This document shows positions 1-64,000 of a stretch of 64,000 nt of DNA, one piece after another (the first letter of the stretch is position 1; each line of letters opens with the position of its first letter). The stretch lies in assembly GCF_009725985.1 (NCBI RefSeq), contig NZ_RCNR01000016.1, positions 1 to 64,000 of the forward strand, in the 5' to 3' direction. The DNA comes from Zobellia amurskyensis (GTDB lineage Bacteria; Bacteroidota; Bacteroidia; Flavobacteriales; Flavobacteriaceae). The translations under genes and the position numbers were made by a program. The notes below the pieces were generated by a model. That model was given only the letters and a program-made list of their open reading frames with translations. It was not told where the DNA came from and made no database searches.

Positions 1-2244
1 CAGTATGTTGTCGGATCTTATCTTTACCTTTTTTGGATATTCCCAAATAGACCAGCTATTTTTATACTTTGAATCTTTTAAAGAAACCGTAACCTTTACT
101 TTTTTTGCCGCTTTTGTATTGATAGGATATTCAATAGTTCCTAAATTTAAATTATTACCAATTTGTAGATCTACATTGATAAATTCTCCACTCTTTAAAA
201 CGGCTCCTTGGTCGTCTGTAATGGTCCATTCTAAAGTTTTATTTTTGAGTTCCTTATAAAAATTGGCCACTTCAACACTGGCGGCAAATGTTTCTCCGTT
301 TTCATATACAGCTTTATTAAAACGGATTAAGGGTACCAGCTCACTATTAAACTGGCTAAATTCTTCTGGGGAAATAATTCCTTTCGATTCCCAAAATGCA
401 TTTAACAGCCCCACTAATGCTGTACCCTGACCAGGAAAATCTTGCAATTGTAATAGCTGAAAACCATCAAAACTTGGAGTTTTCAATGCTCGTTCTATTT
501 CTTCTTTATATAATATTGCTGCTAATTTCCCCGAAGCCTGTGTAAAATCTTGAGCAAGGTTTAAGAGTTTTTTATGTTCTAAATCATTCTTTATTGCAAT
601 GAAATTAAGCGGTTGCAATACACCAGTATATTTTTGAATCTCACTTAAATCTGGATATACAGAATATTGACCAATTTCATGCGAAATTAATGGTATCTGT
701 ATGTGCTCGCTATTTTCAGAATAGTCCGCATTAAAATGGGGGGGCTTGTCATTAAAAATGCCCTGCCCTCTTATCCACCCTCTATCTGTCCATTGGGCAA
801 TAAAGAATTCATCTTCCTTCTCTGGCCTTGTTCCTGTAGGTTTTTGAAATGAAAACGAAGTTGTTGCGTACAAATGACGATTGTCTATTTTCTTTAACTT
901 CTCTGTCATTTTATTTAAAACATCAATATCACCTTGCAATTCGTTACCCATTGCCATTAATATAAATGATGGGTGGTTACCATAATCATTAAGAATTTTA
1001 TTGGCCTCTTTCTGTAAGAACTCTGTAGTATTTTTGTCTTCCCCTACCCTTAAACTCCAATGGGGCAATTCTACCTGAAAATAAAAACCAGCTTCATCGG
1101 CAGCCTCAAAAGCTGCTTTGGGTGGGCACCAAGAATGGAAACGCAAATGATTAAGACCATAGTCTTTAGCCTGCTTTATCAACGTTGCCCATTCTTTCTT
1201 TTGCATTGGTGGGTAACCGGTCAACGGAAATATTACACATTCTAAGTTGCCTCTAAGAAATATTCGCTTATCGTTCAGTGTTAAATTACCCTTCTTCTCA
1301 CCTACATATTTGTATCCGAATTTTTCAGTTAATCTTTGCTCGCCAATAATTACGCTAAGATTGTAAAGGACAGGGTTAAACTCATCCCAGTTCTGCAATT
1401 GCGCTGGCTTCTTAATTTGGAAGCTTATAGATTTATTTTTAACATCCAAATCTACCGCAACTCCTTTTGCTAGTTCCTTTCCGTTAACATCTGAGATTTG
1501 ATACTGAATTTTTTGACTTTTTTCAAGAACATCTTTTTCGAAATCAACGCGTATTTCATTCTCTGCGCTATTTGGATAAATCTGAAGATTTGAGGCTTCG
1601 CCTATTTCCGTAGCCGACAATACAATATCCCCTAAAATCCCGTTCCATTTTATCTGGGTATGGTTAGTATAGGCATGGGCCATATCCTGATTTCTCTTTT
1701 CAGGATACATTGTTCCAGGTACATTTATTAGAGGGAATTTATTTGAGTTGTCTATACTTATAGTTAATAAATGTTCTCCTGGAAGCAGAAAATTCGACAA
1801 ATCATATGTATGACTTCCAATTAAACTATTGGAGCTACCTATCTTTTTCCCATCTACATAAACATTAGACTCCCAAATAACACGTTCCAGTTCTAATTCA
1901 ATTTTTTTGCCTTTCCAAGAATTTGGTATTACAACTTTCTTTTGATACCACGCTTTACCTGTATAGTGGTGTCTTCGAGTCAAATTTGACATCACATAAT
2001 TATTGATTGCAGGTTCTATGCTATTAGGTTTTCCAATATTTGCATCATCTAAGGTTCCCGGCAAATTTATCTCTTGCCCAGCAATTTCAGTATTAGCCCA
2101 ATTTTCACTATCTCCAATATTCAATGAATCTAAGCTAACCCTCCACTTTCCCGCTAATGAAATACTGTTCCCGTTTTGGGAATCGCACTGAACAAAGAGA
2201 AACGCTATTGCTATAAAGAAGGTTCTAAGAAAAATGTTTTTCAT
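1..2244 (-). CDS. Glycoside hydrolase family 2 lipoprotein (partial, 3' end outside window)
   Basis: This open frame starts at ATG 2244 and runs off the left edge without a stop, so 748 residues are visible. A hydrophobic N-terminus ends at Cys20, giving a probable lipoprotein, although Gln at -1 is a weak lipobox. GH2 order follows: jelly-roll sugar-binding domain (about 30-190), Ig-like domain, then TIM barrel. The likely acid/base Glu is E435 in MGNEL and the likely nucleophile is E523 in SHEIGQ. Blocks FPLTGYPP and DFPGQGTAL recur in the GH2 protein at 5621-8452, so the two are paralogues. Its start lies 2 bp after the upstream stop, so it is the last visible gene of the minus-strand operon. 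Exo-action on a beta-linked sugar (galactoside or glucuronide type) is family knowledge; the substrate is unknown. Confidence 0.9.
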   Translation of the reverse strand, partial: MKNIFLRTFFIAIAFLFVQCDSQNGNSISLAGKWRVSLDSLNIGDSENWANTEIAGQEINLPGTLDDANIGKPNSIEPAINNYVMSNLTRRHHYTGKAWYQKKVVIPNSWKGKKIELELERVIWESNVYVDGKKIGSSNSLIGSHTYDLSNFLLPGEHLLTISIDNSNKFPLINVPGTMYPEKRNQDMAHAYTNHTQIKWNGILGDIVLSATEIGEASNLQIYPNSAENEIRVDFEKDVLEKSQKIQYQISDVNGKELAKGVAVDLDVKNKSISFQIKKPAQLQNWDEFNPVLYNLSVIIGEQRLTEKFGYKYVGEKKGNLTLNDKRIFLRGNLECVIFPLTGYPPMQKKEWATLIKQAKDYGLNHLRFHSWCPPKAAFEAADEAGFYFQVELPHWSLRVGEDKNTTEFLQKEANKILNDYGNHPSFILMAMGNELQGDIDVLNKMTEKLKKIDNRHLYATTSFSFQKPTGTRPEKEDEFFIAQWTDRGWIRGQGIFNDKPPHFNADYSENSEHIQIPLISHEIGQYSVYPDLSEIQKYTGVLQPLNFIAIKNDLEHKKLLNLAQDFTQASGKLAAILYKEEIERALKTPSFDGFQLLQLQDFPGQGTALVGLLNAFWESKGIISPEEFSQFNSELVPLIRFNKAVYENGETFAASVEVANFYKELKNKTLEWTITDDQGAVLKSGEFINVDLQIGNNLNLGTIEYPINTKAAKKVKVTVSLKDSKYKNSWSIWEYPKKVKIRSDNIL

Positions 2245-2246
2245 TA

Positions 2247-5200
2247 TTATATTTTTAAGGATTGATTTATGATATCTGCAACCATTTCACGATGAATAAA
2301 TGCCTGCATATTATAATGATCAGAACTCATAACACAATCAAACATTTTTGAACTGACTTCGTATTGCTGCAACCCAAGGTTGCCCAAGGCCATTAAATAA
2401 GAACAATTAATTTTGTTCCGTACGATTAAATCTTCTTCCCAAATCAGCAAATCTGGTAATGAAATGGCAAAATAATCGAGCTTTACGTCATCTTCCATAT
2501 GATCTTCACCATAAGCTATAAGTTTTGTAAATCTATAATTTGCTTCTTCCTTCCTTTTTAATTTTAGCAATGCCAAACCTTGATAAAATATCTTGTCTGG
2601 CTGCTGGTCGTTATAAAACATAGCAGGACTAGGTTCTGAGATGCCTGTAGCTGCAAATTCCCAGCATTCCTTTGCTTTATCGACCTCATTTATCCCTTCA
2701 TAGGCACAACCCAACCAATAAAGTATATCATTCTCTTGAGTCCCATACAGTTTTCCTTCTCCCAGGTTTTCCGGGTATGCTTGCGCAGCTAGCAAATACT
2801 CTATAGCCTTATTGTAATTTTCCTGTTTTATATTTTTTTTGGCCAATTCCACATTTACCGTTACATACTGAAAAGGCACTTTACCCTCTCCTCCTTCCCA
2901 AGGATGAAATTGCCTTTGACTTATAAGCTCCAGAGCCTTTTCATACTCGCCTTTGAATGTATGCAAGCTTAAATATTCTAGGTACAGGTCATCGCGGGAT
3001 TGAACCAAGTCAATATTTTTTTCTAAGAGAATTAAGCGTTCATTTACAGAAACATTACATTTTTTATAGAATTGATCTAGCTCCATAAGTAAACGTGCAT
3101 CCGTGTTGTCCAACTCAAATGCTTTCTCCAAATAAATTCTTGCTTCTTGATGGTCGTTCTTCTTATTAAAGTATAATAGTGCGAGGTTTCTATAACAGAT
3201 TGCGTTGGAGTTATCATACTTAATAGCTTTCTCCCAACACAAGCGAGCCGCTTCGTACTGTTTAGATGCGTACCAAAAATTACCCAAATAATAGTTTGTT
3301 TTAGCGTCTTGAGAATTACTTCTGATAGCCGCCTGTAATACCACTACTTCTTCCAATCGGTTTGGAAAACAATAGTCCATTGGCATTTTACTTCCTAGTT
3401 TGAAATTTTCATTGGCCTTGTCGTATTCGCTGTTCTCCAAATGATATGCCCCTAGAAAATAATATACCATAGGATAATTGGCCAAATTTTTATCCACTAG
3501 AATATTTAATAAGGCTATAGCCTCATTGTATTGCCCCGCCTGTGCATAATCAATTGAGAACTCAATAAAGTTCTGTTGATTGGCCCTAGTGATATCCATT
3601 AGATTTTCTAAATCTTCCGAAGCACCAGTAATTTGATATCTTTCATAGATTACCCCAAAGTTAAAGGCATCTATGGCCAATGAATCCTGTATTAACTGTT
3701 TTGCTTCATCTACATGGCCCAGTTTCCTTAAAATAATGACCTTAAGATGTCGTGCCTTATGGTTATGCCAATTTTTAATAAGTGATTTATCTACTAGTTC
3801 CAGTGCTTTTTCCAAGTTTCCATTGGCACAATCTATTTGTGCACAGTTAAAATAGCCTGCATCCTGCCAAGCAGCATTCCAACAGGATTTATAAAACGCG
3901 GCATATGCTTCCTCCTTATTTCCTAAATATGATAGGGTCAATCCTTTATTAAAATATGGTTCGCCATCGTAAGGATTAGGGTTACGTTCTATCAATGTAT
4001 CTATAGCTGCTTCAAAATACTTTAAGGCTTCTTCAAATTTCGCTCGTTTTAAATACCAAAGTCCCATAGCGTTATTGCAACGAACATCTTTAGGGTCGCG
4101 TGACAAGCCTTCCAAATAATAGGCAGTTGGATCGTAAGTAGCATGCCTATACTGTTCTAAATGAAGCCCTCTTAAAAACAACTGCTCAACACTCTTAATT
4201 TCGTTTGGTTGCTTTGCAGCTTTTGCTGCTTCTGGTATTTCACTATCAGAGAGACTGGCCGGAGACCAAGACACCAAAATTTTACCATTGGCATCCTTTA
4301 CCTTAGCCGTAAGGCTCTTATAGCTAATACCATTAACAGCAATCAGTTCCTCAAACCCATTTGCCGGGTCTAAATTTCGAACAGATTCAAATAAAATATT
4401 ATTCTCTGAACATAAGCTTATTACAGATTTTGGGTAATGAGAGGTTACATAGATTTTTAACCGCACCTGCTCTTCTTCCATTTCCAAATTCAACAATGCT
4501 TCTTTGGTAGCATTCTTTACGACCCCAACGTTATAATAGGGCATAAAATACTGTTTAAAACTTTTTTCCTCATAAGGATGCATCCAAGAGAAATCTGGTT
4601 GATTATCAGTATATACTCCACACATTAACTCTATGTAAGGCCCGTCATTATCCGTAAGATTACGGTCCCATGCCTTTCCAAAATCGCCATTACCCCAAGT
4701 CCATTGTTTTTTACCAGGTGAAATATGATGATCTGCAACATGCAATAGTCCACCTTTAGAATCATTCTCATATCCACCTACAAAATCATAATCAGAAGTT
4801 ATAGCCATATACGATGTGGGAACGGGTATATTCTTATATCTAGAAATATCCGTACCCGGTGAATAATCTACTTTATAATATTCGCCCTTAGCTATAGGAA
4901 ATTCAGAAACATCCCTTTTACCATGATCAAAAACCGCATTTACATCTGGTGGAAAAACAGATTGGTAATGGTCATTTACTGCCACCGCAGGATTTGCCCA
5001 CCATAAAAAAGTTTGGGCTACAGATGTTCTATTATATAGTTGGCCTTTTATTTCTAGATATGCTTTATCCGGATATAGCGTAAAACCAGCCATACCTTTA
5101 GTTCTGAACATACGTTCTACTTCACTGACCCAAACCGTTATGCTACCATCTTTATTCTCTTCAATATGAAAATCTGTTGGATCATATGTACTAGGCCTAT

Positions 5201-5567
5201 GGTGTTGTGGCCAGTTAAACTCTATACCTCCTGAAATCCATGGCCCTGTTAAACCAACTAAAGCAGGCTTAATTACATTATTGTAGTAAACAAAATGACG
5301 TTCCCTGATTTTATCATAGGCCATCTGGATCCTACCGCCAAGGGAAGGAATTATCATTATTTTAATAAAATCATTCTCCAAGTAAATTACATCCCATTCT
5401 TTATCAACTTTTTCATCGCTAATTTTTTCAATTACCGGATGGGGATAAACAACACCACTACTGGCCTGATATACTCTTTTATCTAAAAAAACAGGATATT
5501 TCTCTGGTTTTCCAACTTCGTAGGTAGGTATAACTACTGTATCTTTCCAAGCCTTTACTATACTCAT
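2247..5567 (-). CDS. DUF5107 domain protein with TPR repeats
   Basis: A large protein of about 1106 aa. The N-terminal 380 or so residues match the DUF5107 type, an aldose-epimerase/galactose-mutarotase-like beta-sandwich rich in Trp, His and Tyr (for example FNWPQHHRP). The C-terminal 650 residues are tandem TPR helices. No signal peptide is seen, so it is probably cytosolic. The frame could also start at ATG 5606 (13 more residues), but MSIVKAWKD at 5567 is the more family-like start. It sits between two paralogous GH2 genes, 2 bp from the downstream one. A role in handling or sensing released sugar is inferred from the fold and context; no enzymatic function is established for this architecture. 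Confidence 0.82.
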   Translation of the reverse strand: MSIVKAWKDTVVIPTYEVGKPEKYPVFLDKRVYQASSGVVYPHPVIEKISDEKVDKEWDVIYLENDFIKIMIIPSLGGRIQMAYDKIRERHFVYYNNVIKPALVGLTGPWISGGIEFNWPQHHRPSTYDPTDFHIEENKDGSITVWVSEVERMFRTKGMAGFTLYPDKAYLEIKGQLYNRTSVAQTFLWWANPAVAVNDHYQSVFPPDVNAVFDHGKRDVSEFPIAKGEYYKVDYSPGTDISRYKNIPVPTSYMAITSDYDFVGGYENDSKGGLLHVADHHISPGKKQWTWGNGDFGKAWDRNLTDNDGPYIELMCGVYTDNQPDFSWMHPYEEKSFKQYFMPYYNVGVVKNATKEALLNLEMEEEQVRLKIYVTSHYPKSVISLCSENNILFESVRNLDPANGFEELIAVNGISYKSLTAKVKDANGKILVSWSPASLSDSEIPEAAKAAKQPNEIKSVEQLFLRGLHLEQYRHATYDPTAYYLEGLSRDPKDVRCNNAMGLWYLKRAKFEEALKYFEAAIDTLIERNPNPYDGEPYFNKGLTLSYLGNKEEAYAAFYKSCWNAAWQDAGYFNCAQIDCANGNLEKALELVDKSLIKNWHNHKARHLKVIILRKLGHVDEAKQLIQDSLAIDAFNFGVIYERYQITGASEDLENLMDITRANQQNFIEFSIDYAQAGQYNEAIALLNILVDKNLANYPMVYYFLGAYHLENSEYDKANENFKLGSKMPMDYCFPNRLEEVVVLQAAIRSNSQDAKTNYYLGNFWYASKQYEAARLCWEKAIKYDNSNAICYRNLALLYFNKKNDHQEARIYLEKAFELDNTDARLLMELDQFYKKCNVSVNERLILLEKNIDLVQSRDDLYLEYLSLHTFKGEYEKALELISQRQFHPWEGGEGKVPFQYVTVNVELAKKNIKQENYNKAIEYLLAAQAYPENLGEGKLYGTQENDILYWLGCAYEGINEVDKAKECWEFAATGISEPSPAMFYNDQQPDKIFYQGLALLKLKRKEEANYRFTKLIAYGEDHMEDDVKLDYFAISLPDLLIWEEDLIVRNKINCSYLMALGNLGLQQYEVSSKMFDCVMSSDHYNMQAFIHREMVADIINQSLKI

Positions 5568-5620
5568 CTCGAATTCTATTATGTTCGACTTTGAACATCG
5601 AACCATTTAAACATAATTTC

Positions 5621-8452
5621 TTAATACTTTAATAAACTTTTGATTTCCCTAGGTTTCAATTGGATTTTTGGATTAAATTGGCTACTGACTATGTACCTTT
5701 TTAAACTATATAACAATTGACGTGCTTCGGGTCTGTCTTCCATACTACTATGTAAATCCACACCGGAGAACAACAATTTACCTTTACCTACTTTTGCCTC
5801 AAAAAGTAAGGCCGTTCTACGATTTTCAAACCAATCATCAATTACGCGAACAATTGGATGCAAATCAGAAGAAAAATCATCTAGAACAATAGCATTTGAA
5901 TGGCTCATAGCATCCCACCATTGCCAATTGCTATGATACTCTGTTGGAAATTCAGCCAAAGCAGGATGGGAGGGATTGGTAAGAATACCAAGTGTGTGGG
6001 GTTTTTGCCCTTTAGTCCATGAGGTGTTCCAGAAAATACTCGAAAAGCCCACGCCAATATCACCACCTTTATCAGCCTTAATATCTCCTTTGGTTATAGT
6101 AAGTAATACGTTGCCCCCGTTATTTAAATAATCAAGAGTTCTGGGATCTAGCTTCTGAACAACGCGAAAATTATCGCTACTTTTTATTGGTTCATTTTCA
6201 GAAGGGTACACCCAAACATCCCAACTGTTTTTATATTCACCAACATAGACGGTAAGTACTAATTTTTGAGGTGTTAAGAGTGAATCTAATTTTACTGAAA
6301 TCTCACCTAGACTAAACCCATTTCCAACCGGAATAGTAGTTTTTGAGAATTCACCTTTCGCAAAAGAATTTTCTGTTTTGTCCGTGAGCTCCCAGGTAGG
6401 GGTTACATTATGTATTGGCTTCTCACCATAGTGAGCGACTTCTACTGAGGCTTTTAAAGTTTCATTGTTTAAGAAAATACGTTTGGCCAATCTTGCCAAC
6501 GGTACAGTTTCTGAATTAAACTCACGAAACTCACTAGGAGTTACATAACCTTTCTCTTCCCAAAAGGCATCCAAAACCCCAATAAGTGCCGTACCTTGAC
6601 CAGGAAAATCATGTAAGTCTAACAACTGAAAACCTGCCATGTCCTTGGTACGCAAGCCCGCTTCTATATCTGCCTTGTAACATAGTACCTGCAATTTACC
6701 TGATGCCAATAAAAGACTATCAGCTAAGTGACCTAGATGATTCTCGTTCAAGGTTTCTTTAAAAATCTCAAAATTTTTAGGCTTTAAAACACCGGTATAT
6801 TTTGACATTTCCTTAAAGTTAGGATACACGCACCACTGTCCCATTTCATGACTTACATAAGGCATAGGGGTTTCTTCAATCAACTTTCTATAATCAAATT
6901 CCGTTTGCGGTGGCTCGGCATTTATAACACTGTTAAGTTCTTGGGCCCAACCTTGAATACGCGGTCCTTTATGATTGTAATAATCTAGATTATCCAACAA
7001 AGGCCAACCGGCAGCACTGGTGTATAATCTGCGGCTATCCAAATCTTTAAAATGTGATACAAACTTTTCCAGATATTTGGCGTGATTTTTACCTGACGGT
7101 TCGTTACCATAGGCCATCATCACAAAAGAGGGGTGGTTCCCATATGTATCTATTATATCTTCCGCCTCTTTATATAACCAATCGTCTATTGGTTTCCCAT
7201 CCCCTATAGTTGCCCACGCAGATGCTTCTACTTGAATATACACACCTAATTCGTCCGCAGCTTGAAATGCCGCTTCCGGCGGACAATATGAATGAAAACG
7301 CATATGGTTTAAACCATGATTCTGTATCGTTCTCAGAATACGTTTCCATTCCTCAACATCGGTAGGTGGGTATCCTGTTAAAGGGAAAATAGAACACTCT
7401 AACGTGCCACGTAGATAAACTGGTCTTCCGTTAATCGCAAAGCGCTTACCATCAACTTTAAAATCACGCATACCAAAGGTTATTTCCTTCTCACTTATAC
7501 CTAAATCGGATTTCAATCTTAATTGCATCTTGTACAAATTAGGATTGAACTCATCCCACAATAAAGGTGAGTCTCCCATAGGATAATCTATTTCAAATTT
7601 CCCATATTGGTCAATTTCAATTTGATGAACAACTTCTTGCAAGCCATTAGCACCACTAGCAACCTGCTTTGCCTGAAGCACTATTTCACCCTTTTGTGTA
7701 TTTCCACTAAAATTGACAATTGTTCCCTTAACGCCAACAAGGTTGTTATTTACATCTGGATAAAGTTTTACATCTTTAAACGTAAAGAGTGGCGATGTTA
7801 TCAACTTGATATCGCCTACTATACCGTTCCAATTAGTCTGGGTGTTATCTGAAATACTATGAGCGTCCACACCAGGATCTATATCCTTTACCCTATTGTC
7901 TATACGTAACGTAATTGTGTGTTCTCCTGGTTTAAGGTATTTATCTAAACGGTAATTGTGGGGTGTCCCTAAGCTATGTTGTGTGCCTACTTCCTTATCA
8001 TCTACCCATAAGGTTGTTTCCCAATGAGGCCGTTCTAATTCTAGACTGATATACTGATTTTCCCATATAGTTGGAATGGTTACTTTTTTTTGATACCAAG
8101 CCGGGCCTGTATATACTTTGTCAGGGCTTAACCAAAATGATACTTTTACATTTCCAGGTTCACGGTACTTAGCATATTTAGGGTCTTTATACCAAAGACT
8201 GTCGTTCCACATACTACCTGTCCAATGCGTATTGACCGTTATTTCGTCACCTTTCCCATTTTCAGCCATTGAACCGGGTAATTCAATAACATCATTTAAA
8301 TTATTTACGAACCATTGTTCAGATATACCTTGATCTAAGGAATCTATTTGAAACTGCCACTCACCGGATAAATCCAATTCTTTAATCTGTGCATCCTCAC
8401 AAGAACAAAGTGCAAACAAGAGTCCGGAAAGCATAATAACTTTAAATTCCAT
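5621..8452 (-). CDS. Glycoside hydrolase family 2 lipoprotein
   Basis: 943 aa. The N-terminus MEFKVIMLSGLLFALCSC carries a clear lipobox, so it is probably anchored at the periplasmic or outer-membrane surface. Domains are the GH2 sugar-binding jelly roll (about 25-215), immunoglobulin-like domain, TIM barrel (about 340-640), and a longer C-terminal beta extension. E451 in YGNEP is the expected acid/base and E536 in SHEMGQ the expected nucleophile. It shares several blocks with the GH2 gene at 1-2244, such as FPLTGYPP and DFPGQGTAL. It starts 12 bp after the SGNH hydrolase stop, within the operon. The likely role is trimming beta-linked residues from oligosaccharides of a sulfated glycan; exact linkage specificity cannot be read from sequence. 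Confidence 0.92.
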   Translation of the reverse strand: MEFKVIMLSGLLFALCSCEDAQIKELDLSGEWQFQIDSLDQGISEQWFVNNLNDVIELPGSMAENGKGDEITVNTHWTGSMWNDSLWYKDPKYAKYREPGNVKVSFWLSPDKVYTGPAWYQKKVTIPTIWENQYISLELERPHWETTLWVDDKEVGTQHSLGTPHNYRLDKYLKPGEHTITLRIDNRVKDIDPGVDAHSISDNTQTNWNGIVGDIKLITSPLFTFKDVKLYPDVNNNLVGVKGTIVNFSGNTQKGEIVLQAKQVASGANGLQEVVHQIEIDQYGKFEIDYPMGDSPLLWDEFNPNLYKMQLRLKSDLGISEKEITFGMRDFKVDGKRFAINGRPVYLRGTLECSIFPLTGYPPTDVEEWKRILRTIQNHGLNHMRFHSYCPPEAAFQAADELGVYIQVEASAWATIGDGKPIDDWLYKEAEDIIDTYGNHPSFVMMAYGNEPSGKNHAKYLEKFVSHFKDLDSRRLYTSAAGWPLLDNLDYYNHKGPRIQGWAQELNSVINAEPPQTEFDYRKLIEETPMPYVSHEMGQWCVYPNFKEMSKYTGVLKPKNFEIFKETLNENHLGHLADSLLLASGKLQVLCYKADIEAGLRTKDMAGFQLLDLHDFPGQGTALIGVLDAFWEEKGYVTPSEFREFNSETVPLARLAKRIFLNNETLKASVEVAHYGEKPIHNVTPTWELTDKTENSFAKGEFSKTTIPVGNGFSLGEISVKLDSLLTPQKLVLTVYVGEYKNSWDVWVYPSENEPIKSSDNFRVVQKLDPRTLDYLNNGGNVLLTITKGDIKADKGGDIGVGFSSIFWNTSWTKGQKPHTLGILTNPSHPALAEFPTEYHSNWQWWDAMSHSNAIVLDDFSSDLHPIVRVIDDWFENRRTALLFEAKVGKGKLLFSGVDLHSSMEDRPEARQLLYSLKRYIVSSQFNPKIQLKPREIKSLLKY

Positions 8453-8464
8453 GCGCGTATATAT

Positions 8465-9190
8465 TTATTTGCTTTGAAAATCTTCTATAAAAAAATCACG
8501 TATTGCTTTTGCAACAATTTCATGCCCTTTTTCATTGATGTGGTTACCTTGAGCCATATAATCTTTAAGGTTTTTTGTGTTAGCCAATTCCCGAAACAGG
8601 CCATAACTATCAACAAGACCTACTTCATGCTTTTGTCCCAATTCCCTAATCTGTTGCGTGTGTTTATAAAGTTTGGTGTCTATGGATTTAATATCTTCAT
8701 TTAAATCTGGTGTAGGGGTCATTAGAATAACTTTTGTCCCATATTCCTTTGCCTGAACTATCATTTTTTCCCAAGCTATTTTGGCTCTTTCCAAGCCTAT
8801 ATTCCGATCGTTTAATGCATAATCTATAAACAATACATCCGGTCTGTGAGCCAATACATCTTCTTTAAATCTTTTCTCTCCTTGTTCAGAATGCTCCCCA
8901 CCAATTGATGTAGTAATACTATTGACCACAGCATGAGTATAAATTTGCTTAACTTCCTTAAGTATCTTATAAGGGTATGACTCTAGCGTATGTACTTTTG
9001 GTGTCTTGAAATAGCCAGATGGCACAGAATGCCCATGAAAAACAAGGTTAACAGTCTTATTGTCAGGCCAAGTTTTCTTTAATTCGGATTTTACGGAATC
9101 AAGGTAATTGCAAGCATCATCTTTTGCCTGGGCAAAAGCACCATGGACCAACAAAAGCACAATAATCAGAACATTGTATTTATATTTCAT
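8465..9190 (-). CDS. SGNH/GDSL-family hydrolase, exported
   Basis: 241 aa with a Sec signal peptide ending near AFA (residues 18-20). The nucleophile block is GHSVPSG (S55), a diverged GDS motif. N127 in YALNDRN fits block III, and H217 in GNHINEKGH fits block V, although the usual Asp three residues before the His is Gln here. Such enzymes remove acyl groups (often acetyl) from sugars, so it may de-esterify the glycan degraded by this locus. Its ATG overlaps the MFS stop by 4 bp (ATGA), indicating translational coupling. The substrate is not identifiable. Confidence 0.85.
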   Translation of the reverse strand: MKYKYNVLIIVLLLVHGAFAQAKDDACNYLDSVKSELKKTWPDNKTVNLVFHGHSVPSGYFKTPKVHTLESYPYKILKEVKQIYTHAVVNSITTSIGGEHSEQGEKRFKEDVLAHRPDVLFIDYALNDRNIGLERAKIAWEKMIVQAKEYGTKVILMTPTPDLNEDIKSIDTKLYKHTQQIRELGQKHEVGLVDSYGLFRELANTKNLKDYMAQGNHINEKGHEIVAKAIRDFFIEDFQSK

Positions 9191-10587
9191 TTTTCTTCCG
9201 TTAATTCAAATTCAATTTCTTCTAAACTTTTCCCTTTTGTTTCAGGTAATTTTTTCTTTACAAAAATGAAACCTGCCAAGCATACTAAGCTATACGTCCA
9301 AAAGGTACCGTAAGACCCTAATGTATTATTCATAATAGGAAAAGTAAACACTAGGATAAAAGAAGCTATCCATAATGAAAATGTTGCGATGGACATTGCA
9401 ATTCCCCTTAACCTGTTCGGAAAAATTTCTGAAAGTATCACCCATGTAATTGGAGCCAACGACATGGCATAAATAGCTATAGCTGTTATTACCAGTACCA
9501 GAACCGGCCAACCACTAAATTCAAGATAATAAGCACCTCCCAATAAAGCATATATAATAGCCAACCCTGCAGCACCCAAGAGCATTAATTTTCTTCGACC
9601 CCAGCTATCTACCGTACGCATGGCCATAAAAGTGAAAATCAGATTTACGCTACCCGTTATAACTATATTAAAGAGCATATCTCCTACACTGTAGCCCGCC
9701 GCAGAAAATATTTCTTCGGCATAATTAAAAATGATATTAATACCACACCATTGCTGAAAAACCGCCAATACAATACCTATAATCATTATTGGCAATACTC
9801 TTTTGCTCTTTAATTCCGAAATATTAATTTTCTTTCCATCATCACTTTTAAGCGTAGACTTCATGTTTTTAACTTCATGATGCGCATAAATGTCCCCTCC
9901 TATCTTGGACAAAACCTTTTTAGCCGTTTCAAGTCTTCCTGTCTTAGCTAGAAATCTTGGGCTTTTCGGAACTAGGAACATTAGAAAGAAGAATAATAAC
10001 GCAGGTATAAGTTCGACCCAGAACATATAGCGCCATCCCGTTTGCCCGTTCCATGATGTATGAATATCGGCATCGCTAAAATTAGCAGGTATTGCTTCAG
10101 CAATTCCCCAATTAGCAATTTGAGCAACCAAAATTCCTAATACCAGGGTTAATTGATTTATAGCAACGAACCTACCCCTGTATTTGGCTGGAGCCACTTC
10201 GGCAATGTACATTGGCGAAAGTGTTGAGGCCAAACCAATACCCAAGCCACCAATAATCCGATAGCTAATGAAAATGGCGAAATTATCTGCATAACCTGTG
10301 CCAAAGGCGGATAAAGAAAATAGTGCCGCAGCCAATATAAGACTGTTTTTTCGCCCCCATTTATCTCCTAAAAATCCTGAAACTACTGCACCAAATATAC
10401 AACCAACCAAAGCGCTACTCATAGCCCAACCTTGTAGAGTTGGAATAGCAGAAATGTCAAAATAAAGCTCGTAAAACGGTTTTGCGCCTCCTATAACCAC
10501 CCAGTCATAGCCAAATAAAAATCCGCCCATAGCCGAGACCATTGCCAAAAAAAGTAAATAGGTAAAATTGAATTTGGATTCACTCAT
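9187..10587 (-). CDS. MFS sugar porter (sugar:H+ symporter family)
   Basis: 466 aa with about 12 hydrophobic segments. Sugar-porter signatures are visible: GDKWGRK after TM2, SPRFLAKTGR after TM6, SWGRRK in the second half, and PETKGKS near residue 448 at the C-terminus. It should carry a monosaccharide across the inner membrane with protons, as the XylE/GalP-like family does. It lies between the sulfatases and the hydrolases of the operon and overlaps the SGNH gene by 4 bp, so it probably imports the monosaccharide released by the GH2 enzymes. The sugar is unknown. Confidence 0.93.
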   Translation of the reverse strand: MSESKFNFTYLLFLAMVSAMGGFLFGYDWVVIGGAKPFYELYFDISAIPTLQGWAMSSALVGCIFGAVVSGFLGDKWGRKNSLILAAALFSLSAFGTGYADNFAIFISYRIIGGLGIGLASTLSPMYIAEVAPAKYRGRFVAINQLTLVLGILVAQIANWGIAEAIPANFSDADIHTSWNGQTGWRYMFWVELIPALLFFFLMFLVPKSPRFLAKTGRLETAKKVLSKIGGDIYAHHEVKNMKSTLKSDDGKKINISELKSKRVLPIMIIGIVLAVFQQWCGINIIFNYAEEIFSAAGYSVGDMLFNIVITGSVNLIFTFMAMRTVDSWGRRKLMLLGAAGLAIIYALLGGAYYLEFSGWPVLVLVITAIAIYAMSLAPITWVILSEIFPNRLRGIAMSIATFSLWIASFILVFTFPIMNNTLGSYGTFWTYSLVCLAGFIFVKKKLPETKGKSLEEIEFELTEEK

Positions 10588-10623
10588 AACATTATAGTGT
10601 AATTTTGTGGGCGTTCCTAAGCC

Positions 10624-12219
10624 TTAATCTTTTGTAGACTTACTATCGAACCAATTATTTTGAGGATTAAAATCCTTAGATAGTATTTTCTTTCTCTGCT
10701 TTTCTAAATTGGGAAGCATCTGGTTTTTACGTGTTTCATATAGTTCAATTGCCTTGGAGTTATTATACTTAGAATTAGACACTGGCACGGCCGCACCAGT
10801 TTCTTCTAAATTATTTTCCAATTCTTTCTTTAGTTGCCGGGCCACTTCCATATTCTGGGCTACTACATTTTCCTTTTCCCCAACATCATGCTTTAGGTTG
10901 TAAAGTTCATCATGACCATCTTCATAGTAATGGATAAGTTTCCAATCGCCCTTTCTAATCATACTAACAGGTTCACCTCCTTGATTGCCATAATGTGGAT
11001 AATGCCAAAACAACGCTCTTTCATCTAAAGATTTTCCTTCAAACAATGGAACAAGACTCAACCCGTCCAAGTATTGATTTTTAGGCTTATCAACGCCGGC
11101 AAAATCTAATAGGGTGGGATAAAAATCTATACCTGATACAGGGTATTCTATAACACTAGGGGCATCTTTATACATTGGTGCTTTAATCAAATAAGGTTCT
11201 CTTATACCACCTTCCCATTGATAACCTTTGCCGCCTCTTAAGGGGAAATTACTGGTAGAAAAAGCATCACCGCTGGCAACACCTCCGTTATCCGATGTAA
11301 ATACAATTATAGTATTATCATCCAAACCAAGTTCCTTTAACCTATTTAAAACAACGCCTACAGCATCATCCATAGATTCTACTAACCCAGCATATATTGG
11401 ATTGTCCTGTACGTTTCGGATAGGTAGAATGCGTTCCATATCGTAACCCGAATCTTTAATGCCTTTCTGTTCTGCCTTATTTCTATATTTCTCCCATTTT
11501 GCTTCAGTTGTTTCTATAGGACCATGCACGGCGTAAAAAGACAAAAAAGCAAAAAACGGCTGATCTTTGTTCTCCGTAATAAAGTCTGCTGTTTCTAGAG
11601 CTAAACGTTTGGTTAAATTTTCACCATTATATTTATAATCCAGTTTGGGATTGTTCCAAGGGGCATAATAGCCTCCTTTAGGGCTACCTACTTCCCATCC
11701 CCCTTTATTGATTTCAAAACCGTTATTTTCTGGAGAATATGGTTCATCACCCAAATGCCATTTTCCAGCAAAGAAAGTTCTATACCCACCAGCCTTGAAC
11801 GCTTCGGCTATTGTAATGTCTTCTTCTTTTAGTGCATGTTCATAATCTGGCGGAAGGACCTTGGTATTATAATATTCACCCCATTTTTCACCTGTAGCCG
11901 CTCCTATCCAATCTGTTACGCCATGGCGAGCGGTGTATTGCCCGGTCATTAAACTAGCCCTAGAAGGGCTACATACTTGTGCAGCAGCATAGCCTTGAGT
12001 AAAATGTACCCCTTCCCTAGCTATAGTATCTATATATGGGGTTTCATAGTAGTCACTACCTGCATAACTTAAGTCATGCGCCCCCAAATCATCCGCTAGT
12101 ATAAAAACAATATTAGGCTTATTAGAATTTGTAGCCTTTGGCTTATCTTCATTTTGTTTACAACCGTAAACTAAGGATGCTATTACAAAAAGATAATTTA
12201 ATATATATAATTCTCTCAA
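10624..12219 (-). CDS. S1-family sulfatase, lipoprotein (TTG start)
   Basis: 531 aa. The formylglycine motif CSPSR is at residues 83-87 and the calcium-binding Asp pair is D43-D44 in LADD. The N-terminus ends in a lipobox at Cys20 (LVYGC). The start codon is TTG at 12219: an in-frame stop lies a few codons upstream, and no ATG occurs before the catalytic region. It should hydrolyse a sulfate ester on a sugar after Cys83 is converted to formylglycine by a maturase encoded elsewhere. General layout resembles subfamily S1_16, but this assignment is from memory and uncertain. It follows another sulfatase gene by 61 bp. Confidence 0.92.
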   Translation of the reverse strand: MRELYILNYLFVIASLVYGCKQNEDKPKATNSNKPNIVFILADDLGAHDLSYAGSDYYETPYIDTIAREGVHFTQGYAAAQVCSPSRASLMTGQYTARHGVTDWIGAATGEKWGEYYNTKVLPPDYEHALKEEDITIAEAFKAGGYRTFFAGKWHLGDEPYSPENNGFEINKGGWEVGSPKGGYYAPWNNPKLDYKYNGENLTKRLALETADFITENKDQPFFAFLSFYAVHGPIETTEAKWEKYRNKAEQKGIKDSGYDMERILPIRNVQDNPIYAGLVESMDDAVGVVLNRLKELGLDDNTIIVFTSDNGGVASGDAFSTSNFPLRGGKGYQWEGGIREPYLIKAPMYKDAPSVIEYPVSGIDFYPTLLDFAGVDKPKNQYLDGLSLVPLFEGKSLDERALFWHYPHYGNQGGEPVSMIRKGDWKLIHYYEDGHDELYNLKHDVGEKENVVAQNMEVARQLKKELENNLEETGAAVPVSNSKYNNSKAIELYETRKNQMLPNLEKQRKKILSKDFNPQNNWFDSKSTKD

Positions 12220-12280
12220 AATAAAAAGTTTTTAAAACGATGTTCACCTTATAAATCAAGACAGTAAGGTATCTTGATTG

Positions 12281-13804
12281 TTACTTTTCACTCAAAATAT
12301 TTGATAATGCTTTCTGCATTTTCTTTAATACGTCCGGATACTCATCTGCTATGTTCTCTTCTTCAAAGGGATCTACATCCAAATTATACAATTGGGGTAC
12401 TGTACTAAAGCCGGGATCTACAAACTTATTAGCAATCCACTGGGGTGTTTGTGCATTTTTCTGGGGTTTGATATACTTATAACTCCCCATTCGTAAACCA
12501 AAAGTATACGCCTCTTCCAAAAGAAAATCTCTACCTTTTTTATCAAGACCCAACCAAGCTTCTATATGATTTTCACTATCCTTGGCGTCACCATTTTTAA
12601 GTTTCTGACCAACCAAAGAAGCCAAGGAAGCGTATAAATCTACCTGAGACAATAAAGCATTACTTGTACCTGGACGTATTTTTGATGGCCATGAGACAAT
12701 GGTCGGCATGCGTGTACCTGCCTCATAAACTGAATACTTTGCTCCTTTATATTTACCTCCCGGTTTATGCTCCCCAACTAATTCCCTGGCATAATCCAAA
12801 TAACCATCGTCTAAAATTGGACCATTGTCACTTGTAAATATGACCATGGTATTGTTGTCCAGGTTCACTTCTTTCAGCTTTTGCATTATAGCTCCTACAC
12901 ACCAATCCATTTGCGCTATAACATCTCCTCTAGGCCCCATTGTACTGGCTTCAACAAATTTTATATTGGCAATTCTAGGCTGATGAATATCATGAAGAGA
13001 GAAGAAAAGGAAAAATGGATTTTTACTGTTTTTATCTATAAATTCATTTGCCTTTTTCGTTAAATCAAATGGAATATCTTCATCTACCCATAAAGCACTT
13101 TCCCCTCCATTCATATAACCAATACGACTTATTCCATTCGTAATTGAGCCTAAATGTTGTACATCTGTGTGCTGTTTTAAAAGCTCGGGATGTTCGGTTC
13201 CAATGGGGTACCCATCCAGTTTTGAAGTATAACTAACAGTTATTGGATCTTGAGCATCAAGTCCTACCACCTTTTGATTTTCCATGTATACCGTAGGTAT
13301 ACGATCTCCTGTTGCGGGTATAAGAAAACTATAATCAAAACCTACTTCTCTAGGGCCCGGTTTTACTTCCTCGTTCCAATTTGCTTTTCCGTCCCCCAGT
13401 CCTAAATGCCATTTTCCGACCACCCCGGTAGTGTAGCCGGCATCTTTTAACATGTCCGGCAACGTACGTTTATCAACATCTATAATCAGAGGGGCATCTC
13501 CATTTACTATTGCTGCATTATTCCTAAAAGCAAATTCACCCGTTAACAATGAATATCTGGAAGGCGTGCAGGTAGCCGCAGTAGAATGTGCGTCGGTAAA
13601 ATTTAGGCCGCTTGCCGCCAACCTATCTACATTGGGGGTTTCTACGCCAATGGCCCCATTAACCCCAATATCTCCAAAGCCCAAGTCATCCACATAAATA
13701 AGTACAATATTTGGCTTGGCTTCCTGCGAATAAACACCTAAAGTTGATGTAAAAAAAACGAAGAAGCATATAAGTTTTTTTATAGAAAATTCTTTTAAAG
13801 TCAT
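12281..13804 (-). CDS. S1-family sulfatase, exported
   Basis: 507 aa from the ATG at 13804. A longer frame exists with TTG at 13825, but the ATG gives a normal signal peptide (MTLKEFSIKK, then a hydrophobic run to VYSQ). The formylglycine motif CTPSR is at residues 79-83 and the metal-binding pair is D39-D40 in YVDD. KWHLGLG supplies the conserved Lys/His block. It probably desulfates the same glycan as its neighbour at a different position, since the two proteins are clearly different sulfatase subtypes. It resembles S1_15-type enzymes, which is tentative. It lies 166 bp downstream of susD, behind a strong hairpin. Confidence 0.92.
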   Translation of the reverse strand: MTLKEFSIKKLICFFVFFTSTLGVYSQEAKPNIVLIYVDDLGFGDIGVNGAIGVETPNVDRLAASGLNFTDAHSTAATCTPSRYSLLTGEFAFRNNAAIVNGDAPLIIDVDKRTLPDMLKDAGYTTGVVGKWHLGLGDGKANWNEEVKPGPREVGFDYSFLIPATGDRIPTVYMENQKVVGLDAQDPITVSYTSKLDGYPIGTEHPELLKQHTDVQHLGSITNGISRIGYMNGGESALWVDEDIPFDLTKKANEFIDKNSKNPFFLFFSLHDIHQPRIANIKFVEASTMGPRGDVIAQMDWCVGAIMQKLKEVNLDNNTMVIFTSDNGPILDDGYLDYARELVGEHKPGGKYKGAKYSVYEAGTRMPTIVSWPSKIRPGTSNALLSQVDLYASLASLVGQKLKNGDAKDSENHIEAWLGLDKKGRDFLLEEAYTFGLRMGSYKYIKPQKNAQTPQWIANKFVDPGFSTVPQLYNLDVDPFEEENIADEYPDVLKKMQKALSNILSEK

Positions 13805-13891
13805 GCTATTTTTTGTTACGGACAATCTAATTGCCTGTCCCTATTTATATCTATATGGAAAAATAATGTGTCATGGAGATAACATTTAAGA

Positions 13892-13920
13892 ACTGGTAGT
13901 AATTTAAAATTACTACCAGT
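13892..13920 (-). terminator. Perfect 14-bp hairpin between susD and sulfatase genes
   Basis: The arms ACTGGTAGTAATTT and AAATTACTACCAGT are exact reverse complements around a single A. No T-run follows in the direction of transcription. It may act as an mRNA-stabilising or attenuating element that keeps susCD transcript above that of the downstream enzymes, rather than as a true intrinsic terminator. Being a palindrome, it could alternatively be a protein-binding site. Confidence 0.55.
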
Positions 13921-13970
13921 ATGCAACAAGTCTACTAACTAAACATCACTACAAAACAATCAATATCAAC

Positions 13971-15725
13971 TTAATAACCAGGGTTTTGAACCAAATTTGG
14001 ATTTTCCGCCAATCTTTCCTGACTAAATGGAAGATAATACCTTTCCTCTCCAAATTGTCTTATATCACCTTCCGCATTTTTAAGCGTTATATTGTACATG
14101 TCCGTATCAAGATTATATCTGAATACCAAGCCTTTTGTACGAACATTTCCTAGAACTTCCGTAGCAACACGCCAGCGGATTAAATCCCAAAAACGATGCT
14201 CTTCAAAAGCCAACTCCACTTGACGCTCCTGCCTAATAAAATCTTCCGTAATTTCTGACCTAAGTGGCATTCCTGCCCGTTCCCTGACCATATTGACCAT
14301 GGTCAAAGCTTCACCAGAGTTTCCCAAATAATAGGCCGCTTCGGCTAAATTCAATAAAGTTTCCGCATACCTAAATACATAGAAATCTTGACCCGAATTT
14401 TCTGATTGCGTAGCTATATTTGTTGGATCTAACCTTTTTCTAAGTAAGAGCGCAGTATTTCTAACGTTTCTTGCCGCCGCTGTAGCCGGTATTTCCTCTC
14501 CATTTTGTTTGGTAAGTATTGTACCCGTACCGTTTACAACCTCTCCATTTACTAAACTACTACTGTGAAAATATATTTTTTGGCCTTTCCATGTAGTCTC
14601 AGGGTAAAATACACTCGCTACAAATCGAGGATCTCTATTCCCGAAAAAGTCGGTAACATCCCATTCATTTTCCAATGTTAAATCTTCTCTGGAAATACTA
14701 CTACCGGTTCGACCATCTATAAAATCAAAATTTTCTACGAAATCATACAAAACCGGAAAGTTAGAGTTCCACTCCAAACCAAGTCCATCAGGATTTGCCA
14801 ACCAGTCCAAAGAATGCCCTTTTATAAATGGCTCAAAACGTTCAGCAAAAATTATCTCATTATTACCTGTACCTTCATTCAGAAAAATAGAAGCAAAATT
14901 TGCTGCTTTGTCATCCCCCTCATCAATTAGTTGAAATAATTGAGAATCTATAACCTCCTTAGAAGCATCGTAACTTTTCTTATAGTAATCTTGGGCACTA
15001 GCCGATGGGACACCCACAATACCGTTAATTTGCTCTTCCCCAAAATTTGCTATACTAGCAGCATAAAGCATAGCCCTACTTTGCAACATAAGTGCAGTAA
15101 AGCGATCCACCCTACCGTTGGCTCCCGTTTTAACTTCGGATAAATCCGGAAGTATTTCTGCCAATTCATTGTATATGAAATCATATATTTCCTTTTCTGT
15201 TGCCCTACTCGGAAAAAGAACCTCATCAGAATCATCTTGATCCTGTACGGTAGTAATAAGCGGCACACCTCCATAACGTTTTACCATTTCAAAATATTCA
15301 TACGCCCGAAGAAACCTGACCTCTGCCATAGTAGTCCTAATAAAATCTTCTTCTAACGAAACGCTATTTGGCAGGTCACGCAAAAGAATATTCATGTTTC
15401 TTATATTAAAATAAGGCCAGCGGTCAAGATTTCCCGGACCGGTAACCTCTGTATATTGTCTTGAATATGATAAATTAGGATATTGCCAATTAGCAAAATT
15501 AATATGTTCGGCTCCTGCAGCCGCAAACAAACCTATACCAACATTTCCAAACCCACCAATTTCTTGAAAGTTCATGTTTAGATATAAATCTGCAACATAC
15601 GAATTTGTAAGTCCTTCATCCTCGAAGACCGTATTTTCCGAAATGAAATCCGGCTCTTTATCCAATTGATCGTCACACCCTAAACAAAAGAGTACAAGTA
15701 CAAAATATAAACTTTTTGGTAACAT
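13971..15725 (-). CDS. susD: SusD/RagB-like nutrient-binding lipoprotein
   Basis: 584 aa from the ATG at 15725. The open frame extends upstream but would overlap susC, and the shorter start gives a proper lipoprotein signal (MLPKSLYFVLVLFCLGC). SusD_RagB features include the N-terminal TPR-like region, the segment AEVRFLRAYEYFEMVKRYGGVP, shortened here as RFLRAYEYF, and the C-terminal block ELAFEEHRFWDLIRW, visible as EEHRFWDL. It sits on the cell surface as the glycan-binding lid of its SusC partner, which ends 25 bp upstream. Confidence 0.95.
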   Translation of the reverse strand: MLPKSLYFVLVLFCLGCDDQLDKEPDFISENTVFEDEGLTNSYVADLYLNMNFQEIGGFGNVGIGLFAAAGAEHINFANWQYPNLSYSRQYTEVTGPGNLDRWPYFNIRNMNILLRDLPNSVSLEEDFIRTTMAEVRFLRAYEYFEMVKRYGGVPLITTVQDQDDSDEVLFPSRATEKEIYDFIYNELAEILPDLSEVKTGANGRVDRFTALMLQSRAMLYAASIANFGEEQINGIVGVPSASAQDYYKKSYDASKEVIDSQLFQLIDEGDDKAANFASIFLNEGTGNNEIIFAERFEPFIKGHSLDWLANPDGLGLEWNSNFPVLYDFVENFDFIDGRTGSSISREDLTLENEWDVTDFFGNRDPRFVASVFYPETTWKGQKIYFHSSSLVNGEVVNGTGTILTKQNGEEIPATAAARNVRNTALLLRKRLDPTNIATQSENSGQDFYVFRYAETLLNLAEAAYYLGNSGEALTMVNMVRERAGMPLRSEITEDFIRQERQVELAFEEHRFWDLIRWRVATEVLGNVRTKGLVFRYNLDTDMYNITLKNAEGDIRQFGEERYYLPFSQERLAENPNLVQNPGY

Positions 15726-15750
15726 AATTTTTAGTTTTAAGGTTGATAAA

Positions 15751-18700
15751 TTATAAGCCAATACGGACTCCAAAAGTGAATGTTCTTAAGATTGGCAGAG
15801 TTAACCCGGTTGCACTAGATGCTTCTTCCGGGTCTATTATGTCCTTATAGATACCTAACTTGGAAAACGTTAACAAGTTATCGCCCGCAACATAGAATTC
15901 TAAGTTTTCAAACTTTATTAAATCCAACACTTCAGCCGGTAATTTGTAGCTTATATTAGCATTTTTAAGCCTTAGATAGGTTCCATCTTTATACCAAAAG
16001 TCTGATGATGCACCATTCCAAATGCGAGCCCCACTTCTCTCAAAAGCCGGTAGCTGCGCATTGGGGTTGGCCCCTACTCCTGGGTTAGAAGGGTCTTGCC
16101 TCCAACTATATTTTTCATGAAGGGTATATGGTACAGTTTCATTATTAAATGGATTTCTTGCTCCCGCGGTTATCAATACATTAAATTTAGAAGCACCTTG
16201 CCACAACATGCCTAAAGAAAAATTCTTATAGGAAAAATTAGTGTTCAAGGAAAAAAGCATTTCAGGTATATTTCCAAAACCTATTTCGTATTGATCATCC
16301 CTATTCAAAATATTATCTCCATTTCTGTCAATATATCTTATGTCCCCAGGCTTGGGAGATCCATTTAAATCCTCAATAGTAAACTGATTCAAGTATTCAT
16401 CTACTTCTTGCTGAGTGTTAAATAAACCGTCCGTTTGATATCCAAATGTTGTGTTAACATACCGTCCAGATCGTTTATCCAACCTTACCTGCGTAGGGTC
16501 CGTAAAGTCTATATTTTCTTGATAGTCTCCATAACGTTCTCGCGCCAACGTAAAAGTACCGGCAATATTTACCCCAAAATCTTCCCAATTATTTCTGTAC
16601 CCCACTAAGGCTTCAAAACCGCGATTATTTCTTGTATCCAAGTTCGTTGCCGGTAAGTTTGCGCCAAAAGTTGTTGGCAAACCTTCTATTGGCAACCTCA
16701 GCAAGCCTTCACGAAGACGGTAAAAAGCATCTATATTTGCATAAAGTTTACCTCCGAACAAACTTAGATCCAAACCAATATTATACATTGTTGTTTCTTC
16801 CCATGTAACTAATTGATTGGCTATACCCTCTGTTCTAATAGTGGGCGTAGGAGTATTTTCATCCAAGTAATACACTTGACCTGTTTCTGAAAACCCTGTT
16901 AAAAACTCAAAAGCCGTATTTCCGATATTACTATCTATACCGGTCTCGCTATAAGACAACCTTAATTTTAGTTCCTTTATAGTTTCGCTATTCTGCAAGA
17001 AATTTTCCTTGGCAATATTCCACCCAAGTGATAGGGACGGAAAGTATCCCCATCGCACATCCGGACCAAATTTTGAACTTCCGTCCGCTCTAAACGTACC
17101 TTCCAACAAATATTTGCCGTCATAAGAATAATTAAGTCTACCTGCCACACTTTGCCTAGTATAACTTAACGGCACACCCAATCCACCTGTAGTGGTAAGG
17201 TTATCGTCTCCTGCACTTACCTGTGGAACATCAGAAGACAGAAGATCTCTTCTCAAGACAGTCAACCGTTCATAAAGATTATCTTCTTTTTCTGCGAATG
17301 CGAGTGCCCCAATCGTATGCTTAGAAATATCTTTACTATAGTTTAGATAAGCACGGGACAGTATTCTTCTTTTGGGATCATCATTAAAATTGGCTCCACC
17401 AATATATTTATAAAAGTCATTTACAGAAATTGTAGCCTCTTTTGTATACCCATCATTATCAGCAGAAACTGCACTAGGATCAAAAGACCACACATCATAA
17501 GGCTGTCGTAATCTATCCTGCGTTATTAAACGAAACCTAATATTGTTTTTGACCCCAATACTTAACCCTGGAACAAAAGGTAAATTATATTTAATATCCA
17601 AAGCCGCAGCTAAAGTTTCTAGATCTGTCCTTTCATAACCTGCAAATTTCTGCTGTGTTCTAGCTACTGGAGACCTTTGTGAAAATCCTGAATATGGTGC
17701 TCTATCCGGATCAGGCAAAAACGGATTATACAGAGGTTGTGCTGTTCTAAGGTCATTCCAAACATCGTTTAAACCTATTGCTGCATAATCCCTTGATTCA
17801 TCTATATAGGAACTATTGAAACTTAAACTTAAATCAGGAGTAAGATTGGCATTTATATTATTGGTTATACTAATTTTCTTGTAATCATAGTCTCCATTAA
17901 ATATACTTGTTTGATTTTGCAACCCTAATGACGTGTAATATTGTACATTTTCCGAACCACCCGAAGCACTTAAGTTATGTTGAGCTATTTGAGCCCCACC
18001 ATTTCTTAGCAAAGCATCTACCCAACTATAACTTTTTTGTTCACCTGACCTTATCTCGGCCAATTTCTCTTCAGTAAACAAGCTACCATAATCTATGACC
18101 GCGTCAGGTGTTTCGGGATTATATTGAGCATTAAAAATGGCATCCCTGCCCAAACTAACAAACCCCTCTGCGCCAGATATTTCAGGAAAAGTTAATCGGT
18201 TCTGTGTTCCGTACCAACCATGATAGTTGATTTTGGTTTTTCCAGATTTACCGCTTTTTGTCGTTACCAAAATCACCCCATTACCGGCTCTTGCGCCATA
18301 AATTGCCGCAGAGGCATCTTTCAAAATTGATATCGTCTCTATATCATTAGGGTCCAACCTATCCAGATAAGACTCTACACCATCAACTATAACCAAAGGG
18401 TCACCAAACCCCCTAATACTGAAAGCAGCATTATCTTGACCGGGCAACCCCGGATTTTGATTAGTAATCAACCCTGCCGCTTGACCAATCAACAAATTTT
18501 TCACATTTGTTGCTGGAACTTGGGTGATATTATCCACCTTTACACTGGAAATAGAACCTGTAACACTCTCTTTTTTCTGTACGCCATAGGCCACAACTAC
18601 CACTTCATCCAAGAATGCCGCATCGCTCAGTAATGTAACTGTAACATTCTTGGCACTATCCAAAGTTACGGTAGCTGTTTTCATTCCAATATAAGAAACT

Positions 18701-19002
18701 TCAAGAATGTCACCTACGGTCGCTTCTATTAAAAAATTACCATCAAAATCTGCTACCACGCCACGTGTGGTACCTTTTACCAACACATTTGCACCCGATA
18801 ATGGAACACCATCTTCATCTAAAACCGTACCTTTTACAGTGGACTGCTCTATACTTCCCAACATCTTTGTAGTATAAATTGTTGTATTTCCACTAAAGGC
18901 TCCGCACACAGACGCATTCAATAAAAACACTCCAAGCAGAGGATAACACTTACCAAGTGCTTTCCAAAATTTAATTAGATGTATGAGTTTTAAGTTTTTC
19001 AT
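15751..19002 (-). CDS. susC: SusC/RagA-like TonB-dependent outer-membrane transporter
   Basis: 1083 aa from the ATG at 19002; the extra 18 codons upstream look like leader. A signal segment is followed by a carboxypeptidase-regulatory-like domain (VKGTVLDEDGVPLSGANV region), the TonB-box-like DEVVVVAYG, a plug domain with SIRGFG, and a long beta-barrel ending in an aromatic strand (FTFGVRIGL). It imports oligosaccharides with its SusD partner, powered by TonB. It is the first gene of the minus-strand locus and is preceded by a long leader (about 200 bp) carrying the TCCAT direct repeat. It is not a close duplicate of the SusC at 20572. Confidence 0.95.
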   Translation of the reverse strand: MKNLKLIHLIKFWKALGKCYPLLGVFLLNASVCGAFSGNTTIYTTKMLGSIEQSTVKGTVLDEDGVPLSGANVLVKGTTRGVVADFDGNFLIEATVGDILEVSYIGMKTATVTLDSAKNVTVTLLSDAAFLDEVVVVAYGVQKKESVTGSISSVKVDNITQVPATNVKNLLIGQAAGLITNQNPGLPGQDNAAFSIRGFGDPLVIVDGVESYLDRLDPNDIETISILKDASAAIYGARAGNGVILVTTKSGKSGKTKINYHGWYGTQNRLTFPEISGAEGFVSLGRDAIFNAQYNPETPDAVIDYGSLFTEEKLAEIRSGEQKSYSWVDALLRNGGAQIAQHNLSASGGSENVQYYTSLGLQNQTSIFNGDYDYKKISITNNINANLTPDLSLSFNSSYIDESRDYAAIGLNDVWNDLRTAQPLYNPFLPDPDRAPYSGFSQRSPVARTQQKFAGYERTDLETLAAALDIKYNLPFVPGLSIGVKNNIRFRLITQDRLRQPYDVWSFDPSAVSADNDGYTKEATISVNDFYKYIGGANFNDDPKRRILSRAYLNYSKDISKHTIGALAFAEKEDNLYERLTVLRRDLLSSDVPQVSAGDDNLTTTGGLGVPLSYTRQSVAGRLNYSYDGKYLLEGTFRADGSSKFGPDVRWGYFPSLSLGWNIAKENFLQNSETIKELKLRLSYSETGIDSNIGNTAFEFLTGFSETGQVYYLDENTPTPTIRTEGIANQLVTWEETTMYNIGLDLSLFGGKLYANIDAFYRLREGLLRLPIEGLPTTFGANLPATNLDTRNNRGFEALVGYRNNWEDFGVNIAGTFTLARERYGDYQENIDFTDPTQVRLDKRSGRYVNTTFGYQTDGLFNTQQEVDEYLNQFTIEDLNGSPKPGDIRYIDRNGDNILNRDDQYEIGFGNIPEMLFSLNTNFSYKNFSLGMLWQGASKFNVLITAGARNPFNNETVPYTLHEKYSWRQDPSNPGVGANPNAQLPAFERSGARIWNGASSDFWYKDGTYLRLKNANISYKLPAEVLDLIKFENLEFYVAGDNLLTFSKLGIYKDIIDPEEASSATGLTLPILRTFTFGVRIGL

Positions 19003-19210
19003 AGGTTCTGGTTTTATGGTTACATTATATACTTCGGTATTAAAACCCATCTTCAACTATCTTATTCAATCAAAAAAAAACCAAAATATGGACTATTACA
19101 CTCGAAAAGATGTAAATTAAAATAAAGTGACATAAGTACACTTATTTTAAAATAAGCTCGAATACATTGATTATTTAATAATTTTTGAAAAAATTGAAGT
19201 TATTATTTTG

Positions 19211-19218
19211 CTAAATTA
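19211..19218 (-). promoter_or_regulatory. -7-like promoter element for susC (minus strand)
   Basis: Minus-strand TAATTTAG is one mismatch from the Bacteroidota -7 consensus TAnnTTTG. A TTTG lies upstream (minus strand 19238-19235), with a slightly short 16-bp spacer. It starts 26 bp after the start of the proximal TCCAT repeat, the same geometry as two other promoters in this window. Confidence 0.45.
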
Positions 19219-19239
19219 TCTAAATTTGAATTATCAAAA

Positions 19240-19265
19240 ATGGAGTATTTACACAAAAACATGGA
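19240..19265 (-). promoter_or_regulatory. TCCAT direct-repeat operator upstream of minus-strand susC
   Basis: On the minus strand two half-sites, AAAAGTCCATGTTTT and AATACTCCATTTTTG, lie 21 bp apart in the same orientation. Two helical turns between direct half-sites is the usual layout for an AraC-family dimer. The same pair occurs before the plus-strand susC and before the PSD1 cassette. Binding by the AraC protein encoded next door is inferred. Another single TCCAT half-site lies on the minus strand at 19092-19088 in the leader, and single plus-strand copies lie at 19352 and 19413. Confidence 0.6.
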
Positions 19266-19450
19266 CTTTTAAATATTATTAAGGATAAGATTTAAAAAAA
19301 CATCAAAGTAATAGAAAAAAGAATTATTGCACCTATAAAACAAGTTTCATCTCCATTTATGAAGATTTAGATTCATCTTTCTTAATTGAATCAATTTTAA
19401 AAACCAGACCAATCCATGTACCTTATTCTAAAAAACAATGCTAAATTCTA

Positions 19451-20332
19451 ATGGAAAATTCTAAGATTAAAGAGGGTTTTTTAGGGCAAAAAATGATTGT
19501 TCTTCCCGATTCAATAAGAAAAGAACTTCATACCATTTGTGAATCTTTTTATATAACGGACATAGGTTTCTACCCTAATGCCCAACATCATTACAGGTCT
19601 AGAAAAAAAGGAATTAAGGAATATATCTTTATATATTGTATTGAGGGTAAGGGCAATTTAAAAGTAGATGGTCAGCTTATTCATGTACTCCCAAATACAT
19701 ATCATATTATCCATAGAAACACACCACATGAGTACAACTCAGACAAAAATGACCCTTGGAGTATCTATTGGATGCATTTTGGCGGGAACTTAACAGACAA
19801 TCTTTACAAGCGCTATATGGAACACCGAAGTAACAATGGCAGTATTGCTTTTGAACGTTCCAAAATAAACTTGTTCAATGAAATATTTCATATGTACAAG
19901 ACTGAATACACAGTTCCAAAACTAGAATATTCCAATATATTAGGATTAAACTTTATTAGCTCCTTTGTATATACGTCTAAAGGAATAGCTACGGATTCTA
20001 CCTCTCATACGAATATGATAAATTCCGTAATTGATTTTTTAATGTCCAACTTAGACAAGACATTTAAGTCTAGTGAAATTGCCAAACAATTTAATTGTTC
20101 ACCTTCTTACCTTTTTAACTTATTTAAAAAAAGAACTGGCTATTCCCTGATTCATTTTTTCAATCTGAAAAAAATACAAAAGGCTTGCGAATATTTAAAA
20201 TACACAGATTTGAGCATTAAAGAAATCAGTTATAAGGTAGGCATACAAGACCCTCTTTATTTTTCTAGAACCTTTAAGAAAAATTTTGGTGTTTCACCCA
20301 AAGAGTACAGAAAAACACAACAAGAATTCTAA
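19451..20332 (+). CDS. AraC-family transcriptional regulator
   Basis: 293 aa. The N-terminal half (about 25-165) is an AraC-type cupin sugar-sensing domain, with HHYRSRKKG and the segment VLPNTYHIIHRNTPHEY, abbreviated here to HRNTPHEY. The C-terminal 100 residues form the paired HTH_18 DNA-binding domain: KSSEIAKQFNCSPSYLFNLF region, then EISYKVGIQDPLYFSRTFKK region, ending in FGVSPKEYRK. No membrane segment or sensor kinase is present, so it should be a one-component cytosolic regulator responding to a sugar. It sits between two divergently transcribed susCD loci, each preceded by a 21-bp-spaced direct repeat, so it probably controls both. Confidence 0.93.
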   Translation: MENSKIKEGFLGQKMIVLPDSIRKELHTICESFYITDIGFYPNAQHHYRSRKKGIKEYIFIYCIEGKGNLKVDGQLIHVLPNTYHIIHRNTPHEYNSDKNDPWSIYWMHFGGNLTDNLYKRYMEHRSNNGSIAFERSKINLFNEIFHMYKTEYTVPKLEYSNILGLNFISSFVYTSKGIATDSTSHTNMINSVIDFLMSNLDKTFKSSEIAKQFNCSPSYLFNLFKKRTGYSLIHFFNLKKIQKACEYLKYTDLSIKEISYKVGIQDPLYFSRTFKKNFGVSPKEYRKTQQEF

Positions 20333-20448
20333 GCTCAGGATTTCCTCCTTAACCGGTCGTAACATAATATAGATTTTAACTTTTATTTTATCAATTAGAC
20401 AAAACCAGCATGCTATTTATATGGTTTTATTATTTATAAATTAAAAAA

Positions 20449-20474
20449 TCCATGTTTTAGCAAAAAACGTCCAT
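20449..20474 (+). promoter_or_regulatory. TCCAT direct-repeat operator upstream of plus-strand susC
   Basis: TCCAT at 20449-20453 and at 20470-20474 are in the same orientation with a 21-bp period, flanked by A-rich 5' and T-rich 3' sequence (AAAATCCATGTTTT and ACGTCCATTTGTA). The proximal copy runs into a TTTG at 20474-20477 that fits the -33 element, as expected for an activator contacting RNA polymerase. Regulator identity is inferred. Confidence 0.65.
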
Positions 20475-20504
20475 TTGTATGAGCTAAATATTTTCATAAT
20501 ATTG
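20474..20504 (+). promoter_or_regulatory. Bacteroidota-type promoter of susC
   Basis: TTTG at 20474-20477, then a 19-bp spacer, then TAATATTG at 20497-20504, one mismatch from TAnnTTTG. Transcription would begin near 20511, giving a leader of about 60 nt before ATG 20572. Confidence 0.55.
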
Positions 20505-20571
20505 TGTTAAGGATTTAACACGAATTTTTAGTTTTCAAAAAATCCTTAACTAAAAATCAATTAACAATACT

Positions 20572-23500
20572 ATGAAGCTAACATTCTCAACAAATCAACT
20601 CAAACTATTAGCTTTAGGAATTTCCCTATTATGGGGTAGCCTAACACTAACTGCACAAACAACTATTAATGGCACGGTAACCGATGGAGAAACTAATTCT
20701 CCTTTACCAGGAGTTAATGTCATTGCGGGAACCCAAGGGGTCATAACTGATTTTGACGGTAATTATGAATTATCTGTACCAAGTGAAATTATCACGTTAG
20801 AATTTTCATCATTAGGTTTTGCTACACAAAGCGTTGCTATTGATGGCCGTACCACAATTAATATAACAATGGACCCTGAAAGCCAAGCACTTGACGAAGT
20901 AGTCATAGTGGGGTATGGTACAGTTAAAAAGAGCGACTTAACAGGGTCTGTATCCTCCATTGACGGAGACGCCTTTAAAGAATTGCCAGTTACGTCAGTA
21001 GACCAAGCCATACAAGCAAGAGCTCCCGGGGTTCAAGTAACCCAAACATCTGCAGCTCCAGGCGGTGGTGTTTCAGTTCGTATTAGAGGTTCAAATTCAA
21101 TTAATAGTGGTAGCGAACCACTATATGTTGTTGACGGATTTCCAATATATCCAGACAATAGCGCTTATAGTGCTGGTGGAGCTAGACAAGCAACGAATAT
21201 CCTTGCCTCTATTAACCCGAACGATATAGAGTCTATTGAAGTTCTCAAAGATGCTTCTGCCACCTCCATTTACGGGTCAAGAGGATCCAATGGTGTTGTA
21301 TTGATTACTACCAAAAGAGGTAAGGCGGGAAAGGCAAAAATCAGTTATGATGGATCATATTCAACCCAGACCATAACCAATCCAATAAACGTATTGACCG
21401 GTTCAGAGTTTGCAACCTACTTGAACACTTTGGAAACTAGCCAAGGCGGTGCACCTATTTACTCACAAGATCAGATAAGTGCTTTTGGTAAAGGAACAAA
21501 CTGGTTAGACGAAGTAACAAGGGTAGGTTCTGTTCAAAATCATCAACTTACATTTTCAGGTGGAAATAAAGAAAATAGATATGCGATAACAGGAAATTAT
21601 CATGACAATAAAGGCATCATTAAAATGACAGATTTCCAAAGATATGGTATTCGACTAAATGTTGACAATTCTGTTTTCAATAATTTTTTAAACGTTAGTT
21701 CTAGCTGGTCTTACAACAGAACGGTCTCAAACAATGCTCCTACCGACCAAGGAGGACCTGGAGGTATTATTATTACTGCTTTGGGTCTGGATCCAACGGT
21801 ACCTGTATTTAATGAAGACGGGACCTATGCGTTGGCATCCTACGATGGTAGATTTTCAATAAATCCGCTACAAGAGCTTGAATTTGCAACCGATAAGGAT
21901 ATCACCAATAGAGTTTTAGGAAATACCACATTTACCTTTAACCTAACAGAACACTTAAAAGCCAAAACAAGTATTGGAGCAGATATCTTAAATATAAATA
22001 GAACAAGTTTTTTCCCATCTGTAAACACTAGAATAGGTAGGGACAATGCTGGCGAATTAACTCTTGCCAACAGAAATTCCGGGAATATCTTAAATGAAAA
22101 CTTACTTACTTACAACAACCAATTTGGAAAGCATTTTGTAGATGCCGTTGCAGGTTACACTTACCAGAAAGAAGTCAATAATTTCTTCAGCAGTACCACA
22201 CGCGGCATTACAGCTGCTTCTGTAAACCAAGCCACTTTACAAGGAGGACCAGATATCATAACCCCAACTTCCAACAGAAGAGAGTGGTTATTAGAATCTG
22301 TTTTAGGTAGAATCAATTATAATTTTGACAGTAGATATTTGGCAACCGTAACGTTTAGAAGAGATGGTTCTTCAAGATTTGGAACCGAGAACAAGTGGGC
22401 AAACTTTCCTTCCTTAGCTTTAGGGTGGAATTTATCAAATGAAAATTTCTTTGCCGATAAGGGAATTTCAGAGATAATGAACAACTTTAAACTTAGAGCA
22501 AGTTGGGGATTAACCGGTAACTCGGAAATACCAGTTTACAATTCTTTGGCAAACCTTAGCGAATTTAATTATGTAGTTAACGGTAGTTTGGTTTTAGGTC
22601 TTGCTGACGACAGATTAAGCAACGCCGATTTGAAATGGGAGTCAACAACAATGAGAAACATTGGTATTGACGCTTCCTTCTTTAATAGCCGTATGAACTT
22701 AACATTAGATTATTTTAGCAATAGAACTGAAGACCTTTTACTTTTTGTTTCTATACCAAGTAGCCTTGGATTTCAATCTATACTTAAAAACTCCGGTTCA
22801 CTGGAAAACACAGGATTTGAAATTGGATTGGATGGTTATATAGTGAATGGAGAGGATTTTAAATGGAATGTTGCAGGTAACCTTTCAATCCTTAAAAACG
22901 AGCTTACAGATTTGGGCGATAGCACTCCTTTCTTCTCTAGCTCCACAAGTGGTCACCTTGGTGTAGAAGGTAGCTGGGTAGAAGCTGGCAACCCAATAGG
23001 TGTTTGGAGAGGATATGATTATGTGGGTATTTTCCAATCAGAAGATGAAATAGCCAACAACCCTTCAAGATCAGGAGACAAACCAGGTTACCCACAATAT
23101 AGGGATGTAAACGGTGATGGCGAAATTACTCCAGATGACTATGTGATTATAGGTGACCCAAATCCTGATTTCACTTGGGGATTAAATTCAACATTTACCT
23201 ATAAGAATTTTGATATGGGCCTATTTTTCAGAGGTTCTCAAGGATTTGATGTAAGAAACTTGCAAGCTTCTGAATTAGGTGATGGTGTTCAAAAAATAAA
23301 TCAAATCAGCACAATCCTTACAAACTCTTGGACACCTACTAATACTGGAGCCTCAAGACCCGTAATAGACGGAAACAGAGACTTTGCCAACTCTTACAGA
23401 GATTCAGATTACTTTATTGAAGATGGATCGTTCATTAGACTTCAAAATGTATCGTTAGGGTATACACTTCCACAATTTAACGATCTCATATCAAAAGCAA

Positions 23501-23661
23501 GAATTTATGTAAGTGGTCAAAATTTATTCACAATTACAGATTATACTGGCTTTGACCCAGAAGTGAATAATAGAGGTCAGAATAACTTAAATAGAGGAGA
23601 TGACTATGACGCTTACCCACGATCAAGAACTTTGACTTTGGGAGTAAATCTAGAATTTTAA
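20572..23661 (+). CDS. susC: SusC/RagA-like TonB-dependent outer-membrane transporter
   Basis: 1029 aa. Signal peptide (1-28, cleavage near LTA-Q), carboxypeptidase-regulatory-like domain (about 30-102), TonB-box-like DEVVIVGYG at 108-116, plug with RIRGSNSIN, and a beta-barrel ending SRTLTLGVNLEF. It takes up glycan fragments with the SusD protein that starts 17 bp downstream. It is the first gene of the plus-strand locus and follows a recognisable promoter and direct-repeat operator. The plug and barrel differ from the minus-strand SusC, so the two loci probably handle different fragments or different glycans in one regulatory circuit. Confidence 0.96.
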   Translation: MKLTFSTNQLKLLALGISLLWGSLTLTAQTTINGTVTDGETNSPLPGVNVIAGTQGVITDFDGNYELSVPSEIITLEFSSLGFATQSVAIDGRTTINITMDPESQALDEVVIVGYGTVKKSDLTGSVSSIDGDAFKELPVTSVDQAIQARAPGVQVTQTSAAPGGGVSVRIRGSNSINSGSEPLYVVDGFPIYPDNSAYSAGGARQATNILASINPNDIESIEVLKDASATSIYGSRGSNGVVLITTKRGKAGKAKISYDGSYSTQTITNPINVLTGSEFATYLNTLETSQGGAPIYSQDQISAFGKGTNWLDEVTRVGSVQNHQLTFSGGNKENRYAITGNYHDNKGIIKMTDFQRYGIRLNVDNSVFNNFLNVSSSWSYNRTVSNNAPTDQGGPGGIIITALGLDPTVPVFNEDGTYALASYDGRFSINPLQELEFATDKDITNRVLGNTTFTFNLTEHLKAKTSIGADILNINRTSFFPSVNTRIGRDNAGELTLANRNSGNILNENLLTYNNQFGKHFVDAVAGYTYQKEVNNFFSSTTRGITAASVNQATLQGGPDIITPTSNRREWLLESVLGRINYNFDSRYLATVTFRRDGSSRFGTENKWANFPSLALGWNLSNENFFADKGISEIMNNFKLRASWGLTGNSEIPVYNSLANLSEFNYVVNGSLVLGLADDRLSNADLKWESTTMRNIGIDASFFNSRMNLTLDYFSNRTEDLLLFVSIPSSLGFQSILKNSGSLENTGFEIGLDGYIVNGEDFKWNVAGNLSILKNELTDLGDSTPFFSSSTSGHLGVEGSWVEAGNPIGVWRGYDYVGIFQSEDEIANNPSRSGDKPGYPQYRDVNGDGEITPDDYVIIGDPNPDFTWGLNSTFTYKNFDMGLFFRGSQGFDVRNLQASELGDGVQKINQISTILTNSWTPTNTGASRPVIDGNRDFANSYRDSDYFIEDGSFIRLQNVSLGYTLPQFNDLISKARIYVSGQNLFTITDYTGFDPEVNNRGQNNLNRGDDYDAYPRSRTLTLGVNLEF

Positions 23662-23678
23662 TATAAAAAACACCAAAT

Positions 23679-25268
23679 ATGAAAAAGCATAAAAATGCAA
23701 TTCCATGGAGTTTTATCCTACTCCTGACCATTGCTATAAACTTAATAGGCTGTACGGATTTAGAGGAGAATCCCGACTTTACAACACAAGAAAATTTCTT
23801 TGCAACTGCTGAACAACTAGAATTAGGAGTAAACGCCGTATACGATGGTATTGGGTACGGGCAAGACTGGTTCAATCACTATTACAACAGATTTGTATTT
23901 GAGTGTTTAGCGGGTTACCAAGTAGGTTGGGAGAAAGGCCCCTTAAATTATCAAAATGGGAATGTATCTCCGGATGATGAGTATATAGAAGCGTATTGGA
24001 GAATTTCCTACGAAAACATAAACCGGGCCAATGCTGTTATTCAAAAAGCAGACGAGTTAAAAGAAGAGGGTGTTCCCAATATTGCCCTAGTGGACAGAGT
24101 TAAGGCCGAAGCTCAATTTTTGAGAGCATTTTACTACTTTAATTTGGTACGGTATTTTGATAATATACCAGTAACAACAACAAGAACTGAAAGTGACCAA
24201 GACTTACCTTCTAACGAAAATGGAAAAAAAGTGGCTTTGGATTTAATACAATCAGATTTAACCATGGCCGCAAATATTTTACCAGAGTCCCATGATTCAG
24301 AAAACCTAGGACGTGCTACAAAATGGGCCGCCCTAGCCTTGTTGGTCAAGGCATACTTACAAGATGAAAAATGGGAACAAGCCCTAACTACGTCCGAAAT
24401 AGTTATTAATGAGAGTGGCGTTACTTTATTTGATAATTTTGCCGATACATTTTCTGCTGCTATGGAAAATTCCGGCCCAAGAATATTTGAAGCACAAGTT
24501 TCAGCCGGAGCCAACGCAGGTGAAAACCAGAATTATCATCAACATTTTATTCCTGGAGATTTGCCTAATGACCTTGGAGGTGTTGGATGGCACTGGCTAA
24601 ATTCAACTCAAGCGTTCCGTGAGAAATATGACCCGACCGACAAAAGAATTTCGGGTACTTTTATTGAAGAATATCCAACTACCAGAGTCGGACCAAATAC
24701 AGCAGGCGAAAGACCTGTTGTTAAATGGAGTGCAGATGCATCATACAATTTGAGCCGTTTTGGCGGAATGGTAGCCGCAGATGCAGACCCAAATAACCCG
24801 GATGAGCTTATTTTCTCTAACGGATGGTCTGCAAAATATACAGAAATGGGTATCGACAACGCTAATTTAACGGAAAAGAATATTGTTTATTTAAGATTAG
24901 CAGACATATTACTAGGACACTCAGAGGCTGCTAACGAAAGTGGTATTGGAGACCCTTACTTTGGCATAAACGAAGTAAGACGAAGAGCAGGATTGGCTCC
25001 ATTGTCTGGGTTGAACAAAGAAACTTTAAGGGATGCGATAGTAAATGAACGGGTTCTTGAATTTGCAATGGAGTGCGAAGTATATCCTGAATTAAAAAGA
25101 AAAAGTACGTTTGGAGGCTCTCCCGACTATCTTGGAGATTATATTCAAGAATTTATTGATACCTATGATGTAGACAGAACATTATCTGCAAAAGACTATG
25201 TACTACCCTTGCCACTTAACGAGGTTTTGGGCAACCCTAACGTAACCCAAAACCCGCAGTATCAATAA
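23679..25268 (+). CDS. susD: SusD/RagB-like nutrient-binding lipoprotein
   Basis: 529 aa. Lipobox NLIGC puts the acylated Cys at residue 25. SusD features include AEAQFLRAFYYF, the KWAALALLVKAYL helix, the C-terminal EVRRRAGLAPL segment, and the terminal NPNVTQNPQYQ, which is very common in this family. It is the surface glycan-binding partner of the SusC encoded 17 bp upstream. A strong terminator-like hairpin follows its stop, so expression of later genes is probably reduced or separately driven. Confidence 0.95.
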   Translation: MKKHKNAIPWSFILLLTIAINLIGCTDLEENPDFTTQENFFATAEQLELGVNAVYDGIGYGQDWFNHYYNRFVFECLAGYQVGWEKGPLNYQNGNVSPDDEYIEAYWRISYENINRANAVIQKADELKEEGVPNIALVDRVKAEAQFLRAFYYFNLVRYFDNIPVTTTRTESDQDLPSNENGKKVALDLIQSDLTMAANILPESHDSENLGRATKWAALALLVKAYLQDEKWEQALTTSEIVINESGVTLFDNFADTFSAAMENSGPRIFEAQVSAGANAGENQNYHQHFIPGDLPNDLGGVGWHWLNSTQAFREKYDPTDKRISGTFIEEYPTTRVGPNTAGERPVVKWSADASYNLSRFGGMVAADADPNNPDELIFSNGWSAKYTEMGIDNANLTEKNIVYLRLADILLGHSEAANESGIGDPYFGINEVRRRAGLAPLSGLNKETLRDAIVNERVLEFAMECEVYPELKRKSTFGGSPDYLGDYIQEFIDTYDVDRTLSAKDYVLPLPLNEVLGNPNVTQNPQYQ

Positions 25269-25298
25269 GAAGTTGTTTTAGTTTATTTATTACGTTTT

Positions 25299-25334
25299 GA
25301 AACCTGTCTTTTACAGACAGGTTTCTATTTTTTC
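25299..25334 (+). terminator. Intrinsic terminator or attenuator after susD
   Basis: An 11-bp perfect stem (GAAACCTGTCT / AGACAGGTTTC) with loop TTTAC, followed by TATTTTTTC, has classical terminator form. The next gene starts only 38 bp later, so it may be a partial terminator. A second small inverted repeat (TTATACA at 25340, TGTATAA at 25354) lies just before that gene. Confidence 0.75.
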
Positions 25335-25371
25335 TTAAATTATACAATATTCCTGTATAAAGTTTTTATTT

Positions 25372-28300
25372 ATGAAAACAGCCGTCCCAACCTATATACT
25401 TGTTCTTTCCACAATTCTATTGGCATTCTCTTCGTGCTCGGATAAAACATTAGACCAAAAAAACAACAAAACAACATCTCCTTTATTTGAGCAAGCCAAT
25501 ATAGAAAGAACCAATATCAACTTTTCAAATGAAATTAGAGAAAATGATCAATTTAATATAGTCGACTATTTTTATGTCTATAACGGAGGTGGAGTTTCAA
25601 TAGGCGATTTAAACAATGATGGGCTTCCGGATATATTTTTTTCAGGTAATATGGTTAGCGATGCTTTATACATGAACCTTGATAGTCTTAAATTCAAAGA
25701 CGTTACCAAAAACTTAGGCAACTATAATAATGGTTGGTCTACAGGAGCAACAATGGTAGACATTAACCATGACGGACTTCTTGATATATATGTATGCCGC
25801 TCTGGTAATTTTGAAGAAAACAAACGTAAAAACCTCCTGTTTATAAATCAAGGTGATTCTTCTTTTAAAGAACAAGCAGAAACCTATGGTTTAGCAGATA
25901 GTAGTTATAGCACCCAAGCCGTGTTTTTTGATTACGACAAAGATGGCGATCTTGATATGTATCTTTTAAACCATACCAATACCGTAAGAGACCCTAACAG
26001 CATTAAACACTTGTTGTCCAATGGCAAAGGCCCTGCTAATGACAGACTTTATAGAAATGACGAAGATAAAGGTAATGGTATAAGATTTACTGAGATAAGT
26101 AAACAAGCTGGTATTTTACTAGACGGTTTTGGTTTGGGGGTAAGCATTGCCGATGTAAATGATGATGGTTGGGAAGACATCTTTGTAACCAATGATTTTT
26201 TAGCCAACGATTACATCTATATAAATCAACAAGACGGTACTTTTAAAGAAATGGCAAAATCTTATTTAAAACATGTAAGCCATTTTAGCATGGGCAATGA
26301 TGTAGCAGACTTCAACAATGATGGCCTTTTGGACCTTGTAACGGTAGATATGCGTCCTGAAGATAATTTTCATGAAAAAAAAATGTCAGGCGCCCTTAAT
26401 TTTGATTTGTTTGAAAAAGCCTCATCGTTTGGCTACTTGCCCCAATATATGCGCAACACTCTTCAAATCAATAGAGGTAAAAATGCCACAACCAAAACGC
26501 AATTTTCGGAAATTGGACAACTCGCCGGGATTGATGCAACAGATTGGAGCTGGGGGCCCTTGTTTGCAGATTTTGACAATGATGGACTAAAAGATTTGTT
26601 TATAACCAATGGCTACTTAAGGGATATCACTGACCTAGACTTCATTAACTATACCAATACATTGGCCAATAGTAAAATGCACGACAGCCTAGACCACATT
26701 TTAAAAGAAAAAGCTAAAGAAAGACCATCAATTAAAATTCCTAATTACGCTTTTAAAAATTCAGGCGGACTTACTTTTGAAAATGTCACTAACAAATGGG
26801 GGGTTGACCACCCATCACTTTCAAATGGTGCTGCCTACTCTGACCTGGATAATGACGGCGATCTTGATTTGGTCATTAATAATATAAACGATTTAGCCAC
26901 AGTATACGAGAACCGATCAAACTCTATTAGTGAAAATTATTACCTAACTATAAATCTCATAGGAGACAGTTTAAATTTGGACGGTCTAGGAACAGAAGTT
27001 CGCATATATCAAGCAAGTGGAAGTCAATTAAAAAGACAATCGGTAACGAGAGGGTATCAATCCTCCGTAGATAAAACCGTGCACTTTGGGTTAGGAACCG
27101 ATCCAAAAATCGATAGTATTTTAGTTGCCTGGCCAAACGGCAAAATCAATAAAATCCTAAATCCGAAAACCAATCAAAAATTAACAATTTCCATGAACTC
27201 TGGTAGTGCTATTTTAAAACTGTCCTCCAAAGAAAGTAAGAAGATTTTTAAAGATAATACCAATAATCTAAAACTAGCTCTATCACATGGCGAAACCATT
27301 TATTATGACTTTAACAGAACCTACTTACTTCCTCATAAATTATCCGAACAAGGACCCGGCTTGGCTGTTGGCGACATAAACAATGATGGTTTTGAAGACT
27401 TTTTCATGGGAGGTGGCTACAATCATAGTGGGCGTTTATTCTTTGGTTCGAAAAGCGGTACTTTCAGTAATAAATTACTTACACCTAATGAAAAAGAAAA
27501 GTACGAAGAAGACACCGGCGTCCTATTATTCGATTATGATAACGACAACGACCTTGATTTATATATAACCAGTGGCAGTAATGAGTTTCATGAAAACTCA
27601 AAATACTACCAAGATCGTTTATACGAAAACGACGGTCAAGGAAATTTTAAACTTACGGAAACGGTCTTACCAACACTGTTGAGTAGTACTTCTTGTGTTA
27701 GAGCTGCAGATTTTGATAAAGATGGAGATTTAGACCTTTTTGTAGGTAGTAGACTTACTCCTTTAAAATATCCCCTACCCTCCAAAAGTTATTTATTAGT
27801 TAATGAAGGGGGTAAATTTATTGATGCTACTAACAAATTAGCTCCCGCCTTAAGAAAACCTGGTATGGTTACCGACGCCATTTGGACAGATTATGATTCG
27901 GATGGTGATTTTGACTTAATTGTGGTGGGTGAATTCATGGCCATTGAATTTTATGCAAACCATAATGGAACTTTCAGTAACAGTTCTCTAAAGACTGGAC
28001 TTACGCATACTGCCGGTTGGTGGAACAGTATTAATGGTGGGGATTTTGACAATGACGGCGATATAGATTATATACTGGGTAATCTTGGACTAAATTCAAA
28101 ATACAAAGCCACTTCAGAAGAACCGTTGTCCATCTACGCTTCAGACTATGATAAAAATGGCACAATAGACCCAATTATAACGACATTTAATAATGGCAAA
28201 GAATATCCTGTTCACTCACGAGACGATATTATAAAACAAATTCCTCAACTAAAGAAAAAATTTCCTGACTACGCTAGTTATGCGCAAGCAACAATAAACG

Positions 28301-28932
28301 AAGTTTTAACACCTCAAGAAAAAAGCAGTTCTTATAGTGCCAAAGTATTTGAATTTGCAACTTCTATCTTAATAAATAATGGCAACGGAAAGTTCGACTT
28401 AAAACCTTTACCAGAATGGGCACAAATTGCACCAGTTTATGGAATACTAATTTCAGATTTTGACGGAGATGGCAATCTAGATGTTTTACTTTCCGGTAAC
28501 AATCACGGTACCGAAGTAGGAATTGGAAGATACGACGCTTCCAAAGGAACATATTTAAAAGGTACAGGAAAAGGGAATTTCATTCCTTGGGCATTTTCAG
28601 ATTTAGGACTATTAATTGATGGAAACGCGCGTGGGGCCGCGGCCATAACCATCAATAATAAACAAGGGTATTTATTCGGGTCAAACAACGGTAATTTAAA
28701 ATCTTATATGTTATCCGATCAAGTTAATTCTAACAAAGCACTAACCATACCCGAAAAGAGTGTAATGGCTAAAATTGTTTTAGATGACGGTAAAATAAGA
28801 ATGCATGAACTCTACAATGGCTCAAGTTACCTTTCTCAATCCACAAAAAGCATTCAACTTTCCGGAAGAGAAAAATCGGTGATTTTTTCAGATAGCAAAG
28901 CACGAAAAACCGGTATTTACAATAAACCTTAA
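25372..28932 (+). CDS. VCBS/FG-GAP repeat lipoprotein with ASPIC/UnbV domain
   Basis: 1186 aa. Lipobox at FSSCS follows a short signal. Many calcium-loop motifs of DxDxDG type (DINHDGLLD, DYDKDGDLD, DVNDDGWED, DSDGDFD) mark FG-GAP/VCBS beta-propeller blades in both halves. An ASPIC/UnbV-like segment lies between them near residues 530-605 (NLIGDSLNLDGLGTEV region). Such proteins are very common directly after susCD in marine Bacteroidota and are thought to be surface-exposed, perhaps binding glycan or protein partners; the function is unproven. It lies behind the terminator-like hairpin and before the PSD1 operator. Confidence 0.9.
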   Translation: MKTAVPTYILVLSTILLAFSSCSDKTLDQKNNKTTSPLFEQANIERTNINFSNEIRENDQFNIVDYFYVYNGGGVSIGDLNNDGLPDIFFSGNMVSDALYMNLDSLKFKDVTKNLGNYNNGWSTGATMVDINHDGLLDIYVCRSGNFEENKRKNLLFINQGDSSFKEQAETYGLADSSYSTQAVFFDYDKDGDLDMYLLNHTNTVRDPNSIKHLLSNGKGPANDRLYRNDEDKGNGIRFTEISKQAGILLDGFGLGVSIADVNDDGWEDIFVTNDFLANDYIYINQQDGTFKEMAKSYLKHVSHFSMGNDVADFNNDGLLDLVTVDMRPEDNFHEKKMSGALNFDLFEKASSFGYLPQYMRNTLQINRGKNATTKTQFSEIGQLAGIDATDWSWGPLFADFDNDGLKDLFITNGYLRDITDLDFINYTNTLANSKMHDSLDHILKEKAKERPSIKIPNYAFKNSGGLTFENVTNKWGVDHPSLSNGAAYSDLDNDGDLDLVINNINDLATVYENRSNSISENYYLTINLIGDSLNLDGLGTEVRIYQASGSQLKRQSVTRGYQSSVDKTVHFGLGTDPKIDSILVAWPNGKINKILNPKTNQKLTISMNSGSAILKLSSKESKKIFKDNTNNLKLALSHGETIYYDFNRTYLLPHKLSEQGPGLAVGDINNDGFEDFFMGGGYNHSGRLFFGSKSGTFSNKLLTPNEKEKYEEDTGVLLFDYDNDNDLDLYITSGSNEFHENSKYYQDRLYENDGQGNFKLTETVLPTLLSSTSCVRAADFDKDGDLDLFVGSRLTPLKYPLPSKSYLLVNEGGKFIDATNKLAPALRKPGMVTDAIWTDYDSDGDFDLIVVGEFMAIEFYANHNGTFSNSSLKTGLTHTAGWWNSINGGDFDNDGDIDYILGNLGLNSKYKATSEEPLSIYASDYDKNGTIDPIITTFNNGKEYPVHSRDDIIKQIPQLKKKFPDYASYAQATINEVLTPQEKSSSYSAKVFEFATSILINNGNGKFDLKPLPEWAQIAPVYGILISDFDGDGNLDVLLSGNNHGTEVGIGRYDASKGTYLKGTGKGNFIPWAFSDLGLLIDGNARGAAAITINNKQGYLFGSNNGNLKSYMLSDQVNSNKALTIPEKSVMAKIVLDDGKIRMHELYNGSSYLSQSTKSIQLSGREKSVIFSDSKARKTGIYNKP

Positions 28933-28967
28933 AATACGCTAACAACTTATCTTATAAAATATTAAAG

Positions 28968-28993
28968 TCCATATCCTATCATTAAAAATCCAT
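28968..28993 (+). promoter_or_regulatory. TCCAT direct-repeat operator upstream of the PSD1 cassette
   Basis: TCCAT at 28968-28972 and 28989-28993, direct orientation, 21-bp period, in AAAGTCCATATCC and AAAATCCATGTAT contexts. A -7-like TAATATTA (29015-29022) starts 26 bp after the proximal repeat start, matching the geometry before both susC genes. This places the cassette in the same probable AraC regulon and argues against ATG 28992, which lies inside the operator, as a start codon. Confidence 0.6.
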
Positions 28994-29063
28994 GTATTTG
29001 CGCAATTATTTTATTAATATTAAACTGATTACAGACGAACATGGAATTAAAATTTTTAGAAGA

Positions 29064-31838
29064 ATGAATCCTTTATTATCAATGGAAAAACTTTCTAACT
29101 TAATAATGTATTTTATTGTGAAATACTGGTGCAAAAAACTAATGACCTTTCTGGTTTTCTGCTCCCTATGGTCATGCAATCAATCCTCCGAAAAAATTGA
29201 TTTTAGTTCTCAAGTAAAGCCCATTTTAAATAATAACTGTATCACTTGCCATGGTGGGGTTAAGAAAAGTGGCAATTTTAGCTTACTTTTTAAGGAAGAG
29301 GCGTTTGCGGTAACGGAATCCGGCAAACCGGCAATAATTCCTGGAGATGCAAAAAATAGTTCATTTATTCAAAGATTGCATGAAGAAGACCCTGAATTGA
29401 GAATGCCTTATGAAAAACCGAAACTAACGGACGAAGAAATAGAACTGTTGACGAAATGGGTTGACCAAGGAGCCGAATGGGGGCAACACTGGGCATATAC
29501 TTTACCCGAAAAGGTTGAATTACCACCAATTACCGAAGAAGCTGGATTAATATCATCTGAAACCAACAATTTCCTACAAAACAATATTGACCGTTTTATA
29601 CTGAATAGATTAAAAAATGAAGAACTATCTCCTAATGGACCCGCTTCAAAAAACATACTTATCAGAAGACTTTCTTTTGACTTAACAGGATTGCCTCCAA
29701 GTGCCAAACTATATGAAGAATTTACTAATGGTAAACTATCTTATGAAAAAACAGTAGATCAATTAATGGCCCAATCTACATATGGTGAAAAATGGGCCAG
29801 TTGGTGGTTAGATTTGGCAAGATATGCAGATACAAAGGGGTATGAGAAAGATCAGGGCCGTAGTATGTGGCGTTACAGGGACTGGGTTATAAAATCTCTG
29901 AATGAAGATATGCCCTATAATCAATTTACCACTGAGCAATTGGCAGGAGATTTGCTACCAAACCCATCTGTAGATCAGCTAATTGCCACAGCTTTTCATA
30001 GAAATACAATGAATAATGACGAGGGAGGCACAGACGATGAAGAATTTCGCGTAGCCTCTGTTTTGGACCGTGTAAACACCACCTTCTCAGTATGGCAAAG
30101 TACCACTATGGAATGTGTACAATGCCATAGTCATACTTATGATCCTTTTAAACAAAAGGAATATTATAAGGCAATGGCATTCTTTAACAATACCAAAGAT
30201 GAAGACACACCAGATGAAAGTCCCACTCTTCGTTTTTATGATGAGAAACAAATTGAACTAAAAAACAAGATTATATCGTGGATAGAAAAATATGGTTCTG
30301 AACAAGACCGAAAAAAATACAGTGATTTCTTGACTTTTTTAGAGCCGAAATATTTAGCTCACAACGCCACAAACTTTGTTAATGGAGAACTTGCGGACAC
30401 GAAATATTTGGCACTGTGGGACGATGGGTCCTGTGTGCTCAAAAATGTAAGTCCGCGCGGAGCAACATCAATGTACCTTAATCACCAAGCCTTTATGAAT
30501 GGCACCACTATGACCATTAGAAAAAATAACGCTGATGGGGAAATTCTGGCACAGTTCAAAATGAACAAGACGGACGGCTACAACATTAAAAAAATAACGT
30601 TCAAGCCTATAAATGAAACTGTAGACCTTTATTTTGAAGCCAATAATGATGCAATTGGAAAACAGGTTTCTACTAGTTTCATTACTTGGTTAGCTTTTCT
30701 AAATGATATACCAGGTTCTTCCGAGAATGGCTATGCACAAATCAACCAGTCGTTTTTAGAATTATTAAATAATAAAACCCAAGACCTACCTATTATGATA
30801 GAGAACCCTAAAGAGATGCAAAGGGTTACACAGGTCTTTGATAGAGGAAATTGGTTAGCCTTAACAGATACAGTTAAACCTGGTACTCCAAAAATTTTAA
30901 ATGAATATAATGAAGAATGGCCGGCAAATAGGCTAGGACTTTCTAAGTGGTTAGTAAGCAAAGAAAACCCCTTAACCTCCCGCACCCTTGTCAATAGGGT
31001 TTGGCATCAAATTTTTGGCAGAGGTATTGTTTCTTCGCTTGAAGATATGGGTACCCAGTCTTCCCCACCAAGCCACCCCGCTCTTTTAGACTGGCTCTCA
31101 CTTAGGTTCATGAATGAACAAAACTGGAGCATAAAAACTCTAATTAAGGAAATTGTAATGTCTGGCACATATAGACAGAGTTCCATTATTTCCCCAGAAC
31201 TATATCAAAAGGACCCTCATAACGAACTTTACGCTCGTGGTCCAAGAATACGTTTAACTGCTGAGCAAATAAGAGATCAAGCCTTGGCGGTCTCAGGCTT
31301 ATTAAGCACAAAGATGTATGGCCCCGGTGTCATGCCTCCACAACCCGATGGTGTATGGCAATCTGTTTATAGTAATGCTTCCTGGAAAGTAAGTCATGGA
31401 GAAGACAAATATAGAAGAGCTATATATACATACCTAAAACGTACAAGCCCCTACCCTTCTTTTATCACATTTGATGCCGGCAGTAGAGAAGTTTGTACTA
31501 TTAGACGTACGGTGACCAACACTCCATTACAAGCACTGGTTACCTTAAACGATCCGGTTTACCTAGAGGCGGCATACGCTTTTGCAAAAGTTATGAATAC
31601 CGACGATTTAGAGAAAGGCATTTCAGCAGGATTTAAAAAAGCGACACTATCAGAAATAGATCAAGGAGAATTAAAGATTCTAATGAATCTATACGAACAG
31701 GCAACAATAGAATTCAAGGCTAGTGAACACCAAGAAAAGTTTCTAGGACTGGAAGAAAAACCCAGCACAAAACTTGCTGCATTGACTATTGTTGCAAATG
31801 CCATCATGAACTTAGATGAATTTTTAACCAAAGCATAA
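29064..31838 (+). CDS. PSD1-type cytochrome c lipoprotein (PSCyt1-DUF1549-DUF1553)
   Basis: 924 aa from ATG 29064. The open frame reaches 28992, but that ATG is inside an operator repeat; ATGs at 29082 and 29106 are also possible. A hydrophobic stretch ends in a lipobox-like SLWSC. One heme site, CITCH, follows shortly (PSCyt1 domain). Then come DUF1549 (SYGEKWASWWLDLARYADT region, seen as WWLDLARYADTKGY), a second Cys pair CVQCH, and DUF1553 near the C-terminus (RVWHQIFGRGIV). This architecture is typical of Planctomycetes and is found in some Bacteroidota with DUF1501 partners. A periplasmic redox role is likely, but no reaction is established. Confidence 0.9.
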   Translation: MNPLLSMEKLSNLIMYFIVKYWCKKLMTFLVFCSLWSCNQSSEKIDFSSQVKPILNNNCITCHGGVKKSGNFSLLFKEEAFAVTESGKPAIIPGDAKNSSFIQRLHEEDPELRMPYEKPKLTDEEIELLTKWVDQGAEWGQHWAYTLPEKVELPPITEEAGLISSETNNFLQNNIDRFILNRLKNEELSPNGPASKNILIRRLSFDLTGLPPSAKLYEEFTNGKLSYEKTVDQLMAQSTYGEKWASWWLDLARYADTKGYEKDQGRSMWRYRDWVIKSLNEDMPYNQFTTEQLAGDLLPNPSVDQLIATAFHRNTMNNDEGGTDDEEFRVASVLDRVNTTFSVWQSTTMECVQCHSHTYDPFKQKEYYKAMAFFNNTKDEDTPDESPTLRFYDEKQIELKNKIISWIEKYGSEQDRKKYSDFLTFLEPKYLAHNATNFVNGELADTKYLALWDDGSCVLKNVSPRGATSMYLNHQAFMNGTTMTIRKNNADGEILAQFKMNKTDGYNIKKITFKPINETVDLYFEANNDAIGKQVSTSFITWLAFLNDIPGSSENGYAQINQSFLELLNNKTQDLPIMIENPKEMQRVTQVFDRGNWLALTDTVKPGTPKILNEYNEEWPANRLGLSKWLVSKENPLTSRTLVNRVWHQIFGRGIVSSLEDMGTQSSPPSHPALLDWLSLRFMNEQNWSIKTLIKEIVMSGTYRQSSIISPELYQKDPHNELYARGPRIRLTAEQIRDQALAVSGLLSTKMYGPGVMPPQPDGVWQSVYSNASWKVSHGEDKYRRAIYTYLKRTSPYPSFITFDAGSREVCTIRRTVTNTPLQALVTLNDPVYLEAAYAFAKVMNTDDLEKGISAGFKKATLSEIDQGELKILMNLYEQATIEFKASEHQEKFLGLEEKPSTKLAALTIVANAIMNLDEFLTKA

Positions 31839-31861
31839 AACCTAAGGAAATACCCATTACC

Positions 31862-33379
31862 ATGAAAACAGATATTAACAGACTCTTAGCGGAAAAGCAA
31901 AAAATAGACCTGGAAGTAAATACTCGTAGACATTTCATAAAAAAATGTGCTACCGGTATGGGTGGTTTAGCCTTAAGTTCCATTTTCATGGGATGCGACC
32001 CTTTAGGAAGTAATAAACCAAAGGTAGGACTACAATCAGGATTTACTGAACGTGACTTAAACCCTCTTGCTACTTTACCACCTCCTTTTTCCCCAAAGGT
32101 TAAAAATGTTATCTATTTGCACATGGCCGGGGCCCCATCGCAACTGGAAATGTTCGATTATAAACCCGAACTAGCAAAATTGAATAACCAAGAATGCCCA
32201 CAATCGCTTCTAGAAGGAAAGAAATTTGCCTTTATCCGTGGTACACCAAAATTATTGGGGCCACAAGCCTCGTTTAAACAAGAAGGAGAAGCAGGTAACT
32301 GGGTGTCGGACAATCTGCCACATTTCAAACAAGTTGTTGATGAGGTCGCATTTTTGAAGGCTGTTCATACCGATCAATTCAATCATGGCCCGGCCCAATT
32401 GTTTATGCATACCGGCAGTGCAAGATTAGGAAGACCAAGTATTGGTTCTTGGGTTACCTATGGCCTTGGTTCGGACAATCAAAACCTTCCTGGTTTTGTA
32501 GTACTTACTTCTGGCGGGAAAGCCCCTAGTGCTGGGAAAAGTGTTTGGGGAAGTGGTTTTTTACCATCTGTATACCAAGGTGTACAATGCCGCTCAAAAG
32601 GAGACCCTGTACTTTATATAGAAGACCCAGATGGTATTTCTAGAGATTTGAAAAAGAACACCATTAAAGCGATTAACGAGATTAATAAAAAGGAATACAC
32701 CAAATATGCCGACCCAGAGATTTTGGCCCGTATTAACCAATATGAAATGGCGTATAGAATGCAAATTGCAGTACCAGAGGTAATGAACATTAACAATGAA
32801 CCGGACCATATTAAGGAAATGTACGGTGTAGAACCTGGTAAAGAATCATTTGCTAATAATTGCCTTTTGGCAAGAAAATTAGTTGAAGACGGCGTGCGCT
32901 TTGTACAGCTATTTGACTGGGGGTGGGATTCTCACGGTACCGGAGCGGATACTGCGGTGGATTTGGGATTGAAAAATAAGTGTCGAGAAATAGATAGACC
33001 AATGAGTGCCTTGTTGCTAGACTTGAAACAAAGAGGACTCTTAGAAGATACTTTAGTAGTTTGGGGCGGTGAATTTGGCAGAACTCCTATGCAAGAAAAC
33101 AGAGAAGGCAAAGAAATGGGCTTTAAAGGTCGTGATCACCACGGGGATGCATTTACCATGTGGATGGCGGGCGGAGGCATCAAAAAAGGAGCTTCTCACG
33201 GCGAAACCGATGCTATCGGTTTTTCAGGAGTAGATGGTCGGGTATCCGTTCATGATGTACATGCCACCATTTTGCATTTGCTAGGCTTTAACCACGAGCA
33301 GTTTACGTACGATTTTCAGGGCAGACCTTTCCGACTCACCGATGTAGAAGGAGATGTCATTCGTGAAATTCTGGCTTAA
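31862..33379 (+). CDS. DUF1501 protein with Tat-like signal
   Basis: 505 aa. The N-terminal TRRHFIKKC followed by a hydrophobic run and FMGC suggests Tat export, possibly with lipidation. The body matches DUF1501, which has an alkaline-phosphatase/sulfatase-like fold: HMAGAPSQLEMFDYKP near the start, HGPAQLFMHTG, FDWGWDSHG, and GGEFGRTP followed by GRDHH. DUF1501 genes are almost always paired with DUF1549/DUF1553 genes, as here (23 bp downstream of the PSD1 gene). A periplasmic role linked to its cytochrome partner is inferred; the substrate is unknown. Confidence 0.9.
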   Translation: MKTDINRLLAEKQKIDLEVNTRRHFIKKCATGMGGLALSSIFMGCDPLGSNKPKVGLQSGFTERDLNPLATLPPPFSPKVKNVIYLHMAGAPSQLEMFDYKPELAKLNNQECPQSLLEGKKFAFIRGTPKLLGPQASFKQEGEAGNWVSDNLPHFKQVVDEVAFLKAVHTDQFNHGPAQLFMHTGSARLGRPSIGSWVTYGLGSDNQNLPGFVVLTSGGKAPSAGKSVWGSGFLPSVYQGVQCRSKGDPVLYIEDPDGISRDLKKNTIKAINEINKKEYTKYADPEILARINQYEMAYRMQIAVPEVMNINNEPDHIKEMYGVEPGKESFANNCLLARKLVEDGVRFVQLFDWGWDSHGTGADTAVDLGLKNKCREIDRPMSALLLDLKQRGLLEDTLVVWGGEFGRTPMQENREGKEMGFKGRDHHGDAFTMWMAGGGIKKGASHGETDAIGFSGVDGRVSVHDVHATILHLLGFNHEQFTYDFQGRPFRLTDVEGDVIREILA

Positions 33380-33409
33380 TTCCGTCTCAATAATACCAAC
33401 CAATACCTT

Positions 33410-34294
33410 ATGACCAAATTACGACACCTTTATATAGTAGCACTATTGCTAACTAGTACCATTGGCACCAGTCAAGAACAGAAGACGATTCAATTTTTTC
33501 AAACCGATTGGGGGTGTACGATTTCATGGGATGCTTTTTGCGAAAAAACAGCTGCCGCTGGGTATGACGGTATCGAAATTTGGTTTCCGAACGCAGTAGA
33601 AGACCAACAAAATTTAAAGGCCGCATTAAAAAAGCATGATTTAAAAGTGGGCTTTATAAACGGCACCAATAAATCGGTTTCATTTGAAGAAAGTTTAAAA
33701 AGCTATGAAGCACATTTAAGATTTTTGACCACCTGGTCGCCTGTCTATATAAACACCCATACCGGTAACGACTTTTTTACATTTGCGCAGAACAAGGCAT
33801 TTATCGCTATCGCCAACACAATTGCTAAAGAAAGTAAGATACCGATATACCATGAAACGCATAGAGGGCGCTTTAGTTTTAACCTGCCCGATACCAAAAC
33901 ATACTTAGCTGCAATTCCGGATTTAAAATTGAACCTAGATATTAGCCATTGGATGGTGGTACACGAATCTTTATTGGAACAACAAGATAATACGCTAAAA
34001 GAAGTAATAGAGCGCACACATCACCTCCACGCACGTGTTGGGCATTCAGAAGGTCCGCAAGTAAACGACCCTGAAGCACCAGAGTGGAAAAAAGCCGTAG
34101 AGCGACATCTTACGATTTGGGAAAAAGTAATTCGCAACCATTGGGAAACAAACGACACGTTTACCCTCACTACAGAATTCGGACCTGCAGGTTATATGCC
34201 CACCTTGCCTTTTACACAAGTTCCAGTGGCAGACCAGTGGAAAGCAAATCTCTACATGATGAAAGTGATTAAAGAACGAATGAATATTGAATAG
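33410..34294 (+). CDS. Exported TIM-barrel sugar isomerase/epimerase-like protein
   Basis: 294 aa with a Sec signal peptide (hydrophobic IVALLLTSTIG, cleavage near GTS-Q), so it is periplasmic, unlike true xylose-isomerase-like metabolic enzymes. Probable metal or catalytic residues of the AP-endonuclease-2-type barrel are in GIEIWFP, YHETHRG, NLDISHW, HARVGHSEG and TTEFGP. It starts 30 bp after the DUF1501 gene. Some members of this superfamily act on 3-keto sugars by beta-elimination or hydrolysis; its place beside cytochrome proteins makes a similar periplasmic role plausible, but this is inference. Confidence 0.85.
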   Translation: MTKLRHLYIVALLLTSTIGTSQEQKTIQFFQTDWGCTISWDAFCEKTAAAGYDGIEIWFPNAVEDQQNLKAALKKHDLKVGFINGTNKSVSFEESLKSYEAHLRFLTTWSPVYINTHTGNDFFTFAQNKAFIAIANTIAKESKIPIYHETHRGRFSFNLPDTKTYLAAIPDLKLNLDISHWMVVHESLLEQQDNTLKEVIERTHHLHARVGHSEGPQVNDPEAPEWKKAVERHLTIWEKVIRNHWETNDTFTLTTEFGPAGYMPTLPFTQVPVADQWKANLYMMKVIKERMNIE

Positions 34295-34306
34295 CCCCTT
34301 GCCCGC

Positions 34307-35701
34307 ATGGATATTTTAAAACAGCTTTTAGGAAGACTTCACCCGCTTATTGTTCACCTGCCTATAGGGTTTATTATTGCAGGGTTGCTCTTACAGTTTT
34401 TAGATAGAAAACAAAAGGAATTCACCCGTGTCATTTCCATCATTTATTTATGGGGTGGTTATTTTGCAGTACTAGCGTGTATTACAGGCTACCTACAATA
34501 TTTGGGCGAAGGCTATGCGTTCGATTCCATTAAAATACATTTATGGTCAGGTATAGCCACTGCCCTATTTTCATTTGTACTATGGGCACGTTTAAAGGCA
34601 TTTTCGTTTGTTTCTTTGCTAACCAAAGTACCGGTGCTTTTTTTATCAGGATTAATTTTCGTATTGCTATCTTTTACGGGACACCAAGGTGGAAACATTA
34701 CCCATGGGGAAGAATACCTAGTAGAACCACTACCAAATTCGATTAAAGCTGCATTAGGATATGACGTGTTTGAAGTAAAAGAAATTTCACTGACGGATGA
34801 TACTTGGGAGTCTGCAGTTTTGTACACCGATATTATTGAACCCATTCTGAATAATAACTGTGTAAGCTGTCACAACCCTAAGAAGGCAAAAGGTGACTTG
34901 GTATTACATACGGAAGAAGGCATTTTAAGCAGCGGAGAAAACAGTCCTGTAGTATCGCAAAATCACCCTGATAAAAGTGATTTATTTATTCGGATGGAAC
35001 TTCCCACATCAGATGATAAACACATGCCACCCGATGATAAAAAACAACCCACCAAAGAAGAAATTAAATTAGTGGGTATTTGGATTGAAAACGGGCATTC
35101 ATTCAATAAAACGATTGGCGAATTAGGGTTACCAAAATCATTGTTCGAATCGTTCATCGCAAAAACCCAAGTAAATGATTACCCAGCCGTAGCAATTCCG
35201 GCTGCTGCATTAGACAGTATTACCAACATAAAAAACACCGGATTACATGTGGAAGCGATTAGCGAAAACACAAACTTTTTAAGTGTCTCGGCTTTAAACT
35301 TACCCAGCTTTACCGATGCGGATGCCCAAAATTTAACGTCTTTAGCACCGCAAATAGCCAGATTGGATTTAGGCGGCACACGAATAACGGATGCTATTTT
35401 TAAAGACCTTGCAAGCCTACCAAATCTAACAGTGCTTAAGTTGGATAATACTGCGGTTACGGGAGAATCTATCGAACAACTACAATCATTAGCACACCTT
35501 AGAACCATCAATCTTTCGAACACAAATTTTGAGGAAGACCATCTCGCCCACTTACAAGATTTCAACATGTTGGAACGGGTATTTCTGTTCAAACCAACTG
35601 TTAACAAAACTGGGGTCGAGGCCATTAACGACGGTAGAACGGTTGTCGAATATGGCAATTATAGCTTGCCAGGAATCAAATCAGATAGTATTTCATACTA
35701 A
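34307..35701 (+). CDS. DUF2231 membrane protein fused to cytochrome c and leucine-rich repeats
   Basis: 464 aa. Residues 1-125 are a DUF2231-type four-helix membrane domain starting with LGRLHPLIVHLPIG. Next comes a PSCyt1-like cytochrome segment with one heme motif CVSCH (C185, C188, H189) and the conserved MPPDDKKQPT. The C-terminal 170 residues are leucine-rich repeats (LTSLAPQIARLDLGGTRI region). The domain order suggests an inner-membrane electron-transfer protein with a periplasmic interaction module. It begins 12 bp after the isomerase-like gene and ends the cassette. It probably links electrons from the PSD1/DUF1501 proteins to the respiratory chain (inference). Confidence 0.88.
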   Translation: MDILKQLLGRLHPLIVHLPIGFIIAGLLLQFLDRKQKEFTRVISIIYLWGGYFAVLACITGYLQYLGEGYAFDSIKIHLWSGIATALFSFVLWARLKAFSFVSLLTKVPVLFLSGLIFVLLSFTGHQGGNITHGEEYLVEPLPNSIKAALGYDVFEVKEISLTDDTWESAVLYTDIIEPILNNNCVSCHNPKKAKGDLVLHTEEGILSSGENSPVVSQNHPDKSDLFIRMELPTSDDKHMPPDDKKQPTKEEIKLVGIWIENGHSFNKTIGELGLPKSLFESFIAKTQVNDYPAVAIPAAALDSITNIKNTGLHVEAISENTNFLSVSALNLPSFTDADAQNLTSLAPQIARLDLGGTRITDAIFKDLASLPNLTVLKLDNTAVTGESIEQLQSLAHLRTINLSNTNFEEDHLAHLQDFNMLERVFLFKPTVNKTGVEAINDGRTVVEYGNYSLPGIKSDSISY

Positions 35702-35766
35702 TTAGAATTATTAAAAAAATTGTAGATAGTCAATCAACTACCCGAAAAAATTAATTGCTTTTGAAA

Positions 35767-37119
35767 ATGGAAAATAAAAAATATAAAAAACTAAACATTT
35801 GGTATCGGAAATTTAAAATTAGTAAATCACCTCAAATGAACTTAGTTTGGGGATTTTTCTTATATACAGTAATTGGTTTTCTACTATTATCTATCCCTTT
35901 GTTTCATAAAACAAGTATATCTTTTTTAGATAATTTATTCATTTCTACTTCTGCTATTTCAACCACAGGACTTGTTACTATCAGCATTTTTGATTCCTAT
36001 AACATTTTTGGTCAATTTATAATAATGGCCCTAATTCAAGTTGGAGGTATTGGATATATGACATTGACAACATATTACTTAATACTTACTACAAAAAAAA
36101 TTACTCATTGGCATAGTAAAATTATTGGAACTGAATTCACATTACCAAATTCTATTCAAATAAAAGACTTCATAAAAAGCGTTATTATTTTCACCTTGAT
36201 AATGGAAACTATTGGAGCTATTCTCTTTTACTACGAATTTATAGATTCTGGAATGGGATTTTCAAAAGCTATTTGGTTTTCAATATTTCATAGTATTTCC
36301 ACATTCTGCACAGCAGGTTTCGGATTATTCAATGATGGATTTGAAGGCTTTAAACACAATACTTTTATCAATACCACCATAGCTGTTTTAGCAATTTCGG
36401 GTTCATTAGGTTTTATTGTCATAACAGATTTATGGTATCGTATTAGAGGTATATCAAAGCAAGTTTCATTCACCACAAAAATCATTTTATATGGTTTTAT
36501 AATATTGCTCTTTTTAGGTACCATACTCATCTATACGACAGAAGCCTCTTCCATTTTTAGTTATGACAGTTCACTAATGACATCTTTCTTTCAAGCAATG
36601 TCAGCTATGACCACAGTTGGTTTTAATACAGTATCTATAGGTAAAATGTCGCTGCCGGTATTATTGCTTATCATTTTTCTCATGTATGTTGGAGCTTCTC
36701 CGTCTGGAACAGCTGGAGGAATGAAAATCACAACTTTGACTGCGATGCTTGCAATATTGAAAAGTAGATTACTTGGACAGAAAAAAATTACATTTTTAAA
36801 CCGACTAATTCCTCTTGAAAGAATTTATGTTGCTACTTCTACATTTATGCTTTATACCAGTTTAATTTTTCTATTTTCGTTTTTACTATCCTATAGTGAA
36901 AACTTTTCCTTTGAAAGAATATTATTTGAAGTTGCTTCTGCATTAGGAACTGTTGGACTAAGTACCGGAATCACTGGTGATCTATCGAGTATAGGAAAAA
37001 TACTAATAATTATACTAATGTTTATTGGACGCGTAGGAGTTTTAACTTTTGGGTTCGCTATGCTACAACAAAAAATAGAAGATTCTAATCCAATTGTACG
37101 TGATGACTTAGCAGTATAA
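35767..37119 (+). CDS. TrkH/KtrB-family potassium transporter subunit
   Basis: 450 aa from ATG 35767 (an upstream TTG at 35755 is less likely). Hydrophobic throughout, with repeated selectivity-filter loops of the TrkH/KtrB type: SAISTTGLVT, STFCTAGFGLF, SAMTTVGFNTV and SALGTVGLSTG. GTAGGMKI is the KtrB-type intramembrane loop. It should conduct K+ (or Na+/K+) across the inner membrane. No KtrA/TrkA regulatory subunit gene is adjacent, which is unusual. Its A/T-rich codon use looks more extreme than that of neighbours, by eye. It is unrelated in function to the flanking carbohydrate genes and sits next to an integrase. Confidence 0.93.
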   Translation: MENKKYKKLNIWYRKFKISKSPQMNLVWGFFLYTVIGFLLLSIPLFHKTSISFLDNLFISTSAISTTGLVTISIFDSYNIFGQFIIMALIQVGGIGYMTLTTYYLILTTKKITHWHSKIIGTEFTLPNSIQIKDFIKSVIIFTLIMETIGAILFYYEFIDSGMGFSKAIWFSIFHSISTFCTAGFGLFNDGFEGFKHNTFINTTIAVLAISGSLGFIVITDLWYRIRGISKQVSFTTKIILYGFIILLFLGTILIYTTEASSIFSYDSSLMTSFFQAMSAMTTVGFNTVSIGKMSLPVLLLIIFLMYVGASPSGTAGGMKITTLTAMLAILKSRLLGQKKITFLNRLIPLERIYVATSTFMLYTSLIFLFSFLLSYSENFSFERILFEVASALGTVGLSTGITGDLSSIGKILIIILMFIGRVGVLTFGFAMLQQKIEDSNPIVRDDLAV

Positions 37120-37415
37120 CTACCTCATAAATGTCCCAATTACTACCTTAGAAAACCTACACCTGTATTACCGTCTGTCCTAAAAGTACTTAAAATCCTA
37201 AATTCAAAGCCTTAACCTTAAACAAAAAACCGAATTTATGACTGAAATTACAATTCTCTCAATTTAGCATTGTATAATGTCTTGTAAAAAATCTTTTCTC
37301 AATTAGTCTGAATAATAGCCTTTCTTTATATACCAATTTATTGGACAGTTGTGAACATATGGCAGTCAAATTCTTTTTACTATCATTAAAAATTTCTACA
37401 GAAAATTTTTCTGAA
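37120..37415. other. Intergenic spacer between trkH-like gene and integrase
   Basis: About 300 bp of AT-rich sequence with no supported gene. The two genes converge here. A short weak hairpin, CAGAAA / TTTCTG at 37399-37413, followed on the minus strand by an AT-rich run, could terminate the integrase transcript. I see no tRNA-derived repeat in it. Confidence 0.5.
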
Positions 37416-38651
37416 CTACCTATTCTTGATTTCTCGAAAATGATTTCTTAACTGTTGCATATCGTCACTAACTTTGCGTTCAATAACCTTGGCGTAAATC
37501 TGCGTTGTTGATATTCTGGAATGGCCTAATAATTTTGATACCGTTTCTATAGGCATACCGTTGCTCAAAGTAACCGTTGTTGCAAAAGTATGTCTGGCGA
37601 TGTGGAAGGTGAGGTTTTGTTCAATGCCACATACATCTGCAATTTCCTTTAGATAAGAGTTCAATTTTTGGTTTGAAATCTTGGGAAATACATGCCCCCT
37701 ACTTAAAGACTTCATATCACCCTTATATTTTTTTATGATTTGCAAAGCTTTTGGTAATAGAGGTATCCGAATGGGTTTTGTGGTTTTCTCTCTTCGATAA
37801 TAAATCCAAAGTTCCCCGTCAATTCCTACCCTGATATTATCTGTTGTTAGATTAATGACATCAATATAGCTCAAGCTGGTATAACAGCTAAATACGAACA
37901 AATCGCTAACCAACTGCAATCTAGCTATCTTAAACTTCCTTTTCTCAATGGCCTGAAGCTGATCAAGCCTTAGAAATTCACGTTCGTTCTTTATATATTT
38001 GAACTTGAAATTAATAAAGGGGTCACGGTCTATCCATTCCAATTTAAAGGCTAGATTTATAAGTTTTCGTAAACGACCTATATGTTTCATGACCGTATTG
38101 TTGCCCATCCGCCTTTGATGGTCCTGCGGTATGTATCCCCTCAAAAATTTTTCGAACTTTATAATAAAATTATAGTCAAGTACATTCAAATATATATCAG
38201 AAACATTATAAATGTTCAGGAGAAACTTGAAGAGGTAACGTTGGGTAGTAAAATAGTTCTTTTGTGTTCCCCATTTCAATTTACCGTCCATATCTTCCTG
38301 ATGATAGTTTATGATATCACCAAGTGTATGAAACTTCTCGTCTTCACCCAAATATCTGGACTTTATCGCTTGAGCAGTAATTGGTTTGTGTTCAAGCTTT
38401 AAATCCTGATAGCATCGGAATAATTGGTTGTAGGTTTCGTCAAGGTAGCTATTAAGAATTCTTGATTTTTGACTTCTTCCCTTTACTTTATTTGCGTGGG
38501 CGTCCCAATCGACTAATGGAACTTTCCGCTTTAAGCTAATCATAGCTCGTTTGCCGTTTACAGTAATTCTTGCATAAATGGGTACTTGCCCGTTCTTAAT
38601 TCTAGATGAATTTGTCCAGAAAAAGATACCGAAGGTTGAAGTTGCTTTCAT
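37416..38651 (-). CDS. Bacteroidota-type tyrosine recombinase/integrase
   Basis: 411 aa. N-terminal Arm-binding domain (about 1-90, starting STFGIFFWTN), SAM-like core-binding domain (about 105-210), and catalytic domain (about 225-400). Catalytic residues visible are H350-x-x-R353 in HIARH, H377 in LLGHS, and Tyr386 in TQIY. The first Arg of the tetrad is replaced by Ser261 (TSLSYID), as is known for IntDOT of CTnDOT, so it may still be active. It points away from tRNA-Pro 260 bp upstream. No other mobile-element gene was found in the window, so it is a solo integrase or the remains of an element. Confidence 0.92.
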   Translation of the reverse strand: MKATSTFGIFFWTNSSRIKNGQVPIYARITVNGKRAMISLKRKVPLVDWDAHANKVKGRSQKSRILNSYLDETYNQLFRCYQDLKLEHKPITAQAIKSRYLGEDEKFHTLGDIINYHQEDMDGKLKWGTQKNYFTTQRYLFKFLLNIYNVSDIYLNVLDYNFIIKFEKFLRGYIPQDHQRRMGNNTVMKHIGRLRKLINLAFKLEWIDRDPFINFKFKYIKNEREFLRLDQLQAIEKRKFKIARLQLVSDLFVFSCYTSLSYIDVINLTTDNIRVGIDGELWIYYRREKTTKPIRIPLLPKALQIIKKYKGDMKSLSRGHVFPKISNQKLNSYLKEIADVCGIEQNLTFHIARHTFATTVTLSNGMPIETVSKLLGHSRISTTQIYAKVIERKVSDDMQQLRNHFREIKNR

Positions 38652-38748
38652 GATTTCGTCTTTTTAGGTTAATACTGTTCCTGATATCAGACGAAAGTCA
38701 AATCACTTTAAAGATACACTTATTAAATCACTATTGCATAATTTTAAA

Positions 38749-38794
38749 AAATCGGTCAACACAAATGTTAAAATTAAAAATTGTTAACCGATTT
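38749..38794. repeat. Inverted repeat between integrase and tRNA-Pro
   Basis: The 13-bp arms AAATCGGTCAACA (38749-38761) and TGTTAACCGATTT (38782-38794) match with one mismatch. A second inverted repeat follows (ATTGATAAT 38807-38815, ATTATCAAT 38830-38838). Such pairs upstream of an integrase may be integrase or excisionase binding sites, or operator sites for the integrase promoter. No function is shown. Confidence 0.5.
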
Positions 38795-38860
38795 GTTGAC
38801 AAATAGATTGATAATAGATGATATCAAAAATTATCAATATATATGACTAAAATCGCAAAA

Positions 38861-38886
38861 GCCTGTTAATCATTTAATTAACAGGC
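38861..38886 (-). terminator. Terminator of tRNA-Pro
   Basis: A perfect 10-bp stem (GCCTGTTAAT / ATTAACAGGC) with a 6-nt loop. On the minus strand it is followed by TTTTGCG and a further T-run. It lies 28 bp after the tRNA 3' end, so it should end the tRNA transcript. Confidence 0.75.
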
Positions 38887-38914
38887 TTATATTGTGCATT
38901 GATATGCTATAGTG

Positions 38915-38988
38915 TCGGGATGACAGGATTTGAACCTGCGACCCCACGCCCCCCAGGCGTGTACGCTACCGGACTGCGCTACATCCCG
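38915..38988 (-). tRNA. tRNA-Pro (anticodon GGG)
   Basis: 74 nt cloverleaf on the minus strand. Acceptor stem CGGGATG pairs with CATCCCG, discriminator A. Anticodon stem CACGC/GCGTG encloses loop CTGGGGG with anticodon GGG. The T arm is GCAGG-TTCAAAT-CCTGT. The 3' CCA is not encoded. C1:G72 is typical of bacterial proline tRNA. tRNA genes are frequent integration targets, and an integrase gene lies downstream. Confidence 0.95.
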
Positions 38989-39054
38989 AAATTGGATTGC
39001 AAAAATATAAAAGTTAGACAGATATTCTGCTATCTTTTTTAAAAAATACAACAA

Positions 39055-39969
39055 CTACTCTAGACCCTCCAACCAACCAAACAAAAGCTCGGGCCAAGTT
39101 CTTAAATGCGGATCTTGTAAACCCAAAGCAAAACCATGTCCCCCAGTTGGAAATACATGCAAAGCGGCTGGAACATTGTTCTTTACCAATGCCTTGTAAA
39201 ACGCCAAGCTGTTTTCTACCGGAACGGCTTTATCATCGGTAGCATGCAGTAGAAAGGTAGGTGGTGTATTGGCAGATACCTGCTTTTCATTACTAAAACG
39301 GTCAACCGTTGCCAGTTTCGGATTTTTGCCTAACAAGTTATTCTGAGAACCTTTATGGGTAGATGACTGATTAAAAGTTATTACGGGATAACACAAAGTC
39401 AAAAAATCAGGTCTAGCACTTAATTTATCAGCTTCATCAATAGCTGTGTATACTTTTTCATCAAAATGGGTTCCTAGAGTAGAAGCTAGATGTCCACCAG
39501 CGGAAAAGCCCATAGCGCCAATTTTATTTGGGTCTATATGAAACTCTTCTGCCTTACTTCTTACTAAACGTAATGCACGTTGTGCATCCATTAAAGGCAC
39601 ATCTTGCGGATTAGTCTGAGATACAGTTGATGGTAAACGGTATTTGACCACAATGCCGGCTATACCCTTGCTATTTAAAAACTTTGCAATATCTATTCCC
39701 TCCCAATCATAAGCCAAAATGCGATATCCTCCTCCAGGGAATATTACCATTGCCTGACCCGTAGCATTCTTTTTTGATGGTAGATACACTTCAATGGTAG
39801 GGTCTTGCACTTTACTTATACGCAAAATATCTTCAATAACATGCTCTTCTTTTTCGTCCGAAGCTACATAGTTTGGTATCTTATCTTTAGGCCATAAGGA
39901 TATTATGGTGTCTTGGGAAAAAGCGTTTACACTCATTGTTAATACGGTAAGGAATATTAGTTTATTCAT
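39055..39969 (-). CDS. Exported alpha/beta-hydrolase esterase
   Basis: 304 aa with a Sec signal peptide (cleavage near NAFSQ). Alpha/beta hydrolase of the BD-FAE/acetyl-xylan-esterase-like type: oxyanion block FPGGGYR, nucleophile S156 in GFSAGGH, Asp at 245-246 in ATDDKAVP, and His278 in GGHGF. It probably cleaves acetyl or other acyl esters from plant or algal glycans in the periplasm. It lies 14 bp downstream of the VanX-like gene on the same strand. Exact ester specificity cannot be read. Confidence 0.87.
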   Translation of the reverse strand: MNKLIFLTVLTMSVNAFSQDTIISLWPKDKIPNYVASDEKEEHVIEDILRISKVQDPTIEVYLPSKKNATGQAMVIFPGGGYRILAYDWEGIDIAKFLNSKGIAGIVVKYRLPSTVSQTNPQDVPLMDAQRALRLVRSKAEEFHIDPNKIGAMGFSAGGHLASTLGTHFDEKVYTAIDEADKLSARPDFLTLCYPVITFNQSSTHKGSQNNLLGKNPKLATVDRFSNEKQVSANTPPTFLLHATDDKAVPVENSLAFYKALVKNNVPAALHVFPTGGHGFALGLQDPHLRTWPELLFGWLEGLE

Positions 39970-39983
39970 CTTTAATATTAAAA

Positions 39984-40706
39984 TTAATTACAGTCCCATT
40001 TAAAATTTGCAATTGGATATCTGTGAGCTCCATCTAAGTTATAGTGCCACCATTCTGTTCTAGTTGACCAAAAACCGTGCTTTTCCATCGTCTCCTTCAA
40101 CAGTTTTCTATTGGCCAATATCTCTTTAGGCAAATCAAAATTATCATGATATGCTCGCTTTCCAAAGAAATCAAAATCGGTTCCCATATCCAGTTCTTCA
40201 CCATCCAAAGATTCCAAGGTAATATCTACGGCACCTCCCTTATTATGTATGGAGCCTTTTTTAGGATTGGCTACATATTGCGGATTGGGTACTATTTTCC
40301 ACATCTTATATTGCACCGAATTTGGACGGTAGCAATCAAAGAACTTTATGCGTACGCCACTTTTTTTGAAGTCTTCATTAACTTTTAATAAAGCCTTTGC
40401 TGTTTTCACCCGGGTATAACACTCTGCGCAATCATAGACTTTTTCTTTAAGAAAATTATTCTCGGTAGCATATCGTAATTCATAACCAAATCCATCACTA
40501 AAATCTGCTAAGCGAACAAATGTGGTGTCCGCCAACTTTTCAAAAGTCTTAAATATTTTCTTAGGAATTTCTTTTTCTTTAACTACCGTATCCATCTGCT
40601 TTGTAGCTACATCTTCATTTTGCTCTGCATTCTTGTCTGCTTTTGGTTTATCACCACAAGACACTAAAAAAACAAAAAAGACAAGCATACTGTAAAAATT
40701 CCTCAT
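39984..40706 (-). CDS. D-Ala-D-Ala dipeptidase (VanX/M15D family) lipoprotein
   Basis: 240 aa. Lipobox FLVSC gives acylated Cys17. Zinc ligands of the M15D family are H154 and D161 in SIHNKGGAVD and H221 in EWWHYN, with catalytic E218; the conserved YRP Arg is R127. Chromosomal homologues hydrolyse D-Ala-D-Ala dipeptide, usually for peptidoglycan recycling rather than vancomycin resistance, and no vanH/vanA genes are nearby. It acts in the periplasm or on the outer membrane. Confidence 0.9.
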   Translation of the reverse strand: MRNFYSMLVFFVFLVSCGDKPKADKNAEQNEDVATKQMDTVVKEKEIPKKIFKTFEKLADTTFVRLADFSDGFGYELRYATENNFLKEKVYDCAECYTRVKTAKALLKVNEDFKKSGVRIKFFDCYRPNSVQYKMWKIVPNPQYVANPKKGSIHNKGGAVDITLESLDGEELDMGTDFDFFGKRAYHDNFDLPKEILANRKLLKETMEKHGFWSTRTEWWHYNLDGAHRYPIANFKWDCN

Positions 40707-40795
40707 AAAAATAAATTATCTGCCTGACATGAGATATTGGTCAGTTTTTAGGGATATATTGATATAAAATCGATTTTCAATTTACATGCAAGATA

Positions 40796-42661
40796 TTACT
40801 TTCTGGCAATAACAATTACCCAATCTTTCTCTTTTTGCCCATTGTAAGCGGATAATTCTACACTGTTAGGCTTGGTTATTTTCCAGCCTTCGTTTTGCTT
40901 GTCAAACAACATTCCTCCTGCTTTTGGATCATAAAAAGCAATTGTAAAAGCTCCATCACCTATGGCTAGATCTGTAGTTTCATTTTTTGGTAAATACACT
41001 ACGTAGATTTCATCCTTTTTAGCAAAACAGTACGCTTTATCGTTACTCAACAACTCGTCATGATTTTGCATTGTTTCATACGGCAAGTGGTCTTCAAAAA
41101 ACTTCTTGGCATTGTAACTAATGTTCCACCAAGCATCACGAGTCCTAAAATCTTCTGCTGAAATATCATTATTGGGCACATCTTTACCTCCAAAATACCA
41201 GGAAGTACCGGCTGCCCCGGACATTAGACTTCCCCAAAGGCTACTGTGCATTACCATATCATGATTATTGTTAGCTGCAGTATCTGTAGTAACTCCAATA
41301 TCCCAATGGCCAATTTCATCAAGGTAGACTACCCATGGTCTTTTTTTCTTTACGGATAGATCCAACCATTTCTTCACTTCCTTATGTACCTCTGTAGTAT
41401 CGTACATCTGTAAAGATGGGATTTCAAAATTACGGTACCCTAACATTGGGGTAAACGTTTCCTTTATAGGATCTAAAGATCTACCTTCTCTTCGTTCTCC
41501 CGTAACTCTAACATGATTATGAACAGCTATAGGATGATTATAAGGATCAATCTTACGAATGTAATCTGCATAACTTTTTAGTTGTTTCGGACTGCGGTTG
41601 GTTTCTTCGCCCAAATTCCAAACAATTCCTAAATGATGGCCAAAGCGGGCTACTAATTCTTTATAAAAAAGTTTCCGTTCCAGTCCTAATTCACCTTTAT
41701 TTAAAACCGTATCATTCTCTGTTTCTTGTGTAAAAACGTTCATGGCCATTCCCAGTTTATCCATATGAGTGAAAACAGTTTCCCATTGATCTAATTTACT
41801 AACGTCGTAGCGTGTTTGTTCTTTGGGAGCAATCCAAGGCCATACATCGTTTCCGTCTCCATTTTCGTTCATAACCAGAAAATAAAGACTGTTCATTCCT
41901 TTTTCGGACAAGTAATTAAGAGCTCCTATTATTCCTTTTCCATTATTAAAACCCCATGTAGGGTCTGAATCCTTCCAATCATCAACGTGCGTTGGATACT
42001 CATGAAGGCCATCTTCTAATGTTGGCGTATCCGGACCTCCATTGTCAAAAGTTCCATCAAATTCAGAATAGGCCAAAAAGTTTTCGGGACTACCCACTCC
42101 GTTTTTTAAAAATGGTTTTTGATCTTCACTTTGTTTAAGATAGTGCGTGCCATCGTAAGCAAGTTTTCCCGTTCTATAAAATCCATTTGCCGTAGAATCT
42201 ACCGGCTGTATTTCAAAATTTCCTTTTATATCCCAGATGCTTTGGTTTTTCTTAGGTAATGAAAACTGCTTTACGGCAATATTTTTACCTTCCATCAAAT
42301 ATGCCCTAAAATCCCAATTTCCAATAGCGTTAGGAGAAAATTTCACTCTCCATTTGTTTCCAGAATCTGCACTTGTATCGGCAGCTTCTCCATCGGCCGC
42401 AAAATAACCGTGCACCGTATATGTAGTATCTTTATTTGAGAAATTAACGAGTAAAGAATAATCTAAAAAAGGGTTTATCGAATCATTTTCCGATACTTCT
42501 GGACCATTGAATGTTAAAGTTACCGGTTGCCATTTTAATAATGAGCCCTCTAAAATATATGTATTGGAAGATTCCTTTTCAGTACACGCACAGAATAGTA
42601 AAATAAAGGCACAAATACCTACAAAATATTGCTTAAAGCAGTGGGAACGCATAAGTAGCAT
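40796..42661 (-). CDS. DUF5060 glycosidase-like lipoprotein
   Basis: 621 aa. Lipobox LLFCAC follows a short signal; ATG 42652 is an alternative start. An N-terminal DUF5060 beta-sandwich (about 40-130, with FSPNAIGNWDFRAYL, seen as AIGNWDF) precedes a TIM-barrel region with GIVWNLGEETN and PWVVYLDEIGHWD carrying likely catalytic carboxylates. The C-terminus (about 535-621) resembles the putative collagen-binding beta domain (PF12904-like, YVVYLPKNE). This combination is typical of glycoside hydrolases on plant or algal side chains. The family number is not certain. Confidence 0.82.
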   Translation of the reverse strand: MLLMRSHCFKQYFVGICAFILLFCACTEKESSNTYILEGSLLKWQPVTLTFNGPEVSENDSINPFLDYSLLVNFSNKDTTYTVHGYFAADGEAADTSADSGNKWRVKFSPNAIGNWDFRAYLMEGKNIAVKQFSLPKKNQSIWDIKGNFEIQPVDSTANGFYRTGKLAYDGTHYLKQSEDQKPFLKNGVGSPENFLAYSEFDGTFDNGGPDTPTLEDGLHEYPTHVDDWKDSDPTWGFNNGKGIIGALNYLSEKGMNSLYFLVMNENGDGNDVWPWIAPKEQTRYDVSKLDQWETVFTHMDKLGMAMNVFTQETENDTVLNKGELGLERKLFYKELVARFGHHLGIVWNLGEETNRSPKQLKSYADYIRKIDPYNHPIAVHNHVRVTGERREGRSLDPIKETFTPMLGYRNFEIPSLQMYDTTEVHKEVKKWLDLSVKKKRPWVVYLDEIGHWDIGVTTDTAANNNHDMVMHSSLWGSLMSGAAGTSWYFGGKDVPNNDISAEDFRTRDAWWNISYNAKKFFEDHLPYETMQNHDELLSNDKAYCFAKKDEIYVVYLPKNETTDLAIGDGAFTIAFYDPKAGGMLFDKQNEGWKITKPNSVELSAYNGQKEKDWVIVIARK

Positions 42662-42824
42662 ATTGAATTTAAATTCCCATAATATAGGTATTTTTTCATG
42701 GTAAAAATCTATTTTACTTCTAAATTTCTATTTGGTTTTATCACTATATTCATAGTCTATTATGCTTGCTTAAGCCGAAAAAGCATAAGCCAACAACCTA
42801 ACCCCTTTTAAATAACCCATAGAC
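42662..42824. promoter_or_regulatory. Divergent spacer with small inverted repeat
   Basis: This spacer separates the DUF5060 gene (minus) from a sulfatase (plus). It holds an inverted repeat TATGCTT (42761-42767) / AAGCATA (42781-42787), which could be a hairpin or operator. No TCCAT direct repeat is present, so these genes appear to be outside the AraC circuit. Confidence 0.35.
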
Positions 42825-44633
42825 ATGAACCTACTACGAACACTTAAAATACCCCTCTTATTTATTTTGAATTTTATGGTCGTAGGGTGTAAAGGTGATT
42901 TAAACAAATCTGATAATAGCACTACTGCTAAAGGCACATCTAAACGACCCAACGTTATTTTGATTGTTGCGGACGACCAAGGCTGGGGAGATTTGAGCGG
43001 CAATGGCAATACTAATCTGAGTACTCCAAACATTGATGCTTTGGCCAAATATGGGGTTTCTTTTGAAAACTTTTACGTACAACCGGTTTGCTCCCCTACC
43101 CGTGCAGAATTAATGACTGGCAGATATTTTCCGAGAACAGGTGTCTACTCGACTTCTTCAGGAGGTGAGCGTATGAATTTTGACGAAACAACTTTAGCCG
43201 AAATTTTAAAAAATTCGGGTTACAAGACGGCTGCTTATGGCAAATGGCACAACGGTATGCAACCTCCATACCACCCCAATTCACAAGGTTTTGATGATTT
43301 CTACGGATTTGCCTCTGGTCATTGGGGCAATTATTTTAGCCCAATGTTAGAGCGTAACGGAAATATCGCAAAAGGAAATGGTTTTCTTGTGGATGACCTC
43401 ACTGACCATGGACTTGATTTTATTGAAAAATATAAGGAAGCCCCTTTCTTTCTCTATCTGCCATTTAACACGCCCCATAGCCCAATGCAAGTGCCGGATG
43501 AGTACTGGAATCGGTTTATGGAAAAAGAACTCAGTCTATATTCTGATGACAAAACCAATGAGGACATAGACTTTACAAAGGCCGCATTGGCAATGGTTGA
43601 AAATATAGATTATAATGTTGGACGGATTACGGCAAAACTACGGAAACTGTACCTTGATGATGATACCATAGTAATCTACCTTACGGACAATGGTCCAAAT
43701 AGTTTTAGATGGAACGGCGGCATGCGGGGCAAGAAAGGTTCTACGGATGAAGGCGGGGTTCGGAGTCCGCTATATATACAATGGACGGATTCTATCCATG
43801 CTGGAAGCAAAGTAACACAGATTGCCAGCTCTATAGATATCTTACCTACCATAACTAGTATGCTGAGTATAAACACCACTGAAACGAAACCTATTGATGG
43901 TAAAGATTTATCACCATTATTATTTGAAGATACCCCCACTTGGAACGATAGGTTAATCTTTAATCATTGGAACGGAAACACTAGTGTACGGACTCAAAAT
44001 TACCGTTTGGACAATGAAAACCATTTATATGATATTAGAAAAGATCGAGGGCAAGCTACCGATATTTCAAAGCATTCTCCCAAACTAGTTGATTCATTAA
44101 AAAAAGCCAAGGAACGTTGGTTATTGGAAGTAAATTCACTTACTGCAGAGACAGATGACAGACCCTTCACGCTCGGCCACCCAGATTTTCAATTTACACA
44201 ATTACCCGCTCGTGACGCAATTGCCCACGGGAATATAAAACGAAGTAACAGATACCCTAACGATACGTTTTTCACTAATTGGAAAAGCACTAAAGATTCA
44301 ATTAGTTGGGATATTGAGGTTCTTGCCGATGGACAATTTGAAGTACAATTATTCTACACCTCCCCAGAAAAAAATATCGGATCCATTATAGAACTCGGAA
44401 TGGGAAACAGTAAAATTGCGACCAAAATATCTGAAGCCCATGACCCTCCATTAACTGGTGAAGAAAATGACCGAACACCAAGAATGGAGTCCTATGTTAA
44501 AGATTTTAAACCAATGAAATTGGGTACCATGATCCTGAAGAAAGGAAAGGGAACGCTAACTTTAAAAGCTCTGAAAGTAACCGGAAATGAGGTCGCGGAT
44601 GTTCGGCTTTTACTGTTTAGAAGAATCAATTAA
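42825..44633 (+). CDS. S1-family sulfatase, lipoprotein
   Basis: 602 aa. The signal ends in a lipobox near VVGCK. The sulfatase domain begins with VILIVADDQGWGD (Asp pair for calcium); the formylglycine motif CSPTR follows in QPVCSPTRAEL, then KWHNG and FNTPHSP. About 140 C-terminal residues after the catalytic core form an extra beta-rich domain (SWDIEVLADGQFEVQLFY region), which lengthens it beyond a minimal sulfatase and may bind carbohydrate. It differs from the two sulfatases of the first locus. A bidirectional terminator follows. Confidence 0.92.
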   Translation: MNLLRTLKIPLLFILNFMVVGCKGDLNKSDNSTTAKGTSKRPNVILIVADDQGWGDLSGNGNTNLSTPNIDALAKYGVSFENFYVQPVCSPTRAELMTGRYFPRTGVYSTSSGGERMNFDETTLAEILKNSGYKTAAYGKWHNGMQPPYHPNSQGFDDFYGFASGHWGNYFSPMLERNGNIAKGNGFLVDDLTDHGLDFIEKYKEAPFFLYLPFNTPHSPMQVPDEYWNRFMEKELSLYSDDKTNEDIDFTKAALAMVENIDYNVGRITAKLRKLYLDDDTIVIYLTDNGPNSFRWNGGMRGKKGSTDEGGVRSPLYIQWTDSIHAGSKVTQIASSIDILPTITSMLSINTTETKPIDGKDLSPLLFEDTPTWNDRLIFNHWNGNTSVRTQNYRLDNENHLYDIRKDRGQATDISKHSPKLVDSLKKAKERWLLEVNSLTAETDDRPFTLGHPDFQFTQLPARDAIAHGNIKRSNRYPNDTFFTNWKSTKDSISWDIEVLADGQFEVQLFYTSPEKNIGSIIELGMGNSKIATKISEAHDPPLTGEENDRTPRMESYVKDFKPMKLGTMILKKGKGTLTLKALKVTGNEVADVRLLLFRRIN

Positions 44634-44703
44634 TTTCAAAACAACTCACTTTCCTTTGCAATTGTCTGATTAAATCAAACAGTTATAGTTTCTCTATAAA
44701 AAT

Positions 44704-44731
44704 AAAGCCCCACTTTTTAAGGAGGGGCTTT
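44704..44731. terminator. Bidirectional terminator between convergent genes
   Basis: Stem AAAGCCCC / GGGGCTTT with a 12-nt partly paired loop and A/T runs on both sides. It lies between the sulfatase (plus) and the TIM-barrel gene (minus), and can end both transcripts. Confidence 0.75.
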
Positions 44732-44755
44732 AACTTTATAAAGGAATTGATTTTC

Positions 44756-45583
44756 TTATTTTTCTAAACTTTTCAAATAGTCCAAACTTTGAGGTACTTG
44801 TTCAACCACACTAGATGATTCGTCTTCTATAAACATGTACTCAATACCTAATTCCTTGGCTTCGGCAACAATTCCAGCAATATCAACTTGACCTTGACCT
44901 AGAACTACATTAGTTTCATGATCTTCCTGTCCAGTATTATTTCCCTTTACACCTTTTTCCATATCCTTAAGATGAAGTAAAGTAAATTTAGACTTGTATT
45001 TCTTCATCAACGCTAATGGGTCTGCACCGCCATGTTGCGCCCAAAACACATCCAATTCAAAAGTATAGTCCGTGGCGTTCTGAATCATATAGTCAAATAA
45101 CGTTCCATCCTTATACGGACGAAATTCATACCCATGCGGGTGATATGCCAAGGTAATACCATTATCTTTCAATAATTTACCCGCTTTATTGAATACTTCC
45201 GAAGCATGTTGGGTTTCTTCCAAATCCCATTTATTATCATCATGAGGTACCCAGGCACACATTACATATTTAGCTCCATAGGCCTTTGCATTTTCAACTA
45301 CTTGTTGTGCATTCTTTTCTAAATCACCAAATTTAGCGCCTACACTAACTACATCAAGACTATTCGCTTTCAATAACTTTTTGAATTCGTCTAAGGACAG
45401 ACCATAGGTTTCACCACCTTCAATTTTCGAAATCCCCCAACCTTGAATAGTTTCAAGAGTTCCGGGTACATCAGTTTTAAACTGATTACGCAAACTATAA
45501 AGCTGCAAACCTACCTCTTGTGCCGATAGTGATACCGTAAAAAGAGCTGTCGCAATAAACATATTTAGTTTTTTCATTTTCAT
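44756..45583 (-). CDS. Exported TIM-barrel sugar isomerase/epimerase-like protein
   Basis: 275 aa with a Sec signal peptide (cleavage near SLSAQ). AP-endonuclease-2-type barrel: QLYSLRNQF at the start, Glu in KIEGGETYG, His in YHPHGYEF, Asp in ELDVFWAQHGG, LLHLKDME, and Glu in FIEDESS. Periplasmic location is unusual for a metabolic isomerase. It lies downstream of the gluconate-dehydrogenase-3/GMC pair on the same strand, behind a hairpin, so it could process the keto-sugar that pair makes (inference). Confidence 0.87.
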   Translation of the reverse strand: MKMKKLNMFIATALFTVSLSAQEVGLQLYSLRNQFKTDVPGTLETIQGWGISKIEGGETYGLSLDEFKKLLKANSLDVVSVGAKFGDLEKNAQQVVENAKAYGAKYVMCAWVPHDDNKWDLEETQHASEVFNKAGKLLKDNGITLAYHPHGYEFRPYKDGTLFDYMIQNATDYTFELDVFWAQHGGADPLALMKKYKSKFTLLHLKDMEKGVKGNNTGQEDHETNVVLGQGQVDIAGIVAEAKELGIEYMFIEDESSSVVEQVPQSLDYLKSLEK

Positions 45584-45594
45584 GATATTAGTTG

Positions 45595-45624
45595 AAAGCT
45601 GAAACTTTCTAAAGTCTCAGCTTT
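45595..45624 (-). terminator. Intergenic hairpin between GMC operon and TIM-barrel gene
   Basis: AAAGCTGAAACTTT-CT-AAAGTCTCAGCTTT forms a 14-bp stem with one G-T-type position and a 2-nt loop. A T-run follows only on the plus strand. As both neighbours are on the minus strand, an attenuating or stabilising hairpin is more likely than a full terminator. Confidence 0.5.
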
Positions 45625-45654
45625 TTATTAAAACTTCAATCTACCAGCCTCATA

Positions 45655-46374
45655 TTAGGTTAATAGATTTCCTTGTTCGTCCCATTCAGCAATATCATTT
45701 CTTTTGCTTTGGTCCACACATTTCGCAATCCATTCCGGGTCATATTCCACGCCATGTTTCTTAAGTACCTCATCCGGCACCCCGTCCCATACATTGGGCG
45801 AATTTCCTTTATAACCCAAATCTGCAATGCCCACTTTTGAGGTATAATAGCCAGTAACGACCAAGTTCCTCATTAATGCAAAAAATTGGATTTCCAGCGG
45901 TTGGTCGTCTAACGGTATTTCCAAATCTTGGTTACAAATAGTATCCAAAATCTGTTTTTGCTGTTCCAAGCTGGCTCCTTTAAATTCTACACCATTATTG
46001 GTATTAGATTTATGATCTAACCACATAAGCCCACCCAAGAGGGTATTCTGCATCTGGGGCATATCTTTACCCACAAACTCTATAAACTCGGGAACATCTG
46101 CTTCTATCGGGCCTCCATGTGGCTCCTTTGGCGGAAGGATAACAGTGCTTAAAACAGCAATGGTCTCCATCTCATGTTCATTAAATAATTGCTCTGCATT
46201 GAGCTTTTCTATGCGCTCTAGTTCTTTGGGTGTCCTTCCAAAATAGTTGGCATCCGTGGTAACGGCCGTTTCTGGTATTGCCGGCTCCCCACCTTCAGTC
46301 TTACATCCGTGAAAGGCAAGTGCGGATGCTCCAGCCCCAAGAATCATGGTCTGTATACTCTTTCTTCTATCCAT
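45655..46374 (-). CDS. Gluconate 2-dehydrogenase subunit 3 family protein (Tat signal)
   Basis: 239 aa from ATG 46374; the frame extends upstream only by overlapping the GMC gene. The N-terminus MDRRKSIQTMILGAGASAL is a twin-arginine signal with a possible lipidation Cys in FHGC. The rest matches the small subunit that partners GMC dehydrogenases of the gluconate/FAD-glucose dehydrogenase type (VLSTVILPPKEPHGG, LDHKSNTNNG). In known systems this subunit carries the Tat signal and takes the flavoprotein out with it. Its start is 2 bp from the GMC stop, so the two are translated together. Confidence 0.92.
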   Translation of the reverse strand: MDRRKSIQTMILGAGASALAFHGCKTEGGEPAIPETAVTTDANYFGRTPKELERIEKLNAEQLFNEHEMETIAVLSTVILPPKEPHGGPIEADVPEFIEFVGKDMPQMQNTLLGGLMWLDHKSNTNNGVEFKGASLEQQKQILDTICNQDLEIPLDDQPLEIQFFALMRNLVVTGYYTSKVGIADLGYKGNSPNVWDGVPDEVLKKHGVEYDPEWIAKCVDQSKRNDIAEWDEQGNLLT

Positions 46375-46376
46375 TA

Positions 46377-48095
46377 TTAGAGGTTTTGTTGTTTCAGTTG
46401 TTCGATGATATAATCCGATGCTCTCCAAGACAAGGCCAAGATGGTCCAAGTACAATTTTTGTCCGCCTGCGAAACGAATGGTCCCGCATCAACAATAAAG
46501 ACATTATCAACATCGTGCAACTGGTTAAACTTGTTCGTTACCGAGGTCTTTGGGTCGTTGCCCATACGGGTGGTACCCACCTCATGTATAATCTCTCCCG
46601 GAGCATGAAGACCATAGTCCCGATCCTTACCTGGTTTGTTCAGATAGATACCGCCCATGTTATGGGAAATCTCTTCAAAAGTATCTTGCATATGCTTTGC
46701 TTGGCGAACTTCAATATCTGACCATTTATAATTGAACTTCAAAACAGGAATACCATAATCATCTACCGTAGTCGGGTCTATCTCACAGTAATTCTCTTTT
46801 ACGGCCAGACCTTCTCCTCTACCACCAAAACCTACTATTGCCCCGTAATATCGCTTAACGTCATCGCGTAGCTTATCTCCATAGCCACCTGTTGGTTGGC
46901 CCACCAATTTATTGAAGCTATCCTGATCAAAACCGAAGCCGTAATTGGGTTGCCCCATTCCACCCCATACTTCAATGTGGTACCCTCTAGGAAAATCAAG
47001 TTTCTTTTTATCTCCCCACCAAGGTGAGTAAACGTGCATTCCTCCTACACCATCTTCGTTATAAGAAACATCACGATCCATTAAATCCGGAACGAATGCC
47101 ATACCACTACTACCCGTAGAATCGTGCAAATATTTACCAACAAGGTCACTACTGTTTCCTAGTCCGTTAGGGTGTTGCTTACTTTTACTGTTCAAAAGAA
47201 TACGTGCCGAACTACAAGCCGAGGCTGCCAGTACAACTACTTTAGCTTTTAACTTATATTCTTTTCTATCTTCTTTATTGATATAGGATACGCCAGTGGC
47301 CTTACCCTCTTCATTAGTGGTCACTTCACGCACCATGGCATTAACGTAAAGTTTTACTTGTCCACCATTTTTCTGAGCAGGAAAAATTAAACAACTACCA
47401 GAAGAGAAATCTGCGTACACCGAGCAGGACCTTGAACACTGCCCACAGTAAAAACAGACCCCACGTTCATTATTGATACGTTTGGTAAGCATTGAAAGCC
47501 TACCAGGAATTACCGGAATACCGGATTTCTTAGCCCCTTTTATATAAAAAAGTTCGTGCAGTCTTGGTTTTGGAGGAGGAAGAAAAAAACCATCTGGATC
47601 GTTCTCACGGCCTTCGTTGGTGCCAAATACGCCGATTAACTTGTCTACTTTATCATAATATGGCTTTACATCATCATAGCCAATTGGCCAATCCTCACCA
47701 TAACCGTCTCGGGTCTTTCCTTTAAAATCTAATGGTCCAAAGCGTAGTGAAATCCTTCCCCAGTGGTTGGTACGTCCACCAAGCATTCTAGAACGCCACC
47801 ATTTAAAGGTAGTACCTTCCTCATGTGTATAGGGTTCGCCATCTACATGCCAATCTCCATAAGACATGTCCCACTCGCCAAAAGCACGTGTAGTTCCCGC
47901 CCCACGACGTGGTGAGTCATAGGGGTTCTTTAATTGGGTCATGGTCTTTGGATCCGCGGGGTCAAAGAAAGGACCAGCTTCTACCACAGCTACCTTTAGA
48001 CCGGCGTCCGCCAGTTGTTTTGTGGCCATACCGCCACCTGCCCCGGAGCCTACGATAATTACATCGTACTCCTCCGGGTTTTCCTTAATCTGCAT
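46377..48095 (-). CDS. GMC-family FAD oxidoreductase (sugar dehydrogenase large subunit)
   Basis: 572 aa from ATG 48095, preferred over an upstream start because it puts the Rossmann motif VGSGAGGGMA at residues 15-24. No signal peptide is present; export with the Tat-bearing small subunit is expected. A C-x2-C-x2-C-x3-C run (C214, C217, C220, C224) matches the position of the iron-sulfur cluster in FAD-glucose-dehydrogenase-type subunits. C-terminal GMC residues include EVGTTRMG and NCTWTI. It should oxidise a sugar or sugar acid in the periplasm and pass electrons onward; no dedicated cytochrome subunit is adjacent. The substrate and oxidised carbon are unknown. Confidence 0.93.
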   Translation of the reverse strand: MQIKENPEEYDVIIVGSGAGGGMATKQLADAGLKVAVVEAGPFFDPADPKTMTQLKNPYDSPRRGAGTTRAFGEWDMSYGDWHVDGEPYTHEEGTTFKWWRSRMLGGRTNHWGRISLRFGPLDFKGKTRDGYGEDWPIGYDDVKPYYDKVDKLIGVFGTNEGRENDPDGFFLPPPKPRLHELFYIKGAKKSGIPVIPGRLSMLTKRINNERGVCFYCGQCSRSCSVYADFSSGSCLIFPAQKNGGQVKLYVNAMVREVTTNEEGKATGVSYINKEDRKEYKLKAKVVVLAASACSSARILLNSKSKQHPNGLGNSSDLVGKYLHDSTGSSGMAFVPDLMDRDVSYNEDGVGGMHVYSPWWGDKKKLDFPRGYHIEVWGGMGQPNYGFGFDQDSFNKLVGQPTGGYGDKLRDDVKRYYGAIVGFGGRGEGLAVKENYCEIDPTTVDDYGIPVLKFNYKWSDIEVRQAKHMQDTFEEISHNMGGIYLNKPGKDRDYGLHAPGEIIHEVGTTRMGNDPKTSVTNKFNQLHDVDNVFIVDAGPFVSQADKNCTWTILALSWRASDYIIEQLKQQNL

Positions 48096-48192
48096 ATGTT
48101 GTTTATTTTTGTTAGTTTGTTGCCACAATTTATAAATAAAAAGTGTTTATATACCACTTTTTTAACACTAGCTTTTGTACACCATTTTGTAA

Positions 48193-50304
48193 TTAGAAGT
48201 TTTTCAATTGAATAAGAGCTTCTTCTATAGTTTTTACGGGAAGTTTGCAGGTAGTATTCTGACAAACGTAAATGAATGTACCATCTTTCACATAGCGATC
48301 CTTAAACAATGGAGCATCGCTCTTAACCTTGCTCCCAACTATTAGTGCATTGGACAATGGAATTTCATTAAGAGCTTTCACTAAAATATCTGCGTCTTTA
48401 CCAACTACCGCAATTTCAAAGTAAGGATACGTATTGTTCAACAAAAGTGCATTCCATTTAGAGTAACTCGGTGCACTTTCAGTAATAGCCGGCACCATTG
48501 CAGATAACATTCGCTTTGATTTTTCGGTGAAGTCAATGTTATATTCCAAATGCCCCAACTCGAAAAGATTATGAGCCATTACGGCATTGGGAGAAGGCAA
48601 CACCCCATCATCCGTTTTAATTATTTTGGCAATCAAATTATTACCTTCATTATAGTGATACATGCCCGAAGCCTCGTCTGCAAAATTCTGTTCCGTTATT
48701 TTGTTCAACTCCTTAGCAAAATCAAGATATTCAGTATTTAAAGTTACACCATAAAGTTGCAGCGAGGCATCTATCATAAAAGCATAATCCTCAATAAAGC
48801 CCTCTTTACGCTGACTTCCTTTTTTATAGGTATGAACAAGCTTACCGTTTTGATAAGAATTTGATTTTATAAAAGAGAAAACGTTTTTTGCTTTTTCTAA
48901 AAATTGCTCTTGCCCAAATGCTTTGTACGCATCTACTAACCCATTGATCAAAAGAGCATTCCATGATGTTATTATCTTATCATCACTCCGTGGGCGTACT
49001 CTTTTAGTCCTTGCCTCCAATAATTTTTTATTCCATTCGGATTTTATAAAATTAAGCTTACTCTGCTCTATATCGTGCTCTTTTACGAACGTAGCATCGT
49101 CTACCTTTCTATGTAAAACATAGTTTTCATGTTCCCAAATAGCGCCTTTTTCTATAGTGTAATATTCCGAAAAAAGTTCGAAATCATTTCCTAAAACCGA
49201 CTTTAACTCTTCTTCCTTCCAAACATAGAATTTACCTTCCTCTCCTTCGCTATCCGCATCCAATGCCGCATGATACCCACCATTTTCATCTTTCATTTCG
49301 CGATCAAGAAAATCTACTGTTTCCCACACCACATTCTTATAGGCATCGTCTTTAAATATGGTATATGCTTTTGAATATAAACTTAAAAGTTGCGCGTTGT
49401 CATAAAGCATTTTCTCAAAATGTGGAACCTTCCAAAAAGCATCTGTGCTATATCTGTAAAAACCACCACCTATCTGGTCATAAATACCGCCTAAAGCCAT
49501 CTTATCTAGCGTATTCCTAACATGTTTTTTTGCTTTTTCGTCATTTACCAAATTGCCATAACTAAGCAAAAAGTCTAGATTAGTGGGAATCATAAACTTC
49601 TGAACGCCCTTTTCTCCACCCTCTTCCAAATCCCAATTCTGGTTCCAATTTGTAACACTGGTTTTTACAGCCTCTTTGGTTATGGATTCAAATCCTTTTG
49701 CGGGTTCTATGAGATTAGCTTCAGCAATACCAGCCGCCACCATATCTGAATACTCTTCCGCCTTTTTGGGGTCATTTTTATATAACTCGCTTATTTTGGT
49801 CAGTACTTTTGACCACTGATCTTTGGTGTGGTATGTTCCACCATAGAGCGGTTTTCCATTAGGTAATGTAATTACATTTAAAGGCCACCCTCCATTTCCT
49901 GAAATCAATTGCAATGCAGTCATATACACTTGATCAACATCTGGGCGTTCTTCACGGTCTACTTTAATATTGATGAAATTTTCGTTCATGATTTTCGCTA
50001 CCTCCTCATCCTCAAAAGTTTCATTTTCCATAACATGACACCAATGACAAGAAGAATAACCAATACTTACCAAGACCAATTTATTCTCCTTCTTAGCATC
50101 ATCCAATGCTTCTTGGCTCCAAGCTCTCCAATTGACAGGATTATGCGCGTGCTGTAGCAAATAGGGACTTGTTTCCTCTGCAAGGGCATTTGTATATTTA
50201 TGGGTTTTCACTTCTTGCTCGGTTTTTTTCTCTTTGCACGAAACAATAAAAAATATAGCCAGCATGATAGAGCCGGTCAAAAATCTGGAAAATCTTAGGG
50301 TCAT
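48193..50304 (-). CDS. DUF255 thioredoxin-domain lipoprotein (YyaL/SPATA20-like)
   Basis: 703 aa. Lipobox IVSC gives acylated Cys23. The N-terminal thioredoxin-like domain (about 40-190) holds the hallmark SSCHWCHVM (C86, C89) with [10 protein letters not shown] after it. The rest is an alpha/alpha-barrel of six-hairpin-glycosidase type ([31 protein letters not shown]). Family members were annotated as cellobiose-2-epimerase-like or as thiol-redox proteins, with no settled function. A lipoprotein form suggests a periplasmic or outer-membrane redox or sugar role. It is on the same strand as the GMC pair, about 100 bp before it. Confidence 0.9.
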
Positions 50305-50373
50305 AGTACTCTTCTTATCCCACGAAATTCTGTGAATAGCGTGTGTTGAAATTAAAAATCAGCTACTTATCAA

Positions 50374-51762
50374 TTACTCACTTATAAAAGCAGAAGCAGG
50401 TAAACCGGCCGCATTAAAGAGATTAGGCTCGGCAATATTATCCCATGCAAAACGCACATTTAAAGGCTCCTTAACTTCTTTTGAAGACAAAATAACCTTA
50501 TCATTTTTAATTATCGCTTTCGCTGGATGGTATGTTCCATCAGCGCCAGCAACTTCAAAATGGGTTATTTTTTTTCCTTTAGACATAAGTCCGGCTGAAT
50601 GGTCAAAAACTACCTCAATCTTTTTTCCTTGTGGATGAACTTCTTTGAAAAGGGGTCCGTAAACTTCACCATCGTAACTATTATAAGTTTCCTTTAATGC
50701 TAAATTGGCAAGACGCAAACCTACATCTTGTTTATTGGTAGGGTGAATATCATCTATTGTAGCTATGTCACTTACGACTACCATACCTGAGTTTGGTATG
50801 GTTTTCAGTACACGCCTTTGCACATCCCTAATCAAAACTCCTTGCTCTGACTCTTTATAATTAAAAGGTGCAATTTGCACATAATAAAACGGAAAATCAG
50901 CACCCCATGCCTCTCGCCAAGAATCTACCATTTCGGAAAAAAGTTTACCGTAAACATCAAATCTACCCCTATTAGACTCGCCTTGGTACCAGATAGTTCC
51001 CGCAATCTTAAACGGTGTTATAGCATGCACCATTCCGTTATATAATTGTGATGGAGAAACAGGACTCCAAGGCGTCTCTTCTACTTTTTCTGCAGAAACT
51101 CTTAAATCATCATTCTCATCAAAAACAGATTTAGGTGTCCAAACCTCAGCTGGGGATCCGCCCCAAGCGTTATCTATTAGACCAATTGGAACATTGAGTT
51201 CACCCTGCAACCTCCTAGCAAAAAAGTAGGCTACAGCACTAAAACTTTTCATTGTTTCGGGCGTACAAACCTCCCAAGCTCCAGGTATATTTTCCTGAGG
51301 ATACTCAGAGGTTCTTCTATCTATCGTAAAAAAACGAATATTGGGATAGTTGGCATTTTTTATTTCCTCTTCGGCATTATCAATACCCTTATTAGTTGTT
51401 GCGCTCCATTCCATATTGGACTGTCCGGAAGCCAACCAAACTTCACCAATCATTACATTTTTCAGTACTATCTCATTTTCATTGCCCTTAAAGCTAATTT
51501 CATAAGGTCCACCTGCTTCGGGTGTATCTACTTCAATGCTCCATTTTGCTTCTATGCTTGTTTTAATTTTGTATTCTTTATTGTCCCAACTGGTAAGAAC
51601 CGTAACTTCTTCACCGGTATTAGCCCATCCCCAGAGCGAAACTTTTTCGTTTCTCTGTATCACCATATTATCTGAAAATATATTGGGAAGTTCAACTTTA
51701 GCCCATGCAGGTTGATAAGCAAGTACTAGTAAAAAAGCGACAATAAAGAATTTAGGTTTCAT
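50374..51762 (-). CDS. Sialate O-acetylesterase-like (SASA) esterase
   Basis: 462 aa from ATG 51762 (the frame extends to a TTG at 51786, which would spoil the signal peptide). A Sec signal ends near PAWA. The SASA domain carries the nucleophile motif GQSNMEW (S115), NAWGGSPAEVW, WYQGESN and the Asp/His block DDIHPTNKQDVG. It should remove acetyl groups from sugars in the periplasm. Substrates in the family are wider than sialic acid and include acetylated plant and algal glycans. Confidence 0.9.
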   Translation of the reverse strand: MKPKFFIVAFLLVLAYQPAWAKVELPNIFSDNMVIQRNEKVSLWGWANTGEEVTVLTSWDNKEYKIKTSIEAKWSIEVDTPEAGGPYEISFKGNENEIVLKNVMIGEVWLASGQSNMEWSATTNKGIDNAEEEIKNANYPNIRFFTIDRRTSEYPQENIPGAWEVCTPETMKSFSAVAYFFARRLQGELNVPIGLIDNAWGGSPAEVWTPKSVFDENDDLRVSAEKVEETPWSPVSPSQLYNGMVHAITPFKIAGTIWYQGESNRGRFDVYGKLFSEMVDSWREAWGADFPFYYVQIAPFNYKESEQGVLIRDVQRRVLKTIPNSGMVVVSDIATIDDIHPTNKQDVGLRLANLALKETYNSYDGEVYGPLFKEVHPQGKKIEVVFDHSAGLMSKGKKITHFEVAGADGTYHPAKAIIKNDKVILSSKEVKEPLNVRFAWDNIAEPNLFNAAGLPASAFISE

Positions 51763-51881
51763 ATAAATAGATATTAGTTTGATCAAAATTTAAATATACC
51801 AAATTATTAAAGTACCCCAATACTATAGTGCTAATTGTAATGAATTAAATATCTTTAGAAAGCGAACCCAACAAAAGACCA

Positions 51882-53255
51882 ATGCATTCAAAAAACAGTT
51901 CTATAAGCAGAAGAAATTTTATTAAAGGTACATCTAGCCTAATGGCGCTATCCACTTTTGGAGCGTACGGTTTAGATTTTTCAAATAGAGAAACCCCACT
52001 AAGGGTGGGGCTTATTGGCACGGGTTGGTATGGCAAAAGCGACCTCTTTAGACTTATGCAAGTAGCTAATGTTGAAGTAGTTTCTCTATGCGATGTAGAT
52101 CAACATATGTTGGAGGAAGCTGGAAAATTATTCGCTTTAAGGCAAAAATCCAAAAAGACTCCCCGTCTATACGCCGACTATAAAAAAATGCTAGCAGAGA
52201 AGGATTTAGATATTGTTCTTGTGGGAAGTCCAGACCATTGGCATGCTCTGCAGGGTATAGATGTCTTAAAATCCGGAGCTCACCTCTATCTTCAGAAACC
52301 CATAAGTGTAGATGTAATGGAAGGGGAAGCCCTTGTTGCCGCAGCAAACAGATACGGAAAAGTTGTGCAGGTGGGTACGCAAAGAAAGAGCACACCCCAT
52401 TTGGTAGAGGCTAAAAAAAATATTGTAGATGCTGGATTACTGGGTAAAATATCTCATGTAGAAATTTGTTGTTACTACCATATGCGAGCCAATGGTAATC
52501 CGCCTGTTGTACCCGTTCCCGACTTTTTCGATTATAATATGTGGACAGGACCTGCCCCCCTTAGGCCATTTGACGGCTTACCTCACAGACGTTGGTGGCG
52601 AACTTTTATGGAATACGGTAATGGTATTACAGGCGATATGTGCGTTCATATGCTAGATACCGTACGATGGATGCTAGATTTAGGATGGCCCAAAAAAATA
52701 AGTGCTACCGGTGGCATTTACGTACAAAAAGATGGGAAGTCCAACATTGCAGATACGCAGACCGCAGTTTTTGAATTTGATGAGCTTGATTGTATTTGGA
52801 ACCATAGATCTTGGGGAACTCCTGCGGACCCGGAATACCCTTGGTCATTTAAGTTGTACGGAGAAAACGGAACCCTTTCTGGCGATGTCAAGAAATATGA
52901 TTTTGTACCACATGGCGATGGTAAAAAAATACATGGCGATGTTATTTACGAAAGAGAAAAATACCCTGAAGACCTTACCGAAAAAGATATTGAATTGCAT
53001 GCAGCACCTGCTACAAGAGCGCATATGCTAGATTTCTTAGCGGCTATTGAAAACAAAACACAGCCCATAGCCAATATTCAAGAAGCCCATATTTCTACTG
53101 CCAGCTGTATCCTGGCCAATATGGCTATGGAACTCAATAGACCATTGGTCTATGACCAAAAACAATTAATTGTAGTGAATGACCCGGAAGCCACCAAACT
53201 TCTTCAACGGAGTTACAGAGAAGGTTGGGAACATCCACTTCCGGAGATGTTTTAA
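51882..53255 (+). CDS. Tat-exported Gfo/Idh/MocA-family oxidoreductase
   Basis: 457 aa. SRRNFIKGTSSLMALS is a twin-arginine signal. The Rossmann motif GLIGTGWYG starts the NAD-binding domain, the conserved Lys is in LQKPIS, and the C-terminal catalytic block is GDMCVHMLDTVRWML. Length and export resemble GH109-type NAD-dependent glycosidases, but other exported members are sugar dehydrogenases, so both remain possible. If bound NAD is retained after Tat export it could act in the periplasm by transient oxidation of a sugar carbon. It is divergent from the SASA gene. Confidence 0.87.
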   Translation: MHSKNSSISRRNFIKGTSSLMALSTFGAYGLDFSNRETPLRVGLIGTGWYGKSDLFRLMQVANVEVVSLCDVDQHMLEEAGKLFALRQKSKKTPRLYADYKKMLAEKDLDIVLVGSPDHWHALQGIDVLKSGAHLYLQKPISVDVMEGEALVAAANRYGKVVQVGTQRKSTPHLVEAKKNIVDAGLLGKISHVEICCYYHMRANGNPPVVPVPDFFDYNMWTGPAPLRPFDGLPHRRWWRTFMEYGNGITGDMCVHMLDTVRWMLDLGWPKKISATGGIYVQKDGKSNIADTQTAVFEFDELDCIWNHRSWGTPADPEYPWSFKLYGENGTLSGDVKKYDFVPHGDGKKIHGDVIYEREKYPEDLTEKDIELHAAPATRAHMLDFLAAIENKTQPIANIQEAHISTASCILANMAMELNRPLVYDQKQLIVVNDPEATKLLQRSYREGWEHPLPEMF

Positions 53256-53463
53256 GGATAAAAAATTCCTTATTTCTAGTAAAAAACTACCTCAATTACA
53301 ATTTTTGCCATAAAATCAAGGTCAGAATGTGGCTTTCTCAAAGTATGCCCCCCGCTACCTTAATATCCTTATTTTTAGATAATTTTGAAGCTAATGTTAC
53401 TTATGTAAAGATATAATTCTACATCTTTGCGGCTATAAATAAAAACCATTAGAACTCAGCATT

Positions 53464-54576
53464 ATGAAAAAATGTTTGATTACAGGAATAACAGGTCAAG
53501 ATGGAGCATACTTGGCAGAATTTTTATTAAAAAAAGGATATCAAGTTCACGGACTAAAAAGAAGGTCTTCTCTTTTTAATACTGATAGAATTGACCATTT
53601 ATACCAAGACCCGCATGTTGAAGGCAGAAACCTTCACTTGCATTACGGTGATATGACTGATAGTACAAACCTTATTCGTCTTATACAAGAGATTCAACCA
53701 GATGAAATATACAACTTGGCCGCAATGAGCCACGTTGCCGTTTCTTTTGAAACTCCTGAATATACAGCCAATGCAGATGGTATAGGTACTTTACGTATTC
53801 TAGATGCCGTACGTCTTTTAGGTTTGGAGAAAAAAACAAGAATATACCAAGCTTCAACTTCTGAGCTATACGGAAAGGTGCAGGAAGTACCACAATCGGA
53901 AACTACTCCGTTCTACCCACGTAGCCCATATGCCGTTGCAAAAATGTACGCATACTGGATTACAGTAAATTACCGTGAAGCATACGGAATGTACGCTTGT
54001 AATGGTATTCTTTTTAACCATGAATCTCCTATTCGTGGGGAAACTTTTGTTACTCGTAAAATCACAAGAGCTGCTTCTAGAATTGCATTAGGTCTTCAGG
54101 ATAAAGTTTACTTGGGTAACCTTGATGCCAAAAGAGACTGGGGCCATGCAAAAGATTACGTAAGAATGATGTGGATGATTCTTCAGGCCGATGAGGCTGA
54201 GGATTGGGTTATTGCCACTGGTAAGACCACAACCGTTCGTGATTTTGTAAAAATGAGTTTTGCACAAGCAGGAATTGAGGTAGAATTTAAAGGTGAAGGT
54301 GTTGATGAAAAAGGAACCATCGTTTCTTGTAGCAACCCTGATTACCAAGTTGAAATAGGAAAAGAAATCGTTGCTGTAGACCCAAGGTACTTTAGACCAA
54401 CTGAAGTGGATTTACTTATTGGTGACCCAAGTAAGGCAAATAACAAATTAGGATGGACTCCTAAATACGATTTGAAAGACTTGGTTGAAGATATGATGCA
54501 AAGCGATTTAAAATTGATGAAGAAAGACACCTACCTTAAAGATGGTGGCTATAGAATCATGAACTATTTCGAATAG
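53464..54576 (+). CDS. gmd: GDP-mannose 4,6-dehydratase
   Basis: 370 aa, normal length. SDR extended family: [14 protein letters not shown] coenzyme motif, catalytic STSELYG with YxxxK in [11 protein letters not shown], and NHESPIRG. It converts GDP-D-mannose to GDP-4-keto-6-deoxy-D-mannose in the cytosol, the first step to GDP-L-fucose for surface polysaccharides or glycoproteins. The stop is 1 bp before the fcl start, so they form one transcript. I could not settle a promoter in the 200 bp upstream. Confidence 0.97.
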
Positions 54577-54577
54577 C

Positions 54578-55663
54578 ATGAACAAGGACGCAAAAATTTA
54601 TATTGCAGGACATAGAGGTCTTGTTGGTAGCGCCATTCTTAAAAAGTTGAAAGCAGACGGTTATTCAAATTTTGTTTTGAAAACCCATGCTGAACTTGAT
54701 TTGACCGACGCTAACGCCGTCGCTACATTTTTTGCCGAAGAAAAACCGGAATATGTTTTTCTTGCTGCGGCCAAAGTGGGCGGCATCGTTGCCAACAACA
54801 CCTACAGGGCAGATTTCATTTACGCCAACCTTATGATTCAGAATAACGTTGTTCACCACAGCTATGTGAACAATGTAAAAAAGCTTCTGTTTTTAGGCAG
54901 TACATGTATCTACCCAAAAGAGTGTCCACAACCAATGAAAGAAGACTACCTTCTTACGGACACTTTGGAGTACACCAACGAACCATACGCCATTGCGAAG
55001 ATTGCAGGAATTAAATTGTGCGAAAGCTACAATTTACAATACGGGACAAACTTTATTTCCGTAATGCCTACCAACCTTTATGGTCCTAATGATAATTTCG
55101 ATTTAGAGAAGTCGCATGTATTGCCAGCTCTAATTAGAAAGATGCATTTAGGTAGAGCATTAGAAGCTCAAGATTGGGACAACGTTAGAAAAGATTTGAA
55201 CGAACGCCCAATCGAAGGTGTGGACGGTAATGCTAGTGAATCCGATATCTATGCTATTCTTGAGAAATACGGTATTAAAAAGACCGGTGACAAAATTAGT
55301 GTGGAAATCTGGGGCAGCGGGAAGCCTATGCGTGAATTTCTTTGGTCAGAAGACATGGCCGATGCGTGCATTTTCATTATGAAAAGTAGAGATTTCAAAG
55401 ATACCTATGCAGCCGGTGAAAAAGAGATTCGTAATACCCATATCAATATAGGTACAGGTAAAGATCTTTCAATTCGCGAATTGGCCGAATCAATCAAAGA
55501 CATGGTTGATTTTAAAGGTTCTTTAAACTTTAATGCCGATAAACCAGACGGTACAATGAAGAAGTTGACGGATGTCTCTAAACTTCATGGCCTGGGCTGG
55601 AAACATAGTATTGACCTTAAAGAAGGTATTGAGAAAATGTATAGCTGGTATCGTTCAGCATAA
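54578..55663 (+). CDS. fcl: GDP-L-fucose synthase
   Basis: 361 aa. Motifs include [31 protein letters not shown] (YxxxK) and [11 protein letters not shown]. It is longer than the about 320-aa E. coli protein because of an insertion near residues 205-245 ([12 protein letters not shown]), which is common in Bacteroidota homologues. It performs the 3,5-epimerisation and 4-reduction of GDP-4-keto-6-deoxymannose with NADPH, giving GDP-L-fucose. It follows gmd directly. Confidence 0.97.
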
Positions 55664-55685
55664 TTGCTCAAAGCCTATTAACATA

Positions 55686-55721
55686 AAAATCCCGCTAACC
55701 ATTTAAGTTTAGCGGGATTTT
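55686..55721. terminator. Bidirectional terminator after fcl
   Basis: A 13-bp perfect stem (AAAATCCCGCTAA / TTAGCGGGATTTT) with a 10-nt loop and A/T tracts at both ends. It ends the gmd-fcl transcript and can also serve the converging minus-strand operon. Confidence 0.85.
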
Positions 55722-55750
55722 ATTTTGATAAGGAATGTAAACTTACGTTT

Positions 55751-56902
55751 CTAAACTAATCCAGTATCCTTCCAGCTTTTAGAATTGGCCGAGTTAATTA
55801 CTGCTTCGCAAACCTTTTGTGTCATTAAAGCATTCTCAAAACTAGGCTCACAAGGCTCACCTGTTTCCAAGCTCTTTAGAAAATCGGCTACTTGGTGAAC
55901 GAATGAGTGCTCGTAACCGATAGATGTACCTGGTATCCACCATTTATCCATATAAGGTTGATCGCTGTCTGTAATCAAGATTCTTTTCCATCCTCTTACT
56001 ATGGCATCATCTGCATGGTCATACATTTCAAGATAGTTCATATCATGTAGATCCCATCGTAGCGAAGCGTGTTCCCCATTTATCTCTAGAGTATTCAAAG
56101 CCTTGTGACCACGTGCATAACGAGTTGCCTCAAACAAACCTAAAGCTCCGTTCTCAAAATGACAATGAAAAATACATGCATCATCTATAGTCACTTTTTG
56201 AACTTCCCCGGTTCCTTGGTGTACACGTTCCTTAATGAATGTCTCCGTTACGGCTGATACATCCTTTATTGGTCCATTTAACCACATAGCACTATCTATA
56301 CAATGCGCCAATAGGTCACCCGTTACCCCAGAACCTGCAGCCTCAGCATCTAAACGCCATAAAGCCTCACCCCCTTGTGGTAATTCCGGGTTAATAGTCC
56401 AATCCTGTAAAAAGTTAGCCCTGTAATGGAATATCTTGCCCAACTTACCCGAATCTACAATTTGCTTGATCAAGGTTACTGCCGGTATACGACGGTAATT
56501 ATAAAAAACCGTGTTTGCTACACCTGCTTTTTTAATAGCATCTACCATAGGTTGAGCTTCAGCTATAGTACGGGCCAAAGGTTTTTCACAAAGTACCATT
56601 TTACCTGCTTCTGCAGCAGCAATTGCAATATCAGCATGCATATCATTAGGAGTACAGATATCAACGGCATCAATATCATCTCTGGCAATAACCGCTTTCC
56701 AATCCGTTTCATAGGATTCAAAACCCCATTGCTCAGCAAAAGCTTTCACCTTTTCCTCTGTCCTGGCACACACCGTTTTTAAAACCGGTCGATATTCAAG
56801 TTCAGGAAAAAAATCACCACTACGCTTGTAGCCATTTGTGTGCGTCCTCGCCATTAAACCAGTTCCTATCAATCCTATACGGAGTTCTTTCTTTTGTGCC
56901 AT
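55751..56902 (-). CDS. Gfo/Idh/MocA-family NAD(P)-dependent dehydrogenase
   Basis: 383 aa, no signal peptide, cytosolic. Rossmann motif [16 protein letters not shown], catalytic Lys in [15 protein letters not shown], and the active-site block [11 protein letters not shown]. It should oxidise or reduce a ring carbon or C1 of a sugar or sugar acid with NAD(P). It is the last gene of a minus-strand operon with two TIM-barrel proteins. In levoglucosan and other keto-sugar pathways, Gfo/Idh enzymes work with TIM-barrel partners that open or cleave the keto-sugar; a comparable step is inferred here. Confidence 0.92.
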
Positions 56903-56941
56903 TGTACTATTATTTTAAGTTTAAAAAATGTTCATATTCGT

Positions 56942-57754
56942 TTATATCAAAGGCCTTAAGACCTCTTCTATGTAAATACCATCTTTTAAAGTAACCCCAT
57001 CTGGATCTGTTATTGCAGCATCACATTCGTCCTCTACAATAATCCATCCCTTAAAGTCGGTTTCCTTTAAATACGATGTTATTCCCTTAAAGTCAATTAT
57101 ACCATCACCCATTGCAGCCCATTTACCGTTGTCATACATATCCTTATAATGGACACAGTTTACCAGTTCACGATACTGTTTTATAATAGGTAAAGGATCC
57201 ATACCACCTTTGGCCATGTGCCCAACATCTGGTGTGTATTTAATCACATTACTATCCAGACCGTTCAAAAGAATTTTATAATCCTCCTCTGTTCTGTATA
57301 TGGAGCCCATTGGAGAATTAGGGTGATACGAGCATATCACACCTTCCCCGGCCGCCCTAGTGGCAATTTCATTTACACAGGTCAATAGATTCTGTTGCCG
57401 CTCCTTTAAATGCTCACGATCTTGCCCTGGCATTTGTACCAGTAACAATATGGCTTCCGGAAAATGCTTCATGAACTCGATCCATTGATCGGCATTTCTT
57501 TTTTCCGCATCGGTTTCCTTTGGATTTCTCCAGTCTTCTACGTGACACAGAACGGATAGTTCTAAATTATTTTTGTCCAAGGTTGCCTTAAATACCTTAG
57601 GATCTGTAAATCCGTTCATAAAACCAGTATCAGGCTCAATACCTTTAAATCCTGCTTTAGAGGTTACCTCAATTATATGGTCTAATTTATTTTTATATTT
57701 TTCCCCGGACATTGCCCAAGTATAGGTCTCGCAACCAATTTTTATTTTTGACAT
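56942..57754 (-). CDS. Cytosolic TIM-barrel sugar isomerase/epimerase-like protein
   Basis: 270 aa without a signal peptide. AP-endonuclease-2-type barrel: GCETYTWAMSG near the start, GIEPDTG (Glu), YHPNSPMG (His), TPDVGHMAKGG (Asp/His), HYKDM and IVEDECD (Glu) supply the expected metal-site residues. It lies 39 bp upstream of the Gfo/Idh gene in the operon. Family members include hydroxypyruvate isomerase, tagatose-3-epimerase-like enzymes and keto-sugar eliminases; which one applies is open. Confidence 0.88.
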   Translation of the reverse strand: MSKIKIGCETYTWAMSGEKYKNKLDHIIEVTSKAGFKGIEPDTGFMNGFTDPKVFKATLDKNNLELSVLCHVEDWRNPKETDAEKRNADQWIEFMKHFPEAILLLVQMPGQDREHLKERQQNLLTCVNEIATRAAGEGVICSYHPNSPMGSIYRTEEDYKILLNGLDSNVIKYTPDVGHMAKGGMDPLPIIKQYRELVNCVHYKDMYDNGKWAAMGDGIIDFKGITSYLKETDFKGWIIVEDECDAAITDPDGVTLKDGIYIEEVLRPLI

Positions 57755-57841
57755 CGTTATATTATTTTTTTGTTAGGATTGGATAGTCATTTACACCAAA
57801 ACGACAGGGATTACCCAAAAACGTTTCGGAAATAACCTGAC

Positions 57842-58648
57842 TTAATAGTTAGCTTTTAACCAGTTCAACACTCTTGGATTAAAATCGTCCAATTTTTCCC
57901 AATGGAAAGCGTGACCTGCATTATCATACAAGTGAAGCTCGCTATTTGGAATCCCATCAGATACCTCTTGTACCATCCATTCCGGTACGAACATGTCTTG
58001 CTTACCTCCTATTACAAGCGTAGGCGATTTGATTTGAGATAATTGAGCTACCACGTTGTGGCTGATACAGGCTTCTGCCTGAGCTTCCAATCCATGTAAG
58101 GGTTGTTGAATAGCTTCTAAAGCAGCTCCTTTCTGGCCACTTAGCAATCCTTCAAATTCGGCATCATCATCAAAAGTAGGCTTGTCAAAAATGAGCAACT
58201 GCATAAAATTCGCAAACTGCTCCGGCCTTAAATGTGCCTTTATATGTGTAATGTGCCTAAATATAGCTTCACCCTTTCTATCACAACTCGCCCAAGGGCA
58301 CATAGCTACCATAGCCGCGACCTTTTCAGGATGCCTAATAGACATTTGCAAGGCTATTGCACCACCCATGGAAACCCCCACGACCGCTGCATTGGGTATG
58401 CTTAACGCATCTAAAAGTGCCGCACTATCATCGGCCATTTGAGCCGTTGTATAAGGGCCTTCCGGCTTATCTGACAATCCTACCCCACGGTTATCAAAAA
58501 GAATACATTGGTATTCCTTTTCCCAATGAGACACGTGCTTTTCCCAAACTGCCGATGCAGCTGTAATACCCATTATTAAAAGTAAGGGTTTGCCTTCTCC
58601 TCTTATTTCATAATATAACTGAACTCCGTTAACTGTAACAAATGACAT
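57842..58648 (-). CDS. Alpha/beta-fold hydrolase
   Basis: 268 aa, no signal. Nucleophile S93 in GVSMGG, Asp in GGKQDMFVP and His in NAGHAFHWE form a canonical triad; FDNRGVGLSD is the typical beta4 block. The oxyanion region reads LIMGITA rather than the usual HG motif. It resembles enol-lactonase-type hydrolases (3-oxoadipate enol-lactonase style) and could open a sugar lactone formed by the operon's dehydrogenase. That role is inferred from context only. Confidence 0.85.
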   Translation of the reverse strand: MSFVTVNGVQLYYEIRGEGKPLLLIMGITAASAVWEKHVSHWEKEYQCILFDNRGVGLSDKPEGPYTTAQMADDSAALLDALSIPNAAVVGVSMGGAIALQMSIRHPEKVAAMVAMCPWASCDRKGEAIFRHITHIKAHLRPEQFANFMQLLIFDKPTFDDDAEFEGLLSGQKGAALEAIQQPLHGLEAQAEACISHNVVAQLSQIKSPTLVIGGKQDMFVPEWMVQEVSDGIPNSELHLYDNAGHAFHWEKLDDFNPRVLNWLKANY

Positions 58649-58672
58649 AGTATATTTCTTTTCATTAGTTAG

Positions 58673-59701
58673 TTAACTCCATCCATGTAATTCGCGAACC
58701 TTTATAAGGGTTGCCAAAATATCGTTCCAAGTCTGTTGTTTCAGCATCACATCATTATCAAACATGCAACCATCCCAACAAATATGTTTAACCGCTTTTG
58801 TCAATTCTCCATTTCCGTCTCTTAACCAGAAGCCGGCATCTTTGGCAACATCTAATTTACCGTTTGGATCTGTAGCCAAACAGTGACGCCCTGTCTTATC
58901 ATGTGAACCAGTACCATGTACAGTTCCATCATTTTGAGCTACGTGAAAATCTATGGTCCACGGTCTTAAAGCATCTGTAACGGTTTTAAGACCCGCTTCC
59001 AATGTTTTTCTGTCCGACCAATCAAAATTTTCAGGTAAAATTCTATGCTCAGGAGCGTTATAGCCTAATAAATACAATAAGGTGTGGGACATATCTGCCT
59101 GAAAACCAATATTGGGTCTATCTACAGCTTCCAAAGTTTCTACCATAGCCTTCCAGCTATGCATTCCCGCCCAGCAAATCTCTCCTTCCGCAGCTAATTT
59201 CTCATCATAATCTGCAGCTACATCACATGCTTCACGAAACGTTTCAGCAATCAACTTGGTATTGTTTACCGGATCCTTTGCCCAGTCTTCCGGACTTGAG
59301 GCTGAATCAATCCTAATAACACCATATTGCCTAACACCGTGCTCACGGAAAATTTTACCAAAATGACACGCGCGTTGCACCATGTCCACAAATGTTTTAC
59401 GGTCCTCCTCAGAGCCTAAAGTAGGCCCGCCCCAAATAGGTGCGACCAAAGTGCCAATATTCAAATCTCGACCAGCAACTTTATCCGCCAATCTTTTTAT
59501 GTCATCATCAGAACTATGAATATCAACATGTGGATCAAATAGCCCAATATCTATACCGTCAAACTTAATACCGTTCACTTCTGCATTTGCAGTCATATCA
59601 AGCATTTGATCAAATGAAATAGGCGGCTCTGAATCTGGTCCTTTACCAACAATACCAGGCCATGAGGCATTGTGGAGTTTTGGAAAAGTGTTGTCTTTCA
59701 T
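58673..59701 (-). CDS. TIM-barrel sugar isomerase/epimerase-like protein (342 aa)
   Basis: 342 aa, longer than the usual 270-300 and with no signal peptide. Likely metal-site residues appear in [26 protein letters not shown], and FHVAQNDG near the C-terminus. It is 24 bp upstream of the alpha/beta hydrolase gene. It is clearly distinct from the 270-aa barrel in the same operon, so the pathway probably has two separate isomerase or lyase steps. The reaction is unknown. Confidence 0.83.
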
Positions 59702-59793
59702 ACTTCTGTTCTTTTAAATTAAACGTATCTACTTTTTCAATTTAGCATATTCTTTAAACGTAAAAAATACACTTGCTCTAAAATACGGTTTAT

Positions 59794-61005
59794 TTATAAT
59801 TTAAGGTCAGGATTTTTAGGTCCAAAGTGTTTTAACATTACAATAGGATCTGTTTTACTATGATTTACAATAGTAACACCTTCTTTTGCAGCTTTCTCCG
59901 TCACAAAATATTCATCATGTGTTAATTGTCCATATCTAATAAGTGATGGTGTTTCAATATCCCAAACACCCATTTTACCGTGACCTTGCATCATAATCAT
60001 TCCGTAACAGGCACTATCTTTTATAGTAACTGTTTGCCCTGGCAGTACGGTCAATTCTTTAGCACTAAAAGCATCGGAACGGTAACAAATCCACTTATCA
60101 ACATAACCTTCTGCTTCCATTTCCTCTAAAGGTTTTACCGGAATAGGTCTCATGAAGCGAGTTTCCAACATATTTGGGTCTGTATTCAACTCCCAGTCTA
60201 TCACTTCCATTAGTTGATCAAAATCGCCCATTCTATCTTCTGGAGTTCCGTTCCATAATAGTTCCTCTGGAATAATGGCTTCGTTTACCAAAGATTGGTA
60301 CATGGCAAATACATCAGATGCTTTTTGAGGTTCATAGGTACACATACTACCTGGAGCATGAAGCATTCCTGGTGGTACATCCCATCCAGTTCCCGGTTCC
60401 AATCTAAAAGCCGATGAAAAGTTAGTAATCTTATTATCGCCCTTTGTAAAATTCTTTAGGCACTCTTTTATCTCTTCTTTAGTTGTACCCGGAGTTATTC
60501 CAAAGAAAGTATATGGAAAATCGCCTCCGTGGTTGTTTACTTGAGGTGGAAAATAATACGCTTCCGGTTTTCCTTTTTGACCAATTTTAGCTGCATGCTC
60601 GTCATTATGGTGAATGTGATGTGGTAACGGCCCCATGTTATCAAAAAACTTAGAGTACATGGGCCAACTTTGATACTCGTCCCAAAGACGGTCACCAATA
60701 ATTTCTCCTTTTAATTCATCAATAACATCTTTTAAAAGAATCTGCACCTCTTTGCCATCTTCCTCTAGAACAACTGGACTTAAACCTTCATTTTTGCCCG
60801 TTAAAGGACCATTTTCAGCGGGAGTCGTTGATGAAAACCAACGTTCATCTATACCTCCACGCTCTCCTCCCAAAACGTAATAATCGTCCGGGTGTAATTT
60901 TATTCTTCTACCCGGAACACAAAAAGAACGCGGTACCCATGTTGGCGCCAAACGTAAAATTCCTTGACCCTGCTCCAATGCTTTTTTAGCTGATGAATTT
61001 GCCAT
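59794..61005 (-). CDS. Cupin protein resembling class I mannose-6-phosphate isomerase
   Basis: 403 aa from ATG 61005. An in-frame TTG at 61014 would add three residues but is less likely. A metal-binding cluster lies in PHHIHHNDEHA, with a further Glu in KPEAYYFPP, as in type I phosphomannose isomerase; a second His site is in PPGMLHAPG. A C-terminal cupin half contains LPGQTVTIKD. It might isomerise a free or modified sugar, or act as a sugar-acid isomerase; the exact substrate cannot be told. It sits between the DUF4432 gene and the 342-aa barrel gene. Confidence 0.8.
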   Translation of the reverse strand: MANSSAKKALEQGQGILRLAPTWVPRSFCVPGRRIKLHPDDYYVLGGERGGIDERWFSSTTPAENGPLTGKNEGLSPVVLEEDGKEVQILLKDVIDELKGEIIGDRLWDEYQSWPMYSKFFDNMGPLPHHIHHNDEHAAKIGQKGKPEAYYFPPQVNNHGGDFPYTFFGITPGTTKEEIKECLKNFTKGDNKITNFSSAFRLEPGTGWDVPPGMLHAPGSMCTYEPQKASDVFAMYQSLVNEAIIPEELLWNGTPEDRMGDFDQLMEVIDWELNTDPNMLETRFMRPIPVKPLEEMEAEGYVDKWICYRSDAFSAKELTVLPGQTVTIKDSACYGMIMMQGHGKMGVWDIETPSLIRYGQLTHDEYFVTEKAAKEGVTIVNHSKTDPIVMLKHFGPKNPDLKL

Positions 61006-61022
61006 ATTACTCAATATTTATT

Positions 61023-62093
61023 TTATAAAAAAGATGTTATAAATGATTCTATTTTTTCTGGTGACAGTACTTCTAATTCTAACAAATAACTTCTACCTTC
61101 ATTTGGCTCCAATAAAATAAGAGAGCCTGCTTCTCTTGCATTTTTTTGCCCTATCGGTGGATTTGTTGCTGGCTCTAGGGCTGTCACGTATTCATTTTTA
61201 CCCCAATGCTGCCAATTGATCAACCAGGGTAATTGTTTTTTTGGAAAGCGAAGTGCTACGGCCAAATTCAATTTTTCGTTATAGATTCCGCAGTTACAAT
61301 TACCCTCCGTATCCTCTTCTGCATCAATAAATGCTACATCTTCACCCGTTCCAGAATGCGCATCCACAGGCTGTGGACATTTCCTAAAATTGACTTCGTC
61401 TTTAAAAATTTTTCGCTCAGAATCCGGTGTCGGGGATTCCAAATTTCCCTTCCAAAATAAATCAGTGCCTTCATCTATCAAAGGCCAACCAAAATTTACA
61501 TGATACAGAAGCATGTGCGGTGCCCTTTCATTTCCTCGGTTAACTACCTCATCATGAACATGAATCTTAGCCTCACCTAATTTACCGGAAATAGTTCGTT
61601 TCAATTCCAATACAGGTCCAAAAACCTGAGTTTCCCTAATAATACCGGTTATACTCATTTCCATTTTTCCCGCAGCTGGGTCTGGCTGAACAATGGAGAC
61701 TATTTCTGCAGGCGTATTGCTAATAAGACCATGAAGGCCCCTTGTACCATGCTCGTCTTCCTCCGGCCCACCTACGTGAGAAAGTCCGCAGGTAGTTAAA
61801 AGTCCACCGCCAAAATTCCGTATCCAACCCATTCCCTGATCAGAAAATCGCTCGGGAGAAACAACTCCTGTCTGACTTAGCCAAGCCAAACTATATTCTT
61901 TATAGAAGGCATCTGCAATGTCCATCCCGCGGTCAATAACAACCTTATACCTGAGCCCGGTTCCTGTGTTGATCCATGCAATCCGTGTTCCTCGACCCAA
62001 ACCGTTATCCAAAACAGAAGTCTCAATACCGCCTACCTGAGCCGTATTGCCAATTTTGTCTTTCCCGTTACGTATAAAACTTTCTGTGGACAT
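61023..62093 (-). CDS. DUF4432 family (aldose 1-epimerase-like) protein
   Basis: 356 aa, cytosolic. The galactose-mutarotase-like beta-sandwich is indicated by VIDRGMDIADAFY, LLTTCGLSHVGGPE, DEVVNRG and LLYHVNFGWPLIDEG, with TALEPATNPPIGQ near the end, all typical of DUF4432. Such proteins probably interconvert anomers of a sugar or its derivative. It lies 17 bp before the cupin gene start and 35 bp after the cytochrome protein, so it is in the same operon. Confidence 0.88.
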   Translation of the reverse strand: MSTESFIRNGKDKIGNTAQVGGIETSVLDNGLGRGTRIAWINTGTGLRYKVVIDRGMDIADAFYKEYSLAWLSQTGVVSPERFSDQGMGWIRNFGGGLLTTCGLSHVGGPEEDEHGTRGLHGLISNTPAEIVSIVQPDPAAGKMEMSITGIIRETQVFGPVLELKRTISGKLGEAKIHVHDEVVNRGNERAPHMLLYHVNFGWPLIDEGTDLFWKGNLESPTPDSERKIFKDEVNFRKCPQPVDAHSGTGEDVAFIDAEEDTEGNCNCGIYNEKLNLAVALRFPKKQLPWLINWQHWGKNEYVTALEPATNPPIGQKNAREAGSLILLEPNEGRSYLLELEVLSPEKIESFITSFL

Positions 62094-62128
62094 TAATAAT
62101 TTTATTCTATTTTGACCTTCTAACTTTA

Positions 62129-64000
62129 TTATTCTTTGCTAAACATCTCATTCTCGGCATCTCCACCAGAAATAAGGTACGCCAACAAATCTTTAACCTC
62201 ATCATCACTCAAACGATTAATACTACCCGGTGGCATCAAGGAAACTGAGGACATCTTCATTCCCGTTACATCTTCCTTAGGAATGGTTCTTAGAATGTCC
62301 GGTGCATACGGGTTCTGAGAAACCTTATAATTAGCTCCTTCTTCACTGATCAATCTACCTACTATAGAGTTTCCATCTTTTAAAGAAAAAACGGTTGTGT
62401 TGTATTGGTCTGAAATTACATCACTTGGATCAATAATTGCCCTAAGAATATCTTCTGGGGAGAATCGCGTACCAACTTGGGATAATTCCGGGCCAATGTT
62501 TTGACCTTCGCCACGCATACTGTGACACGTAATACAATTGGTAGCCAAAAACATATTTCTACCGGTTTCAAAATTTCTATTATCCAAACCATCGGCTAAT
62601 AACGGAGCAATGTCTTTCTCTTCCCATTTCTTCCCTGGACCTTTAGGCTGAATAGCACTTGAAGCTAATTCATTCCCTGATTTACTAAGTAAGGAATCTC
62701 CAGACATTTGATTGTAAAATTCCATTTTATTTGCAGCCACATGGGTCAATGCCTTTTTTCTAGCTTTATCTATAAAACCTATATAGCTACGTCCTGCTTT
62801 AAATGAAAAAGCTTTATAAAACCACTTGAAATACCTCTCCCTTAATTTAGGTGTCCACCCTGTTGTAGCATCTTGTAATACCAAGCCGTAATAGGTGTGC
62901 TGCGCTAAAGGCATATTCTTTAATGTTTCGGCAATGTCCATTCCATACTGCGGATTTCTAAGAATTAAATCTGATGCCTCCGTAGCCGTATTTGCCATAA
63001 CAGAGGCATTTTCCCCCTCTTCAGACTCCAACAAGGCAAGTGTTTTTGATATAACGGAAGAATCATCTACAAAAACCAATGTCTTACTCAGTAATTGATT
63101 TAACACGTCTGTATCCGCTGGGTAATGAGCTGACAAATACGAGCTGACTTTTCTTTTAACATCAGTATTCGGTTTTCCAAAACGTGATAAGGTAAGCTCC
63201 ATAGCACGAACTAGGTCTACTTGGTTCTGCTCAGAGAGACTAACGTAATCAATATTAACTAAGGAATTTATTAATCGGCTCTGCTGACTTTTATCGCCCT
63301 GTCTTGCCAAAGCTACGGCAGCATGAATTTTTCTTACCGCATCGGTTTCCGAATAAACCTTTTCTTGCCAAGTGCTTACTGGTTGATGTTCCACAGCAAT
63401 ACGGGCAGCATATTGAATAAACCGGTCTTTACTATTTAAATAGGGCCAAGCAAATTCTATTGCTCCATCTTGGGGAGCACCATGATAGGTCTCTAATTTT
63501 TTACGAATCGTGTTTTCTTTTGTTTGCTCTAAATCTGCAACAACCTCCGTTAGTTCATCTTGATTGTTATAGTATACGCGATACAAATCCGACTCTAATC
63601 TACGTCCACCGGTCATAAAGTACATAGCTCCGTCAGGACCAATAACTCCATCTGTTAATGGAAGCGGAATTCCCGATAGAAACTCTTCTTTTTCACCCAC
63701 ATAAGAAGAACCGTTAGCTTTCATTTCAATAGCATAAATAATTCCGAAACTCCAATCAAAAGCAAATACGCTATGCTGATATTTTTTAGGAAATTTAGCT
63801 CCTTTACCATGCACTACATTAGTAGGCGACCCCTGCCCTATATTAATTACAGGAGGTACATTATCCGGATAAGCCGCTGACCATTTTCCATTACCGGTTC
63901 TCCATCCAAACTCCGACCCACTTGTAACATGACAAATTCGCGTTGGACGATACCAAGGCATACCCAAATCCCATTCCATATCCGAGTCATAAACAAACAT
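62129..64000 (-). CDS. PVC-type heme-binding/membrane-bound dehydrogenase protein (partial, 5' end outside window)
   Basis: At least 623 residues; the frame continues past the right edge, and the Met at the edge is internal, not a start. The visible N-terminal part is the end of a six-bladed propeller of the glucose/sorbosone-dehydrogenase-like type (GPDGAMYFMTGGRR). A HEAT-like helical middle follows (about 150-470). A C-terminal cytochrome c domain has one heme motif CITCH at visible residues 489-493, then GEGQNIGPELSQVG and the conserved SDQYNTTVF tail. It is probably exported and may oxidise a sugar periplasmically, feeding the cytosolic enzymes downstream. It is the first visible gene of the operon. 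Confidence 0.88.
   Translation of the reverse strand: MFVYDSDMEWDLGMPWYRPTRICHVTSGSEFGWRTGNGKWSAAYPDNVPPVINIGQGSPTNVVHGKGAKFPKKYQHSVFAFDWSFGIIYAIEMKANGSSYVGEKEEFLSGIPLPLTDGVIGPDGAMYFMTGGRRLESDLYRVYYNNQDELTEVVADLEQTKENTIRKKLETYHGAPQDGAIEFAWPYLNSKDRFIQYAARIAVEHQPVSTWQEKVYSETDAVRKIHAAVALARQGDKSQQSRLINSLVNIDYVSLSEQNQVDLVRAMELTLSRFGKPNTDVKRKVSSYLSAHYPADTDVLNQLLSKTLVFVDDSSVISKTLALLESEEGENASVMANTATEASDLILRNPQYGMDIAETLKNMPLAQHTYYGLVLQDATTGWTPKLRERYFKWFYKAFSFKAGRSYIGFIDKARKKALTHVAANKMEFYNQMSGDSLLSKSGNELASSAIQPKGPGKKWEEKDIAPLLADGLDNRNFETGRNMFLATNCITCHSMRGEGQNIGPELSQVGTRFSPEDILRAIIDPSDVISDQYNTTVFSLKDGNSIVGRLISEEGANYKVSQNPYAPDILRTIPKEDVTGMKMSSVSLMPPGSINRLSDDEVKDLLAYLISGGDAENEMFSKE

Follow-up and report, generated by a model that had tools for sequence, protein, structure and literature searches.

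Three direct repeats in the 64-kb stretch of DNA analysed here (the window) are probably the operators of a 293-aa AraC-family regulator, through which two susCD operons and a PSD1 cytochrome cassette would be controlled jointly. Judging from sequence, we put the probability of this reading at roughly 0.83. The initial annotation had described pairs of TCCAT in the same orientation and 21 bp apart at these three places, and a pattern search confirmed them: TCCAT-N16-TCCAT has three matches in the window against a mean of 0.24 in 100 shuffles, none of which reached three or more. The regulator gene and the three promoters are as follows.

19451-20332, plus strand: AraC-family regulator, 293 aa, AraC_binding cupin and two HTH (Pfam PF02311, PF12833, PF00165)
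19240-19265, minus strand: predicted AraC operator 1, before susC1 (TCCAT-N16-TCCAT; matrix score 23.0, window rank 2)
19211-19218, minus strand: susC1 promoter, -7-like box TAATTTAG (logo column 47 across genomes)
20449-20474, plus strand: predicted AraC operator 2, before susC2 (TCCAT-N16-TCCAT; matrix score 24.4, window rank 1)
20497-20504, plus strand: susC2 promoter, -7-like box TAATATTG (match to TAnnTTTG)
28968-28993, plus strand: predicted AraC operator 3, before PSD1 (TCCAT-N16-TCCAT; matrix score 22.1, window rank 3)
29015-29022, plus strand: PSD1 promoter, -7-like box TAATATTA (4/6 consensus positions)

The scores come from a weight matrix built on 36 sites near AraC orthologs in other genomes, with the window and PSD1 sites excluded. 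This matrix ranks the three window sites first, the next score in the window being 6.0 and the highest across 100 Markov windows 16.6. Over the whole genome (5.14 Mb) the pattern occurs 29 times, against 19 for a reversed-pattern control. An ORF check of all 29 copies placed 24 within ORFs of at least 112 aa, three of them (L003, L008, L026) in short ORFs of 112-149 aa that are not necessarily genes. The initial annotation had regarded occurrence of the pair at many unrelated promoters as evidence against a regulon; the scan left only five intergenic copies, four of them upstream of a susC or PSD1 gene. These five are the three window sites, L025 and L014. L025, on contig C53, lies upstream of a susC, the one ORF overlapping it being antisense and 102 aa long; it is a credible fourth site of this genome, before a third susCD pair, so that the three promoters originally named all stand, but as an incomplete set. 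L014, before a 168-aa gene, scores only 1.3 and was judged a chance match. A search with TCCAT-N16-TCTAT, the commoner form in relatives, gave no sign of further sites in this genome (28 matches versus 28 in the control, two of them intergenic with matrix scores of 3.4 and 5.3).

Chance occurrence of the repeats in AT-rich promoter DNA is hardly credible. TCCAT is a short word, and the large ORF-internal share of its paired copies is what chance predicts, but the shuffle, reversed-pattern, spacing and independent-matrix controls all argue against this explanation, as does their conservation in two Maribacter genomes (L222 and L223, the latter from Maribacter thermophilus with three such sites at its locus), where the promoters of susC2, of PSD1 and of the divergent operon all keep them.

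The link between the three repeats and the AraC gene at 19451, proposed originally from their proximity, gains support from co-occurrence in other genomes. An intergenic TCYAT-N16-TCYAT is present in 30 of 37 loci of araC orthologs (39 sites in all) and in 66 of 80 named loci; the remaining 7 and 14 ortholog loci lack an exact intergenic site, as do five further stretches beside two orthologs (L118-L122). Many of the site-less loci belong to more distant orthologs, L100 (53% identity) and L103 being exceptions. The spacing is sharply defined: 36 intergenic TCCAT-Nk-TCYAT pairs occur at k=16, and no other k between 5 and 35 gives more than five; in the 80 named loci there are 110 at k=16 and never more than seven at the other k values between 8 and 30. 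Some exact matches score low (the lowest training site at -2.0, several named sites between 0 and 11), and these low-scoring matches in relatives are probably due to chance. Neighbourhood alone does not tell which protein binds the repeats. The next gene is unlabelled at 43 named sites; among the ten such genes scanned with Pfam, the most frequent type, of about 470 aa, had no family match above the cut-off.

The consensus originally proposed, TAAAARTCCAT, suits this lineage; it does not carry over to the relatives, which have a flank of (T/A)AGT-N7-TCCAT and a proximal half that reads TCTAT in 25 of 39 sites. This A-box is not kept in the window, where position -9 is A rather than G at all three sites, as it also is in 14 of the 39 sites of relatives.

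It is rather unlikely that the adjacent AraC is a bystander at these repeats. In favour of another binding protein, the motifs predicted for hybrid two-component systems of Bacteroides are likewise direct repeats, 21 bp apart on average, according to the available text of PMC3878776, and this genome holds four open frames in the 1335-1429 aa range whose ends match AraC's DNA-binding part and which may encode such hybrids. Against it, the motif accompanies the AraC orthologs specifically, being found in 24 of 34 short ortholog loci versus none of 15 loci of distant AraC-domain hits, and sites before PSD1 are confined to genomes with araC (6 of 13 cassettes there, 0 of 28 elsewhere).

The regulator itself fits the preferred reading, in which it would bind the repeats. 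It matches PF02311 at E=2.2e-12 and PF12833 at E=2.6e-21, and, among solved structures, 6swi (E=2e-15) and 2k9s, the DNA-binding domain of E. coli AraC (E=1.6e-11). It has the architecture of a one-component sugar regulator, an N-terminal cupin ligand domain and a C-terminal double HTH, with no sensor, kinase or receiver, and thus does not qualify as a hybrid two-component protein. The repeats, in turn, have at sequence level what an AraC-type operator calls for, a direct repeat about two turns apart beside a promoter. The recognition helix of the second HTH (DPLYFSRTFKK) is identical at 9 of 11 positions to that of E. coli AraC (DQLYFSRVFKK). YFS-FKK helices are also seen in other AraC-type proteins, such as 6swi. 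Because of this sharing, and because the second half of araI has no TCCAT, we regard the helix likeness as weak evidence.

A TAnnTTTG-like element had also been reported 26-27 bp after the proximal repeat at each promoter, and we found it at 26, 27 and 26 bp past the start of the proximal TCCAT (TAATTTAG, TAATATTG and TAATATTA, respectively). The cross-genome logo shows TAnnTTTG at a constant distance from the repeat. The three boxes fit five, five and four of the six fixed positions; the 4/6 fit at the PSD1 promoter is a point against. From this geometry we propose that an AraC dimer would sit on one face of the DNA, the second HTH of each monomer reading one of two TCCAT halves at a spacing of 21 bp, or two helical turns. 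The proximal half would then lie 26-27 bp upstream of the -7 box, in place of a -33 box (the class II position), and because it occupies that place, sugar-loaded AraC is most likely an activator.

E. coli AraC both activates and represses. A regulator that binds the sites but mainly represses, with sugar relieving repression, is quite unlikely here. Negative autoregulation would be in keeping with the 10 of 115 named sites where repeat and araC start region overlap, whereas the position of the proximal half in the -33 box place and its fixed distance to the -7 box are activator-like. In addition, deletion of CgrA in Zobellia caused a lag and reduced growth on carrageenans, from which its authors infer positive regulation (PMC5698469, available text).

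Under activation by AraC, the predicted targets would be the operon leftward from susC1 to the DUF5107 gene, the susC2-susD2-FG-GAP operon, the cassette from PSD1 to the PSCyt1 gene, and the further susCD pair elsewhere in the genome. The genes of the two predicted susCD operons are:

15751-19056, minus strand: susC1, TonB-dependent receptor (Pfam Plug)
13971-15773, minus strand: susD1 (Pfam SusD_RagB)
10624-13825, minus strand: two sulfatases, 12281-13825 and 10624-12219 (Pfam Sulfatase; both with C-x-P-S-R)
9187-10587, minus strand: MFS sugar transporter (Pfam Sugar_tr; best NCBIfam match XylE, below cut-off)
8465-9190, minus strand: GDSL esterase (Pfam)
5621-8452, minus strand: GH2 (Pfam)
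2247-5606, minus strand: DUF5107-TPR protein (Pfam)
20572-23661, plus strand: susC2 (Pfam Plug)
23679-25268, plus strand: susD2 (Pfam SusD_RagB)
25372-28932, plus strand: FG-GAP/UnbV_ASPIC protein (Pfam; lipoprotein-like N-terminus)

The MFS transporter is a frequent neighbour of the AraC orthologs (47 of 80 named loci). The GH2 resembles the exo-beta-1,4-galactosidase BT4151, at 1202.9 bits against a cut-off of 1500. Neither the three operons nor the scanned ORFs of the window (28 of 40) include an arabinose catabolism gene. The inducer may come from galactose-type, partly sulfated glycans.

The cassette behind operator 3 consists of the following genes.

28992-31838, plus strand: PSD1/PSCyt2/PSCyt1 cytochrome protein, as listed (Pfam; CxxCH at residues 83 and 375, numbered on the listed ORF)
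31862-33379, plus strand: DUF1501 protein (Pfam PF07394; twin-arginine-like N-terminus)
33410-34294, plus strand: xylose-isomerase-like TIM barrel, apparently exported (Pfam AP_endonuc_2; N-terminus)
34307-35701, plus strand: membrane PSCyt1/DUF2231/LRR protein (Pfam; CxxCH at residue 185)

Because the listed PSD1 start (28992) falls inside the proximal repeat, the true start is probably later, at 29106 or 29142. The TIM barrel accompanies 28 of 40 related cassettes and the PSCyt1 protein 39, L183 having neither, so that the steady core of the cassette is PSD1 plus DUF1501. TrkH at 35755 was rejected as a member, being matched in none of the 40 fetched cassettes, two of which (L185, L211) come from stretches that stop at the cassette end. 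A DUF1501 protein is found at E up to 1e-100 in 102 of 397 genomes of Flavobacteriaceae. The integrase beside tRNA-Pro showed no recognisable attachment repeats among direct repeats of at least 20 bases.

The site stands at 6 of 41 PSD1 cassettes (five exact), in a sample that left out the G290 cassette (74%), the G356 fragment (76%) and matches below 73% identity. All six are among the 13 cassettes in genomes with araC, against 0 of 28 elsewhere (Fisher p 0.0004, relatedness not corrected); the other seven of the 13, including this genome's own second copy on C88, lack it. For three site-bearing cassettes (L182, L184, L190), the closest site-less kin belong to genomes without araC. These near-sister comparisons, together with other genera, support the earlier suggestion that the PSD1 cassette belongs to a glycan-uptake regulon. 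On the cassette tree, made by a quick method with no bootstrap, the PSD1 site has two places, which could reflect two gains or one gain followed by losses.

A non-functional PSD1 site, with the cassette transcribed solely by read-through from the susC2 operon, is very unlikely. The FG-GAP and PSD1 genes are co-stranded and separated by 59 bp with the listed PSD1 start, or by about 170 bp with a start at 29106, and a search between them gave no terminator-like stem (0 found, 0.2 expected). Yet the operator 3 region can be aligned with four other PSD1 promoters, and the alignment of all five has its longest conserved blocks at both repeats and the -7 region; moreover, three genomes (Euzebyella marina, Croceivirga radicis and Cytophaga sp. 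FL35) have the cassette directly after araC with its own site.

A shared DNA tag thus probably ties this mystery cytochrome cassette to glycan eating. PSD1/PSCyt/DUF1501 genes are common, yet nothing is known of what PSCyt/PSD genes do, according to the available text of PMC5615132; a defined operator and regulator would offer a handle on them. Whichever glycan induces the linked SusCD and sulfatase genes should also induce the cassette, and a knockout could be studied under that condition. We tentatively suggest that the cassette may act in the periplasm, as a cytochrome-linked step in breaking down sulfated glycans of galactan type, taken over by AraC perhaps repeatedly, with sugar uptake and redox treatment co-induced. 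The operator model would also allow regulons to be collected, and hence substrates guessed, across many Bacteroidota genomes. Switches of this kind are known. Control of a PSD1/DUF1501 cassette by a glycan-type AraC is new within the limits of the literature search, since titles and abstract openings in the openly licensed literature yielded no description of this operator or of such a cassette in a Bacteroidota glycan regulon.

A close parallel is E. coli AraC at araI, likewise a cupin with two HTH and half-sites in the same orientation 21 bp apart. One araI half reads TAGC-N7-TCCAT and the second TAGC half follows 21 bp on, without TCCAT; the A-box is TAGC there and AGT in the relatives studied here, whereas the window sites have TCCAT without the G. 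E. coli AraC controls arabinose genes, while the predicted targets here are operons for SusCD, sulfatases and cytochromes. The hybrid two-component regulons of Bacteroides share an AraC-type DNA-binding domain and predicted 21-bp repeats before polysaccharide-use operons (PMC3878776, available text), but the present regulator is a one-component cupin protein without kinase or receiver. CgrA (ZGAL_3159), of the Zobellia galactanivorans carrageenan regulon, is also an AraC-family regulator, and its glycan locus, in a marine flavobacterium, likewise includes sulfatases; this likeness of family and locus type does not imply orthology to the 293-aa AraC. Induction of that regulon extends to a SusCD pair from another locus, whereas the accessible part of the report describes neither an operator nor a PSD1 cassette among its genes (PMC5698469). 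In Verrucomicrobia, planctomycete-specific cytochrome genes similarly combine PSCyt and PSD domains, often with sulfatase genes close by (PMC5615132, available text); unlike those, the genes described here occur in a Maribacter relative and appear tied to a particular AraC-type regulator.

TCCAT pairs had been placed by the initial annotation at three promoters, before two susC genes and a PSD1 gene, and all three were found there as TCCAT-N16-TCCAT. The sites, the regulator gene and the genes that follow each site are:

19240-19265, minus strand: site 1, followed by susC1, susD1, two sulfatases, an MFS sugar transporter, a GDSL esterase, a GH2 protein and a DUF5107-TPR protein.
19451-20332, plus strand: araC, encoding a 293-aa regulator with an AraC_binding cupin and two HTH domains.
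20449-20474, plus strand: site 2, followed by susC2, susD2 and an FG-GAP/UnbV protein.
28968-28993, plus strand: site 3, followed by a PSD1/PSCyt2/PSCyt1 protein, a DUF1501 protein, an exported-looking xylose-isomerase-like TIM barrel and a membrane PSCyt1/DUF2231/LRR protein.

Pfam scans covered 28 of the 40 window ORFs of at least 120 aa, and the 293-aa protein was the only AraC-type regulator they turned up. Exact copies of the pair number three in the window, versus a mean of 0.24 over 100 shuffled windows, none of which held three or more. The -7-like boxes begin 26, 27 and 26 bp past the start of the proximal TCCAT, matching 5, 5 and 4 of the six fixed positions of TAnnTTTG.

The prospect that the pair recurs at many unrelated promoters was examined across the whole genome (5,136,021 bases, 120 contigs), which holds 29 copies versus 19 of the reversed pattern. 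When all 29 were inspected for ORFs, 24 fell inside one that was at least 112 aa long (for three, L003, L008 and L026, a short one), and three of the remaining five were the claimed sites. Another copy (L025, contig C53; matrix score 19.5), outside ORFs except for overlap with a 102-aa antisense ORF, precedes susC and then susD. This copy is the fourth site, its susCD pair being the third (L074, 2034-6255), and a 3-keto-disaccharide hydrolase domain gene flanks it on the other side. The copy before a 168-aa gene (L014, contig C15) was rejected as a chance hit (matrix score 1.3).

A search of 397 family genomes with the AraC protein, the first pass of which covered 149, identified orthologs at E up to 1e-45 in 37 genomes, our own included. 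From up to 20 kb fetched around each ortholog gene outside our genome (37 loci, one genome having two), 30 loci carried at least one intergenic TCYAT-N16-TCYAT; those lacking it were L069-L073, L100 and L103, and it was not found in five extra stretches beside two orthologs. Among short-flank loci, the site occurred at 24 of 34 orthologs versus none of 15 distant AraC-domain hits. The logo of 39 sites reads (T/A)AGT at -11 to -8, TCCAT, then TCYAT 21 bp on. The proximal half is TCTAT in 25 of the 39 sites, and TAnnTTTG begins 26 bp from its start. The spacing is specific: in the 37 loci, intergenic TCCAT-Nk-TCYAT numbered 36 at k=16, and no other k between 5 and 35 gave more than 5. A scan of named genomes, which yielded 477 relatives and from which the best 80 loci were retained, gave counts of 110 at k=16 and no more than 7 for each remaining k in the range 8 to 30, although this set overlaps the first and the two are therefore not independent. 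Intergenic sites were present in 66 of these best 80 loci (115 sites, including a few overlapping readings and some low scorers), ranging from Maribacter, Arenibacter and Polaribacter to Pedobacter, plus MAGs labelled Bacteroidales and Ignavibacteriaceae. In 10 of the 115 sites the repeat extends into the start region of araC. There TCCAT reads as ATGGA on the opposite strand, so coding could help to preserve one half, but would do nothing for its partner or for the -7 box.

A weight matrix built from 36 of the relatives' 39 sites, with the three PSD1 sites excluded and no window input, ranked the claimed sites first to third in the window (24.4, 23.0 and 22.1; next best 6.0). The top score over 100 first-order Markov windows was 16.6. 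The training sites mostly score above these values (median 39.2, lowest -2.0), mainly owing to the absence of the AGT flank from the window lineage.

The claim that the PSD1 cassette belongs to the regulon was supported when cassettes were chosen by DUF1501 similarity, independently of the regulator (40 fetched at 73% identity or more, plus the window). PSCyt1 accompanies 39 and TIM 28 of the 40, and the steady core is PSD1 plus DUF1501. The exact motif precedes PSD1 in the window, L183, L189, L191 and L192, and a one-mismatch form does so in L194 (matrix score 20.3; range for the five fetched cassettes 12.2 to 32.2); no other fetched cassette exceeded 6.0. The site thus occurs in 6 of 13 cassettes from araC genomes versus 0 of 28 elsewhere (Fisher p = 0.0004, uncorrected for kinship), araC lying on another contig than the cassette in L183. 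When five PSD1 promoters are aligned, the two TCCAT halves and TTAAT-TTA stand out as invariant amid diverged flanks.

On a quick DUF1501-plus-PSD1 tree, the six site-bearing cassettes fall in two separate parts amid site-less ones; two gains, or one gain with losses, would both fit. Site-less near kin (L182, the window's nearest row; L184, sister of L183; L190, sister of L189) come from genomes without araC. In genome G347, araC (locus L103) contains an in-frame TGA and the operator before PSD1 (L194) is degenerate, reading ACCAT instead of TCCAT; this looks like joint decay of regulator and site, but is suggestive only. Counting against membership in the regulon, seven cassettes in araC genomes lack the site: our genome's second copy (L211, contig C88) and six others. 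This second PSD1-DUF1501-TIM-PSCyt1 cassette clusters with cassettes of its own genus and has no operator, so the window cassette may be a separate acquisition.

The window layout is repeated in Maribacter sp. MMG018 and M. thermophilus (AraC 77% identical), with sites in both before susC2, PSD1 and the divergent operon, which in these two begins with a sulfatase gene. In Euzebyella marina, Cytophaga sp. FL35 and Croceivirga radicis, araC is followed directly by site and cassette; the first and last represent the L191 and L192 genomes again and are not extra cases. A one-mismatch form is present in Arenibacter troitsensis (score 20.1). Lacibacter luteus (L289), where araC adjoins the cassette, has no good operator (11.2), and in Arenibacter sp. 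6A1 the PSD1 gene lies close to araC but lacks a site (0.9).

Just past the window cassette, a tyrosine recombinase (37416-38651) adjoins the 3' end of a tRNA-Pro gene (38914-38988). The regulon may be part of an integrated island; attachment repeats of at least 20 bases were looked for and none was recognised. Further on (44756-53255), TIM barrel, gluconate-2-dehydrogenase subunit 3, GMC oxidoreductase and Gfo/Idh/MocA genes cluster, perhaps as a sugar-oxidation pathway.

Operons after such sites in other genomes include genes for aldose 1-epimerase, GH30, GH43, GH92, GH97, MFS and GH2 proteins, and an MFS relative occurs in 47 and DUF5107 in 37 of the best 80 named loci. The window GH2 resembles the exo-beta-1,4-galactosidase BT4151 (1202.9 bits, under the model cut-off of 1500). 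The operons of other genomes and the window sulfatases hint at galactose-rich, partly sulfated glycans, weakly so because the most frequent of the unlabelled targets, at about 470 aa, had no family match.

Since the proximal half occupies the -33 box position, activation would be the regulator's most likely action. E. coli araI (NC_000913) has TAGC-N7-TCCAT and then a second TAGC half 21 bp on, but its second box is not TCCAT. The second recognition helix, which we take to read the TCCAT box, is DPLYFSRTFKK in the window AraC and DQLYFSRVFKK in E. coli AraC; similar helices are present in other family members (6swi).

In Bacteroides, the motifs predicted for hybrid two-component regulators are direct repeats with a mean spacing of 21 bp (PMC3878776), and normal growth of Zobellia on carrageenan needs the AraC-family regulator CgrA (PMC5698469), so this kind of switch is already known. 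PSCyt/PSD protein function was called unknown in 2017 (PMC5615132), and our literature search found no PSD1/DUF1501 cassette in a Bacteroidota glycan regulon. What is new is the proposed link between this cassette and a glycan regulon, together with the operator model.
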